Shown here in pieces: positions 1 to 64,000 of a stretch of DNA of 64,000 nucleotides (positions are counted from its first letter, which is position 1; every line of letters starts with the position of its first letter). This stretch comes from Diacronema lutheri (lineage: Eukaryota > Haptophyta > Pavlovophyceae > Pavlovales > Pavlovaceae): positions 108,093 through 172,092 of the forward strand of contig JAGTXO010000067.1 in NCBI GenBank assembly GCA_019448385.1, read 5' to 3'. The notes under the pieces were generated by a model. The model searched no databases. It was given only the letters and a program-made list of their open reading frames with translations, and had not been told where the DNA came from. The translations under genes and the position numbers were made by a program.

Positions 1-770
1 CGCGACGTGACGGGCGTCGACGAGCGCTTCGGCGGCAAGACGTTGCTGCTCGCCGGCGACTTTTGCCAGTGCTTGCCGGTGGTGCGGCGCGGCTCGCGCG
101 CGCAGATCGTGCGCTCCTGCCTCGAGTACTCGGCATCGTGGCAGCACGATCGGCCGTACGCCTTGGTCGAGAACTCTCGCGCCTCGAACGCGGCGCGCGA
201 CACGGGCGACGCGCTCGGCGCGGGCGAGTGGGCGAAGCTGCCGCGCAGCCTCGGCGACGGCGCCTTTCCCGCGGCGGTGCCGCCTGCGGGGGCCATGCCC
301 GGCGCATTCCCGCTCGATCCCGTGCAGCTGCCCGAGGCGTCTCGGCCTACCCGGCGGAGCTCGTAGCCACTCGCCTCCTCTCGCTCGGCGAGGGGCTGTG
401 CAGCGGCACGCGGCTGGTCGTGCGCGGCGTGCGCGCCGGCGGCCGGCTGCTCGAGTGCGCGCGACCCGGCGCGGCCGCCGGGCGCGACAGCACCGTGCTC
501 ATCGCGCGCATCGGCCACCACTCGCCCGACGAGGGCACGTTCGCGTTTGCATGGCTGCACCGCCAGTTCCCGGTGCGGCCGGCGTAACAAGGCGCAGGGT
601 CAAGCGCTCGGGTGCGCGGGCGTGTGGCTCGCCGAGCCGTGCTTCACGCACGGCCAGCTCTACGTGGCCGCTTCGCGCGTCGGGCACGCGTCGCGCATCC
701 GCTTTGCGCTTGGCCCGGACCCTGTGACGCGCACCGTCGTCTTCAAAGAGGTGCTCCGCGCGGTCAGCGG
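1..770 (+). pseudogene. Pif1-family helicase, C-terminal fragment, frameshifted
   Basis: Pif1 helicases are superfamily 1B 5'-3' DNA helicases, and many eukaryotic copies belong to Helitron-type elements. Three pieces are seen. The first frame from base 7 carries FGGKTLLLAGDFCQCLPVV, the Pif1 motif around the conserved GDFxQ. A second frame at about 335-587 carries LGEGLCSGTRLVV and HRQFPVRPA. The first frame then resumes at about 590 with KAQGQALGCAGVWL and HGQLYVAASRV, the C-terminal helicase motif. The order is correct for Pif1, but the frame changes twice and about 100 residues seem to be missing between the first two pieces. The Walker A part would lie left of the window. After about 770 the frame runs into Ala/Gly/Arg low complexity. 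It is read as a decayed gene; introns could explain one frame change but not the missing core. Confidence 0.75.
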
Positions 771-2474
771 TGGCGAGGCGGCGGCGGCGGCGGCGGCGTT
801 CGCCGCGGCCGCCGTCGCCGCCGCGCGCGAATGCGCGGCGGCGGCGCGCGGTGGCGGCGGGCGCGGCGGGCGCGGCTCGGACGGCGCGCGCGGCGCCGGC
901 GGCGGGCGGCGCGCTGGCGGCGGGCGCGACGCCGGCGCGCGGTGCTGCCCAGCACCCGCCGGCGCGACGCCCGCCGCGCCGCTCGCGGCCGACGCGCAGC
1001 CGGCGGGTGCTCGCCAACACCGCGCGCCGCGCGACTGGCCCGCGTACCTGCGCGCCCTTCTAGGGCGCGCAGGGCGGCGCCAATGCGGCCGGCAAGCAGG
1101 GGCCTCAAGCCGGCGCGCTGCCCGACGCCGCGTGGGTCGCCGCCGCGCGCGTGCCGTCGGCGCTGCCGCCGTCCGGCGTCGCGCTCGCGCCGCTGCCGCA
1201 ACCTCAGCCGCCGCCGCCGCCGCCGCCTGCCGGCAAGCAGGGCAAGCGCGCAGCGGCGGCGACGGCGGTGCGCGGCCCGGCGAGCAAGCGGTAGCGGTGC
1301 CGCCGAGCCGGGGGCGGGCTCCGTGGGCGACGCGGCTTGGCCCGCCACTCGCACCACTCGCGCCGGGCGCGCACAACGCGCCGTGGTCCGCTGCGTGGCC
1401 GAGCGAAAATGCGGTCCTGGCTGCGGGGCGGATCCGACACGCCATGCGGGAGAGGCCGTACAGCGCGTGAGCTTGGGCCCGTGATTTATTACTCATGGAT
1501 TTATTACTCATGCCATGGCGTCGCGCCACGATTACGCCCGTGGCCCCGGCCGCCAGCCTCGCGCCGCTACGCCGTGTCGTCGCGGCCGGCGCACACAGCG
1601 AACTGTGTGTCCGCGGCACATGCCCGGCTGCTCGCGAGCTGCAAGCTTGCCGAACTGCTCGCGCTAAAATGGCGCGTTGCGGGCGTGCCCGCGCACCGCG
1701 CGTATGTTCCGCGCGTTCCAGGCGCGCCGCGCCGCGCGCCGAAGCGGCGCGCGGCGCACGTGCGGCCGCGAGCCGAAGAGGGGCCGGCGCGACCGGCCGC
1801 GAGGCAGACGCAGACGCTCGGCGTGCCGGTCGACGCGTCGTCCAAATCCGCGTCGGGCGGATGCGCGCCTAGGCCGGCGCTGCGTGCAATCGGCGCGGGT
1901 CGCCGCCGCATGACGAAGCATGCTTCCATCCGGTGCTCGGCCACGCGCTCGGGCGTAACGTTCGCGCCTGTTCGGCCGAGGCGCACTCGCCGTCCCCTCG
2001 CGCCGGCAATGCGCGTGCGTGCCAGCACGCCGGCAGCGGAGGATGCCACGGCAGCGGCGAGCGGGTCCCCGCCGGTGTGCCGCTCGGCGCCCCGTCACGC
2101 GCAACGCGCGCGCCGCCCGCTGAACGCGCACAATTGCCTGGGCAAGATCGTCCCGCGCTCACGCCGCCGTCGCATCGTTCCATGCATGGCGCCCGGCTCG
2201 TCCGTACCGCTTTCGGGCAGTGCCGCGACGCCCTTTTTCAAAGGCGGGTGCCGCGCTGATTCGTCATCGGCCACCATCCATCTGGCCCTCTAAAGCCGGT
2301 TTGCGCGTGGGCGCCCGTCCGGTGCGAGAAGCGGCTCGCGTCCTCGCGCGGGGCGCCTCCGCGCCAGGCGCCCGGCGCGCGCTCGTCTTGCCGCGCCACC
2401 ACGCTGATCTGCGCCCAACCCTCGCTCGCCTATTCCCCCGTCGTTTCTGCTGCGTAGCCCGCAACAGCGCGCGC
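771..2474. other. No recognisable gene; decayed or low-complexity DNA
   Basis: Frames here are long only because of base composition and give Arg/Ala-rich translations with no motif I recognise. One AT-rich island stands out: a 15-bp unit (GATTTATTACTCATG) occurs twice in tandem at 1483-1512. It probably marks a junction between older elements, but this is a guess. Confidence 0.5.
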
Positions 2475-3443
2475 ATGACGCGTGCACGGCGCAGCGCCTG
2501 GAGCAACTTCCGAGTCGTCGGCCGGCAGCCTGTGGGGGGCGCGTTCATCGGCCCGATGTGGCCGGTGAGAGTGCCCGACGTGCCGCGTGGTGAGCGCCTG
2601 CACGGCTCGCCGGGTTCGGCGCGTTCCCAGTCGGCCTCTCTCCGACCCGCCGTAAACCTTGCGTGCGCACCCCGCACACCCGGCGCTGCGCGGCGCGGCG
2701 CAGGCGTGAAAAACGAGGGCAACGCGTGCTACGTGAACGCCCTCGCGCAATCGCTCGTCGCCTTGAACGTGCTCCGTCCGATGCCCCGCTCCGCTTCGCG
2801 CCGTGCGGGAAGAGTCGAGAAGGCGCTTTTTCGGGACTTTGGCACGCTGCTCGAGGACACCGAGGCGCCGGCACAGCTGTGTCTTGTGTCCGTCGTCGAC
2901 GTCATCTTGGGCCGTGGCACGCGAGGGACGCAGCAGGACGCTGCTGAGTTCTTCCAGATGCTACTCGGCCGAGTGCCCGGGCTCGCTGCTGCCTTCGAAG
3001 ACGACAGACGCGTAGTGCTCGAGCCGATCGCTGTGGCCTCGAGCGAGCGCGGTGAGGGCATCGCCATCCTCGTCAGCATTGGCGGCGATGCGGCGCGCAC
3101 GCTCGCACACGCTCTGGGGGGCGTCGCTGGGCCGCCGCAGGGTGGCAGCCCGGACGCGTGCCGCTCGGACGTGCTCATGCCAGCCAGCATTGCCGTCGAG
3201 GTGCCGCGCACGACGCGCGGCAATGGCTCGCAGTGCAAGAACAAGCACGCGTTCGTGTGCGCGCCGCGGCTGCTACTCGGCGGGCGCGACTACCTCCTCG
3301 TCGCCGCCGTCGTGCACTTGGGCGAGGAGTCGACGAGCGGGCACCTTGTCGCCATCGTGCTCCGCAACGGGGCTTGGTTTCTGTGCGACGACGACAACGT
3401 GCGGCGGCGCGCACGGCCGCTTGGCGCCGCGACCGGCGGTTGA
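2475..3443 (+). CDS. Ubiquitin-specific-protease-like cysteine peptidase (C19-like)
   Basis: The predicted 322-residue protein has both boxes of ubiquitin-specific proteases. The Cys box is VKNEGNACYVNALAQSL with the nucleophile at residue 85 (codon 2727-2729). The His box is HLGEESTSGHLVAIV with the general base at residue 290 (codon 3342-3344), followed by GAWFLCDDDNV, matching the family pattern in which an aromatic and acidic residues follow the His. Spacing of about 205 residues suits a compact USP core. Residues 1-80 are unlike any domain I know, and ATG 2475 is simply the first in frame. A fitting USP tail (QMHNLSQSDALAWASGASML at about 3541-3600) lies in another frame just downstream, so this copy has a frameshift or unrecognised intron near 3400-3500. 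It lies between a broken Pif1 and the giant Fanzor gene, so it may belong to a mobile element. Confidence 0.65.
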   Translation: MTRARRSAWSNFRVVGRQPVGGAFIGPMWPVRVPDVPRGERLHGSPGSARSQSASLRPAVNLACAPRTPGAARRGAGVKNEGNACYVNALAQSLVALNVLRPMPRSASRRAGRVEKALFRDFGTLLEDTEAPAQLCLVSVVDVILGRGTRGTQQDAAEFFQMLLGRVPGLAAAFEDDRRVVLEPIAVASSERGEGIAILVSIGGDAARTLAHALGGVAGPPQGGSPDACRSDVLMPASIAVEVPRTTRGNGSQCKNKHAFVCAPRLLLGGRDYLLVAAVVHLGEESTSGHLVAIVLRNGAWFLCDDDNVRRRARPLGAATGG

Positions 3444-4352
3444 TCGCAGCCGCAGCCGCCCCGTCCTCCCGCGCGGCACGCGCGCGTGGCCTGAAAGCTC
3501 GCGCCGCGCGCCTGCCGCACGCACGCGCGTTGCCCGCGCAGATGCACAACTTGTCTCAGTCCGACGCGCTGGCGTGGGCAAGTGGTGCGAGCATGCTCTT
3601 CTACAGCCGGCTCGACGCGGAACCGTTGGACCCGGCGCTGGGCTCAGCGTCACCGCCGTCGGCCGCATCGCCTGCGTGGCCGAGCTCGGCGCCCGACGCG
3701 CCGACCCTGTCGGCAGCCTGGTCGCGGGTGCGGCAGATGGCAGCGGTGCCAACAGATGCGACGATCGGCATCGCGGAGACGGCTGCAGACACCTCTGCGG
3801 CGGCGATCGGCCCAGCTGCGTGCGAGGCCCGCCAAGTTGTCTCCGCGACGCGCGCATTGCCAATGGCGGTGAGTGCCTCGCACGCGCACGCCGTCCGCTG
3901 TCCACAGCGTGGCGCCCGGCGCTTGCGTTCGCGCCAGGTAAAGTTTGCGCGTATAGCGTGCAGCACCCTCACGCATCCCCTACGCCTCCCGCCCGCCCGA
4001 CCTCTTGCCCGCCGGCCGCGCGCAGGACCAGCGCACGCCAATTGTTGGGCGCGGCCAAATCTGGGCATGCGCAAATTTTGAGCCGGCAGCGGAGGGCGGG
4101 GATGCGCAGCACAACTGGCGCAAGCGCACGTGGTGCCCGCAGCACGAGCAGCGCGAGCAGCGCGAGCAGCGCGAGCAGCGCGAGCAGCGCGAGCAGCGCG
4201 AGCAGCGCGAGCAGCGCGAGCAGCGCGTGCAGCGCGTGCAGCGCGAGCAGCGCGAGCAGCGCGAGCAGCCCTGGCAGCCAGCGCGGCCAGGCCTCGGCGC
4301 GGGCGCTGGCGTTCGGCCCGCTGCTCTGCCGCCGAGCCATCCGCGCGCCAGC
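3444..4352. other. Frame-broken USP tail and 5' region of the giant element gene
   Basis: The first about 200 bases encode, in a shifted frame, the terminal USP motif ending in MLFYSRLD. Beyond about 3640 no conserved protein is seen. The giant frame that follows is open from 4005, but its first codon there is TTG, and bases 4141-4268 are a microsatellite, so the stretch before 4353 is more likely 5' non-coding or a missed 5' exon. Confidence 0.45.
4141..4268 (+). repeat. 9-bp microsatellite (GCGAGCAGC)n
   Basis: About 14 near-perfect tandem copies of GCGAGCAGC, two of them with GTG in place of GAG. In the frame of the downstream gene it would read Glu-Gln-Arg repeats. It lies before the first in-frame ATG (4353), so translation is doubtful. 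Confidence 0.9.
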
Positions 4353-7318
4353 ATGCGCGCGAGCAACCGCTTCGAGCCGCTCTTGTTGGCCGAGGCGGAC
4401 GTGCCCGCCACCGAGCCCGCCGCCGCCCAGCCCGCCGCCCAGCCCGCCGCCGAGCCCGCCGCCAAGCCAGCCGCTGCCAAGCCCACCGCCGAGCCCGCCG
4501 CCCAGTCCACGGCCCAGCCTCCCACCGTGCCTGACGCCAAGCCAGCCGACCAGCCCGCCGTCAAATGCGCTGCCGCCAAGCGCGCTGACGACCGCATTGC
4601 TGCCGCTGAGGTAGGCGCCGTCGCCGCCACGCTTGCCGCCGCCACCGAGCCTGGCGGCGTTGCCGAGCTCGCCGCCGCCGCCGACGAGGGCTGCAGGGCG
4701 CGTGCCGACGCGCTCGCCAAGCGCGAGACCCGCCGCGCGCTCCACCGCGAGCAGCTTTTTCGCGAGGACAAGCGCGCGGCCGGCCGCCTGATCGAGCAGT
4801 GCGCGCTGGGCTCTGCGGACGATGCAGCGCGCGCGCGCGCCCTGCTCGAGCGCGTCAAGGCGCGTGGCCACGCGCTGCCTCCGCACCTGCTGCGGTCGCT
4901 GCGCGACCTCGCGTCGCCGCGGCTCGCGCTCGCCGCTGAGGCGGCGGGCGTGCTCGCCGCGTCCGAGATGGGCGAGGCGGACGCACCTGCGGAGGCGCGC
5001 GCGCTACTCATGCACGCCGAGGCCGTGGGCGCCCACCTGCCCGCGCACACAGAGCTCGCGCTGCGCCGCGCCTGCATCCCCACCGCCGAGCAGGCGGAGC
5101 TGCTCGCGACTGCGCGCGAGCTGCTCGCGCCGCGCGACCCCGAAGGCTCGGTGGCTCCGGCGGGCGCGCGTGCCGAGTGCGACGGCGCCGCGCTCGGCAC
5201 TCGCGCGCGCGAGCTCCTCTCGCGACTCGACGAGGCGCACCTCGACGTGCAGCCCTGCATTGCGCGGCAACTGCGCCGGCTCGCCGCCACCGAGCCAGAC
5301 GCAAGTTCGAGCGCTGCGCTCGCCGCCACGCCCGGCACCGCCGGTCGCGCGGCCGCCGAGCCGCGGCGCGCGTGGCGCCCGCGCGGGTGGCGTCTCGCGG
5401 TAGGCGCAAAGGGTGCGCGCGCGCGCGCGCGCGCCGCGGCTGCTCCGCTCGACACGGCGCCGCCCGCGGCGGCCGGCGCCGTCCCGCCGCTCGAGCCGCA
5501 GCCCGAGCGCCGTGCAGCCGACGCCGCGGCCGCCGCAGCGGCGCCGGCGGCCGGCGACGACGGCGTGGCACGCGCGCTCGCAGCCGCAGCGCGCGGCGAC
5601 GGCCTCGACGGCGTCGATGGCGCCGACGACCTCGTTTGCGCGCCGTGCGACCGAGGCTGCGCGCACGCACGCGACGGCGGCTGCTGCGAGCCTGCCGCGC
5701 GCAGCTCGCCCGACCAGTGCCCGCGCGCACCGCCGCGGCGCGCACGGCGGGCGGCAAAGCGCGCGCGCGACCGGCTGCGGAGATCAATCGACAGGTCAGA
5801 GCGGGCTGTCGGCCGCCGATTGCGTGGCGGCGACGCGCGCCGCGAGCGCAAGCGCAGGTGCGCGACGGGCGGCCAGCACGCACCGCAGCCGCTCCGCCGC
5901 GCGAGTCGCAGCCCGCCGTCGCGCACCGATCGGCCCTCGGCCGAGCATGCCGCCGAGCCTGCCGCCGAGCCCGACAGCCCCCACCGCCGCCCGTGTGCCG
6001 GTGCCGCCGTCGCCGTCGCCACTGTCCGGTGCGCCGTCGGCATCTTCGCGAGTGTCGTCGCCGCCTCTGCCGTCCGGGCCGCCATTGCTCCGGCCGCTCG
6101 CCCGTCTGCAGCCACCGCCTTTTGGCTCGTCGCCGTGTGCTCGGCCGCCGCATGGGCCGCCTTCGCCTCCGCCGCCCGCCCGACCGCCGCCTTGGCCGCG
6201 CCGCAGCCTGCCACGCAATCGTCGGCCGCCGAGCCCACCGCCGCCGCGCCAGCCCCCGCCCAGCCCGCCGCTGCCGAGCCAGCCGCTGCCCAGCCCGCCG
6301 CGGCCGAGCCCGCCGTGGCGCAGCGCGACGTCCAGTCCGCCGCCCCGGCGCTGCTCGCGTGGGCGGGCGACGCGGCTGCGCTCCGGCTGGCCGATGCCGC
6401 CGCGCGCGCCGGCATCCCGCAGGCAGAGGTGGACTGCATTGCGGGCGGCGACATGCTCGCCTCCACTGTGGACGCTTGCTGCGAGGTCGTGCTGCGCGTG
6501 CACGGGCAGGCCGGCGAAGGGCGCGTCTGCCACGTACCGCTTGCCGCTCAGCCCGCGGTGTTCCAGGACGGCGCCGAGCGCGCCGCGCTGCTGCACCGCC
6601 TGCACAGCGAGGCGACGACGCAGGCGGTCATCGGCATGTGGAGCCCGCCGGGCGGGCGCGGCGGTGCGGGCAGTGACGATGGCACGCCGCCCGCCTCCGG
6701 CCATTTCACCGCGTTGCGCCTCGTGCGCGTCGCGCGCGCGGGCGAGCATCGCTACGACGCGGTGCTTGTCGACACGCTCGCGTCGCCGAGCAGGCAGGCG
6801 CTCAAGCGTGCCAGGTCGATAACCGCCACGCTGCACGCGGCGGGCCTCGACGTCTTGCCCGTGCGCCGCGCGCGGCTGCTCGACAACGCGGCGCAGCGTG
6901 GCGCGACGTGCGGCCTCGCCGTGGTGGGCGCGCTCAACGACGCCGCGCTCGCTGCGGCGGGCGGTGCATCCGCGCCGCGCACGTTCAGCGTGGCGGACAT
7001 GTACGCTGTTGGCGAGCACCTCCGCGTCGCGTTGACTGGCGCGGTCAGCGGGCGTGCGCCGAGCGGCGCCTGCGCCGGGGCGGGCGCGGTGCGCGGCGGG
7101 GGCAGCCGCGATCGCGCTGCCGAAGCGCCGCGGCAGACGCGCGGCGCCAAGGCCGCCGCAGACGCCGCCGCCGCTGCCGCCGTTCCGCCGCCGCCGCCAC
7201 CTCCGCCGCCCGCGCTGGGCGCCGCCGCCGCCACCACCACCGCCGCTGCCGCTGCTGCCGCCGCCGTGGCCGCGCCGCCACCGCCGCCACCGCCGCCGCG
7301 TGCCGGCGACGAGGGCGA

Positions 7319-7366
<48 letters not shown>

Positions 7367-10300
7367 GCGCACGTTCTTGAAGCTCGCGCCCAGGGCGCGC
7401 GCGGCCGCCTCGGCGCGCGAGGCGTTGCGCGCCGCGTGTGCGCGCGCGGACGCGGCGGCGTCGTCACACGCGTCGGCGCCGCACGCGCCCGCCGATGCGC
7501 GACGCCGGCGGCGCGCGGGCGCAGGCGAGCTGGCGCTCGCGGCTGCGCGCGCGCTCGCCTCGACGGAGCACGGCGATTTGACGGACGACGCGCTCGAGGC
7601 CGCCGTCGAGCAGGAGCTGGGCGACGAGCGCGGCCAACTGCTGCTGTGCACGCGGGGCGCAGCGGCGCAAAGGCCCGCGCTTTGCCGGCTCCTGAAGCAC
7701 GCGTGCGCGTCGGCGCGCGCGGCGAAGCGCGCGCAATTCACGGTGTTCGTCGTGCGCGCGGCCACGCGCGGCGAGCGGGGGGGCGCCGCCGCGAGGCGCG
7801 TGGACTCGGTGGTCGAGCTGTCGTGCGCGCTGCACGAGAAGGCGGGCGCGCTCGGCGGCCTCCAGAGCGTCTGTGTGCGTGGCTTTGCCCTCGAGCGCCG
7901 CCGGACACTCGACGCTGGCGCCGAGGCCGGCGCGTCCGCCATCGGCCAGGACGAGCAGGTCGAGGCAGAGGCGGGCGAGGCGTGCGTCGCCGGCGTGACG
8001 ATGGCCAAGCAGCTGCGTCAGTTTGCCGAGCAAGCTGCCCGCGACGACGTGCTCTTCCGCGTCGCCGTGTCCGAGGCCGACGCCCACGCCCGGCTGGCGC
8101 GCGTTGCGGGTGACGATGTCGGCGCGTACAGCGTCGTGCTCGCAGTCGCCGGGCTCGTCTGGCTGGCCAAGGCCGACGAGGTTGCGCCGGCGGCCGCCCA
8201 GTCCGCCGCCGCGCCGCCCGCCGCCCCGCCTGCTGCCGCCACGTCCGCCGACGCCGAGCGCGACGCCTCGCCTTCCGACCGCCTGCGCGCGCTGACGCTC
8301 GCCGTGCGAGTCGCGCTCGCGCGCGGCGTGCTGCGCCACCTCCTCGCCGACGCGTCGCCGGGCGCGTCCGCGACCGCTGGCGGTAGTTGCGCGACGCCCG
8401 TCGACGCGGCCGCGTCCGACGCCGCGCCGCCCGCCACGGGCGTCGTGACGAGTGGCGTCGCGGCGGGCGCTGTGGCGGCCGCACCGGCTGCTGCGGGCGG
8501 TGCGACGGCGGGTGCATCGCCCATCACGCGGCCGGCGAAGCGCGCGCGGCGCACGCTCACCGCCGCTCCAGCCGCCTCGGCCGTTGCGGCCGCTGGAGGC
8601 GCACGCGCGGGCGCACGCGGCGCGGCCGGCGCGCCTCGCGCGCGCGCCGCGCGCGCGCCGGCCGAGTACGTCTGGCTTGCCATCGCGCGCCGGATGCTGG
8701 CGGCGCGACACGCGGCGGCCGCGGGCGGCGACTTTGTCGCGTCGTGCGTCGCCGCGATGCAGGCCGAGTACGGCGACGGCTGTGCCGTCGTCGTCGGCGA
8801 CGCGCCTGGTGACGCCTTGGTCGAGGCTGCGGCGGCGGCGCTGCTCGAGGGCAAGCACGCGGCGGTGAGCCTCGGCTGCGTCGACCGGCCGGCGGTGCTC
8901 GTCGTGCAGCGCGCCGTGGACGCGCCCACGTCGCGCGTGCACGGGTGGTGCGCGCACGCGGCGGGCGCCGCCGAGTTTGACGAGGGCGCCGCGCACGGCG
9001 TGTTCAACGCGATCGTCGAGCGCGCGTGGGCGCTGCGTCCGGACCCGGCCGACGGCAGCCCGCCGCCCACGCGCACGTGGGAGGTCGAGCGCATCGCTGA
9101 CGACGCGCCCGACCAGGCGGGCGTGGCCGCGCTGCGCGTGCTCTACGCGCTCGTCGCGGCGCACGGCCGCTACCGCTCGGCCGCCGCGCTCTTTGGCGCG
9201 CTCGCGCAGCTGCACGCGCCCGACGCCGCCGGCGCGCGCGCGGAGGTCGTCGCGGCGGCGTGCGCGGTGCCGCACGGCGCGCGGCCGGGCGCCGCGCCGG
9301 CGGCCGCGCGGGACGACGCGAGGGAGCGCGCATGGGAGGGCGCTCAGATCGCCGCGCTCGCCGTCGGCGCGGACGCTGCGCGCAGGCGTGTCGCGCCCGT
9401 GCGCGCGCTCGTCGACGCGCTCGGCACGCCACCGACCTCGGCGATCACGGGCGGGCCGGCGGTGCGGCTCGCGGGCGCGGGCGACGGCGGCCACGGTGCA
9501 CGGTGGGTGGGCGGGCAGGCGGCGACGCCCGCCGAGCAGCTGCCGAGGGAGCTGCTGCGCGCCTACCACGAGGCGGTGCTGTGCGTCACGCCCGGCAGCC
9601 TCCAGCTCGGCCCGGCGGCGCTCGACGCGGTCACGCGGCCGCGCGAAAACGACACGCTGGAAGGCCTCCTCGCGCGCGTCAGCTGGCAGTGCGGCGCGAG
9701 GGCGAGCACGTGCGCCATGCTCGCCACGTTTTCCGAGCAGGCGGGCACCGGCTCGCGCGTCGCGCTCAAGGCCCTCCGCACGAGCTCCGACCTGGCCGGG
9801 CTGACGGCGGCTGCGGTCGGGCAGCAGGCGCCGCAGACGCCGCCGCCGCCGCTGCTCGTGATGCTCGGCCGCTGCCCCAGCCCGCTCGTCGGCGGCGGCC
9901 TCTTCCCGCCCGACCGCGCGACGGGCGAGCCGGCGGTGCACGCGGCGACGTCCGAGCTCGCCGTCGAGCTGCTGCGCGACGCGCGCGCGCTGGCCGGCAC
10001 GGACGGGCGGCTCGTCGTGCTGTGCCTCGAGGCGTCCAACCCGCTCTGGTTCTGCCCCAAGGTGCGCGAGCTCGAGCTGCCGCGGACGCGGTCGGACGGC
10101 GTGCGCGCGTCCGGCTGCACCTGCCCTGCGACGTGCAGCGATGCGCGCGGCGCGGCGGGTGGCGCTGCCCGCGGCGCATCGACGCGGCCGGCGGCGCGCG
10201 CGATCAACAAGGCGGTGCTCGACCACTTCGTCGCGCTTTTCGGCCGCGAGGGCTTCGCGACCTTTGAGTTTGCGGGCGGCGGCGAGGCGAGCTGGCTGTG

Positions 10301-13300
10301 CGACAGCGCGGCCGGCAAGACGACCGTCGCGGCGTGCGCGTCGCTCCCGCCGCGCATGGGCGATGGGCAGCTGGCCATCCGGCGGCACACGCTCGGCACG
10401 GGCGCCGACGCGCCGGCGCACGCCGTCGTCTCGCTCCGCGTCGCGCACGTGAGCCACGCCATCCGCCGCGCGGCGGACGACGGCGGCGCGCGCGCCGAGC
10501 GGATGGCGCGCGCCGCGCGCGCGTTTTGCGATGTGGCGGCCGCGCTGCGCGTCGACGCGATCCTGGCGGAGGTGCCCGAGGACCGCCCGACGGGCACGCC
10601 CTTCCTTGGCGGGCTGCTCGAGTTTTGGAACAAACGCCACGGGAGCTCGACGGCGCCAGCCACGCTCGCGCTCGGAGACGTGCGCGAGGTGGCCAAGCGG
10701 ACGGCCGACGCAGCGGCCGGCCGAGCGGACGAGGTCCCTGCGGCTGGCCGTCCGCAGGTCGCGGCGCGCGCGTGCGCTGGCGCGATTGGCGGCGGCGCGG
10801 GCGCGGCGGGCGCCTCGGACGCTGCGCCCCGTGCACTGGCGGGCGCGTCGGGTGCGCGCACGGACGGCGGCCCTGCCGACGCACCGCGCCAGCTGGAGAG
10901 CCGCTACGGCGAGGCGAGCAAGCTCGACCTACCCCAAGATTCCACTACGGGCTGCGTCCTCGACGCTCGCGAGGCCCAGGACCGCGCGCGCGTGCCTGCT
11001 GCGCCCGACGGCACAGCGCTGCGCCGCGTGCTCGACGCCGTCGGCGCGGGCGCGCCCGCGCAGCGCAGCCCGCGCTGGCACGACGAGCGATGGGAGGAGG
11101 TCACGGGCAGCAAGGTTGGCGACGTCGTGAACGACAACGCCGGCGTCGCGCACGAGACGCTCACCGACGAGTACGTGCACCGGCGGCGGCGCGAGGTGCG
11201 GACCAAGGCGACGACCGCGGGCATCCTCGGCGAGGCCGTCGCGCTGCGCAAGCTGGCGGCCGCGTACGGCATCACCGTCGTGTGCAACCTGCCGATGGTG
11301 CGTGCGGACCCGCACGACAAGAGCGCGCCGTTCGCCTTCTCGCCGGACGGGCTCGCCATCCTCCCCGAAGACAACGAGCAGGTCCTCGTCGAGGTGAAGA
11401 CGCTCACCAAGGCGGACGCCAAGGCGCACGAGGACGGGCCGCCGCAGCCGCACCGCGATCAGCTGCAGCTCGGCATGCACGTCCTCGGCGTGCGCAAAGC
11501 GCTCTACGTGCAGTACCTCAGGCACGAGGACCGGATCGTCGTGCACGTCGTGACGCGCGGCGTCGGCTGGCTTGCATTCGCGCAGCCGAGGGTGCAGGCC
11601 TTCTGGGCGCGCGTCGTCGAGCGGCGCGCGCGGCTCGAGCGCGCGCGCGCCGACCACCCGGCTGCGAGCCGGCGGCACCGGCGGCAGCAGACGCCGGCCG
11701 GGCCGCCGCTCGTGCTCGCGCTGGACGGGCGCATCCCCGCCGCGCGCGCCGCCGCGCTGCACGCCGTCGCGCACGGCACCGCGAGCGCGGCGGCGGTGGC
11801 GGCGACGGCGGCGACGGGCGACGCGACGGCGTTGCAAGACGCGATCGCGGCGCTGCGCGCGCCCGTCGGCAATGCGGCGATCGACAGCGCAGCGCGTGCG
11901 GAGCGCGCGGCCGTCGAGCGGGCGATCGCGTACCTCGGGCAGCCGGCAGGCGACGCCGCCGCCCGCGGCACGGCCGAGGCGGCCGAGGAGGAGAGGACGG
12001 TCGACGCCGACATCTGCGCGTTGCTGCACCAGCTCGGCGCGAGCGTGGCGCACGTGCACGTCGAGGACGCGGATTGCGTCACGCGTGAGCACTGGGGCGG
12101 GGCGGTGCTCGCTGCAGCGGGCGACCCGTCGAGCGCCCCCGCCATTTCGAGCGTCATCGTCGCGCACATCGTGCGGCTCGCCGGCTTTGGCGTCGAGCTC
12201 CCGCAGTCGATTCGCGTCGCCCCCAGCACGGCCGACTGGCACGAGGGCTGGCTCGACGTGCAGTGCGTGCTGCTGCGCACGCGCCGGCGCGGGCGGCGCG
12301 ACGACGACTTTGTGGCCGTCGTCAGGCGCGGTGGGCGCTGGTTTGCGTGCGAGCCCGGCCGCGCGCGGCGGCTGCAGTGGCGGTCGGTCCTGCGCCGCGC
12401 GCGCGGCGGCGTCGACGGGACCGGCGAGGAGGCGTTCGCGGTCGTCTACGTGCGGCGCGGCGACGCGGCCGGCGACGCGGCTGGCGACGCGCAGGCCGAA
12501 CGGGCGCGCGGCGGGCGCGCGCGCAGGCGCACGCGCGGCGGCACGCGCAAGCGCAAGCGCGGCGCCTCCGCCGGGCTCGAGGCGGCCGCGCCCGCCGGCG
12601 CGCCGGCGGGCGCTGCTCACCGCCCGCCCGCCAGGCGTGCCACGGTCGCCGCGCGCACCACGCGCTCTGTGACCGACGCGCGGCACTCGGCGCCTGCCGC
12701 CACGGTTGCACCTGTCTTCGACTGGCGCGCCGGCCGCCCGCCCCCTGCCGCCGCCGCCGCCGCCAAGCGCGGCCAGGCGCTCGAGCCGGGGCAGTTCGCG
12801 CGGCCGCGTGGGCGCGCGCCATGGGGCAAGGTCTGGGACAGAGTCTCGGGTGCGTGGGCGGACAAGCCGACTGGTGCTGCCGTCGCCGCCGCGCCGCCGC
12901 CGCTGCCGCCCGCCGCCGCGCCGCCGCCCGCCGCCGCGCCGCCGCCCACCGCCGCGCCGCCGCCCGCCGCCGCGCCGCCGCCCGCCGTCGCGCCGCCGCC
13001 CGCCGCCGCGCCGCCGCCGCCGCCGCCACCGGCGGCGCTCGGCCGCCGGCAGCACGTCGGCGCGGGCGGCAGCGCGGCGGGCCGGCGGCTCGCGGCCATC
13101 GCACGGCGGCAGCGCGGCGTGCGCGCGCCGCCGCCCGCCGCGCGCTTCCTCGCCACGCTGCCGCCACCGCCACGCGACGGCCTCGCGCGCACGAGCAAGC
13201 AGGCGCGCGCGAGGCGCAACGCGGACGGACGGCCGGCGCACGCGCGCGCGGCCAACGCGCGCGCCTTCTACCGCGGCGTGGAGCTCGGCGTGCACGCGAC

Positions 13301-16300
13301 GCGCGCCATCGTCGACGCGCGCCACGCCGACCTGCCGCAGGCCGTCTTCGTGGCGGAGGCGCGGGCGATCGTCGCGCGCTCCGCCGGCGGCGGCGCGCTG
13401 CTCGCGCCGGACGACGTGCGCGACCTGTGCGACGCGCAGACGGACGCCGATCGCGCTGCGATCTGGGCGTCGGTGGGCGCGCACGAGGCGACGCGCATCT
13501 TCGCGCTCGTCACGCGCAACGCGAGCTTGGCGGGCGCGGCGCTGCTCGTGCTGCACACGCCGGCGGGCGCGCCGGCGCGCGCGCTCGGGCTCGTGGCGAC
13601 GCGCTCGCGCGCGCCGTCGACGGGCGCGCCGCGCGACGCGCACAGGGCGCTGGTGCAGCGGTTGGACGTGCTGATGGACGCGATCGCCGCGGCGCGAGGC
13701 GCGTCGCCGCTCGAGCTCGAGCTCGCGCTCGCGCCCGAGCCGCAGAGCGCGTGCAACGCGCGTGCGGCCGCGCTGCTCTGCCTGCAGGCCGTCGCGGACG
13801 CGAGCGGCCGTCCCGCCGCTGAGGACGCGCTGGCCGCGCTCGACGACGCGCGCGGCATCGACCGGCACTGCCACGCCGTCCGGCAGCAGATCGAGGCGAA
13901 GCTCGCGTGGCGGCGCGCCGACGGCGCCGTCGGCGTTGACGGCGCCGACGGCGCGCCCGCGCTCGCGCCTGCCGCCGCACCGCCGGCGTGCGCGCCGGCG
14001 CACGCTGCCGGCGAGGCGGCGGTCGACCAGGCGATCGTCACGCGGGTGCGCGACGCGCTGCGCGCGTGGGCGACGACTGGCACCGCGCCCAGCGCGGCGG
14101 TGCTCGACGACGCCTGCGCCGCGTACACGGCCCGCGCACGCGCGCGCAAGGACGCGCGCACGGCGCTGGGCCCGACGCGCGCGGCCGAGCTGCTCGCCGC
14201 GGCCGCGCGCGGCGGAGCCGACGGGGCGGATGCCGCGCGCGCGCTGCTCGGCGGCACGCCGCGCCTGCTCGTCGTGCTCCTCTGCGTGCCCGTCGCCGCG
14301 CCGTCCGGCGAGCCGCCGCGCCCGGTCGGGCTGCTCGTCGCCGACCGGCCGACGGACGACTCGCGCCCGGCCGCGCTCGTGCGCTACGACTTTGCGCCGC
14401 TCGACGCGGACGTGGCCGTCGCGGTCGGCGCGCATGCCGTCGCGCTGGCCAGTGCGATCTGGCCGCTGCTCGCGGCCGAGGGGGAGCCGCGGCCATCGCC
14501 CGTCGTGCGCTCGCAGCCGCGCGGCGGCGACGATGGCGCGCGTGCGCTCGCAACGTTCGCGTGCCTCGACGCGCTGATGACCGCCAGCGTCGGCGCGCAC
14601 GGCCTCGCGGGCGGCGCGGGCATGCTGCCCGCGCTGGTCGCGCGAGGCGCCGCGGCCGCCCAGCGCGAGCGGCAGCTGCGCGCGGCCGCCGAGAGGCTGG
14701 GCGGCACGGTCGCTGGGTGGCCGGACACGGGCGCGAGCGCGGCGGGCGCGAGCGTCGACGAGGAGGCGCGCACGTACGAGGTCGAGGCGGTCGTCGACGA
14801 GCGCCGCAAGGCGGGCAAGAAGGTGACGTTCCAGTTCCGGATCAGGTGGCGGGGCTACGACGAGAGCGCCGACACGTGGGAGCCTGAGGCCAACGTGAGC
14901 AGGGACCTCGTCGCCCAGTTCCGCAAGACGCGCGACGAGCAGAAGCGGCGCGCGGGCGTATCGGGCAGCGGCAGCGGCGGCGCGGGCGCGGCGTCGGCAT
15001 TGGCGTCGGCGCCGCTTCGCGCGCACGGCGAGTCGGGCGCCGCGGGCAAGCGCGCCGCGGCGGGTGCCGCCGCGAGCGCGCGCGACGCCGCGGGCGCGCG
15101 CGCGCCGAGCGTTCCCCGCGCGCGCGGCGTCGAGCGCGCGCGCGTGGACGAGCCCGCTGCGCCGAGCGCGCGCGCCGCCGGCGGCGCGACGGCGCGCACG
15201 CGCGTCAGCGTGCTCCCGGGCTTCGTGGTCAAGCGCTCGACGCTCAACGCGGGGCCGCAGGCGGTGACGGCGCAGCCCGGTGCGCGGAAGGAGCTGCGGC
15301 GCATCGCGGCGGCCGTGCACAGGCTCACGACACAGGCGTACCGCGTCATCAACAAGGTGGTGCGCGACGAGGCTGCGGTGGCGAGCGCGCAGGCCGTCGG
15401 CGCGGCGTCGGGCGGCCCGTCGACCAGCGTGCACACGTCGACCACGATGGACAAGGGAACCGTCCGTGCGATCTTCTCGGCCATCGGCTGGCACAAGGAC
15501 GAGAGCACGTACGGTGCAGCGCCCCGAGGCAAGCCCGCCGAGCAAGCCGCCGCGCAGACCAAGGCGGCGACGGCGCGCGCCGTCGGCGAGATGGCCGAGG
15601 GCGTCCAGCCCGTCTGCGCGGTGGGCCTCACGGAGATCCTCGAGGCGGAGGCGACGCAGGTGTCCACCGCGTGCCTGATGCATCCATCGCGCGTCGTGAA
15701 CGGGCTGCTCCGCGACGTCGTCCGCGCGGCAGTCGAGCGCGACGAGGCGCTCGTCGCGCTGCCCGAGATGCAGCGAAACGCGCGCGTGCGCGAGCTGTGC
15801 GAGCGGCTGCTGCGCGGCGACGTGGAGGGCGCGCGCGTCGGCTGCCCCGCCGCGCTCGACCGCCACCTGCCCGACATGGTCCTCCACAAGATCGACTACA
15901 AGTGCACGCCCACGAAAAGGTGGAACTACGACCGGCACACGACGCGCTACTTCCTCGTGCAGATCCGCACCCTGCAGCACGTGGCCGAGGGGCAGGCGCT
16001 GCTCTGCCGGCTCGCGCACATCCACACGCAGCTGACCGGACGGCCGCCGCGGTACAATGTGGCGCCGCTGCGCACGCACAATGTGCGCGCGAGGCGTGGC
16101 TGCCGCTGCCGCCGCCGAGCGCCCAAGCGCGCGCGCCGCCGCCGTGCGCGCCGCCCCGCGGCCAGGTTGGTCACGCGCCCGCGCGCTCGCGCGCCGCGCG
16201 CTGCGCGCAGGTGCCGCGCAACGTGCGCCTCGCCGCGAGCGCCATCTGGGTGACGCTTTCGGATGACGAGCGCAAGGAGCTGCGCGCGCGGCTCAAGGCG

Positions 16301-17935
16301 CTGGACCTGCGCGACCACGATGGCGAGCCGATCAAGTGGACAGGCACAAACGGCAACACCCCGCCGATGTCGGACGTGCGCGTCAGGTACGCGGTCTTTG
16401 CGACGCGCTTCGACATCTCCAACCGCGTCTTCGACTACGCCGGGCGCGAGCGGCCGCCGGCCGATCTGCCGTGGCACGCGCGGCGCTCGTGGGTTGGCCT
16501 CGCGCCGCTGCCGCGCGTGCCGCTCCCGGGCCGGCAGCCCGTCAAGTCGGTGGTGACAGATGGCGTCGCCGTGCACGCCGTCGGGACCGTCCTCGTGCCG
16601 AAGGCGCAGGCGCCGGCCGGCGGCTCGGGCGTCCTGCACCGCTGGCGCCGGCCGGACGGGCGCATCGCCGTCGCGCTCGGCTCCGAGCTGCGGCGGGCGA
16701 TCGACGTCGAGGCGGCGGTCGTCGTCGCGGCCGACCCGAACATGGGCAACATCACCACCTACTCTGCGCACGTCGGGCGGGCGGCCGTCTGGCGGCAGTT
16801 CACGCAGCGCGCGCGCGCGCGCGCCGCGGGCTTTGCGCGCGAGACGGCCAAGACCAACGCGGCGCGGCGGCGCGTGCGCACCGACGGGCGCGGCGAGGAG
16901 TTCAGCGTGGAGGCGGACGAGGCGCGGCTTGGCGAGGCGCACAGCGCCAAGGTGCTCGACGCGGGCAAATACATCGCCTTCCACCGCGAGAGCGCGCGGG
17001 TGCGCGAGCGCGCCGCCGAGCACGTGTACGACGCGCCGGCGCGCCGGAAGGAGCGCTGGCGGCGCGACAGCGGCGGGCGGTCCAACGCGGCGCGCGTCGC
17101 CGAGGCGCTCATCGCGGCGCACTGTGTCGACGGCGTGACGCGCGACCGGCTGCTCGTGTGCGTGGGCAAGTGGCTGCGCGACCACAAGGGCGCGCAGCCC
17201 AAGGGCGCGCCGCCCGCCTTCCAGGTGGGGCTGCTGCGCGAGCTGCGGCGGCGCGGCGTCGCGGCCGTCTTCGTGCCCGAGCCGTACACGTCGATGCACT
17301 GCTCGATGCCGCGGCTCGCCAAGGGCGGCAGGCTGCAGCGCTGCGGCGCGGAGCTCGCGCAGAACCCGCGCCTGCCCGTGGCAAAGGGCGGCACGCGCAC
17401 GGTGCACGCGCTCGTCATCTGCCCGGCGTGCAACGGCGGCAAGAAGCCCGTGCACCGCGACTACAACGCCGCGCGCAACATCTTCTACGACGTGCACGAC
17501 ATGGCGGCGCACGCGGCCGGGCGCGACACCACGTCGACGCCTGAGCGCTTTGCCCTCGTGCTCGCCTGGTGGGCGCGCGGCGAGGTGTGGGAGCGTGAGG
17601 AGCGCATGGTGCACGGCGAGGGCGACGACTGCGACGACGAGTGCGACGGCGACGACGAGGGCGACGACGAGGGCGACGACGACGACGACGACGATGGCAG
17701 CGGCGACGGCGGCGGCGGCGAGGGCGACGGCGACGGCGACGGCGACGGAGGCGGCGGCGGCGACGACGACGATGACGGCGGGGGAGGCGGCGGCGGCGAC
17801 GGCGGTGGCGACGACGGCGGCGGGCGCGGCGGCGGTGGCGGCGGCGGCTCTCGCGCCCGCACCCCCGCCCGCGGAGCTGCCAGCGCCAGTGCCGGCGGCG
17901 GCAGCGCGCGCGGGCCGAAGCGCGGCCGGCGTTGA
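4353..17935 (+). CDS. Giant fusion: Ulp1-like protease, YqaJ-type nuclease, chromodomain and Fanzor RNA-guided nuclease (copy 1)
   Basis: Two exons, 4353-16082 and 16211-17935, joined by a 128-bp phase-0 GT-AG intron, give about 4,484 residues. Domains in order are as follows. Residues 1-780 are an Ala/Pro/Glu-rich unique region. About 667-870 is a Ulp1/C48-like peptidase with candidate His784, Asp807, Gln848 and Cys853. Poly-Pro/Ala linkers follow. About 2240-2425 is a YqaJ/lambda-exonuclease fold with Asp2332 (SPDGL), Glu2347-x-Lys2349 (VEVKT) and Gln2370 (DQLQLG). About 3471-3530 is a chromodomain with cage residues Tyr3475, Trp3499 and Trp3509. About 3620-4390 is Fanzor, with RuvC Asp4085 (AADPNMGN), Glu4267 (VPEPYTS) and Asp4327 (HRDYNAARN). 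The tail is Asp/Gly-rich. Fanzors are eukaryotic TnpB homologues that cut DNA guided by an omega RNA; the fusion's role in element spread is inference. ATG 4353 is the first in frame; an upstream exon is possible. Confidence 0.75.
6351..6960 (+). other. Ulp1/C48-like cysteine peptidase domain (in the giant gene, copy 1)
   Basis: The catalytic order His-Asp-Gln-Cys is that of clan CE peptidases (Ulp1, adenain). GHFTALRLVR gives the His, YDAVLVDTL the Asp about 23 residues later, and AQRGATCGLAVVGAL the Gln and Cys about 40 residues further on. The same four residues are kept in copy 2 (GHFTALRLVR, VLVDTL, AQRGATCGLAIVGAL), although surrounding residues differ. Ulp1-like peptidases are known passengers of several eukaryotic DNA transposons. 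The assignment rests on motif order only. Confidence 0.5.
7315..7372 (+). repeat. GCC trinucleotide run (poly-Ala), copy 1
   Basis: An almost pure GCC run coding for about 17 Ala residues. In copy 2 the matching run (57760-57836) is clearly longer and includes a Thr interruption. This is a length polymorphism between otherwise similar arms. Confidence 0.9.
11071..11625 (+). other. YqaJ/lambda-exonuclease-like PD-(D/E)XK nuclease domain (copy 1)
   Basis: The domain starts with SPRWHDERWEEVTGSKVGDV, as in YqaJ proteins, which commonly begin with a short W-rich helix. It continues with a helix carrying GILGEAVALRKLA, then FSPDGLAIL, VLVEVKTL, HRDQLQLGMHVLG and ALYVQYL. The Asp, Glu-x-Lys and Gln are the catalytic set of this fold. 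Copy 2 keeps all of them despite substitutions nearby. YqaJ nucleases act in viral or phage-like recombination as 5'-3' exonucleases; here a role in processing element DNA ends is inference. Confidence 0.8.
12895..13034 (+). repeat. Pro/Ala-coding repeat (APPPAA units), copy 1
   Basis: Tandem 18-bp units coding PPPAAA with Val and Thr variants form a linker between the second half of the YqaJ region and the next globular part. Copy 2 (about 52120-52245) has fewer units, so the linker length varies between copies. Confidence 0.85.
14764..14950 (+). other. Chromodomain (copy 1)
   Basis: The run TYEVEAVVDERRK, FRIRWRGYDESADTWEPE and NVSRDLVAQF is a textbook chromodomain of about 60 residues. 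All three aromatic-cage positions that bind methyl-lysine are present (Tyr, Trp, Trp). Copy 2 is the same except Ser for Arg in the last helix (NVSSDLV). Chromodomains on retrotransposon integrases steer insertion to marked chromatin; the same could apply here. Confidence 0.9.
16083..16210 (+). other. 128-bp phase-0 intron inside the Fanzor domain (copy 1)
   Basis: The donor follows the codon for Asn in APLRTHN (AAT|GTGCGC) and the acceptor is GCGCAG|GTGCCG. Splicing gives APLRTHN-VPRNVRL, matching the Fanzor pattern PLRT...VP. Without splicing the frame ends in an Arg-rich tail at 16253. The equivalent intron is at 48938-49065 in copy 2, with the same length and phase. Confidence 0.85.
17626..17932 (+). 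repeat. Asp/Gly-coding low-complexity tail of the Fanzor protein, copy 1
   Basis: GAC/GGC-rich repeats code for an acidic Asp-rich stretch and then a Gly-rich stretch, ending in a short basic motif (GPKRGRR). Copy 2 is two codons shorter in a Gly-Asp run. The basic end may be a nuclear localisation signal. Confidence 0.8.
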
Positions 17936-18341
17936 CGCACGGCCGAGCCGCGCAGCGGTCGACGCTTTGCGGGCTCTGCCCAGGTCGCGCGCGGCTGGCG
18001 ACGCGTGCCGCGCGCGGCACGACCGTGCACGCCGCCACCCGTGGCCGAGCGCGCCGCACCAGCCGGCCCGCTCCAACCGCCGTGCGGATCACGGACGCTC
18101 GCTACGGCTCGTCGGCGCGCGTCACCTGCGCCGGCGGCCACGGCGCCGTCTGCTCCGGCCTCGTCGCGAGCAGCCCGACCGCTGCTCGCCGCCCGCACGC
18201 CGCCGCAGCAACGCTGCGCGTCGTGCTCCCCCGCTCGCCAAACGCGAAGAGCTCCCTCACAAGGACGTCCTTCCGAACGGCCCGCGCTGCACTCGGGGCG
18301 CGATCGTGCCCCTGATCGGATTTGGCTTGACCATCTATACG
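17936..18341 (+). ncRNA. Candidate omega (guide) RNA region and right end, copy 1
   Basis: The about 405 bases from the Fanzor stop to 18341 have no convincing gene, yet reading them against 46813-47218 (reverse strand) I see no difference. Identity stops abruptly after CCATCTATACG. Fanzor and TnpB guide RNAs are known to be transcribed from the 3' end of the element, overlapping or following the nuclease gene, with the guide taken from flanking DNA beyond the end. On that model the scaffold would lie here and the guide would start at 18342. No RNA structure was computed. Confidence 0.45.
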
Positions 18342-18698
18342 ATGACCGAGCAGGCCCAAAGGCAGCCGCACGCGAGCAGGCCCAAAGGCCCACACGCGCC
18401 TAGCCACCGCGCGCCGCCGCCCGCGCGCCGCCGCACCGGTGGCCGCCGTCAATCACACCACCGGCCGACGCGCACGCGCACGCCGAGGCCCGAAGATCGT
18501 CGGCGACGACCGCCACCCCCGAGCCGCCGCCTGCCACGTCGCCAAGCCGCCCGCCGCCGCTGCAGAGCGCGACGCCCGCCGCCAGCGAGCCGCCGCCCTC
18601 CCCGCCGCGTCGCAGCCCCCTGCCGCCGCCGCGAAGCGCACCGCCACCCGCCGCCAGCGTGGCAAGCGCCGCGATGCTGGCCGCGTGGCCGCGCACGC
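18342..18698. other. Flank of copy 1, no gene seen
   Basis: Immediately right of the element end. CAGGCCCAAAGGC occurs near 18350 and again near 18380. The part from about 18380 to 18560 (GCCCAAAGGCCC, CGCCTAGCC and a stretch ending in GAGCCGCCGCC) resembles 46347-46520 in the same orientation, so both element copies lie near members of one older diverged repeat. No coding motif is seen. Confidence 0.4.
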
Positions 18699-19266
18699 GC
18701 GCCCCGCCACCCCCAAACCCACCGACCGGGGCGAAAAGTACGTTGTTCGCGGTGCCGGCGCAGTCGATGGGCAGGGGCGGCGGGGCGCGCGGAACGCGGC
18801 CATCAGAGCGCGAGGGCGCAGCCGTCGCAAGCGAAGGTTTCGTCGTAGAGAAGGCCACGCCGCCGTCGCTCGTGCGGCCGTGCGCGCGCGCCCCGCCACC
18901 TCCAAACCCACCGACCGGGGCGAAAAGTACGTTGTTCGCGGTGCCGGCGCAGTCGATGGGCAGGGGCGGCGGGGCGCGCGGAACGCGGCCATCAGAGCGC
19001 GAGGGCGCAGCCGTCGCAAGCGAAGGTTTCGTCGTAGAGAAGGCCACGCCGCCGTCGCTCGTGCGGCCGTGCGCGCGCGCCCCGCCACCCCCAAACCCAC
19101 CGACCGGGGCGAAAAGTACGTTGTTCGCGGTGCCGGCGCAGTCGATGGGCAGGGGCGGCGGGGCGCGCGGAGCGCGGCCAGCAGAGCGCGAGGGCGCAGC
19201 CGTCGCAAGCGAAGGTTTCGTCGTAGAGAAGGCCACGCCGCCGTCGCTCGTGCGGCCGTGCGCGCG
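18699..19266 (+). repeat. 189-bp tandem repeat, three copies
   Basis: Three head-to-tail copies with an exact 189-base period (for example CGTTGTTCGCGG at 18741, 18930 and 19119). Only a few substitutions separate them; the third copy has AGCGCGGCCAGCAG in place of AACGCGGCCATCAG. The period is 63 codons, so the plus-strand frame stays open across all three, but the array ends 38 bases before the likely start of the next gene. It probably forms the upstream region of that gene. Confidence 0.95.
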
Positions 19267-19303
19267 AGTCATCAATTATTGGCATGATGGTGGACGGGAT
19301 CGG

Positions 19304-21020
19304 ATGTTGCTAGCGCAGAAGGCCGCTCTGAACAACCGCGTGCGCGTGCGGCTGCAGGGCATCCGCGAGCTCGAGCTGCGGCTGTACACGCGCAATTGCA
19401 ACCTGCTCGCGACCGTTTCCGCCGTCACCGCGGGCGCCGCCTACTTCGGGCTTCTCTACCGGACGAAGCCCGACTATGGGCTCGGCGGCCACGCGTCGCA
19501 GGCCGGCTCGCCGGCTGAGGCGGCGTACGTGCTGCTGCTCACGGCGACGCTGGGATTGTCGGTGCAGTGCACGCTCGTCGCCTCGCTCACCGCGATGCTC
19601 GGCCCGGGGCTCGCGCTGCGCGGGCCGGACGGCGCGGTGCGCGCGCGGCGCTCGGCCACCCACGCTGCGGCCGCTGGCGTGCCGGCTGCGCTGCACCCCG
19701 CGGCTCTCGCGCGCGTCGCCGCGCGTCGCTTCGCGCCACCACAGCAGCGCGTCTCCGAACGCCTTCGATCCAACGCGCGAGCTCCCCCCGTCCGCGCGGC
19801 GCGCACGCGTTGCGCGGCAGGTGCCGATCGCGGTCGAACTGATGCGCGTCTTCTACTCTCTCGCGCTGCTCCTCGAGCTCGCCGGCCTCGCCGCGTTCCT
19901 CGCAACGGCCGTCGCGTTCACATGGGCCAGCGGGCTGAGCGCCGTCGCGCGGCTGCTCGCCGGCTGCGCTCTCGCCTCGTCGGCGGCAGCCATCGTGCGG
20001 TACGCAGCCCACCTGCGCGCGCTCTTCAGCCTACCGGACGGCGGTCCGGCCGGCTCGGCGATTGACTACGCCGACGGCTGGGTGGGCGAGCGCGACGGGT
20101 GTCGCGCGACCGACGCGCCGCGCGCGCCGTGTGCGATGGCGGACGGCGCACGCGCGCGCGGCGCGGGCGGGCGAGGATGCGCGCCAGCTGACGATGGCGG
20201 CGGCAGCCACTGTGCGGGGCCTGTCCACGCGCAGTTGCGGCCCGTCGACGACGTGGGCCTTCCGCACGTCGAGCGCGTGCGCAGTGTGGCGGAGGGCGGG
20301 CCGCACGCGCCGTCGAGCGCGCGCGCGGCTGCGTGGCCTGCGGCCGCGTTGGACGGCGCGGGCGAGATGGCTTGCAGAGGAGTTTCGACGCCCGCCATGT
20401 GCCGCTCCAGCGTCGGCGCCGGCACGCGTGGCGGCGAAGCGCGGGCGTGTGCGCGCGTCGAGCGTGCCGATGACGGCGTGGCGCTCGACACGCTGCTGCT
20501 GCGCACGGCGGCGCACGGCACGCGTGCCGTCCGGGCGGCGGTGCAAGGCCTGCGCGCGCGCGCACGGCAACGGCCGGCAGACCAGCGCCGCGTGGCGTAC
20601 GCGCGCATGGCGGCGGCGGGCGGCGGTGCGCTGGGCGACGGTGAGGACGAGGGCGGCGGTGGGTTCGCCTCGCGCCCGCCCAGTGCGGACGGTGCGCTGC
20701 ACGGCGGTGACGCCGAGCTTGAGGTCGCGGTCGTCGAGCCCCCGTGGGGTGCACACACCGGTGTGCGCACGTCGCGTGACGCGCTCGCGTTGGCGGAGGG
20801 CGTGGACGCGCACGCGAGCCAGCGCGCGCGTGTGGCGGTCGCGGCGGAGAGGGGAGCGATGCAGCCGCGCGCTGCGCCCTCGCGCTCGGGCTCGGAGTCC
20901 GAGTCCGGGTGTGCCGCTGCGACGTCATGTCACGGTCCGGGCGGCGCATTGAGAGCAGGTCAGTGCGCGGCGCCTTCAACTCGGGCACCAGTGCCAGGCC
21001 CAAGTGCAGGGCAAGGGTGA
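19304..21020 (+). CDS. Four-TM membrane protein, possibly Orai-like
   Basis: The proposed gene is join(19304..19636, 19821..21020), about 510 residues. The donor GTGCGC follows the codons for RGPDGA, the acceptor is GGCAG|GTG, and the intron (184 bp) is phase 0. The first exon has IRELELRLYTRNCNLLATVS entering a first TM helix, then a second (LTATLGLSVQCTLVASLTAM) ending in LGPGLALRGPDG. The second exon has two more hydrophobic helices (VFYSLALLLELAGLAAFLA and LLAGCALASSAAAIV). The charged N-terminal helix and four-helix plan recall Orai-type calcium channel relatives found in protists, but no channel-defining residue was verified. The frame stays open to 21020 with low-complexity sequence, so the true C-terminus may be earlier. 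Confidence 0.55.
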
Positions 21021-21129
21021 TTCGCCTCTCGTCGCGTTGGCCTGTGCTCTGCGCGCGTCCGAGTGTCACTGACCAAGTCACACTCACGCCCCGGATCCTC
21101 GTCGCGAGCTCGACTGAACGCACGGCGCG

Positions 21130-23393
21130 ATGGCGGATGTCGCGGCGAGCGCACGAGACGTTGTGCCGATGGAGGACGGGGAGGACAAGCCTGAGGTTGC
21201 CGCGGAGCACGCCGAGGATCGCAACGGTGGTGTGCGCGACCGATCGCGCGACGACGATCGCCACAACGACCGGCACGACCGCCGCCGCTCGCGCTCGCCG
21301 CGCCGCGGGCACGCGCGCGACACTTCGCGCCGCACGGCTCGTTCGCGCTCGCGCTCGCCTGGGCGCAGCGGCAGGTACGACCGAGACCGGTACTACGACC
21401 GGCGCGAGTACCGGCGCTCTCGCTCGCCGCGCCGCGGCTCGGCGCGCGACGCGCCGCGCCGCTCGGCGCGCTCGCGCTCGCGCTCGCCAGGGCGCGGCGG
21501 CGGCTATCGGCGCGAGTCGCGCTACGGCAACGGCCGCGAGCGCTCATTCTCGCCGCGCCGCGGCTGGCGCGATCGCGCCGGCATCAACGTGGCTAGCGCC
21601 CGGCCCCCGTTTGGCGCGAGCGCGCCACCGCGCGCCGCGGACGGCGACGAGGCGAGCGGCGGAGGCACCGCGGGCGCGAACTCGGCGTTGACGCTTATCG
21701 CGCGCCAGCTGCCGCCAAGCGCCACAGCCGAGGCGGTGCGCGCGGCCTTCTCGCACTTCGGGCCGGTGGGCGATGTGCGCCTCGTGACGAGCGGTGGGCG
21801 CAGGGGCGGAGGCGCGCGCGGCGCAGATGTCGCAGGAGAGGACGGTGCGTCGCGCAACGACGCGCCGGCGCGCTGCCTGGGCGTCGGCTTCATCGAGATG
21901 GCCACGGAGGAGGGGTACGTCGCCGCGCTCGCCGCCGGGCAGCTGCACTTTGAAGCCCACGCTGGCGGCACGGACGGCGCGTCGGACGCGCTCGCGTCAA
22001 TGCTCAGCTCGTCGATTGTGGTGATTCAGCCTGGAGCGCTTCCCGCCAAAATTTCGGCGCCTCCAACGCTGCCGGCGCTCGGCGCGCCCGCGCCATTCGC
22101 ACCCGCCGTCGTCGGCTCCAGCGGCGGCGCACCCTTGGCGCCGCCGCCCCCGCCGCCGCCGCCACCGCCGCCAGCAGCGCAGCCGTGTGCCGGCGCCGCC
22201 AGCCACACGGCGGCCACCTCCGTGTGGCTCGCGCACTGCGGCGTACAGGCGGCAGCGGCGACGACCGCGATGTTCGGCAGCGCTGCGCATGCCGCGCTCC
22301 CGCCGCCGCCGCCGCCGCCGCCGCCGGGCGCGCCAGCCCTCCTCGGCGCGTGCGCGGTGCAGCCACCGCTCGGGACGCCCTGGCCGGCTGGCGCGTCAGT
22401 CCGGCCACCGGACGGCCAGATGACTGAGGAGCTGCGCGCCGCCGTCGCGGCCGCTACGGCCAAGCTCGCGACGAGCGCGTGTGCGCAGCCCGCGGCTGGC
22501 TACGGCGCGCCGCCGTTTGGCGGCGCCGCCGGTTGCGGCGCGGCGGGGGGCGGCGCGTTCGCGCTGCCGCCTCCGCCCGCGCCGCCCGCGTTCGCGGACG
22601 ACGGCTCGCTCGACGAGGGCGGAGGCTGTCGCAAGCTGGGAATGAGCCAGCGCACCGCGCTCATGTCCAAGCTGGCACTCACCGCCAAGCTGCAGCTGCC
22701 CGCACACACGCTGCGAGCGACGGCTGCAGCGGTGCCTGACTTGGCCAGTGACTCGATCACGTCACTGCAGCAGGCGGGCTCGACCGAGCACCTCTCGCGC
22801 TGCCTGCTTTTAAAGGTGGGCGCGCGGCAGGCGGCTGGCGGCTGTCGCAGGGCGGGCGGGCGGGCGGGCGGCGGACGGGCGGGCGGCGTGTGGGCGGGCG
22901 GGCGTGCGGCGGGCGGTTGGGGCGGGCGGACGGGCGAGCGGCGGGCGGGCGGGCGGGCGGGCGGTGCACCGCCGACGGGCAGCGCGCGGCAAGCTCCGTA
23001 GCGCGCGCCTGTGCGAGCCTGACCGTGCGCGCCCTCACCCTCGCCACCTCCACCGCCCTCGCCCCGTTTCCCGTGTGCCGGCAGGGCATGTTTGACCGGC
23101 TGAGCGACGAAGCATCGGCCCCTTCGTTCTACGCCGACCTCGAGACCGAGGTGCGCGCCGAGTGCGCGGCCGCGTCGACGGGGCGCGTGCTGCACGTCGC
23201 GGCCGACCGCTGGTCGAACGGCTTCATTTACGTCAAGTTTGAGCAGCTGCGCGACTGCGTCTCGGCAGTCGCGCGACTCGACGGCCGTTTCTTTGCAAAG
23301 CAGCGCATCCGCGCGGAGCACATCCGCGAAGCGGATTACGACCGCAAGTGGCCAAAGGCAAAGGCGGCGGATGCAACGGCCGCGCTGCTCTGA
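21130..23393 (+). CDS. RBM39/CAPER-like SR splicing factor
   Basis: The gene is join(21130..22815, 23085..23393), 664 residues; the intron is 269 bp, phase 0, AAG|GTGGGC to GGCAG|GGC. Residues about 35-150 are an RS domain with repeated RSRSPRRG and RSRSPGR. About 185-300 is a degenerate RRM (LTLIARQLPPSATAEAVRAA to GVGFIEM) with a Gly-rich insertion. Long Pro and Ala tracts follow. Exon 2 codes for the C-terminal U2AF-homology RRM (GMFDRLSDEA, VRAECAAASTGRVLHV, GFIYVKFEQL, LDGRFFAKQRIRAEHI). RBM39 proteins work with U2AF in 3' splice-site recognition, which fits the unusual polypyrimidine tracts nearby. A typical second RRM is not evident. Confidence 0.8.
22855..22976 (+). repeat. GGGCGG-rich run in the RBM39-like intron
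   Basis: Most of the 269-bp intron is irregular GGGCGG units on the coding strand, enough G-triplets to form G-quadruplex RNA. It lies between the donor and a short pyrimidine-rich tract before the acceptor. Confidence 0.8.
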
Positions 23394-23465
23394 TCAGCGG
23401 ATTGCACCGGCGCACCACGAATGCAGAGGATGGAGAAGTACACACGGTTGAAGGTTGCGAATGTC

Positions 23466-24059
23466 TCACGCGGCCGCGACCAAGGCCTCGAGCTCGACGG
23501 CAAAACGGCCAGCGGTGCCCGACGTGCCCAGACCGACGCGGTTGATCTTGCCGAGATGCTCGGAAAGCGGCGGGCCGGGGCGCGGCTGGCCTCGCGTGGT
23601 GAGCTGGAATGCCGACCACGGCACGCGCACGCTCCGCTCGCGACCCGCGCCCGGCTCGAGCTGAAAGTGCGCCGAGAAGACAGTTTGGTCGGTCGTGACG
23701 CCGGCGACGCCGACCTGCATCGTAAAGTTGCGCAGGCCGGACGAGGCGCGAAGCCGAAGCTCGAGTGCGCTCGTGCCACTCGCATCCGGGAACGTGCCGG
23801 TGCCCATCGTCCGCATCGTGCAAAAGCCAGGCGAGCGCAGAAAGCTGACGACTTTCACCTCGCCCTCCCACAAGCCGAGCGCGCGCGCCGCGTCGACGCG
23901 GAAGGCGGAGACGCTGCCGCCGCCCATCACGGGATCATCGACGGTGCGGACCGCGTGTGCCGTCGCGTCCGCGCCATCCCACGTGAGGAGGGGCACATCC
24001 GTGACGGCGGTCGCGCGAACGACGCTGAGCGCGAGGAAGACGCAGATCCGCGCCGCCAT
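23466..24059 (-). CDS. CIA30-domain protein with signal peptide
   Basis: A single-exon protein of 197 residues. The N-terminus MAARICVFLALSVVRATAV looks like a signal peptide. The body is a CIA30 domain: VRTVDDPVMGGGSVSAFRV is the diagnostic motif near the start, followed by GFCTMRTMG and the C-terminal strand motif KINRVGLGTSG. CIA30 (NDUFAF1) proteins help assemble mitochondrial complex I, but many algal relatives with signal peptides have no proven role in that. The gene converges with the RBM39-like gene (72 bases between stops) and runs in the same direction as the cyclin gene. Confidence 0.8.
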   Translation of the reverse strand: MAARICVFLALSVVRATAVTDVPLLTWDGADATAHAVRTVDDPVMGGGSVSAFRVDAARALGLWEGEVKVVSFLRSPGFCTMRTMGTGTFPDASGTSALELRLRASSGLRNFTMQVGVAGVTTDQTVFSAHFQLEPGAGRERSVRVPWSAFQLTTRGQPRPGPPLSEHLGKINRVGLGTSGTAGRFAVELEALVAAA

Positions 24060-24206
24060 TCTGCGTCCGCCTGTCCGGTCCGGCTCGGTCTGTCACAGAC
24101 TCGGCGGTTAGAACACTTCTGACTTTTGATTCCACGCTCGGCACAGCGGGCAGGCGAAGGCCGGGGGGAGGGGGGGATGGAAGGCTGCTGCTTCTGTCTA
24201 GGCTCG

Positions 24207-27145
24207 TCACATCGTCTTGCGCCGCGCGCGGACGGCGACGTCGTCTAACTGCGCACCGCGCGAGCGCAAGCGCAACCTGCCCAGATCGCGCAGCGCGAAG
24301 AGATAGCAGAAGAAGGTCTTCGCCGGCACGCACATCTCAAACTCGAGCAGACCTGCAAGCGCTGCCTCCGCCTTGGCAAGGTGCGCGCAGTCGAGCTCGG
24401 GCTCGAGCTGGCCGCGCACGTCCCGCAGCCACACGTCCTCGTCGCACCACGTCTGCGCCCGCGTGTGGGTGGGTGGGTGGGTGGGTGGGTGGGTGGACGG
24501 GTGGGTGGTTGGACGGGTGAGAGGAAGTGAGGGAGAAGAGGGCGAGGGAGACGCGAGTCGGGTTGGGATGACGCATCCGTCAGCGCCTCACAGACACGCC
24601 GCACACGCGGACACAGCATGACCCATGCCCACCAACCCCCCCCCCCCCCCCCCCCCCTCACCCCCCAGCCACACAGGCGGCAGGTGCGCACCTTGGCTGC
24701 GAGCACGAACGCAGCGACCAACGCCGGCCGCCAGTTGCGCCGTGAGAGCGCGCGCCGCGCACACAGCGCGCGCTCGACGAGCGCGAACGCGATAACAGCC
24801 ACCTCGGCCTCGACGCCGAGCCTGCTCACGAGCATCTCGACGAGGCACGCGCAGTTCGCCTCGGAGAAGCGCGGCGGCGATGACGGCGGCGAAGTTGGCG
24901 CGGCGCGAGGCACGCGCGCGCTCGCCGGCGCGGCGGGAGGCGCCGCCGCTGGCGCTGTCGACGGCGACGGCGGCCGCTCTGTAGGTGGCGTTGGCGTGCG
25001 CGCTTCCAAGTTGCCCACACCGCACGCACCCGCGCGCGAGCGGCGCGGCGGGAGACCGGACAGCAGCGGCATCGGCGGCGACGAAAGTGCGCCGCCCAGC
25101 CCGCCGCCGTCCGGTCGCTCCGGAAGCAGCGGCGGGCGGTCGGCGGCGCTGCGCGCGGCGCGGCGCGGGCTACGAACGCCGGCGGAGGCCACGCCGTCGG
25201 CGCGGCACGCGGGGTAGCCGCACACGACGTCCTCGTCCTCCGCCGCGCCGGGCGACTGAGCTGCCGGCGGCTGCGCCGGCAGCTCGTCGTCGCCGCCGCC
25301 GCGTCGCCGCGCCGGCGCGGCGGAGGACGAGGATGTCGCGTGCGGCTGCCCCGCGTGCCGCGCCGACGGCGAGCGGCTCGCGCGCGGAGTGGCGTGAGGG
25401 TCTGCGTTGCGAGGGTCTGCGTGGCGAGGGTCTGCGTGGCGAGGGTCTGCGTGGCGAGGGTCTGCGTGGCGAGGGTCTGCGTGGCGAGGGTCTGCGTGGC
25501 GCGCGCCGCCCTCGCGCCGCGCGCGATCGGCGTGCGCATCGCGCTGCGGTGCATCGACGCCACTGAGTCTCACCACACGCTCGTCCAGCTGCTGCACGAG
25601 CGTGTCCGCCGCCGCCGCCGTGCGCGCGCGCGCGCGCGGCGGCGCGGCGGCGGCGGACGCGCGCACGCGCGCGCACGGCGGCGCGGCGCGCGCGACAGTG
25701 GTGGCCCCATCGCCACCGCACGTGGGCCGAGCGTGCGGCGCGCGCGCCGTGTGCGAGACGTGGAGCGCAATTGCCGCGGCGATGCCGGCGAAGAGCTCGC
25801 ACCGCGCGTTCGCGGCGGCGGCGGCGGCGGCCGCCGCCGCCGCGCGCTCCGTGGCGCGTCCGGCGCGCGCGCCGGACTCTGCGCTGCCGCCGGCGGGCGC
25901 CACGTCGGGCGGGGGCGACACTGCCGTGCTGGGCGCGTGCGCGGGCTTCTCAGCGCGGGCGCGCGCGCACGATGGCGCGGGCGTCACGCCGAGCGGCGGC
26001 GACGCGGCGGGCCGCATCGCGGGCGCGCTCGTGGCCGACGTGCGTGGTGTGGCGGCCACGGCCAAAGGCGCAGCGGAGGCGTCGCGGACGGCTGGCAGCG
26101 TGACGGTGGCCTTCGCGACGGCCGAGAGCGCCGCGCGCCTGCGCGCGCGCACGTTGGAAGCGGGCGACGCCGCGTCGGCGGCCGCGGCCGCGGCCGGGGC
26201 GTCGGCGTCCGCGCCCTGCGCGCACTCGGCGGCGTCCGCGCCGGCCGCGGCCGCGGAGCCAGCGGGGGCGAGCTCGCGCAGGAGCGGATCGAGCGGCGTG
26301 GCGCATCGCGTGATCGACGCGCTGCCCTCGCTGCCCGCGCCCGAGTGGCCAAAGCTGCCGCCGCCCGCGGCCGAAGCGCCGCGCGCGAGCACCGCGTCCG
26401 CCGCGCTCGCGCCCGCGGTCGTTGCGCGCTCGGCGGCGGCGGCGAGCTCGGCGCTGAGCGCGCGCGAGAGCGCGCGCGACGCGCGCTGCTCGCCGCAATC
26501 GCCCTTGCTGAGCAGCGCGCTCAGCTCGCGCAGCTGAGCTTCGTCAGCCGAGTGGCGCGGCGCTGGGAGCGAAAGACGCGCCGAGCGCGATGCGATGTCT
26601 GCCGGGCGTGCGCGCGGCGGCTGCGGCGGCGCGGGCGGCGCAAGCTCGTCGGCGGGTGACACGGCGCGGTGCACGCAGAGCGCCACGACTGGCTTAAGCC
26701 CGCAAGGCTCACGCACGCCGCTCGCCGGCTCGCTCCGCTCGGCGTCGGGGGCGAACTGAGAGCGCGCGTGCTCGAGCGTCTCGCCGCCGTCTCCGCCGCC
26801 GGATGGAGGCCGCTCGCCGGCCGTGAAAGGCGGCGGCGGCGGCGACGACGACGACGACGGCGGCGGCAACGGCTGGTGCGGCGCGAGTGGCGAGCGAACC
26901 GCCACGCTGGCGGACTTGCGCAGCTCGGCAGCGCGTCCGGCCGCGTCGCCAGTTGGCGAGCGCGTGCGCGCGCGCGTGTGCGCCGCAAATGGCGGCTGCA
27001 GTGGTGACGATGGGAGCGACGGCTTGAGCGATGGCGAGGTGGCGGGGATGATGCACAAGCCTGTGTCCGCGCGCGAGAGCGCGTCGCGCGCGCTCGGGGC
27101 CCCCTCGCCCGCCCTCTCGCCTACGCTCGTAAGCGACTCGTCCAT
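24207..27145 (-). CDS. Cyclin (Pho80/cyclin-Y-like box) with a long disordered N-terminus
   Basis: The gene is complement(join(24207..24452, 24692..27145)), about 899 residues; the intron is 239 bp, phase 0, AAG|GTGCGC to GCGCAG|ACG. Residues 1-750 are low-complexity Ala/Ser/Pro/Arg. The cyclin box is at the C-terminus: FSEANCACLVEML, VIAFALVERAL, NWRPALVAAFVLAAK then, across the splice, TWCDEDVWLRDVRGQ, ending LLEFEMCVPAKTFFCYLFAL. The spliced AAK-TWCDEDVW junction restores the conserved helix, confirming the intron. Pho80/cyclin-Y-type cyclins activate Pho85/CDK-like kinases. The partner kinase is not in the window. ATG 27145 is chosen because the longer frame starts in atypical sequence. 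Confidence 0.8.
24466..24500 (+). repeat. GGGT microsatellite in the cyclin intron
   Basis: About eight GGGT units near the 3' splice site. On the coding strand they are CCCA/CCAC units and take the place of the usual pyrimidine tract. A run of about 28 C residues follows at 24632-24659, which is G-rich on the coding strand near the donor. Confidence 0.9.
25396..25500 (-). repeat. 15-bp in-frame repeat in the cyclin N-terminus (HADPR)n
   Basis: Seven tandem copies of a 15-base unit (GAGGGTCTGCGTGGC on the plus strand) code for HADPR repeats on the minus strand. The period is a multiple of three, so length changes keep the frame. Confidence 0.9.
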
Positions 27146-27337
27146 GCCGCTTCGCGTCAGTGCAGTGCAGGGTAGCACGAAGACCCGGCCTTGACCCTTC
27201 CAAGTCTTCCGTCCTTTCACTGATCAGGGGGGCAAAATTTTATGGATGGGGGTTTGGGGCTTCCTTGTGGTTTGCCGCGGGCATCGTTCGGGCTGAAATG
27301 GGGCACCACCTCACGTTTATGGTAGTGAATGGCGAAT

Positions 27338-30300
27338 TCACTCCGCTGCCTGCTCTCGCGTGCCCGTGCGCGCATCGTGTTGCGCAAGGATTGAGCGCGC
27401 AGCCTGCTCCTGCTTGTTCTCGAGCTGCGCCTGCATCGCCTCCAACTCCGACATTGCCGCCTCCTTAAGCGGAGCCTCGTGCAACATCATCATCGCCTTG
27501 TACATTGCGCCGCGCTCGCCTGGCGGAGCGCGCACGCGCGCGGCATCGCGCGCAGCCGTGCGCGGTGAGGCGGTGCGCTCCGCCATCCCCGCGCCCTCAG
27601 CGCGAAGGGACGAACGGCAGAGGAGGTGATGCAGTGCGCGCTGCACGCGCGCTGGCGTGGCACGGGGCGGCAGCACGCCCGTCGAGCCGATCTCGACGAC
27701 GCGGGAGCAGCGCGCGCGATCAGCTGCGCGATCGGCGGCGCGCGCACCCGTGTCCTCGACCTTGACAATGTAGACGGGTATCTGCAGCAGCAGTGGCGTC
27801 ATCCTACCCTTGTCAAAGTAGGCGCGCTGGAAGATGTGACCCTGGTGGCCCGTCGTGAACCAGTGCGAGTTCTTGGCTGCAATTCCGCCGGAAATGTAAA
27901 GACCTCCGTACCTGCGCATGCGGCGAGGGCGGAGGGCGGGGCAGAGCGCGAGCGGCAAGCGGCACGCATGCGCGTGCCATGCGCGCCGTGGGGGCCGAAG
28001 CGCGACGCTCCAGGGCGCGCGTGAGGCGCCGGGGCAAGCGGCGATTGCCTGCAGCGCAAACGCACAGCCTCGGCCCAAGAGGGCCAGGCCTGTGCCAGCG
28101 CGTCTCGGCTTGGCCAAGACGGTCAGACGGGCAGCGCGGTGTGCGGCGCGCGGCGCTCACGGCAGCCACTTGAGCGCGGCCGTGCCCGCCTCCGAGCCGT
28201 ACGCGTCGACGAAGATATCGACGGCCTTGAGGCACAGCACGTCACCTGCGCCCGCGTTCTTCGCGACGACCGCGCCCTTGATGTGAGCGGGCGAGTTCTG
28301 CCATTCCGCGTCCGCGCCGATCGCGAGCCTGCCAGCGAGCAGCCCAGTCAAGCCAGCAAGGATGGACCGCATGCACCCGCCGCACGCCGATCGGTTGGCG
28401 CAAGGTGTGCACGCCGCGCAGTCGATGCCGGCGCGTGCGGCGCGAGGGCGGGGAGAAGGGGGGGGGGGGGGGGGGGGAGGGAAGGGGGAAGGCGCTGTGT
28501 GACGAACCGTTCCGTATAGGCCCAGTGCTGCCTGAGGAACTCGTACACATTGGACAGTCCAGGACCAGAGACGACACGCTCGACCGACACGCGGTGCGTC
28601 GCTGCAAACTTGGCCTTGAGGAACTTGAACAGGTCGTAGCTGGCAGCAGAGCGCAGCGGGCGGGCGAAGGGGGAGGGGAGGGGGGAGAGCTGGGGGCGGG
28701 GTTGAGCGGGCGCGCATCCGACCCAACCCCACCCCATCCCATATCATCCCATCAAACTCCATCCTATCCGATCCCACCCCATCCCATCCCATCCCATCAA
28801 ACTCCATCCTATCCGATCCCATCCCATCCCATCCCATCAAACTCCATCCTATCCGATCCCACCCCATCGCTCGGCGCGTGCATGCCGTGCCGCGCGCCGG
28901 CGCTGCGGCCGCGGCCGCCGCGCACGCGCCCGGCGCGCGATACGCACGCGATCTCGTCACGCGGCGAGAATTCAGCATGGCCGCCCTCGGACGGCCAGCA
29001 CGTGTACGTGAGCATCCCGCCGTGGTTCGCATCGGCTGCTGCGGTGAGGTAGCATTCGCCAAGACCGGTGCCCGCGCCAATGCATGCAATGGGCGCGCCC
29101 TTGCGCGGCTGTGCACCGTTGATGACGATCACCTCGTCCTCGGAGAGGGTGAGCAGGCCGTAGCCTTGCGCCTCAAAGTCGTTGATCAGCTTGACGCGGG
29201 GGATCGCCGCGCGCTCGCCGAGCTCGTTACCGTTGATCACCTGCGCGCCGCGGGGCGAGGGGGCGCGGAAGGGGTGCGGAAGGGGTGCGGGTGAGGCGCG
29301 GAAGGGACGCGGTCGGCGGCGCGGCGCGATCCGCGAGCGACGCGGGTTGAAGTGCCCAATGCACCGGACTGCACACGGCCGCCGCTGCCCCTGCATCGCC
29401 CCATCGCCCCACCCCCCCCCCCCCTCCCCCCCGGCCCCTATCCCTGGCCGCCCGGCATGCTGCGTCGCGGCAGGGCGAGCGTTTGTTGGGCGCTGGGCGC
29501 TGGGCGCTGGGCGCTGAGCGATGGGCGCCAGGCGCTTGGCGCTGGGCGGTTGGCGCGGGTTCGCCCAGCGCGCGCACCCAGCCTGCAGCCACGTTGGTGA
29601 AGCGCACCGCGTTGTCCTGGATGCCGCCCGCGCACGCCAGGCAGCAGACCTCCACGCCCTTCCCGTCCATGCTTGGCGCGGCCTCTTCCAAAAACGCCGC
29701 CATCACCTGACGCGCGCGGCGACCGACCGGCACGCACGCGCGGCGCGGCGGTGCGGCGGCCGCGGCGGTTTGCGCGCGCAGCGGGCGCGCGCGTGGCGGA
29801 GCGCACAGGATGGCAACGGAGAGGTGGGCGCGCACGCGCGCGCCAAGGCCTCGCAGCGGCGGCGCGCGCGCCAAGGCCTCGCAGCGGCGGCGCGCGAGCG
29901 ACCGCGAGAGCCGCACGAGAGCGCTCGTCGGCGTTCGCCTTGCGCGCGCGCGACACGCCGCGTCCACCGGCGGCGCGCACGTGCGAGAAGGAGTCATACT
30001 CCGAGTTGACAAACTTCTTGGCGAGGACGAGCTCGCCCGGCGGCCGCCCTCCAATCTCGGGCACCGCGTCCGCCGGCACACGGAAGAGCTGGAGGCGCGT
30101 GTTGGTGCCGCCGCAATCGCCCGCCATCACAAGCCGCGAGAGGCCGGCTGACTCGCGCCGGACGAGGAGGGGCGTCTGCTGCGCGGGCGCGTCGGAGTCG
30201 CCGAGGATGATCGATATCGGCGGCTGCGGCGAGCCCTGCACGAAGCCCGGCGCAGGCGACGCGATGATCCGCTCCTTTTGCGGCGAGAAGGGCGTGTGCG

Positions 30301-30490
30301 GCCCGCTCGGCACGCCGCCACCCCCCTCGCCGTACGCGCTCTCGCTGTACTCGCTCGAGGAGGCGTTCGCGGTGCGCGCATCGGCAAAGCTAGCCGCAAC
30401 TTTGTCCGACAGCGCGTATGACGCGCATGCTGACGCCGCCGCGGCGGCCGACGCGCGCCTCCAGTGCCCGGCGAGGCGCCGATGCCACAT
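27338..30490 (-). CDS. GLK: Glucokinase, bacterial Glk type, six exons
   Basis: Exons are complement(join(27338..27911, 28161..28328, 28508..28639, 28948..29240, 29578..29706, 29981..30490)), 601 residues; every junction keeps phase. The enzyme phosphorylates glucose with ATP. Exon 1 has an about 115-residue N-terminal extension and then MAGDCGGTNTRLQLF, the phosphate-binding loop. Exon 2 has CLACAGGIQDNAVRFTN. Exon 3 has LINDFEAQGYGL with the catalytic Asp in NDF, then GTGLGECYL and PSEGGHAEF. Exon 4 has VVSGPGLSNVYEFL, exon 5 IFVDAYGSEAG, and exon 6 GGLYISGGIAAKN. A C-terminal extension of about 100 residues ends in a helix-rich segment (LEAMQAQLENKQEQ). No peroxisomal tripeptide is seen at the end. 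Glk-type kinases in algae and protists were probably acquired from bacteria. Confidence 0.88.
28733..28866 (+). repeat. About 45-bp minisatellite in glucokinase intron 3
   Basis: Three copies of a unit built from CATCCCATCCCAT followed by CAAACTCCATCCTATCCGAT. It fills the donor-side half of the intron between exons 3 and 4. Confidence 0.9.
29479..29552 (+). repeat. 7-bp GCTGGGC repeats in glucokinase intron 2
   Basis: Degenerate tandem copies of GCTGGGC/GATGGGC near the donor. A run of C residues at 29411-29423 lies in the same intron. Confidence 0.8.
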
Positions 30491-31364
30491 GGCGGCTCGC
30501 CGAAAAAGTTCGCAACGGGAGGTTTTTGCGGGGACGGAGGGCGGGCGTGGAAGAATCTTGCCAGAAGCGTCTCCGCCACCTCGCGCACGTCAAGCGGAGT
30601 GAAGCCGCACACAGCGGTGAGTGCCTGCGCTCGGCGGACCGCACTGGCTCAGCCCCGTGCGCCGTGCCTGTCAAGCTGACCCTCACGCCGCCGCCGCGGA
30701 CGCCCGCCGGCCTTGGCTCACTCCGCTTCCCTCTTTCAGAGTAGAAGTTTCCGAATTTGTCACGACTTGTTGGCTCACGTTGGCGGCGTCGGCGGCGCCA
30801 AGACGAGCGATGAGGGCGGCGGTGAGGCGCGCGCGCCAACGCGCACTGTCTAAACCGCGGTAGTGGATAGCTCGGCCGTCCTTATGCAGCGCGCCGTGCT
30901 CGCGATGCCACTTGTACGCCGGCAGCGCGTGCGGTCTTCCCTTGGCGCGGTTGGCGCGCTGCCGTACGCGATTGGGCCACTCGTCGTGTTCATCGTCGTG
31001 TTCATCGTCGAGCTCATCATCGCGATCGGGCCCCGTACGCGCGTGGCTTAATGGTTGTGATCACCTTGATGCTGAATGGCGTCTTGCAGCTGCGAGCACT
31101 GCTGCTCCTCGTCGTGCTCATCTCTGCGCCCCTTCACTGCCGTCCCGATGCTCGCGTCCGCCGCGCTCGTGCGGCAGGCGGCGGCCCTTTGCCGCGCGGA
31201 GCGTGCACGCTCTCGAGCTTGATGGTGGCGCGGTCGTGCCGCGCTCGGCGTCTACGCGAGCGCCTGTGTTGCCGTGCACTCGCTCGCTCTGTGGCGGGTG
31301 CTATCCTCATTGATCGTCAGTACACCCCCCCCCCCCCCCTCCTCCCTCCTCCCTCTGCGCTGGT
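30491..31364. other. Intergenic region, no supported gene
   Basis: Separates the glucokinase start from the lipid-kinase stop. The only notable frame (30863-31051, plus) codes for a short peptide with one hydrophobic run (LVVFIVVFIVELIIAI) but begins without ATG and has no motif. A C-tract lies at 31323-31340. Most of the region is probably promoter and 3' flank. Confidence 0.5.
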
Positions 31365-31936
31365 TTACGCCGGCGCGAGCTGCCCGGGCTGCGTGCCTGC
31401 GGGCGGCGCGTCGGCGCCGTGCGGCGCGGCCCTGGGCGGCCGTTCTGCGCTGGCGCCGCCCTGCGCGAGCGCGTCGGCCGGCGCGCCCTCCCCGCGCTTC
31501 GCCAGCGCGTTGGCGGCAGCGGCCGCGCGCTCTCGCCTCGCAACCATCGCATCTGGCATCGGCCGTGCGTCGCGCACGGCCGGCGCAGGCGCAAAGTCAA
31601 CGAACCGAACGGGCGCGTCTGCCACTTTGAGGCGGAAGCGCGCGCGCTCGCCGACGGCCTCGCCCGAGTGCTGGAACGGGTAACTTCCCGATAGCAGCTC
31701 CACCTCAAAGTCGGTGCCCACGTAGTCGAGCACGCCGCACCGGTAGTTGCGGTACGTTCCGCGAAAGATCCACCACAGCTTTAAAAAGCCGAGAAGTGGC
31801 GGGATCCGGGCGATCCGGAGGTGCATCGCGTGCTCCGTCACACGCGCGAAGGGGAAGAGCTTGAGCCCGCCGCCATAGTAGGGCGACGTGCCCGCCGCGA
31901 TGATGCCCGCCTCGCCCTCAAAGAGAAGCAGCCGCG

Positions 31937-31969
<33 letters not shown>

Positions 31970-33044
31970 TCGAGGGCGGTGCCGCATCGGACGCGACGAG
32001 CGGTGCGGTCACGAGCGTCGCGCAGTCGCCTCTGCGCGGGTCCATGTACAAGGTGCGCTGCTCGCGAGACGGCGGCCGCGGCTGCGCGGGCGGCTGCCAT
32101 GTGCGCTCGGGCGCAGGCGCGGGCGCTGGCGCGGGTGCGGGTGCGGTCACTCGAGCCCACACACGATGGCGACCGGCCATGCATTGCGGCAGCGTGCGGA
32201 CGACGTATGCGACAAAGTAGCCCGTGAGCGACTGCAGCGCCTCGGCGAGCAGCCGGATCGGGTTGGCCACGCGCAGACGGCCAATGCCGACGGCGCGTGC
32301 GCGCGCGCCGGGGATCGACCTGGCCCAGTCACGGATCGCCTTGAAATCGTTCAGCATGAGTGAGTCAAACCCGCAGCCAGCGAAGAAGCAGAGGTCGCCG
32401 CCGTCCACCTCGATCATCGGTACCGCGAGCGTGCGCAACGCGCCGACCTCGCCCGGCGCGCGCGCGCACGCCGCCGTGAGCATGCGGAGCGCCTCGCGCA
32501 TCGGCCGGCGCGGCCCGACAAGTGAACCCATGCCGTTGCCCGTGCCGAGTGGGACGTAGGCGAGGCGCGGCATGCCGCGGAGCGGATGCGACTCCGCCCA
32601 TCGCTCCCTGCGCTCGCGCGCCAGCCCGTTGATCACCGCGCACAGCGTGCCGTCGCCGCCCGCCGGCACGACTGTCCCGTAGCCGCGCGCGACGATCTGC
32701 GCGCACGCCGCACGCGCGTCCTCGTGCGAATGCGTCACAAAGACATTTGACTCGCCGACGAGCTCGCACGCGGTGGCCACTTCGCGCGCGCCGACGCGCC
32801 GCGCGTTCGAGTTCAGAATTACCGCGATCCGCGCCTCGTCGATCGGAGGCGCAGCCATGCCCATCGGCGCGCCGCGCGCCACGTAGCGGCGCGGCACGCC
32901 GTGAGGTGGCGAGACGCGCACGGCGCGCAAAGACTGTGCGCGACTTGGCGCGCGCGCGTGCGCACCGCGCGTCGCATGCGCGAGCAAGAACGCCGCGAGC
33001 AGCGCGGCGAGCGCGTCCACCGCTCGCGCAGCTCGCCGCTGCAT
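31365..33044 (-). CDS. Diacylglycerol-kinase-catalytic-domain lipid kinase
   Basis: A single exon of 559 residues. The N-terminus (VDALAALLAAFLLAHATRG) is a signal or targeting sequence. The kinase fold begins at RIAVILNSNARRV, then TVVPAGGDGTLCAVINGLA (nucleotide-binding GGDGT) and LAYVPLGTGNGMGSL (PLGTGN), as in diacylglycerol and sphingosine kinases. FFAGCGFDSLMLNDFK and the second lobe with GTSPYYGGGLKLFPFAR and FQHSGEAVGE match the C-terminal domain of the family. An Ala-Pro repeat and Gly-Ala-Asp repeats interrupt the second lobe. The substrate (diacylglycerol, ceramide or sphingoid base) cannot be told from sequence. ATG 33044 was chosen since the frame upstream starts with GTG. Confidence 0.85.
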
Positions 33045-33187
33045 CCTGAACGAGCGACGAGGATCGCCGCGCACGATGGCGCCTGTGGTCAGTCACTCAT
33101 GACAGTCACTGTAGATTGTGGAAGTTTTTTCCCCCTGTGTTGAGTGCGGTACTGACTGTGATGACTGAGAAGTGCGGCACCGTGCGC

Positions 33188-36129
33188 CTACGACGACGCG
33201 GTGAGCTGCTCGTCGGCGTCAGCCTCACCGCCGCCATCGCCGCCGCCGTCCGCGTTGGCGTCCGCCGTGCCCTCGCGCGAGCCGCCGCCGCCTCCGTACG
33301 GGTCCGCGCTTTTCCCAGCCAACGCGCCCGCCTCCGCTGCGCGCCGCATCTCCACCGCGTCCGTCGCCGCGTAGAACTGCGACGACGTGAGCAGCACGGG
33401 CGGGGCGCCCGCCTCGACAACCCGCTCGTCAATTAATATGACCTCAACGCCGGCGCGCGCCCACTGTGGCGCGTGGTACCTGCGCTCGGCCGTAACAGGC
33501 GACGCCATGGGAGCGGGCGGCGTGTGAGGGCCGATGCGCCGTTTGCTCCGGTGCACGCACGCCTTTGCGCACAGCTTTGCGCACAGCGCGCGCCGCGTAT
33601 CTCCCTCCCCTGCCCGCCCGTCCGCCCGCCCGCCCGCCCTGCCCCGCCCGCCCTGTCAGCTCCCACCAGCGCGCCGCCCCCTCTGCGCGCGTGCAACGTC
33701 TGCGAGCGCACACATGGGTTCGGCGAGAATCTTCTCAACGATCGAACGGAGCGAGCGCGCGCCCGTCTTGCGCGTGAGTGCGAGGCGTGCGATCGAGGCG
33801 AGCGCGGGCTGCGCGAAGTGCAGCGCAAGGCCCTGAAACGCAAAGAGGCGCGCGTACCTATGAAAGAGGGGAGGGGGGGGGGGGGGGGGGGGGGGGGGTA
33901 GGCGAGGGGAGTGGGAGGGGAGTGGGAGGGGAAGGGATGGGGGGGAGTGGGGGGGGGAGGGGGGGGGGAGGGGGAGGGGGGGGGGGGGTACGATGGCCGC
34001 TGGTGCGCGTGGGGCCAACAGGCGCGCGCAGAAGTCGGTCGCGCGGTTGCGCACGGACGAGGGGAGGGGGGAGGGGGGGGGGGGGGGGGGGGAAGACGCT
34101 GCGGCGCGCGTACTGCCTGAGGAGCGCATTGCGCGGCGCGGTGAGGACGTGCTTCAGCTCCGGCTCGCCGAGGGAATCGAGTTTGGCGAGGACGGGGAAG
34201 CGGCCGATGAATTCGGGCAAAAAGCCGTACTGCACGAGATCGTCAACTGGAAGAACGGGGGGGTTAGGGAGGGGGGGGGGGGGGGGGGGGGAGGGAGGGG
34301 GTACGAGGGCACAGCGCGCGTGGGCTCGGCCGTGCGATGTGCGACGGGCGGCGGGCAAGGGCGGGCAAGGGCGGGCAAAGCGCACGGCCAGCGAAGGCAG
34401 GCACACGAGGCGACGAAAGCACGCCCGTCCCGCCCATCCTGCCACACCAGCGCCAATGCGCCCCCACTCGCCCGTCCTGCCATGGCAGCGCCAATGCGCC
34501 CCCACTCGCCCGTCCTGCCACAGCAGCGCCAATGCGCCCCCACTCGCCCGTCCTGCCATGGCAGCGCCAATGCGCCCCCACTCGCCCGTCCTGCCACAGC
34601 AGCGCCAATGCGCCCCCACTCGCCCGTCCTGCCATGGCAGCGCCAATGCGCCCCCACTCGCCCGTCCTGCCATGGCAGCGCCAATGCGCCCCCACTCGCC
34701 CGTCCTGCCATGGCAGCGCCAATGCGCCCCTACTCGCCCGTCCTGCCATGGCAGCGCCAATGCGCCCCCACTCGCCCGTCCTGCCATGGCAGCGCCAATG
34801 CGCCCCTACTCGCCCGTCCTGCCATGGCAGCGCCAATGCGCCCCACTCGCCCGTCCTGCCACAGCAGCGCCAATGCGCCCCCACTCGCCCGTCCTGCCAT
34901 GGCAGCGCCAATGCGCCCCCACTCGCCCGTCCTGCCACAGCAGCGCCAATGCGCCCCAACTCGCCCGTCCTGTCACAGCAGCGCCAATGCGCCCCCACTC
35001 GCCCGTCCTGCCATGGCAGCGCCAATGCGCCCCCACTTGCCCGTCCTGCCATGGCAGCGCCAATGCGCCCCCACTCGCCCGTCCTGCCACAGCAGCGCCA
35101 ATGCGCCCCCACTCGCCCGTCCTGCCACAGCAGCGCCAATGCGCCCCCACTCGCCCGTCCTGCCATGGCAGCGCCAATGCGCCCCCACTCGCCATCGCAC
35201 GCGCAGCGCGACGGGCGCAGCGTGACGTGAGGGGCGGGCCCTACCGCACAGGCCGCGTGCCACGAGCTGGCCCTTCGCCGCGTCCGCCCCGGCCCCCGCT
35301 CCCGCCCCCGCCCCCGCCCTCGCCCCCACCCCCATCCCCGCCCACGCCCTCACCACCGCCCCCGCCCCCGCCCCCGCCCCCCCCGCACCACAGGCCGCGT
35401 GGGAGCCCCCACCCCCACCCCCGCCCCCGCCCCCGCCCCCGCCCCCGCACCACAGGCCGCGTGGGAGCCCCCACCCCCACCCCCGCCCCCGCCCCCGCCC
35501 CCGCCCCCGCACCACTGGCCGCGTGGGAGCCCCCACCCCCACTCCCGCCCCCGCCCCCGCCCCCGCCCCCACACCACAGGCCGCGTGGGAGCCCCGTTGC
35601 GCTCACCGGTGGGCTGCTCGGAGTCGACGGCGGCGTCGAGCTCGGACGACGAGCGCTGGCGCGTGTGCTCGCCGAAGCCAATGGAACGCGTTTGCAGCCG
35701 CTCGCGCACGACCTGGTCGAGGCCCGAGAAGGCGCCTGGAAGGAGGGACGTGGGGGGACGGAAGGTGGGGGGGAGGGGGGGTTAATATGAAAGGGTGCCG
35801 GGCATCGCGTGTCTTGTGCATAGCGCGCATGCATCGATTGCGTGCGGACGGTTGCACGCCGCCCGTCGCCAAGCCAGCCGCGCACGCAGAGGAGAGCAAT
35901 GTGTGCGGCACCCACCGCCGCAGATGAACAGGATGTTCGACGTGTCCATGCTGAAGCTGTCGGCGCGGGGCGACTTGCGCGCGCCCTTCTCCGGTACGGA
36001 GACGACCGTGCCCTCGAGCATCTTGAGCAGCGCCTGGCAGGGGGAGAAGGGGGGGGGGGGGGGGGCGCAAGGCGGGGGGGGGGGGGGGGGGGGGCGGGGG
36101 GGCAGAAGTCGGCATACGGAGTGCATGAA

Positions 36130-36161
<32 letters not shown>

Positions 36162-36651
36162 GGGGGAGGGGGCATACGGAGCGCATGAAGGGGGGGGGAG
36201 GGAAGGGAAGGGAAGGGAAGGGGGCTTGCCTAAGCGCCGGCTGCGCGGCATCGCGGCAACGGTGGGCAGCGCCGCTACCGACCTGCTGCACGCCCTCGCC
36301 GCTCACGTCGCGGTACTGCCCGCCCGCAGTCGAGCGGCGCGCGATCTTGTCGATCTCGTCAATGTAGCTAAGATCGGCAGGGCGGGAAAAAGGGGGGAGG
36401 GCGTTTGATATGGTGAGGTTGGGGGTTGGGGGGGGGGGGGGGGGGGGGGGGAAGGGTGGTGGGGGGGGGGGGATTAGCGCGTACACAATGCCCTGCTGGG
36501 CGAGGGGCACGGAGCCGCCCGCTGCGCTGTGCAGCTTGAGCAAAATCGACTCAACGTCCTCGCCCACGTACCTACGCGCCAAAGGCGGGAACGGGAGGGG
36601 GGGGGGGGGGGGGGTTGTTGGTTGGGAGGGGGAGGGAGGGGGAAGGGGGAA

Positions 36652-36682
<31 letters not shown>

Positions 36683-39274
36683 GGCGCATCGGTGGCAGCG
36701 CGGGGCGGGGCGAGGCGGTAGCATCCGGCAGCATGCAGGGCAGGGCGGCACGCGACTGCAGCCAGCCCCTCCCGCCCCGCGCTGCCGCGGCTCACCCCGC
36801 CTGCGTGAGCGAAGTTGCGTCCGCGATGACGAGGGGCACGTTGGTCACGCGCGCGAGTGTTCGCGCAAGGAGCGTCTTGCCGCAGCCGGTTGGCCCAATC
36901 AGGAGGACCTGCAAACACAAAAGGGGGGGGGGGGGGAAGGGGTGAGGGGGAAGGGACAGGGGGGCGAAGGCGCGTGTGCGCAGAGGGCGGGCTCGTTCCT
37001 TGGCGACCTGCGCCACGCGGGGCCGCGCCGCGCCACGCCGGGCCACGCCGCGCCACGCCGCGCCACGCCGCGCCGCGTGCCGCGTGCCGCGTGCCGCGTG
37101 CCGCACGTTGGACTTTTCAATCTCGGCGTCGTCCGAGTCGTCGCAGAGGAACGTGGCCACGCCCGCCGGCAGCTCGCGCCGCGCGCCGGCTCGCGCCGAG
37201 CTCGCGCCGCCGTGCGCCGCACCAGAGGCGCCGGCGGGCGGCACGGGCGGTTGCGGTGGGGCACGGGTCGTGTCGTGGGTGCGCACGATGGCTGCCGCGC
37301 CATCTGCGGGCGGTTGCGGTGGGCTCGGCGCGGCGGCTGAGGCGCGCAACCGACCGACCGCTGCGTGCGGCGCGGAGGCGCCATCGCTGGACGTCACGCG
37401 GCAGCCATCGTTGGACGTCACGCGGCAGCCATCGTTGGACGTCACGATGGCTGCCGCGACGGGCGACGCCGCCGACGGGCCGCACAATGGCGGCAGCGGC
37501 TGTGGCGCGAGAGGTACGGGTGGTGGCGGGGGTGGTGGCGACGACGCAGGCGCGCCGTGCCGCGCCGACTGCGGCGCGAGGCGGCGAGGCTGCTGCGCAC
37601 ATTCGACGGGCGGTGAGTCCAAGCGGGCAGCGGCGCCCAAGTGCGCATCCGCGCCGCTGCCGATGCCCGGCGCGCGGGGCGGCGGCTGCGCCGCGGCCAG
37701 GCTGCCACCGCCGGCCGCACTGTTATACGGCTCCACCGGCCCGCCGCCGCCACCACCGCCGCTGCCGCCACCTGCCGAGGGCGTCGGCGACGGCGCGCTG
37801 GGCGGCGGCGGGCCGGGTGGCGGACCCGCCGCGCCCGTGCCGAGCCGAAAGTTGGGCAGTTGTAGCTGCAGCCGCTTGAAATGCGAGTAGACTGCAACCT
37901 GCGCGGCGGGCGGCGCGGGCGGCGCGGGCGGCGCGGGCGGCGCGGGTGAGCGCGGGTGGGCCAAGGTGAGCGCGGGTGGGCCAAGGTGAGCGCGGGTGGG
38001 CCAAGGTGAGCGCGGGTGGGCCAAGGTGAGCGCGGGTGGGCCAAGGTGAGCGCGGGTGGGCCAAGGTGAGCGCGGGTGGGCCAAGGTGAGCGCGGGTGGG
38101 CCAAGGTGAGCGCGGGTGGGCCAAGGTGAGCGCGGGTGGGCCAAGGTGAGCGCGGGTGGGCCAAGGTGAGCGCGGGTGGGCCAAGGTGAGCGCGGGTGGG
38201 CCAAGGTGAGCGCGGGTGGGCCAAGGTGAGCGCGGGTGGGCCAAGGTGAGCGCGGGTGGGCCAAGGTGAGCGCGGGTGGGCCAAGGTGAGCGCGGGTGGG
38301 CCAAGGTGAGCGCGCGCGCCCACCGGCGCGCACGCGACGAGCGCGCGCGCGGCGCGCACCGCGAGGGTCTTCTTGACGCGCTCTTGCGCCACGACATACT
38401 TGTCGAGCTCCGAGTGGATGCCACGGGGCGTCATCAGCATGCCGCCGGTGAGCGTCCCAGGCGCTCCAAAGCCAGAGCCGCCACCACCGCCATTGCCACC
38501 CGCGCCACCCGGAAGCGAAGCGCCGACGCCGCCAAACTCGCCACCACCACCACCGCCGCCGCCGCCTCCAGCGCCACCGCCACCATGGTGTGCGCCCGCC
38601 GGGCCGCCGGCTGGCACGGCCGGGAGGTGGACATTGAGCGCGCCGCCGGGGTGCGGCGCGAAGCCGGCGTGCGACGAGAAGCTCAGCTCAACCGCGCCCG
38701 CCGCGCCGTGGACGCCGAACCCGCCCGGCGCGAGCGCGCCGCCCGCCGCGTCGCCCGCCGGCAGTGTGGGCACCGGGGCCGCCGCGCCGCCGCCTGCGCC
38801 GCCCACGGACGGCCGCAGGCGGAAGTAGACCTCGCGGCACGTGCCGCACGTCCAGCAGTTGCGGTCCTGCGCCCAGTACTTGTGCAGCGGCGCGCCGCAG
38901 CGTGGGCACAGGTAGGCGCCGCCGCCACCACTGCCGCCCGCGCCGCCGCCGCCGCCGCCGCCGCCGTGCGCGGGCGCGAGCGCGGCCGGCCGACCGTACG
39001 CGACGGCGTCGTCGGCAATCGGAAGCGGTGCGGGGCCGTCGCGCTCGCGCTGCGGCTTGCCCTCGGGCCCACGTGCGGCGGCGGCCGGCGGCGTGGCGCG
39101 CGAGGCGCGCGGCGCGCCGTGCAGCCGCGGCGCGTGCTGCTGCGCGCGCCGCGCGCCAAACGCGTCCGGCGCGCCGCTGAGCTTGGCGTGGCGCGGGGCG
39201 GCGCGGCGAGCCGTGCGCACGGTCGCGCGCACGAGCGCGTGCTCGGCGAGGCGCGCCGCCCGTGCGAGCTGCAT
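33188..39274 (-). CDS. CLPX: ClpX, AAA+ unfoldase of the mitochondrial ClpXP protease (10 exons)
   Basis: Exons: complement(join(33188..33479, 33714..33857, 34114..34246, 35607..35735, 35916..36033, 36283..36367, 36485..36571, 36796..36908, 37107..37898, 38360..39274)), 935 residues, all phases consistent. ClpX unfolds substrates and feeds them to ClpP. The N-terminus ([20 protein letters not shown]) looks like a mitochondrial presequence. A CPRC...CWTC zinc site follows in a Gly-rich region, then [20 protein letters not shown] and, across intron 1, [10 protein letters not shown]. An about 220-residue low-complexity insert precedes [15 protein letters not shown] (Walker A). [13 protein letters not shown] and [11 protein letters not shown] (Walker B) follow, then [31 protein letters not shown] and [15 protein letters not shown]. 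The pore loop YVGED and sensor regions are present, so it should be active. Its introns carry several minisatellites. Confidence 0.93.
33868..33898 (+). repeat. Homopolymer G tract (C on the coding strand) before a ClpX acceptor
   Basis: Near-pure G run ending about 10 bases from the 3' splice site at 33857/33858. Similar tracts lie upstream of the other ClpX acceptors, at about 34269-34291, 36049-36095, 36597-36613 and 36923-36936. Confidence 0.9.
34441..35195 (+). repeat. 38-bp minisatellite in ClpX intron 7, about 19-20 copies
   Basis: A 38-base unit containing CACTCGCCCGTCCTGCC then either ATGG or ACAG then CAGCGCCAATGCG repeats head to tail inside the 1,360-bp intron. The ATGG and ACAG forms are interspersed without a simple order; one unit is a base short near 34840. 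The period is not a multiple of three, so all three frames give long artificial proteins. Confidence 0.97.
35281..35590 (+). repeat. C-rich about 62-bp repeat in ClpX intron 7
   Basis: Irregular CCCCCG/CCCCCA runs broken by three or four copies of CACAGGCCGCGTGGGAGC at about 62-base spacing. The block sits between the donor of exon 7 and the 38-bp array. Confidence 0.85.
37386..37448 (-). repeat. 24-bp in-frame repeat in ClpX exon 2
   Basis: About three copies of a 24-base unit code for VTSNDGCR repeats in the disordered insert of ClpX. The frame is kept. Confidence 0.85.
37946..38310 (+). repeat. 20-bp minisatellite in ClpX intron 1, 18 copies
   Basis: Perfect tandem copies of GTGAGCGCGGGTGGGCCAAG fill most of the 461-bp intron. 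No sequence variation is seen among the full units, which suggests recent expansion or homogenisation. Confidence 0.97.
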
Positions 39275-39374
39275 GCCCGCCGCGCGTGCCAGCCAAGTCC
39301 AACCCTTTTGGAGCGGCCTCCAGCCAACACTTTCAGCTGGAGGATTCGAGTGCTCATCACTGCAAGGAAGAAGA
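39275..39374. promoter_or_regulatory. Shared divergent promoter of ClpX and a methyltransferase-like gene
   Basis: Only 100 bases separate the two start codons. The interval is less GC-rich than its neighbours and has CCAACCCTTTTGG and CTTTCAGCTGGAGG but no clear TATA box. Both promoters and both 5' leaders must fit here or overlap the genes. Confidence 0.5.
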
Positions 39375-40905
39375 ATGGTGGCGGGGTGGGCGCGAACGCT
39401 GTGGGCGCGACGGTCGCTGCGGCTCGCGGCGGCTGGCGCGGCGGCGATCGGCAGCGCGGCTGGCGTGGCGCGAGCCGCAGTCACGCACGCCAACGCGCCC
39501 ACCGTGTCGCTGCCGCGCCCCGTCGACACCGACGGCGGCGCGCGAGCGCCCGCGACCTCGCCGGCGCGTCGCGGCGCACTCCGGCCGTTCGACGATCCAG
39601 AGCTCTCGGCGGCGCTCGCCGAGCGCGAAGCGCGGCAGCGCCACCTGCTCCGCTTTATCGCCGCCATCGAGCCGCGCGTGCGCGCCGCACTCGCCGCGGG
39701 AGACGAAAGCGCGCTCCTCGAGCTGCGCTCTGAGCTTGCGTCCAAGCAGGCGCGCGCAGCTCCGCAGCGCCGTTTTCGGCACGCGGGCGGGCAGGCGGCG
39801 TGCGGGCGGGGCGTGCGGTGGCAAATTTGCCGCGCCAGTAGCCCCGGGCCGCAGCCGGCGCGCTGCCGCGCGGCCGCTCAGACGACCGCGCCGCCCGCCC
39901 TCCCGCTCGACCGGCGCGCCTCCATCGCCCGCACTTGCCGCCTCGCCCGAACTCGCCTCGCGCGACGCGATGTGCGCGTCCGCGCCTCCTGCCGCTGCGC
40001 AGGAGACGATCCTCTTTGGCGGGCTGCCTGCGGAAAGGCAGCGCTATCTCCAGTCCTACGGCTGCGCCGCGTGGACAGACGACGCCCTCGACCTGTGCGC
40101 GCGCCACTCGCCGCTCGTCGAGATCGGCGCGGGCGCCGGCCAGTGGGAGCGTGCGCTCTCGCGTGTGCGCGTGCCCACTGACGGTGGCGCGCGTGGTGAG
40201 GCGGGGCGGCGCGATGCCGCGGGCGGTGGCGCCGCCGTCGGCCACGGCAGGGGCACTTCACCGGACAGCACGCGAGCCGCGCCAGTCCGGTGCGATGCGC
40301 CCATGCCGCACGTCGACGTGATCGCCTTTGACGACGGCTCGGACGTGCCCATCGCCGTGCGCGCGCACGCGATCGGGCACGTGCGGCGCGGCGGGCCGGA
40401 AGTGCTCCGCACGGCCGAGGCGGCGGGGCGCACGCTGCTGCTCGTGTATCCGCCGCATGGCGGCATGGCGTGCGCGTGCCTTGAGCGCTATAAGGGCGAC
40501 ACGCTGCTCTACGTCGGAGAGGCGCGGTGCGCGCGCGGTAGCTGGCGTGCGGCAGCGCCACGCCACAGCGCGGGCGCGCACGCGTTCCGTGAAGAAGGCG
40601 CGGTCAGCGCACGCCTTTCAAGCACGTGCTTTGTTGGGCACGCGCTCCCCCGCCCGCGCTCACATTCGACCACGCGCCGCGCGCCAACTTGCGCCACGGT
40701 CGGCCGTCGCGCGCGCGCTCGCGTCGCAAACAGCGGCGGGTACAACGCGGACGACGCCTTCTTTGACGCGCTGGAGGCGCGGTGGGACGTGGCGCGCGTC
40801 GTGCCGCTTCGGCCGTACCGAGGCGGCTTCGAGCGGCTGTATGAGCTTCGACGCCGGCGCGGCTGGCTCGGCTGGGCAACCGCACGACTCACGGGCACAC
40901 TTTGA
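39375..40905 (+). CDS. Predicted SAM-methyltransferase-like protein
   Basis: Likely exons are 39375..39812, 40003..about 40162, about 40286..40526 and 40734..40905. The first and last introns are phase-consistent with GTGCGG and GTGCGC donors; the middle intron is uncertain because the frame is open through it. The N-terminus is hydrophobic and Ala-rich, possibly a targeting peptide. The recognisable core is SPLVEIGAGAGQWERAL, the glycine-rich SAM-binding loop of Rossmann methyltransferases, then VDVIAFDDGSDVP, RTLLLVYPPHGGMACACLER, GDTLLYVGE and FFDALEARW, ending in GGFERLYELRR. The substrate is unknown. The gene is divergent from ClpX and converges with the exostosin-like gene (54 bases apart). 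Confidence 0.6.
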
Positions 40906-40959
40906 CGAGCGCTGCTCGCACGAACATCCGCGCTGACATCCCCCATGCCCATCCCACGA

Positions 40960-43900
40960 TCAGGACGCAGGGGCGAGCTGAGCGAGCACTCCAGCTAATG
41001 CAAATGTCGCGACGCCCGCAGCGCTCACCATCGGGGGCGCGAACCGCTGGATGGCAGCCCCGCCGCCCACCCCGCGCTCATCGGCGGAAAGCGCGCCGTA
41101 CGCCACAAGGAGCCGCGCGCTGCGCTGCGTCGTGCCGTGCGCGCCATCGTGGCGCTCAACGCCGTCGTGCGGCTGCCGCCCTTGGCGCACGAGGGCGAGC
41201 GATGTGATGATTTGATTGGCGTCGCAATCAAGCGGCTCGTCGTCGCTCGTGTCGCCGTCTGGCTGCGTGGTGTGTGTCGTGCTCGGCAGGCAAAACTCGA
41301 CGCCCAGCCGCTTGGGCGCAAACGGCGGCGCATCGTCGAGCGTGAAGAAGACGTGCGTGAAGAAGCGCGCAGGGCGGTCGATGCAGCGGCGCAGGCCCTC
41401 GTCCAACGTGGCGTCATACCCCTCGGCCAACGACGGGCGAGGCCGCTCGGCGCGCGCGACGCCGAGCAGCTCCGCCGAGTCGGCGAGGTGCACGAGCCCA
41501 GCGGCGACGGTGAAGGCCGTTTTTTGGTTGTAGAGGAGCGTGCGGTGGGCCTTATCGCGCATTTCCCATGCCAGGCTCTTGCCGCCCTTCGTTGTGCTCG
41601 AAGTACTCCCTCCGCGCGCAATTGCTCCACCTGGGGCTGCGCGGGCGGTCGGTTGTGCGCGCGCGAGCTGCACCGGCGGCGCGCAGCAGCGTGCGGCCGC
41701 CTCGACGCCCGAGGATGGCTGTGTGGGCAGGTGCATGACGAACGCGCGCCTCGACAGCTCGGCACCGTGCGCGTAGAGCTCGCCATGCGACGAGAAGAAG
41801 AGCGGCCTGCGTGGCGGCGAACGAAGCATGCCGAGCCCTGATGGTGCCTGATCGCCCTTGCCCGCGCTCTGCCACCGTGCACGCGTGCGCCGCTGCTGCT
41901 CGACCTTACCTCGATGAGCCGTGATGTGTGGCATCGACCACGCCGGCCCAAGCGTCGCCACAAGCACCTCGCAGCCCTGCTGCTGCCCACAGCTCGCTGC
42001 ATCCATCGTCGAGAGGCGGAGTGGCGCCATGACCGAGAGCTCGCGCTCTTCCTGCTGCGCCAACCCTGCCATCGCGCAGCTGCAGTGCAGCCACAGCGCC
42101 AATGCCACGTCGCGTGCGTCAGCAGGGCGAGGCGCATCGGCTGCGGGAGCTGCGCTCGACCCGGAGCTCGAGTGCCTGAACAGGCGGCAATCGACCAAAC
42201 GTGCGCGCTCGGGCACGCATGGCGCTAAAGCGCCTGCGCTCGCCAGCGGTGCGCGAGCAATCACGCCAAAAGACGAATCGAGAAGAATGACGCTCGCGCT
42301 GCGAGCCCCATCCACGTGCACGTCGACGCCGGCAAGAGCGCGTGCGCTGCGGCTGTCCGACGCGTTGGCCGCTCGAGCCCGCCCCATATAAGGCGCTAGC
42401 ACGAGGGCTGCGAAGCGCGCGATGCGCGCGAGCGGCGTTGGCAGCTCGGCAACGTCCGGCGGCTCGAGCGCGGCGAATGCGGCGAGCCGCTCCGCATCGG
42501 CGAGCGACGAGAGCGGCGCGCGGCTCGACGCATCGTGCGGTACGCGCTGCGCGCCAAACGCGCGCGGCACGCGCGCGACGGAAAGCGGCCGAGCGACGAG
42601 CGGAGCCGCGCACGCATTCTGCCAGCTGAAGCTCGGCGCACTCACCAGCTCGCCCAACGCGAGCCGCGGCGCGCAGAAGGGCGGGGCGCCGTGAGACGGC
42701 GAAGGCCTCTCTGCAGCTGGCAGGGCAGCCGGGCCTTCTGGCCGACGACGTGCATCCGACGTGAGGTTTGGGCGCGGCGCGTGGCGCACGGCGCGCAGCT
42801 CGTCGAGCGCCGCGCTCGCAACCCACGCCCGCTTGAGCGCGCGCTGGAGCCCCGAGAAGGCATCACCGCACTCGGCTCTGCCGCAGCCGCGCGGCGCGAA
42901 GACAAAGTGCGGCGCAACGCGCTGCATCGCCGCGCGCTTGCGCGCTACCCACGCATCGTCCGCGGCGAGCGCGATGAGCCGCTGGAGCCATGCGTCACCC
43001 GGCTGGATGACCTCCGCCTCGTCGATGAGCACCGCAAACTCCTCGTATGGCACCGTCAGCGTTGACCCACGCGTCTCGCGCCCACCGCCGTTGGCCGGGT
43101 CGGCGGGCGAGGACGAGTTTCGCACAGCGCTTGCGCCTGCCGAAAGGCGCTGCGCGAGGTCGCCGTCGGCAGCACCATCGTCGGGTGTGCTCGACGGCCT
43201 GGCGGGCCGCCACGGCCATCACGTCGGCCCCGGCGCGTACGCGCGATGGCCGCCGTCGATCAGCACCGGTATGCAGCCGCTCTGGATGGCGAGAAAGGGG
43301 TGTGACCGGCCCAAGGTGTCGCCGGGCGGCTCGATGCAAAATGTGGCGCGCAGCGGCTCAAAGACGCCGCTCTCTGGGCCCTCGCCCGCGGCGCACCAGC
43401 CCGCCTGGTCGCTCACGCCTGGCGCGCAGATGACGCAGTGCGACATGTCACGGTTGGTGCAGCGCGCGTCCGCCGCGAGCAGCGCCTCAACGATGCGCGG
43501 CCGGATCGCCTGGCGTCGCCCGCTTACAAAGAGCGTCGCTGTTCGGCTGAGACCGGCCGACCACAAGATGGCGATGTCGCGCCGCACGATCCGGCTCGCG
43601 CTTGCGTCGCGCGCCGGCTGCCCCGCCTCCCCGTGCTGCCGCAGCTGCTGCGCGTCAAAGGCGAGCAGGTCGAACGCTTGCGCGTACCCCATGGGCGTCG
43701 GGAGCGTAATGAGCAGCGGACCACCGAAGCTTAGCGGTGCGGGCTCGTGCGTCGTGCGTTGCCATCGCGCGAGAAGGCCTTCCCTTCGGCGCAGCTCCTC
43801 CTCCGCGCCGTCGCGCCAGCCGGGCTCCAAGCGCGCCGCTGTCGTCGAGTCCACGTTGGACATAGGCGTCCCGATCACGACGCGCGACACGAACGGCGGC

Positions 43901-44592
43901 GGGAGCGCAGACAGCTGCTCCACGTTGGCACGCACCACGTCCCAATGACGCGGCTCGGGCACAAAGATGAGTGGCCCGCCGCGCGGATCGTCCATGCGGC
44001 CGTGCCGGCGCAGCACGCCCTTCCAAAACGTGCCAAATGGCTTGGCGCCAAAGCAGTTCGCGCACAAGACCGTTCGCGCGCTGACGATGAGCTGGACGTG
44101 TAAGAAGAAAGACGGGACGACGACAATGTCCGCGCCGCAGCTACCGCGCTCGTCGGCGCAGATGGGCGCGATCTGCAAGAAGCGCGAAAGAACGGCGAGG
44201 TGCAGCGAATACTGGTCGACGAATTGCCTCTTGTTGAGCGGGGTCGAGTGCACGCACATGCCGCGCGGCGCGACCAAGCGCGACGCGCCTCTGGACCCAA
44301 CCGCGCGCTCGCCAGGGCAGATGCGCGCGCGCTCGCCATACAGCACGCTCTCTGAGAGAAGCGAGCGGTTGAGCTCGGCGAGCGAGGTCAGGAGAGCCCT
44401 CGAGCGCGCTCTCGCGACGAACGGCGGGCGGCCCGCGCTCGAGCGCATCATCTCGCGGAAGAGCTCGCTCACGACGACATGCGGCCTACCGCGCTCGTCT
44501 GTCGCGGCCGGCCTGGGCGCGAGCGCCAGCAGCAGAAGCACACAGTGGGTGGGCGGCCGGCCGGCGGGCCCCACGCGGCGGGCCAAGCCCAT
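40960..44592 (-). CDS. Exostosin-like (GT47) glycosyltransferase with a C-terminal region of unknown function
   Basis: Two frames join by one intron near 43126-43240 (exact sites unresolved) to give roughly 1,150-1,200 residues. The N-terminus MGLARRVGPAGRPP and CVLLLLALAPRPAA is a signal peptide or anchor for the secretory pathway. The exostosin part has ADIVVVPSFFLHVQL, RRDIAILWSAGLSRT and the diagnostic ATFCIEPPGDTLGRSHPFLAIQSGCIPVLI, where nucleotide-sugar binding is expected. After the intron VPYEEFAVLIDEAEV completes the domain. About 650 further residues have no family I recognise; conserved-looking pieces are FFSSHGELYAHGAE, LLYNQKTAFTVAAGL and FFTHVFFTLDDAPPF. An upstream in-frame ATG (44631) is possible. 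Confidence 0.75.
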
Positions 44593-45204
44593 CGCTGCTC
44601 GGCGTTTCTGGCGGGCCCAACGGTTACTCATATGGGGGTATAATATGCTAACGACGCTTACAGGCGGGTCAGCAGGGGGGGCGTGCACGGGGCCGAGGCT
44701 GGACAAGCGGAGCGAGCGTAATTGTATGGTATAGGTCCTGTTTTAAACGTCGCGTGGAAGCGAACGCGTCGTGTTTAAAACCCAGCCCTCCCCTCGTAGC
44801 GGAGGGCCACCGGTGCGAGGAGCCAGCGTGCACCTCCACCGCCGCCCAGCCGCTTGCCTCTGTTCGGACGCCCCGGTCCGCGTTCCGCGCGCTGCCCACC
44901 CCGGCAGGCGGCGCCTTCGCCCGACCCCCGTCGCCGCAGCACACGCATCCGCCGCCGCCGCCACCGAAGCCGGCGCGGCGGCAGCCGTTGCGCCGACGCT
45001 TCGACGGCGACAATGAAGACGACGCGCCCCACGGCTCCGATGAGCACGGCCGGCGTCAGCGAGCGCGCGCAGGCGCGCGCCCTGCCGCGCCTTCGGCCGA
45101 TCCGCTTATGCCAGCGCCCGGTTCGGCCCGGGCACCGGCGGACGGGAGCTACGCGGCGATCGACCATCTCACCGTCATGCAGGTTCGCTGGGGTCCACGC
45201 GTCG
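44593..45204. other. Repeat-rich junction, no intact gene
   Basis: Contains the AT-rich GGGGTATAATATGC, the first copy of the AACGACGCTTAC repeat and Pro/Arg-rich frames. It probably holds the 5' part of the broken reverse-transcriptase element. Confidence 0.4.
44648..44697 (+). repeat. About 50-bp direct repeat, copy A (CTAACGACGCTTACAGGCGG...)
   Basis: Matches 46747-46797 over its whole length with a few changes, in the same orientation. A and B flank the reverse-transcriptase remnant. AT-rich bases precede each (GTATAATATG and CGAATA). Confidence 0.85.
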
Positions 45205-46196
45205 GCGGTGCCCATGTTTGTCGCCTTGCCGCCCGGCTTTGCGGAGCGCTTCGCGACGGCCTTCGTTGAGGTGCTCCACGCCCTTCGTGACGCTGAGGCA
45301 CTCGAGGGCGTCAGCGCGGTGTGGGTGCATCAGCCGGAGACGGAACGCGCGCTGAAGATGCTGCTCATCCTCCCGGCGCTGATCCTGCGCCGCACCCATA
45401 CGCCGCATGGGCGCCGCGCTCGCGCAGCGTTTCACACTCTGGGAGACGCGCGCGTACGCCGAGCTGGTCGCAGGTTGGTGGCGTGATTGCTCGGCACACG
45501 CCGCGCGGCGCTGGCCCGCGCGTGAGGGCGCCGCGGACCGCGCGCTCGGCAGGGTGCCGACTTTGTCTTCTCGTCCGTTCGGCAGCTCGCCCTGCGCAAG
45601 CGCGTCTCGGCTGCTGGCGAGCCGGAGGGTGCCAGGCCTGTCGGCATCTCCTGCGCGCTCCGACGGGCGGTGACGATCTTCGCAAACGCGTCTTTGAGGA
45701 GAGCGCTGTGCGGGCCACCTCGCGCAGCAGCAGCTCGGGGTGGCGGTCGCGGCGGGCGCCACCAAACTCATCGTCGGCCTGCGCGAGCTGCTGGACGCTG
45801 AACCGAGCTTCGGCATCTTGACCCTCGACAACTCCAACGCCTTCAACTCCGTCTCTCGCGCAGCCGTCCTTCGCCAGCTATCCGACGGCAGCGTCCCCGG
45901 CGAGATCCGCGCGCTCGCTCGCTTTGCGCACGCGACTCTCGGCCCGCAGGCGCCCGTCTTTGCCGGTGGTGGCAGCGGCGGCGCGCCTCTCACGCAGCTC
46001 CTCTTCCGCAGCTCGGAGGGCGTGCAGCAGGGCTCGGTGGAGGGCGGCGACTTCTTCGCGACCGCCATCCAGCCCGCGCTCGTGGCCCTCGACGCCGAGC
46101 TCGCCGCAGTCGGTGCGGCCGCGCGCGCAGGTCATGGCGACGTCTACGTCGTCGGCCCGCCCGCTCTCGTCGCCGCGACCGAGCGGCTGGCGCCCT
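45205..46196 (+). pseudogene. Reverse transcriptase remnant (LINE-like), frameshifted
   Basis: An open frame at 45740-46294 has SFGILTLDNSNAFNSVSRAA, the RT motif A with its catalytic Asp and the NAFNS signature, then EGVQQGSVEGGDFFATAIQP, a changed form of the GVxQGxPLxPxLF motif B. DVYVVGPPALVAATERL follows where motif C is expected, but the YxDD pair is not intact. Upstream pieces in other frames fit the same protein family: ALKMLLILPALILRR at about 45350, then RPVGISCALRRAV at about 45635. At least two frame changes and an altered catalytic motif make it inactive. The type (LINE-like non-LTR) is inferred from the NAFNS motif. Confidence 0.7.
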
Positions 46197-46204
46197 TTTA
46201 TATA

Positions 46205-46271
46205 CTAACGACGCTTTCCGACGGGTCATTTTATATTACAACGGCGCTTACGTCAGGTCAGCGGGGTCAGC
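46205..46271 (+). repeat. Two diverged copies of the AACGACGCTTAC repeat
   Basis: CTAACGACGCTTTCCGACGG at 46205 and AACGGCGCTTACGTCAGGTC at 46240 resemble repeats A and B. They lie in AT-richer DNA directly after the reverse transcriptase frame and so may mark its 3' end. Confidence 0.7.
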
Positions 46272-46746
46272 ACCAGCTGCGAGGGAGCGAGTAGCCACCA
46301 ATGTCGTCGATCCCCGCGCAGCCACGGCACCAGCGAGCGAGCAGCGAGGCGGTGCGGGCCCAGAGGCCCGCCCGCGCCTAGCCGCCGCGCACCGCCGGCG
46401 CCCCCCGGCCGCGCGCGCCGCCGCACCCTCCGCAGCCGCGGCGCGCTCCACAGCCAGCCGCGCCCGCGCCAGCAGAGGCCCGAGGGCCGACGGCAATCAC
46501 CGCCGCCACCGAGCCGCCGCCAGCCCTGCCGCCGGACAGACCGCCGAGTGCGCCGCCGCCCGCACCACGCGCGCCGCCGCCCCGCACGCCTCCGCGCCGC
46601 CGGCCGCCGCCCCCGAGCGCGCCCCCGCCCGCCACCAGCGAACCTGTCGGCCCGCCGGCGATCCGCCCACCATCGCTCAGCCTCCCGCCCACCGACGCGC
46701 GCACCGCGACCTCCCCCGCCACAGCCCACCGACCCGCTTGCGAATA
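46272..46746. other. No gene seen; resembles the flank of copy 1
   Basis: Pro/Ala/Arg-coding low complexity in all frames. Pieces such as CCCAGAGGCCCGCC and CGCGCCTAGCC match the order seen at 18380-18560, so both regions may descend from one older repeat. Similarity is weak beyond the first 50 bases. Confidence 0.4.
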
Positions 46747-46797
46747 CTAACGACGCTTACAGGCGGGTCAGCAGGAGGGGCGCGCACGGGGGCGAGG
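46747..46797 (+). repeat. About 50-bp direct repeat, copy B
   Basis: Same unit as copy A at 44648. It ends 15 bases before the 3' end of Fanzor element copy 2, so copy 2's right end inserted into or next to this repeat. Confidence 0.85.
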
Positions 46798-46812
46798 CGT
46801 GACGGAGGGGCC

Positions 46813-47218
46813 CGTATAGATGGTCAAGCCAAATCCGATCAGGGGCACGATCGCGCCCCGAGTGCAGCGCGGGCCGTTCGGAAGGACGTCCTTGTGAGGG
46901 AGCTCTTCGCGTTTGGCGAGCGGGGGAGCACGACGCGCAGCGTTGCTGCGGCGGCGTGCGGGCGGCGAGCAGCGGTCGGGCTGCTCGCGACGAGGCCGGA
47001 GCAGACGGCGCCGTGGCCGCCGGCGCAGGTGACGCGCGCCGACGAGCCGTAGCGAGCGTCCGTGATCCGCACGGCGGTTGGAGCGGGCCGGCTGGTGCGG
47101 CGCGCTCGGCCACGGGTGGCGGCGTGCACGGTCGTGCCGCGCGCGGCACGCGTCGCCAGCCGCGCGCGACCTGGGCAGAGCCCGCAAAGCGTCGACCGCT
47201 GCGCGGCTCGGCCGTGCG
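46813..47218 (-). ncRNA. Candidate omega (guide) RNA region and right end, copy 2
   Basis: No difference from 17936-18341 was found by eye, while the coding arm has substitutions. If the guide is read from beyond the element end, copy 2 would carry a different guide (GGGCCCCTCC... in element orientation) from copy 1 (ATGACCGAGC...). Structure not computed. Confidence 0.45.
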
Positions 47219-50200
47219 TCAACGCCGGCCGCGCTTCGGCCCGCGCGCGCTGCCGCCGCCGGCACTGGCGCTGGCAGCTCCGCGGGCGGGGGTGCGGGCG
47301 CGAGAGCCGCCGCCGCCACCGCCGCCGCGCCCGCCGCCGTCGTCGCCACCGCCGTCGCCGCCGCCGCCTCCCCCGCCGTCATCGTCGTCGTCGCCGCCGC
47401 CGCCTCCGTCGCCGTCGCCGTCGCCCTCGCCGCCGCCGCCGTCGCCGCTGCCATCGTCGTCGTCGTCGTCGTCGCCCTCGTCGTCGCCCTCGTCGTCGCC
47501 GTCGCACTCGTCGTCGCAGTCGTCGCCCTCGCCGTGCACCATGCGCTCCTCACGCTCCCACACCTCGCCGCGCGCCCACCAGGCGAGCACGAGGGCAAAG
47601 CGCTCAGGCGTCGACGTGGTGTCGCGCCCGGCCGCGTGCGCCGCCATGTCGTGCACGTCGTAGAAGATGTTGCGCGCGGCGTTGTAGTCGCGGTGCACGG
47701 GCTTCTTGCCGCCGTTGCACGCCGGGCAGATGACGAGCGCGTGCACCGTGCGCGTGCCGCCCTTTGCCACGGGCAGGCGCGGGTTCTGCGCGAGCTCCGC
47801 GCCGCAGCGCTGCAGCCTGCCGCCCTTGGCGAGCCGCGGCATCGAGCAGTGCATCGACGTGTACGGCTCGGGCACGAAGACGGCCGCGACGCCGCGCCGC
47901 CGCAGCTCGCGCAGCAGCCCCACCTGGAAGGCGGGCGGCGCGCCCTTGGGCTGCGCGCCCTTGTGGTCGCGCAGCCACTTGCCCACGCACACGAGCAGCC
48001 GGTCGCGCGTCACGCCGTCGACACAGTGCGCCGCGATGAGCGCCTCGGCGACGCGCGCCGCGTTGGACCGCCCGCCGCTGTCGCGCCGCCAGCGCTCCTT
48101 CCGGCGCGCCGGCGCGTCGTACACGTGCTCGGCGGCGCGCTCGCGCACCCGCGCGCTCTCGCGGTGGAAGGCGATGTATTTGCCCGCGTCGAGCACCTTG
48201 GCGCTGTGCGCCTCGCCAAGCCGCGCCTCGTCCGCCTCCACGCTGAACTCCTCGCCGCGCCCGTCGGTGCGCACGCGCCGCCGCGCCGCGTTGGTCTTGG
48301 CCGTCTCGCGCGCAAAGCCCGCGGCGCGCGCGCGCGCGCGCTGCGTGAACTGCCGCCAGACGGCCGCCCGCCCGACGTGCGCAGAGTAGGTGGTGATGTT
48401 GCCCATGTTCGGGTCGGCCGCGACGACGACCGCCGCCTCGACGTCGATCGCCCGCCGCAGCTCGGAGCCGAGCGCGACGGCGATGCGCCCGTCCGGCCGG
48501 CGCCAGCGGTGCAGGACGCCCGAGCCGCCGGCCGGCGCCTGCACCTTCGGCACGAGGACGGTCCCGACGGCGTGCACGGCGACGCCATCTGTCACCACCG
48601 ACTTGACGGGCTGCCGGCCCGGGAGCGGCACGCGCGGCAGCGGCGCGAGGCCAACCCACGAGCGCCGCGCGTGCCACGGCAGATCGGCCGGCGGCCGCTC
48701 GCGCCCGGCGTAGTCGAAGACGCGGTTGGAGATGTCGAAGCGCGTCGCAAAGACCGCGTACCTGACGCGCACGTCCGACATCGGCGGGGTGTTGCCGTTT
48801 GTGCCTGTCCACTTGATCGGCTCGCCATCGTGGTCGCGCAGGTCCAGCGCCTTGAGCCGCGCGCGCAGCTCCTTGCGCTCGTCATCCGAAAGCGTCACCC
48901 AGATGGCGCTCGCGGCGAGGCGCACGTTGCGCGGCACCTGCGCGCAGCGCGCGGCGCGCGAGCGCGCGGGCGCGTGACCAACCTGGCCGCGGGGCGGCGC
49001 GCACGGCGGCGGCGCGCGCGCTTGGGCGCTCGGCGGCGGCAGCGGCAGCCACGCCTCGCGCGCACATTGTGCGTGCGCAGCGGCGCCACATTGTACCGCG
49101 GCGGCCGTCCGGTCAGCTGCGTGTGGATGTGCGCGAGCCGGCAGAGCAGCGCCTGCCCCTCGGCCACGTGCTGCAGGGTGCGGATCTGCACGAGGAAGTA
49201 GCGCGTCGTGTGCCGGTCGTAGTTCCACCTTTTCGTGGGCGTGCACTTGTAGTCGATCTTGTGGAGGACCATGTCGGGCAGGTGGCGGTCGAGCGCGGCG
49301 GGGCAGCCGACGCGCGCGCCCTCCACGTCGCCGCGCAGCAGCCGCTCGCACAGCTCGCGCACGCGCGCGTTTCGCTGCATCTCGGGCAGCGCGACGAGCG
49401 CCTCGTCGCGCTCGACTGCCGCGCGGACGACGTCGCGGAGCAGCCCGTTCACGACGCGCGATGGGTGCATCAGGCACGCGGTGGACACCTGCGTCGCCTC
49501 CGCCTCGAGGATCTCCGTGAGGCCCACCGCGCAGACGGGCTGGACGCCCTCGGCCATCTCGCCGACGGCGCGCGCCGTCGCCGCCTTGGTCTGCGCGGCG
49601 GCTTGCTCGGCGGGCTTGCCTCGCGGCGCTGCACCGTACGTGCTCTCGTCCTTGTGCCAGCCGATGGCCGAGAAGATCGCACGGACGGATCCCTTGTCCA
49701 TCGTGGTCGACGTGTGCACGCTGGTCGACGGGCCGCCCGACGCCGCGCCGACGGCCTGCGCGCTCGCCACCGCAGCCTCGTCGCGCACCACCTTGTTGAT
49801 GACGCGGTACGCCTGTGTCGTGAGCCTGTGCACGGCCGCCGCGATGCGCCGCAGCTCCTTCCGCGCACCGGGCTGCGCCGTCACCGCCTGCGGCCCCGCG
49901 TTGAGCGTCGAGCGCTTGACCACGAAGCCCGGGAGCACGCTGCCGCGCGTGCGCGCCGTCGCGCCGCCGGCGGCGCGCGCGCTCGGCGCAGCGGGCTCGT
50001 CCACGCGCGCGCGCTCGACGCCGCGCGCGCGGGGAACGCTCGGCGCGCGCGCGCCCGCGGCGTCGCGCGCGCTCGCGGCGGCACCCGCCGCGGCGCGCTT
50101 GCCCGCGGCGCCCGACTCGCCGTGCGCGCGAAGCGGCGCCGACGCCAATGCCGACGCCGCGCCCGCGCCGCCGCTGCCGCTGCCCGATCCGCCCGCGCGC

Positions 50201-53200
50201 CGCTTCTGCTCGTCGCGCGTCTTGCGGAACTGGGCGACGAGGTCGCTGCTCACGTTGGCCTCAGGCTCCCACGTGTCGGCGCTCTCGTCGTAGCCCCGCC
50301 ACCTGATCCGGAACTGGAACGTCACCTTCTTGCCCGCCTTGCGGCGCTCGTCGACGACCGCCTCGACCTCGTACGTGCGCGCCTCCTCGTCGACGCTCGC
50401 GCCCGCCGCGCTCGCGCCCGTGTCCGGCCACCCAGCGACCGTGCCGCCCAGCCTCTCGGCGGCCGCGCGCAGCTGCCGCTCGCGCTGGGCGGCCGCGGCG
50501 CCTCGCGCGACCAGCGCGGGCAGCATGCCCGCGCCGCCCGCGAGGCCGTGCGCGCCGACGCTGGCGGTCATCAGCGCGTCGAGGCACGCGAACGTTGCGA
50601 GCGCACACGCGCCATCGTCGCCGCCGCGCGGCTGCGAGCGCACGACGGGCGATGGCCGCGGCTCCCCCTCGGCCGCGAGCAGCGGCCAGATCGCACTGGC
50701 CAGCGCGACGGCATGCGCGCCGACCGCGACGGCCACGTCCGCGTCGAGCGGCGCAAAGTCGTAGCGCACGAGCGCGGCCGGGCGCGAGTCGTCCGTCGGC
50801 CGGTCGGCGACGAGCAGCCCGACCGGGCGCGGCGGCTCGCCGGACGGCGCGGCGACGGGCACGCAGAGGAGCACGACGAGCAGGCGCGGCGTGCCGCCGA
50901 GCAGCGCGCGCGCGGCATCCGCCCCGTCGGCTCCGCCGCGCGCGGCCGCGGCGAGCAGCTCGGCCGCGCGCGTCGGGCCCAGCGCCGTGCGCGCGTCCTT
51001 GCGCGCGCGTGCGCGGGCCGTGTACGCGGCGCAGGCGTCGTCGAGCACCGCCGCGCTGGGCGCGGTGCCAGTCGTCGCCCACGCGCGCAGCGCGTCGCGC
51101 ACCCGCGTGACGATCGCCTGGTCGACCGCCGCCTCGCCGGCAGCGTGCGCCGGCGCGCACGCCGGCGGTGCGGCGGCAGGCGCGAGCGCGGGCGCGCCGT
51201 CGGCGCCGTCAACGCCGACGGCGCCGTCGGCGCGCCGCCACGCGAGCTTCGCCTCGATCTGCTGCCGGACGGCGTGGCAGTGCCGGTCGATGCCGCGCGC
51301 GTCGTCGAGCGCGGCCAGCGCGTCCTCAGCGGCGGGACGGCCGCTCGCGTCCGCGACGGCCTGCAGGCAGAGCAGCGCGGCCGCACGCGCGTTGCACGCG
51401 CTCTGCGGCTCGGGCGCGAGCGCGAGCTCGAGCTCGAGCGGCGACGCGCCTCGCGCCGCGGCGATCGCGTCCATCAGCACGTCCAACCGCTGCACCAGCG
51501 CCCTGTGCGCGTCGCGCGGCGCGCCCGTCGACGGCGCGCGCGAGCGCGTCGCCAGGAGCCCGAGCGCGCGCGCCGGCGCGCCCGCCGGCGTGTGCAGCAC
51601 GAGCAGCGCCGCGCCCGCCAAGCTCGCGTTGCGCGTGACGAGCGCGAAGATGCGCGTCGCCTCGTGCGCGCCCACCGACGCCCAGATCGCAGCGCGATCG
51701 GCGTCCGTCTGCGCGTCGCACAGGTCGCGCACGTCGTCCGGCGCGAGCAGCGCGCCGCCGCCGGCGGAGCGCGCGACGATCGCCCGCGCCTCCGCCACGA
51801 AGACGGCCTGCGGCAGGTCGGCGTGGCGCGCGTCGACGATGGCGCGCGTCGCGTGCACGCCGAGCTCCACGCCGCGGTAGAAGGCGCGCGCGTTGGCCGC
51901 GCGCGCGTGCGCCGGCCGTCCGTCCGCGTTGCGCCTCGCGCGCGCCTGCTTGCTCGTGCGCGCGAGGCCGTCGCGTGGCGGTGGCGGCAGCGTGGCGAGG
52001 AAGCGCGCGGCGGGCGGCGGCGCGCGCACGCCGCGCTGCCGCCGTGCGATGGCCGCGAGCCGCCGGCCCGCCGCGCTGCCGCCCGCGCCGACGTGCTGCC
52101 AGCGGTTGAGCGCCGCCGGTGGCGGCGGCGGCGGCGGCGCGGCGGCGGGCGGCGGCGCGACGGCGGGCGGCGGCGCGGCGGCGGGCGGCGGCGCGGCGGT
52201 GGGCGGCGGCGCGGCGGCGGGCGGCAGCGGCGGCGGCGCGGCGGCGACGGCAGCACCAGTCGGCATGTCCGCCCACGCACCCGAGACGCTGTCCCAGGCC
52301 TTGCCCGGTGGCGCGCGCCCACGCGGCCGCGGGTGGCGGGCTCGAGCGGCGGGGGGCGGGCGGCCGGCGCGCCAGTCGAAGACAGGTGCAACCGTGGCGG
52401 CAGGCGCCGAGTGCAGCGCGTCGGTCACAGAGCGCGTGGTGCGCGCGGCGACCGTGGCGCGCATGGCGGGCGGGCGGTGAGCAGCGCCCGCCGGCGCGCC
52501 GGCGGGCGCGGCAGCCGGCGCGCCGGCGGGCGCGGCCGCCTCGAGCCCGGCGGAGGCGCCGCGCTTGCGCTTGCGCGTGCCGCCGCGCGTGCGCCTGCGC
52601 GCGCGCCCGCCGCGCGCCCGTGCGGCCTGCGCGTCGCCAGCCGCGTCGCCGGCCGCGTCGCCGCGCCGCACGTAGACGATCGCGAACGCCTCCTCGCCGG
52701 TCCCGTCGACGCCGCCGCGCGCGCGGCGTAGGACCGACCGCCACTGCAGCCGCCGCGCGCGGCCGGGCTCGCACGCAAACCAGCGCCCACCGCGCCTGAC
52801 GACGGCCACAAAGTCGTCGTCGCGCCGCCCGCGCCGGCGCGTGCGCAGCAGCACGCACTGCACGTCGAGCCAGCCCTCGTGCCAGTCGGCCGTGCTGGGG
52901 GCGACGCGAATCGACTGCGGGAGCTCGACGCCAAAGCCGGCGAGGCGCACGATGTGCGCGACGATGACGCTCGAAATGGCGGGGGCGCTCGACGGGTCGT
53001 CCGCTGCAGCGAGCACCGCCTCGCCCCAGTGCTCACGCGTGACGCAATCCGCGTCCTCGACGTGCACGTGCGCCACGCTCGCGCCGAGCTGGTGCAGCAA
53101 CGCGCAGATGTCGGCGTCGACCGTCCTCTCCTCCTCGGCCGCCTCGGCCGTGCCGCGGGCGGCGGCGTCGCCCGCCGGCTGCCCGAGGTACGCGATCGCC

Positions 53201-56200
53201 CGCTCGACGGCCGCGCCCTCCGCACGCGCTGCGCTGGCGATCGCCGCATTGCCGACGGGCGCGCGCAGCGCCGCGATCGCGTCTTGCAACGCCGTCGCGT
53301 CGCCCGTCGCCGCCGCCGCCGTCACCGCCGCCGCGCTCGCGGTGCCGTGCGCGACGGCGTGCAGCGCGGCGGCGCGCGCGGCGGGGATGCGCCCGTCCAG
53401 CGCGAGCACGAGCGGCGGCCCGGCCGGCGTCTGCTGCCGCCGGTGCCGCCGGCTCGCAGCCGGGTGGTCGGCGCGCGCGCGCTCGAGCCGCGCGCGCCGC
53501 TCGACGACGCGCGCCCAGAAGGCCTGCACCCTCGGCTGCGCGAATGCAAGCCAGCCGGCGCCGCGCGTCACGACGTGCACGACGATCCGGTCCTCGTGCC
53601 TGAGGTACTGCACGTAGAGCGCTTTGCTCACGCCGAGGACGTGCATGCCGAGCTGCAGCTGATCGCGGTGCGGCTGCGGCGGCCCGTCCTCGTGCGCCGT
53701 GGCGCCCGCCTTGGTGAGCGTCTTCACCTCGACGAGGACCTGCTCGTTGTTTTCGGGGAGGATGGCGAGCCCGTCCGGCGAGAAGGCGAACGGCGCGCTC
53801 TTGTCGTGCGGGTCCGCACGCACCATCGGCAGGTTGCACACGACGGTGATGCCGTACGCGGCCGCCAGCTTGCGCAGCGCGACGGCCTCGCCGAGGATGC
53901 CCGCGGTCGTCGCCTTGGTCCGCACCTCGCGCCGCCGCCGGTGCACGTACTCGTCGGTGAGCGTCTCGTGCGCGACGCCGGCGTTGTCGTTCACGACGTC
54001 GCCAACCTTGCTGCCCGTGACCTCCTCCCATCGCTCGTCGTGCCAGCGCGGGCTGCGCTGCGCGGGCGCGCCCGCGCCGACGGCGTCGAGCACGCGGCGC
54101 AGCGCTGTGCCGTCGGGCGCAGCAGGCACGCGCGCGCGGTCCTGGGCCTCGCGAGCGTCGAGGACGCGGCCCGTAGTGGAATCTTGGGGTAGGTCGAGCT
54201 TGCTCGCCTCGCCGTAGCGGCTCTCCAGCTGGCGCGGTGCGTCGGCAGGGCCGCCGTCCGTGCGCGCACCCGACGCGCCCGCCAGTGCACGCGGCGCAGC
54301 GTCCGAGGCGCCCGCCGCGCCCGCGCCGCCGCCAATCGCGCCAGCGCACGCGCGCGCCGCGACCTGCGGACGGCCAGCCGCAGGGACCTCGTCCGCTCGG
54401 CCGGCCGCTGCGTCGGCCGTCCGCTTGGCCACCTCGCGCACGTCTCCGAGCGCGAGCGTGGCTGGCGCCGTCCAGCTCCCGTTGCGTTTGTCCCAACATT
54501 TGAGCAGCCCGCCAAGGAAGGGCGTGCCCGTCGGGCGGTCCTCGGGCACCTCCGCCAGGATCGCGTCGACGCGCAGCGCGGCCGCCACATCGCAGAACGC
54601 GCGCGCGGCGCGCGCCATCCGCTCGGCGCGCGCGCCGCCGTCGTCCGCCGCGCGGCGGATGGCGTGGCTCACGTGCGCGACGCGGAGCGAGACGACGGCG
54701 TGCGCCGGCGCGTCGGCGCCCGTGCCGAGCGTGTGCCGCCGGATGGCCAGCTGCCCATCGCCCATGCGCGGCGGCAGCGACGCGCACGCCGCGACGGTCG
54801 TCGTGCCGGCCGCGCTGTCGCACAGCCAGCTCGCCTCGCCGCCGCCCGCAAACTCAAAGGTCGCGAAGCCCTCGCGGCCGAAAAGCGCGACGAAGTGGTC
54901 GAGCACCGCCTTGTTGATCGCGCGCGCCGCCGGCCGCGTCGATGCGCCGCGGGCAGCGCCACCCGCCGCGCCGCGCGCATCGCTGCACGTCGCAGGGCAG
55001 GTGCAGCCGGACGCGCGCACGCCGTCCGACCGCGTCCGCGGCAGCTCGAGCTCGCGCACCTTGGGGCAGAACCAGAGCGGGTTGGACGCCTCGAGGCACA
55101 GCACGACGAGCCGCCCGTCCGTGCCGGCCAGCGCGCGCGCGTCGCGCAGCAGCTCGACGGCGAGCTCGGACGTCGCCGCGTGCACCGCCGGCTCGCCCGT
55201 CGCGCGGTCGGGCGGGAAGAGGCCGCCGCCGACGAGCGGGCTGGGGCAGCGGCCGAGCATCACGAGAAGCGGCGGCGGCGGCGTCTGCGGCGCCTGCTGC
55301 CCGACCGCAGCCGCCGTCAGCCCGGCCAGGTCGGAGCTCGTGCGGAGGGCCTTGAGCGCGACGCGCGAGCCGGTGCCCGCCTGCTCGGAAAACGTGGCGA
55401 GCATGGCGCACGTGCTCGCCCTCGCGCCGCACTGCCAGCTGACGCGCGCGAGGAGGCCTTCCAGCGTGTCGTTTTCGCGCGGCCGCGTGACCGCGTCGAG
55501 CGCCGCCGGGCCGAGCTGGAGGCTGCCGGGCGTGACGCACAGCACCGCCTCGTGGTAGGCGCGCAGCAGCTCCCTCGGCAGCTGCTCGGCGGGCGTCGCC
55601 GCCTGCCCGCCCACCCACCGTGCACCGTGGCCGCCGTCGCCCGCGCCCGCGAGCCGGACCGCCGGCCCGCCCGTGATCGCCGAGGTCGGCGGCGTGCCGA
55701 GCGCGTCGACGAGCGCGCGCACGGGCGCGACACGCCTGCGCGCAGCGTCCGCGCCGACGGCGAGCGCGGCGATCTGAGCGCCGTCCCATGCGCGCTCCCT
55801 CGCGTCGTCCCGCGCGGCCGCCGGCGCGGCGCCCGGCCGCGCGCCGGGCGGCACCGCGCACGCCGCCGCGACGACCTCCGCGCGCGCGCCGGCGGCGTCG
55901 GGCGCGTGCAGCTGCGCGAGCGCGCCAAAGAGCGCGGCGGCCGAGCGGTAGCGGCCGTGCGCCGCGACGAGCGCGTAGAGCACGCGCAGCGCGGCCACGC
56001 CCGCCTGGTCGGGCGCGTCGCCAGCGATTTGCTCGACCTCCCACGTGCGCGTGGGCGGCGGGCTGCCGTCGGCCGGGTCCGGACGCAGCGCCCACGCGCG
56101 CTCGACGATCGCGTTGAACACGCCGTGCGCGGCGCCCTCGTCAAACTCGGCGGCGCCCGCCGCGTGCGCGCACCACCCGTGCACGCGCGACGTGGGCGCG

Positions 56201-57759
56201 TCCACGGCGCGCTGCACGACGAGCACCGCCGGCCGGTCGACGCAGCCGAGGCTCACCGCCGCGTGCTTGCCCTCGAGCAGCGCCGCCGCCGCAGCCTCGA
56301 CCAAGGCGTCATCAGGCGCGTCGCCGACGACGACGGCACAGCCGTCGCCGTACTCGGCCTGCATCGCGGCGACGCACGACGCGACAAAGTCGCCGCCCGC
56401 GGCCGCCGCGTGTCGCGCCGCCAGCATCCGGCGCGCGATGGCAAGCCAGACGTACTCGGCCGGCGCGCGCGCGGCGCGCGCGCGAGGCGCGCCGGCCGCG
56501 CCGCGTGCGCCCGCGCGTGCGCCTCCAGCGGCCGCAACGGCCGAGGCGGCTGGAGCGGCGGTGAGCGTGCGCCGCGCGCGCTTCGCCGGCCGCGTGATGG
56601 GCGATGCACCCGCCATCGCACCGCCCGCAGCAGCCGGTGCGGCCGCCACAGCGCCCGCCGCAACGCCACTCGTCACGACGCCCGTGGCGGGCGGCGCGGC
56701 GTCGGACGCGGCCGCCTCGACGGGCGTCGCGCAACTACCGCCAGCGGTCGCGGACGCGCCCGGCGACGCGTCGGCGAGGAGGTGGCGCAGCACGCCGCGC
56801 GCTAGCGCGACTCGCACGGCGAGCGTCAGCGCGCGCAGGCGGTCGGAAGGCGAGGCGTCGCGCTCGGCGTCGGCGGACGTGGCGGCAGCAGGCGGGGCGG
56901 CGGGCGGCACGGCGGCGGGCTGGGCGGCCGCCGGCGCAACCTCGTCGGCCTTGGCCAGCCAGACGAGCCCGGCGACTGCGAGCACGACGCTGTACGCGCC
57001 GACATCGTCACCCGCAACGCGCGCCAGCCGGGCGTGGGCGTCGGCCTCGGACACGGCGACGTGGAAGAGCACGTCGTCGCGGGCAGCTTGCTCGGCAAAC
57101 TGACGCAGCTGCTTGGCCATCGTCACGCCGGCGACGCACGCCTCGCCCGCCTCTGCCTCGACCTGCTCGTCCTGGCCGATGGCGGACGCGCCGGCCTCGG
57201 CGCCAGCGTCGAGTGTCCGGCGGCGCTCGAGGGCGAAGCCACGCACACAGACGCGCTGGAGGCCGCCGAGCGCGCCCGCCTTCTCGTGCAGCGCGCACGA
57301 CAGCTCGACCACCGAGTCCACGCGCCTCGCGGCGGCGCCCCCCCGCTCGCCGCGCGTGGCCGCGCGCACGACGAACACCGTGAATTGCGCGCGCTTCGCC
57401 GCGCGCGCCGACGCGCACGCGTGCTTCAGGAGCCGGCAAAGCGCGGGCCTTTGCGCCGCTGCGCCCCGCGTGCACAGCAGCAGTTGGCCGCGCTCGTCGC
57501 CCAGCTCCTGCTCGACGGCGGCCTCGAGCGCGTCGTCCGTCAAATCGCCGTGCTCCGTCGAGGCGAGCGCGCGCGCAGCCGCGAGCGCCAGCTCGCCTGC
57601 GCCCGCGCGCCGCCGGCGGCGCGCACCGGCGGGCGCGTGCGGCGCCGACGCGTGTGACGACGCCGCCGCGTCCGCGCGCGCACACGCGGCGCGCAACGCC
57701 TCACGCGCCGAGGCGGCCGCGCGCGCCCTGGGCGCGAGCTTCAAGAACGTGCGCGCGGC

Positions 57760-57835
<76 letters not shown>

Positions 57836-60800
57836 TCGCCCGCGTCGCCGGCCGGCGGCGGCGGTGGCGGCGGTGGCGGCGCGGCCACGGCGGCGGCAGC
57901 AGCGGCGGCGGCGGCGGTGGCGGCGGCGGCGGCGCCCAGCGCGGGCGGCGGCGGCGTGGCGGCGGCGGTGGCGGCGGCGGTGACGCCAGCGGCGGCCTTG
58001 GCGCCGCGCGTCTGCGGCGGCGTTTCGGCGCCATCGGGGCTGCCCCCGCCGCGCACCGCGCTCGTGACCGCGCAGACGCCGCCCGGCGCACGATCGCCGG
58101 CCGCGCCGGTCAGCGCGACGCGGAGGCGCTCGCCGACAGCGTACATGTCCGCCACGCTGAACGTGCGCGGCGCGGACGAGCAGCCCGCCGCGGCGAGCGC
58201 GTCGTTGAGCGCGCCCACTATCGCGAGGCCGCACGTCGCGCCACGCTGCGCCGCCTCGTTGAGCAGCAGCGCGCGGCGCACGCGCGAAATGTCGAGACCC
58301 GCCGCGTGCAGCGTGGCAGTTATCGCCTTGGCGAGCATGAGCGCCTGCCTGCAGGGCGACGCGAGCGTGTCGACGAGCACCGCGTCGTAGCGATGCTCGC
58401 CCGCGCGCGCGACGCGCACAAGGCGCAACGCGGTGAAATGGCCGGAGGCGAGCTGCGCGCCGTCGTCACCGCCCGCGCCGCCGCGCTCGTCCGACGGGCT
58501 CCACACGCCGATGACAGCCTGCGTTGTCGCCTCGCTGCGCAGGCGGTGCAGCAGCGCGGCGCGCTCGGCGTCGTCCTGAAACACCGCGGGTTGCGCGGCG
58601 AGCGGCACGTGGCAGACATGCCCGCCGCCGGCCTGCCCGTGCACGCGCAGCACGACCTCGCAGCACGCGTCGACGGTTGAGGCGAGCATGTCGCCGCTGG
58701 CGATGCGCTCCACCTCTGCCTGCGGGAGGCCGGCGCTCGCGGCGGCGGCGGCCAGCCGGCGCGCAGCCGCGTCGCCCGCCCACGCAAGCAGCGCCGAGTT
58801 GGCGGGTTGGAGGGGAAGCTCAAGGGCGGCTGGTTCGGTGGCGGTAGCCTCGTTGGCAACGGGCACGTTGGCGGTGCGCGCGTTGGCGGCGGGCGCGGCG
58901 GCGATGGCTGGTGGGGCGGAAGACGCGCCCGCGGCGGCGGGCGCGGACGCGGCAGCGGCAGCGGCTAGTGGGGCGGGGAAAACGCCGTCGGTGGCAGGCG
59001 CGGAGGCGAATGCAGGAGCAACTAGTGGGGCGGGAAAATCGGCGGCAGGCGCGAAGGCGGATGCAGCAGCGGCTAGTGCGGCGGGGAAAACACCGTCGGC
59101 GGCAGGCGCGAAGGCGGATGCAGGAGCGCCCAGCGGGGCGCAGAAAACACCGTCGGCGGCAGGCGCGAAGGCGACAGCAGCAGCGGCCAGTGGAGCGGAG
59201 GCGCAGGGCCACGCGCGCGCCAGCCGTGCAAGCCCAAGCCGCGCGCGAGCGACGCACGCGCCGATGGCCGAGGCGGCGGCGCAGGCCACGACGTGGCCTG
59301 GCACCGGTGTGGCCAGCCGCTCGCGGGTGTGCACGTCGAGCCGCGCCCCACGCCAAGAGCGGCGGCGCGCTGAACGGAGGCGCGCGACCCCGATCGATCC
59401 GCCCGCGCACGCGCGCGCCGGCTCAGTGTGGCCAACGCGCGCCGCTATGCAAGGCGCGCGCGCGATAACGGCGGCTGTCGGCCGTGGCGTGCGCGTGGCG
59501 GCGCCGCGGCGACGGGCGCGGCACACGAGCCGCTCGGGCGCGCCGCCGCCGCGCGGCACGATGTCGAGCAGCACGGTCACGCCGCGCGCGCGCGCGACCG
59601 CCGTGCACGCGAGCCGCACGGGCAGCGGCGGCCCGTCCGGGCGCGCGAGCGCCGCCACCTCGGCGTCGGTGAGGCTGTGCAGCTCGCGGCGCGCGCGCGC
59701 GAACGCGGCGATGTCCGCGCGCAGCTCCGCGTCCGTGCCGAGCGCGGCACGCGCGTGCACGGGGAGCGACGCGCGCAGCGCGTGGAGCACGCCGCCGCGC
59801 GCGCCGCGCGGCGCCGGCGCGCGCTCGCGCTCAGCGCGCGCGGCGCGCGTGAGCTCGCGCACCGCGCGCGCGAGATTGCGCCGCGCGGCCGCGACGGGAG
59901 GGCTAGGTGCGCGCGCGCGCCGGTTGTAGCGCGGCCGCGCCGAGTCGAGGGGCGGCGGACGCGGTGCGTACGCCGCGGCGCGGCCCGCGCGCCAAAAGGC
60001 CGGCGGCGGGCGCAGCTCCGTCGCGTCGACCGCGGCCGCGAGCGCGCCGAGCGCGGCGTCGCTGTCGCCCGCCGCGTCGGCCGCGTCGACGAGCACGAAG
60101 AGCGCGCCGAGCGCGCGCGACGCGGCCGCCTGCGCGGCGGTGGGGCGGGCGCAGGCAGCGACGCATGCGGCCGCCATGCCGCGCGCCGCGGCGAACGCCG
60201 GTGACGTGACGGCCGCGCCGATGGCAACGGCGGCGGCGGCGACGGTGGAGGCGGCAGCGCCGGCGATGGAGGTGGCAGCGGCGGCGGCGCTTGCCATCGC
60301 GCGGCGCGCGAGACGCGAGGCGCCACCGACCGCCGCCGCCGCAGCGCGCGCTGCGCGCGCGCCGGTGGCGCGCATCGTCGCCGCGCCAGGCGCCGCCGCG
60401 CCGACGCCGCCGGCGCCCGCGCCGTCGCCGCTCTCGGCCGTGCAGGGCTCCGATGGCGAACCCGGCGTGCGCTGGCGCGTGATGCGCGCGCCGAGGCGCG
60501 CGCTCCGCGCCGCGCGGCCGGCGACGTCGAGGAAGCGCCGTGCGCGCGCCGCGCGCAGGCCACGCGCGCGCGGCGGCGCACCGACAGGCGCCGAGCGCCG
60601 CGGCGCGCACGCCGGCGCGTCGCTGTCGGGTTGCGCAGCGCGCGCGCGGGAACTCGGCGCGGCGTGTGCGGGCGGCGGGCGCGCGCCCGCGCGGCGCAGA
60701 GGCGCGAGGCGCCGGCCGCAGACGAGGCGTGTGCGCAACCAGGACGGCGAGGGCCGCAGGGCGCCGTCGACGTCGCGCATCGGCGGGCCGCGAGCCCGCC

Positions 60801-63800
60801 GCGCAGCCGTGCGGCGCGCGCGAGGCGCTCGGCGGCGCGCGCGCCGCACGGCGCGCGCGGCGGCGCGCACGCCAGCGACGGCTGCGGCCACGCCGCGCGC
60901 CAACACGGCCGCGGCGTGCGCCATCGCACCGAGCACGGCGCGTGGCGCGCCGAGCAAGCGCAGCAAGCGCGACGCCGTCGCGCGCGCCGGCGCACCGTGT
61001 GCAGGGGCCTCGCCAGCGCCAGCACCGACGCCGCCATCGCCGCAGCCGCAGGTGGCGTCGCCGCCGCCGCAGGCGTCGCGACGGACGCCGCCGCCGCCGA
61101 AACAACCGCCGCACACGTCGCCGCCGACGTTGCCACCCCAGCCGCCGTTGCGTGCGCAGGTGGCTGCGGCGCGTGCGTGCGGGAGGCGTGCCGTGCGGCG
61201 CGCATCACACGGGCTGCGCGACGCGAGCGACGCCGCCGGGGTCCCCGCTGCGCCAGGCGCGCCGTGCGCGCCAGCCTCGCCGGCCTCGCCGGCGCGCGGT
61301 CGCGCGCTCGCCTCGACGTGGCCGCCTCCGCCGCCATCGCCGCCGTCGAACCGGGCGGCGGAGGGCTGCCGCTCGAACCGCTCGTCGGCGTCGGCCGCCA
61401 CCGCCGCCTCGCGCTCCGCCGCCGCGGCGGCCGCACGGCGCGCGTGGCGGAGCGCGCGGCCGCCGTCCGCTGCGCGGCGTGGCGGCGCGGGCGCGGGCTT
61501 CGGCGCGCGCGGCCCCTCGGCGCGCTCGCGGAGCACGGCGAGCGGCGTGCCCGTGGCGACGCTCGTGCAGACGCGCCGCAAGGCGGCGCTTACGCACGCG
61601 TGGACGACGCGCGCCGTCCGCTTGTCGGCGGCGCGCGCGGCGCGGCGCGCGGCCTTGGCGGCGGCCTTTTTGGCGCGCCTCTGCTCCGCCTGCTCCGACA
61701 GCGCGCGCGCCTGGCGCTCGGCTGCGAGCGCGTCCTCGGGCGAAACGGTCGGCCTCGGCGGCCGCGCGCGCGCGCTGCGACGCTGCGCGCTGCGGCGGTC
61801 GGACGGCGGCTGCCGCGGCGGCGAGGACGGCGAGCGCGAGCTCGGCGTGGGCGACCAATCGCCGCTGACGGTTGCGAGCGGCGCAAACGGGTTGTCGTCC
61901 CCGCGACCCGCGGCGTGCGACAGTGCACGCGGCGTCGGGCGCCGGCCGACCGCTGGCGGGCCCCACTCGGACGGCGGCTCCGAGGGCGAGCGCGCCGTCG
62001 GCGCCGCGCGTTGCGCGGCCGGCGGCGCCTCCCGGTCCAGCGCCGCCTGCTCTCTCGCCGCGGCCTGCTCGTCACCCTCCGGCACGCCACGCGGCGCGAG
62101 CACCGCGGTGGCGCAGCGCGTCGCGTTGAGCAACGCCGCCTCCATCTGCCGCACGCTGGCCTTGGCGCACGCCACACCCTGTCTCGCCCGGCGCAGCGCC
62201 TCGTGCGCGCGGCGCACATCCGCGTCGGCATCTTCGCGCATGCCAAAGTGCGCCTGTTGCAGCCGCAGGTCCGCAGGGCGCCCCTGCGCGCGAGGGGCAC
62301 GGGCGCGGCGGCGCGCAGGTGACGGAGCTGGCGCGCCGTTCTGCGCTGCGCGCACGCCAATCGACGGGCGCGCGCGCGGCGGGGCGCGCGCGCGCGCGCG
62401 CGCGCGCGCTGCCTACCCAGCCGCCGGCCGGCTCGCGCGAGCGCGCCAGCTGCTCCGCCGCCTCGGCGTCGAGCACGCGCTGCTGCGCCTCCTCCTCGCC
62501 CAGTGCAGCGAGGTGCAGCCGGCGGGCTGCCTTGCGGCAGTTGCCCTCCGCCTTGCCCACGGCCTTGCGCGCCGCGTCGACGGGGTCGTCGTTGGCTCTG
62601 GCGCGCCTGCGCTTGCCCTTGTCGGCGGGCGGCGGCTTGGCGCGCTGCAGCGTGCCGAGCGCGTCGTCGGCTCCGCGCGCGGCCGCCCGCGGGCGGCGGG
62701 CCCCAAAAAGCGCACCGGTCGCCGTGCGCGCCGCGCAAGCAACGACCAGCGCTGACATGCCGGCGAAGACCGCACCGCCCAGCGCCACGGTTGCCACGAT
62801 GCGCAGCGTCCCGTGCGCAGGCCGCGCTGCCTCCGCCGCTTTGGCGGCCTCGCGCGCGCGCGCATCGGCGGCTCTCATCTCGTGCAGCAGCCCGGCCGCG
62901 CCGCTCGCGCCGTCGCGGCCGCGCGCGAGCTCGCACAGCACCGCCGCCGCGCGCCGCGTGGGCTCGCGCGCGAGCAGCTGCGCGCCGCCGTCGGGGCGCA
63001 GCTTCTCAACGAACTCGACAAACGTCGCGTCGCGCCAGAGGGACATGCGGAAGGCCCTGTGCACCGCCCCCTCCTGCTCGCGCATCCGCCGTGCCGCCCG
63101 CCTGCCGTCGCGCGCGTGCGCGTGCGCGGCCGCGTCGAATCCCGCGACGCCGCGCTGCGCGTCGCGCGCGGCCGACGACGGCGCCGCCGCGCTGCCCGCC
63201 AAGGGCGCCGCAGCGGCGACGCGCGCGTGCGGAGCGACGGGATCGCCGGCGGCCGGCGGCTCGGCGCGCTGCGGCGTGCCGTTTGCTCCGCGCGCGGCCG
63301 TCCCGGGGGAGATGGCCGCGATGGCGCCGCCAGCCGCGCCGCGCGCCAGCCACGCGCATAGGCTGCCGACGAGCTCGCCGAGACCCCCGACGGTCGCCGC
63401 GGCGGCGAGTGCGCCGGGCTTGCCGGCCGACAGCGGCTCGCGAGCGTCGTCGTCGCAGCCGCCGGCACCCGTCTTGGCGAGTGCGTCGCGCTCGCCCTCG
63501 ACGCCCGCCACGACCGCCGCCCCTCCGTCGTCCGCCGCGCCGGCCGCGCGCGCGGCCGGGCGCAGAGGAGGCGTGCCGGTGCAGCCGTCGCCGCTCGTCT
63601 TCGCCGTTTCCTCCACTTTGGTCACTTCGTCGCCACCTGCGCCATCTCCGACGCCGGGGCCCTTGGTCACGCTTGCCGCCATGCGCGCCGTGCCCGCCGG
63701 CCAGCCCGCCGACTGCTCGAGCGCGGCGGCGAGCGGCGCGACGCGCGTCGACTCGGGCGCGCTCTCGTCATCGGGCTCGAGCGCGTTGTGCAGGCGCGCG

Positions 63801-63883
63801 AGCGCGCGCTCGACGGCCGCGGCGCCACTGCCGGGGGCGCGGCTCGCCGCGCGCACCGCGCGCCGCCAGGCCGGCGCGAACAT
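47219..63883 (-). CDS. Giant fusion: Ulp1-like protease, YqaJ-type nuclease, chromodomain and Fanzor (copy 2), open at the right edge
   Basis: Exons are complement(join(47219..48937, 49066..62283, 62417..63883 or beyond)). Introns are 128 bp (as in copy 1) and 133 bp (TGG|GTAGGC to GCGCAG|GGG), both phase 0. The first exon's frame stays open to the window edge; ATG 63883 is the first in view, giving about 5,467 residues. RuvC residues are at codons 48415-48413 (Asp), 47869-47867 (Glu) and 47689-47687 (Asp). The YqaJ core reads SPDGL, VEVKT and DQLQLG; the chromodomain keeps its cage. The N-terminal about 1,660 residues differ wholly from copy 1. They include a hydrophobic helix (IVATVALGGAVFAGMSALVV), charged Ala/Arg-rich helices (VRRAHEALRRARQGVACAKA) and Ala/Pro repeats (SAFAPAADGVFPA). 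Roughly the last 3,300 codons of the long exon align with copy 1 with scattered changes. Confidence 0.75.
57760..57836 (-). repeat. GGC run (poly-Ala on the coding strand), copy 2
   Basis: Longer than its partner in copy 1; codes for about 24 Ala with one Thr. Confidence 0.9.
58963..59190 (-). repeat. In-frame repeat coding APAADGVFPAPL units, copy 2 only
   Basis: About five diverged copies of a roughly 50-60-base unit code for segments like SAFAPAADGVFPA. They lie just before the start of similarity with copy 1, at the module junction. Confidence 0.8.
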
Positions 63884-64000
63884 GAGCGCCGGCTCGAGCG
63901 CCGCGAGCGCGCGCGCCTCGCGCGCGTCGCTCGCGCCGAGGCGCGGCGGCACGCGCGCGGCTCCGCGCGGCGCGGTGCCTCGGAAGCGTGGGTCAGCGTG

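Follow-up and report, generated by a model that had tools for sequence, protein, structure and literature searches.

The window analysed here, a stretch of 64,000 nucleotides from the haptophyte Diacronema lutheri, carries on its forward strand a giant gene whose predicted product joins a Fanzor1-type RuvC nuclease to a YqaJ nuclease and a chromodomain. This gene occupies the right-hand side of a giant mobile element that is present in high copy number, with a length of 21.6 kb at this locus and of about 31 kb elsewhere in the genome. From its sequence and domain matches, the number of its copies, their mosaic similarity and its ends, which show neither terminal inverted repeats (TIRs) nor exact target site duplications (TSDs), the element is interpreted, with modest confidence, as a recently amplified DNA transposon of D. 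lutheri. Its main product, of 4,484 amino acids, would cut DNA by means of its Fanzor module and resect the ends by means of its YqaJ domain, and copying would be assisted by recombination. The original prediction had described the Fanzor, the YqaJ nuclease, the chromodomain and a Ulp1-like protease as one protein encoded by 4353..17935. That the first three lie in one long gene is upheld, but the rest of the multi-copy element of 21.6-31 kb, including a Pif1 helicase and a ubiquitin-specific-protease (USP)-type domain, had been left out.

Structure of the giant gene

Exon 1 (4353..16082, + strand) begins at the first Met of an open frame of 4,098 amino acids (3957-16250, +), whereas exon 2 (16211..17932, +) belongs to a stop-free downstream frame of 1,015 amino acids (14888-17932, +) and encodes the C-terminal portion of a predicted Fanzor1-type RuvC nuclease, including a C4 zinc ribbon and an acidic, Gly-rich tail. 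Between both exons, a GT...AG intron of 128 nt in phase 0 (16083..16210, +) is deduced from the sequence, in particular from the switch of third-position GC between frames and from the repetition of the spacing in other copies; given its splicing, 4353-16082 and 16211-17932 would be translated into a single protein of 4,484 amino acids. Third-position GC is high from about 3930 to 16080 in the first frame and from about 16210 to 17730 in the second, and the coding signal runs unbroken, in a single frame, from the chromodomain to the intron. The single spliced frame that had been proposed agrees with these open frames, with the phase switch and with the GT-AG interval. Between 6346 and 16082 the giant frame has 0 stops, versus 25 and 11 in the other plus frames and 2, 18 and 35 in the minus frames; the contrast is weak in the N-terminal stretch (3957-6345), where 0 stops are found in the giant frame versus 3 and 5 (+) and 3, 4 and 1 (-).

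The spacing of 128 nt between the exon frames also occurs in the second copy of the window and in the nine other copies examined (9/9). In these nine copies the frame located 5' of the intron is open over all the available DNA, for 2,211-2,448 amino acids in four of them and for 245-310 amino acids in five. Because of this, and because the minus-strand copy of the window encodes the frame as well, the giant frame is confirmed as more than a chance opening. Exon 2 ends at 574-575 amino acids in 8/9 of these copies; in the ninth (L011), no in-frame stop was found beyond the four motifs. No relatives of the giant protein of about 2,250-7,170 amino acids were found among 1,644 candidates scored.

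It could also be argued that two proteins are encoded: a long frame with protease, YqaJ and chromodomain, and a Fanzor produced from an internal start or from its own transcript, the fusion being apparent through stop-poor, GC-rich DNA. The region is indeed poor in stops, as the minus frame with only 2 of them over 6346-16082 illustrates, and the predicted starts of the database relatives P0002-P0005 ([MV]PR) coincide with the first residues of exon 2, although these are apparently gene-caller choices on contigs of 1.5-2.8 kb. This reading is judged improbable: the coding signal continues in one frame up to the intron, the frame 5' of the intron is open in all nine copies, and a start at exon 2 would presumably cost the Fanzor module its N-terminal part.

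The C-terminal Fanzor module

The module extends approximately over residues 3617-4373 (numbered from the first Met) and includes D4085, E4267, C4274, C4288, C4314, C4317 and D4327. The TNB zinc ribbon model PF07282 recognises exon 2 above its cut-off (E 1.8e-6, 28.4 bits, cut-off 26.3), and four of the six rows of the exon 2 alignment (A2) match this family at E values up to 1. The Fanzor1 signature, as given in the available text of PMC3627910, is D-X(125-275)-[TS][TS]XX-C4 zinc finger-X(5-50)-RD; exon 2 contains it at D175, T360-S361, C364, C378, C404, C407 and R416-D417, with 184 residues from D to TS, four Cys, and RD after 8 residues. The best PDB match of the exon 2 profile is Cas12f1 (E 0.012).

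Protein searches in which 8,000 candidates were scored each time gave 2, and then 5, relatives of exon 2. One of them is 98-99% identical, and the other four are diverged, at 39-47% in these searches; for the full-length P0002 and P0003 the identity is given as 45-51%. These four sit on the short contigs mentioned above, bear the source tags lgn, ncbi, jgi and lgn, and are presumably metagenomic. The RuvC residues D/E/D (the first D, the E within the motif E-[PA]-YT[ST] and the last D) are kept in P0002 and P0003; in P0004 and P0005, which are truncated, the first D alone is visible. The zinc ribbon match, the signature and the kept D/E/D support exon 2 as a predicted Fanzor1-type RuvC nuclease, in agreement with the TnpB-like nuclease originally proposed.

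A second Fanzor family exists in D. lutheri (loci L001-L007 and L098, C9:378400-387900, minus strand), of ordinary size judging by its sequence and with the motifs DPGKN, DESYTSQDC and DRDFNAARN. Exon 2 is homologous to it (profile comparison, E 1.1e-8 over 113 columns), and this second Fanzor shows a faint match (E 0.23) to the Fanzor of Spizellomyces in the PDB. The L098 DNA upstream of this second Fanzor matches positions 336-1673 of the giant element at 97.7%.

Other domains of the giant protein

The YqaJ or RecE-like exonuclease domain, of the PD-(D/E)XK type, is located at 11052..11627 (+; residues 2234-2425, with D2332, E2347 and K2349) and shows the motifs SPDG, VEVK and QLQ. The PHROG_434 profile (RecE-like exonuclease family) covers 192 residues of the giant protein with E 8.2e-16, whereas the Pfam YqaJ model gives only E 0.015, under its cut-off. 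The chromodomain is located at 14775..14927 (+; residues 3475-3525) and is recognised by PF00385 (E 6.5e-12) and by chromodomains of the PDB (best E 7.6e-9); its Tyr, Trp and Tyr occupy what we take to be the cage positions. Both domains had been called from the letters of the DNA and are borne out by these profiles.

The Ulp1-like (C48, clan CE) protease-like domain (6354..7046, +) had been called on the order His-Asp-Gln-Cys, and the motif is present (H784, D807, Q848 and C853), but Pfam reported no protease model for the region, even at E 10. A structure model built from two sequences was of low confidence (pLDDT 44.9, pTM 0.44), and Foldseek matches of such models can be meaningless, as the tool itself warns; the best clan CE match had E 0.031, and 0 of 391 matches reached E 0.001. 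Ten of the first 20 rows are proteins presumed here to belong to clan CE (HopZ1a, RavZ, SseL, RickCE, OtDUB, XopD and AvrA). A Ulp1-like protease in the giant protein is thus considered plausible but weak. A series of degenerate Ulp1-like domains in tandem was also suspected by eye and found no support in single-sequence comparisons or in Pfam. In the longer version of the element there is an additional frame of 1,346 amino acids (L094:3553-7590), which begins with another H-D-Q-C-like region and has no noteworthy match in Pfam.

Extent and gene content of the element

Comparison with other copies places copy 1 at 1..18341 of the window (+), with its right end at 18341 and its left end 3,269 bp upstream of the window start (C101:104824), where the DNA common with the C71 copy ends and divergence begins; its total length is 21,610 bp. 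Copy 2 (46813..64000, -) corresponds to a longer version and is cut by the contig end at position 64000. Its giant frame runs from 62412 to 48898, with the chromodomain and a weak YqaJ match, and its right end is at 46813. It is 97.6% identical to copy 1 over 12 kb and 99.1% identical to the copy on C50 over the 12.8 kb that reach position 64000. The C50 copy has 10.3 kb in place of 2.4 kb of copy 1, and its length is estimated at about 29 kb from match positions, its left end lying outside the stretch examined. On C1, C6, C26 and C29 the left ends are found at about 31.03-31.05 kb and the right end at most about 15 bases from the first base of the contig; these copies are sized from their ends, the sequence read inside them being the left 10 kb on C29.

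The left part of the element carries a Pif1-like helicase and a frame with a ubiquitin-specific-protease (UCH) domain (2124..3440, +; PF00443, E 7.3e-15, over the cut-off), both of them also present in the 31-kb version. In copy 1 the helicase is split over two frames of L096, which match the PIF1 profile at 5-84 and 104-218, as an intron or a lesion would produce; the end of the second frame (C101:107067-108455) lies at 1..363 of the window (+), which contains profile positions 135-218. Ahead of the helicase of copy 1, at about positions 2000-2500 of the element (before the window), there is a long inverted repeat containing units similar to TGTAGGG, and since the 31-kb version has additional sequence at this place, the helicase gene seems to be rearranged in copy 1. 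The helicase of the 31-kb version carries a 2B domain. A viral-type SSB ahead of it was suspected, and searches gave no support to it. Across the genome at least 150 PIF1 matches were obtained (150 scored of 414 candidates), among which other Pif1 genes may be included.

Neither a Rep nor another transposase was recognised in the frames scanned, the scan being partial for the minus frames of the long-version insert and for the 31-kb version. Regarding the Helitron Rep-like family PF14214, these frames gave no match, and the six-frame search of the genome gave a single one (C63:35738-36019, E 8.3e-23); this C63 gene is a possible source of Rep in trans.

Giant algal viruses also carry YqaJ, Pif1, USP/Ulp1-like and Fanzor genes, and an endogenised fragment of a large DNA virus, in place of a transposon, could account for this set of genes. 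Such an origin is regarded as very unlikely: the copies compared have precise ends in common, no capsid or polymerase domain appears in the element frames scanned, and two scans of viral contigs, which reach close relatives only, gave no relative.

Ends and insertion sites

At the left, 11 of the 12 ends seen begin with [CG]TATATA[CG] followed by GGCGCGG, the exception being C93 (CTCAATA); a sample of 19 stretches gave nine of these ends, and ten stretches, C50 included, fell short of the end. The left flanks of C71, C85, C34 and C101 end at differing points of a similar short sequence, and TATATA is taken for this reason as part of the element. At the right, the two copies of the window, C7 and C85 end in CTATACG, and C3 in CTATACA. 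There are consequently short direct terminal repeats (CTATATACG at the left, CTATACG at the right), and no TIR was seen at the element ends. A left end at 3950 (CGTATAG, the right end inverted) was ruled out, since 20/20 copies continue upstream with the same sequence. No exact TSD of at least 3 bp was seen by eye in 5/5 paired flanks; C29 shows an imperfect 5-of-6 repeat (GTGCAC/GTGCGC), which leaves room for a short TSD there. No empty site for copy 1 was found across the join among the 42 matches listed (40 of 206 candidates scored).

The non-coding right end of copy 1 (17933..18341, +), terminating in ...GACCATCTATACG, is a candidate source of a guide RNA. All the matches to 18100-18341 are 100% identical among 40 scored of 275 candidates; the identical ends of 30 right-end loci do not count as independent, because the loci were chosen by a 100% match spanning the end; the right ends of the window copies, C7, C85 and C3 given above were not selected in this way. 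The predicted RNA folding of the stretch 18060-18341 is unexceptional (z-score -1.35, with 20/200 shuffles folding equally well). Just to the right of the element (18687-19266) lies a tandem repeat of 189 bp in about 3 copies, and a related repeat adjoins a second-family Fanzor copy in L003.

Contigs C1, C6, C12, C26 and C29 begin at most about 15 bases from the right end of the element. A telomeric location was ruled out, because TTAGGG arrays are found at other contig ends and because on C29 the element and TTAGGG occupy opposite ends; these contig starts look, on the same grounds, like assembly breaks.

Relationship with Helitrons and other elements

According to the available text of PMC3627910, the non-autonomous Helitron2 elements CRe-1, 2 and 3 of Chlamydomonas carry Fanzor1, and autonomous Helitron relatives encode RepHel, which combines Rep with a Pif1-type helicase. 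The giant element resembles CRe-1, 2 and 3 in its Fanzor1, in the lack of TIRs and in hairpins near the ends, represented here by a perfect palindrome of 18 bp (positions 48-65 counted from the left end) and by a predicted 7-bp stem, including one G-U pair, near the right end. It differs from them in having a Pif1 helicase with no Rep found, in the sequence of its ends and in the position of the Fanzor within a giant fusion. These similarities, together with the 2B domain of the 31-kb version, the lack of exact TSDs and the Rep-like match on C63, would fit a giant Helitron-like rolling-circle element, with Fanzor, YqaJ and chromatin genes as passengers, a Rep acting in trans or too divergent, and a giant protein that only helps. 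Nevertheless, the element has no Rep match and the C63 match stands alone in the genome search, the ends do not match TC...CTRR, and perfect palindromes with arms of at least 7 are absent from the last 120 bp, so that this explanation is possible but doubtful.

Replitrons (Craig 2023) have 0.9-4 kb, a HUH endonuclease, terminal direct repeats of 5-11 bp and TSDs of 2-8 bp, as stated in the accessible part of PMC10741241. The giant element is like them in having no TIR and short direct terminal repeats, and unlike them in its length of 21.6-31 kb; a HUH domain found no match in Pfam, which may hold no Replitron model. The element is filed neither under Helitrons, no Rep having been found, nor under Replitrons, and it may still work in a Helitron style.

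In IS200/IS605 elements, TnpB is a RuvC nuclease gene placed at the end of the element and oriented toward that end. The RuvC gene of the giant element has a similar placement and direction (a parallel drawn in the text available of PMC10432273), in contrast with the lack of any Y1 transposase found, the eukaryotic host and the giant fusion. ISL2EU transposons, in the sections available of PMC4482050, provide another YqaJ exonuclease in a eukaryotic DNA transposon, but their own features (DDE transposase, TIRs and AT target duplications) were not seen here. Compared with the Fanzor1 of eukaryotic transposons described by Bao and Jurka 2013 (PMC3627910, as far as available), signature and high-copy mobile carrier are alike, whereas here the Fanzor forms the end of a chain of 4,484 amino acids with YqaJ, chromodomain and protease-like domain, in an element of 21.6-31 kb. 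No Fanzor with such a domain architecture was found in the open-access literature searched, as far as its text was available, which is in line with the novelty originally claimed; in the text available of PMC10711439, a term search gave 0 mentions of fusions or haptophytes.

Copy number and history

In the genome searched (43,492,796 bases in 103 contigs), scoring 150 of the 306 candidates for PF07282 yielded 148 matches. By score, 116 of these matches were assigned to the giant-element family, a floor, because the scoring covered only these candidates and the two copies of the window are not included; 108 of the 116 have a frame of at least 574 amino acids, enough for the whole of exon 2. Intact motifs are present at 29/30 right-end loci, the thirtieth being cut by a contig end. 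For the stretch 6500-7100 of the window, 40 of 221 candidates were scored, and identity is 100% (rounded) for 30 of them and 89-97% for the other 10.

Between copy 1 and copy 2, pN/pS is 0.65 overall, falling to 0.50 and 0.42 in two stretches of the N-terminal part that are richest in synonymous change, with values above 1 (1.04, 4.19 and 1.45) in three stretches of 250 codons with few changes; in exon 2 there are 0 synonymous changes and 1 non-synonymous change. At 12346-13345 copy 1 shows 0 differences from C3 and C11 and 19 and 16 from C1 and C7, and at 16346-17345 it shows 0 differences from C1 and C7 and 9 and 12 from C3 and C11. This switching of partners along the element, seen with six copies, points to recombination or gene conversion; a causal role of the Fanzor does not follow from it, and ordinary gene conversion or a transposition burst can likewise produce mosaic, highly identical copies.

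Possible mode of action and implications

Following the interpretation as a recently amplified transposon, the chromodomain would bring the giant protein to chromatin with methylated histones, where the Fanzor, with a guide RNA from the right end of the element, would cut a homologous site. The YqaJ domain would resect the cut ends, repair from the donor copy would then copy or keep the element, and Pif1 would unwind DNA while copying proceeds. The peptidases would strip SUMO or ubiquitin marks involved in silencing or in repair. All these steps are deduced, as are the guide RNA and the splicing, and the model is drawn from the parallels with TnpB/Fanzor (PMC10432273) and with the YqaJ of ISL2EU (PMC4482050), both in the text available; cutting by TnpB serves to retain or copy its IS, and the former paper proposes a similar role for Fanzors located close to HUH transposons. 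The main gap in the transposon reading is the missing transposase, for example a Helitron-like Rep, which would be either provided in trans or too divergent for detection.

A bolder proposal would dispense with a conventional transposase: the element would represent a new class of giant transposons based on a one-protein recombination machine, which unites a chromatin reader, an RNA-guided cut by Fanzor and resection of the RecE type. With the help of Pif1 and de-conjugating proteases, this machine would convert cut homologous sites into element-bearing ones. At present this proposal seems unlikely.

Concerning the host genome, a repeat content of 22.9% has been described for D. lutheri NIVA-4/92, with LTR elements and LINEs forming 32.7% and 3.8% of the masked bases (PMC8379373); in the text available of this genome paper the word 'fanzor' and words in 'transpos-' appear 0 times. 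Judging by its copy number and length, the giant-element family may make up a sizeable share of the unclassified repeats in the genome. Here a Fanzor is joined to a DNA-resecting exonuclease and a chromatin reader, in an element with many near-identical copies. Whether Fanzor cutting drives copying by recombination is directly testable in this culturable alga. For genome engineering, the giant protein would show a case in which nature has coupled an RNA-guided-type cutter with an end-resection enzyme.
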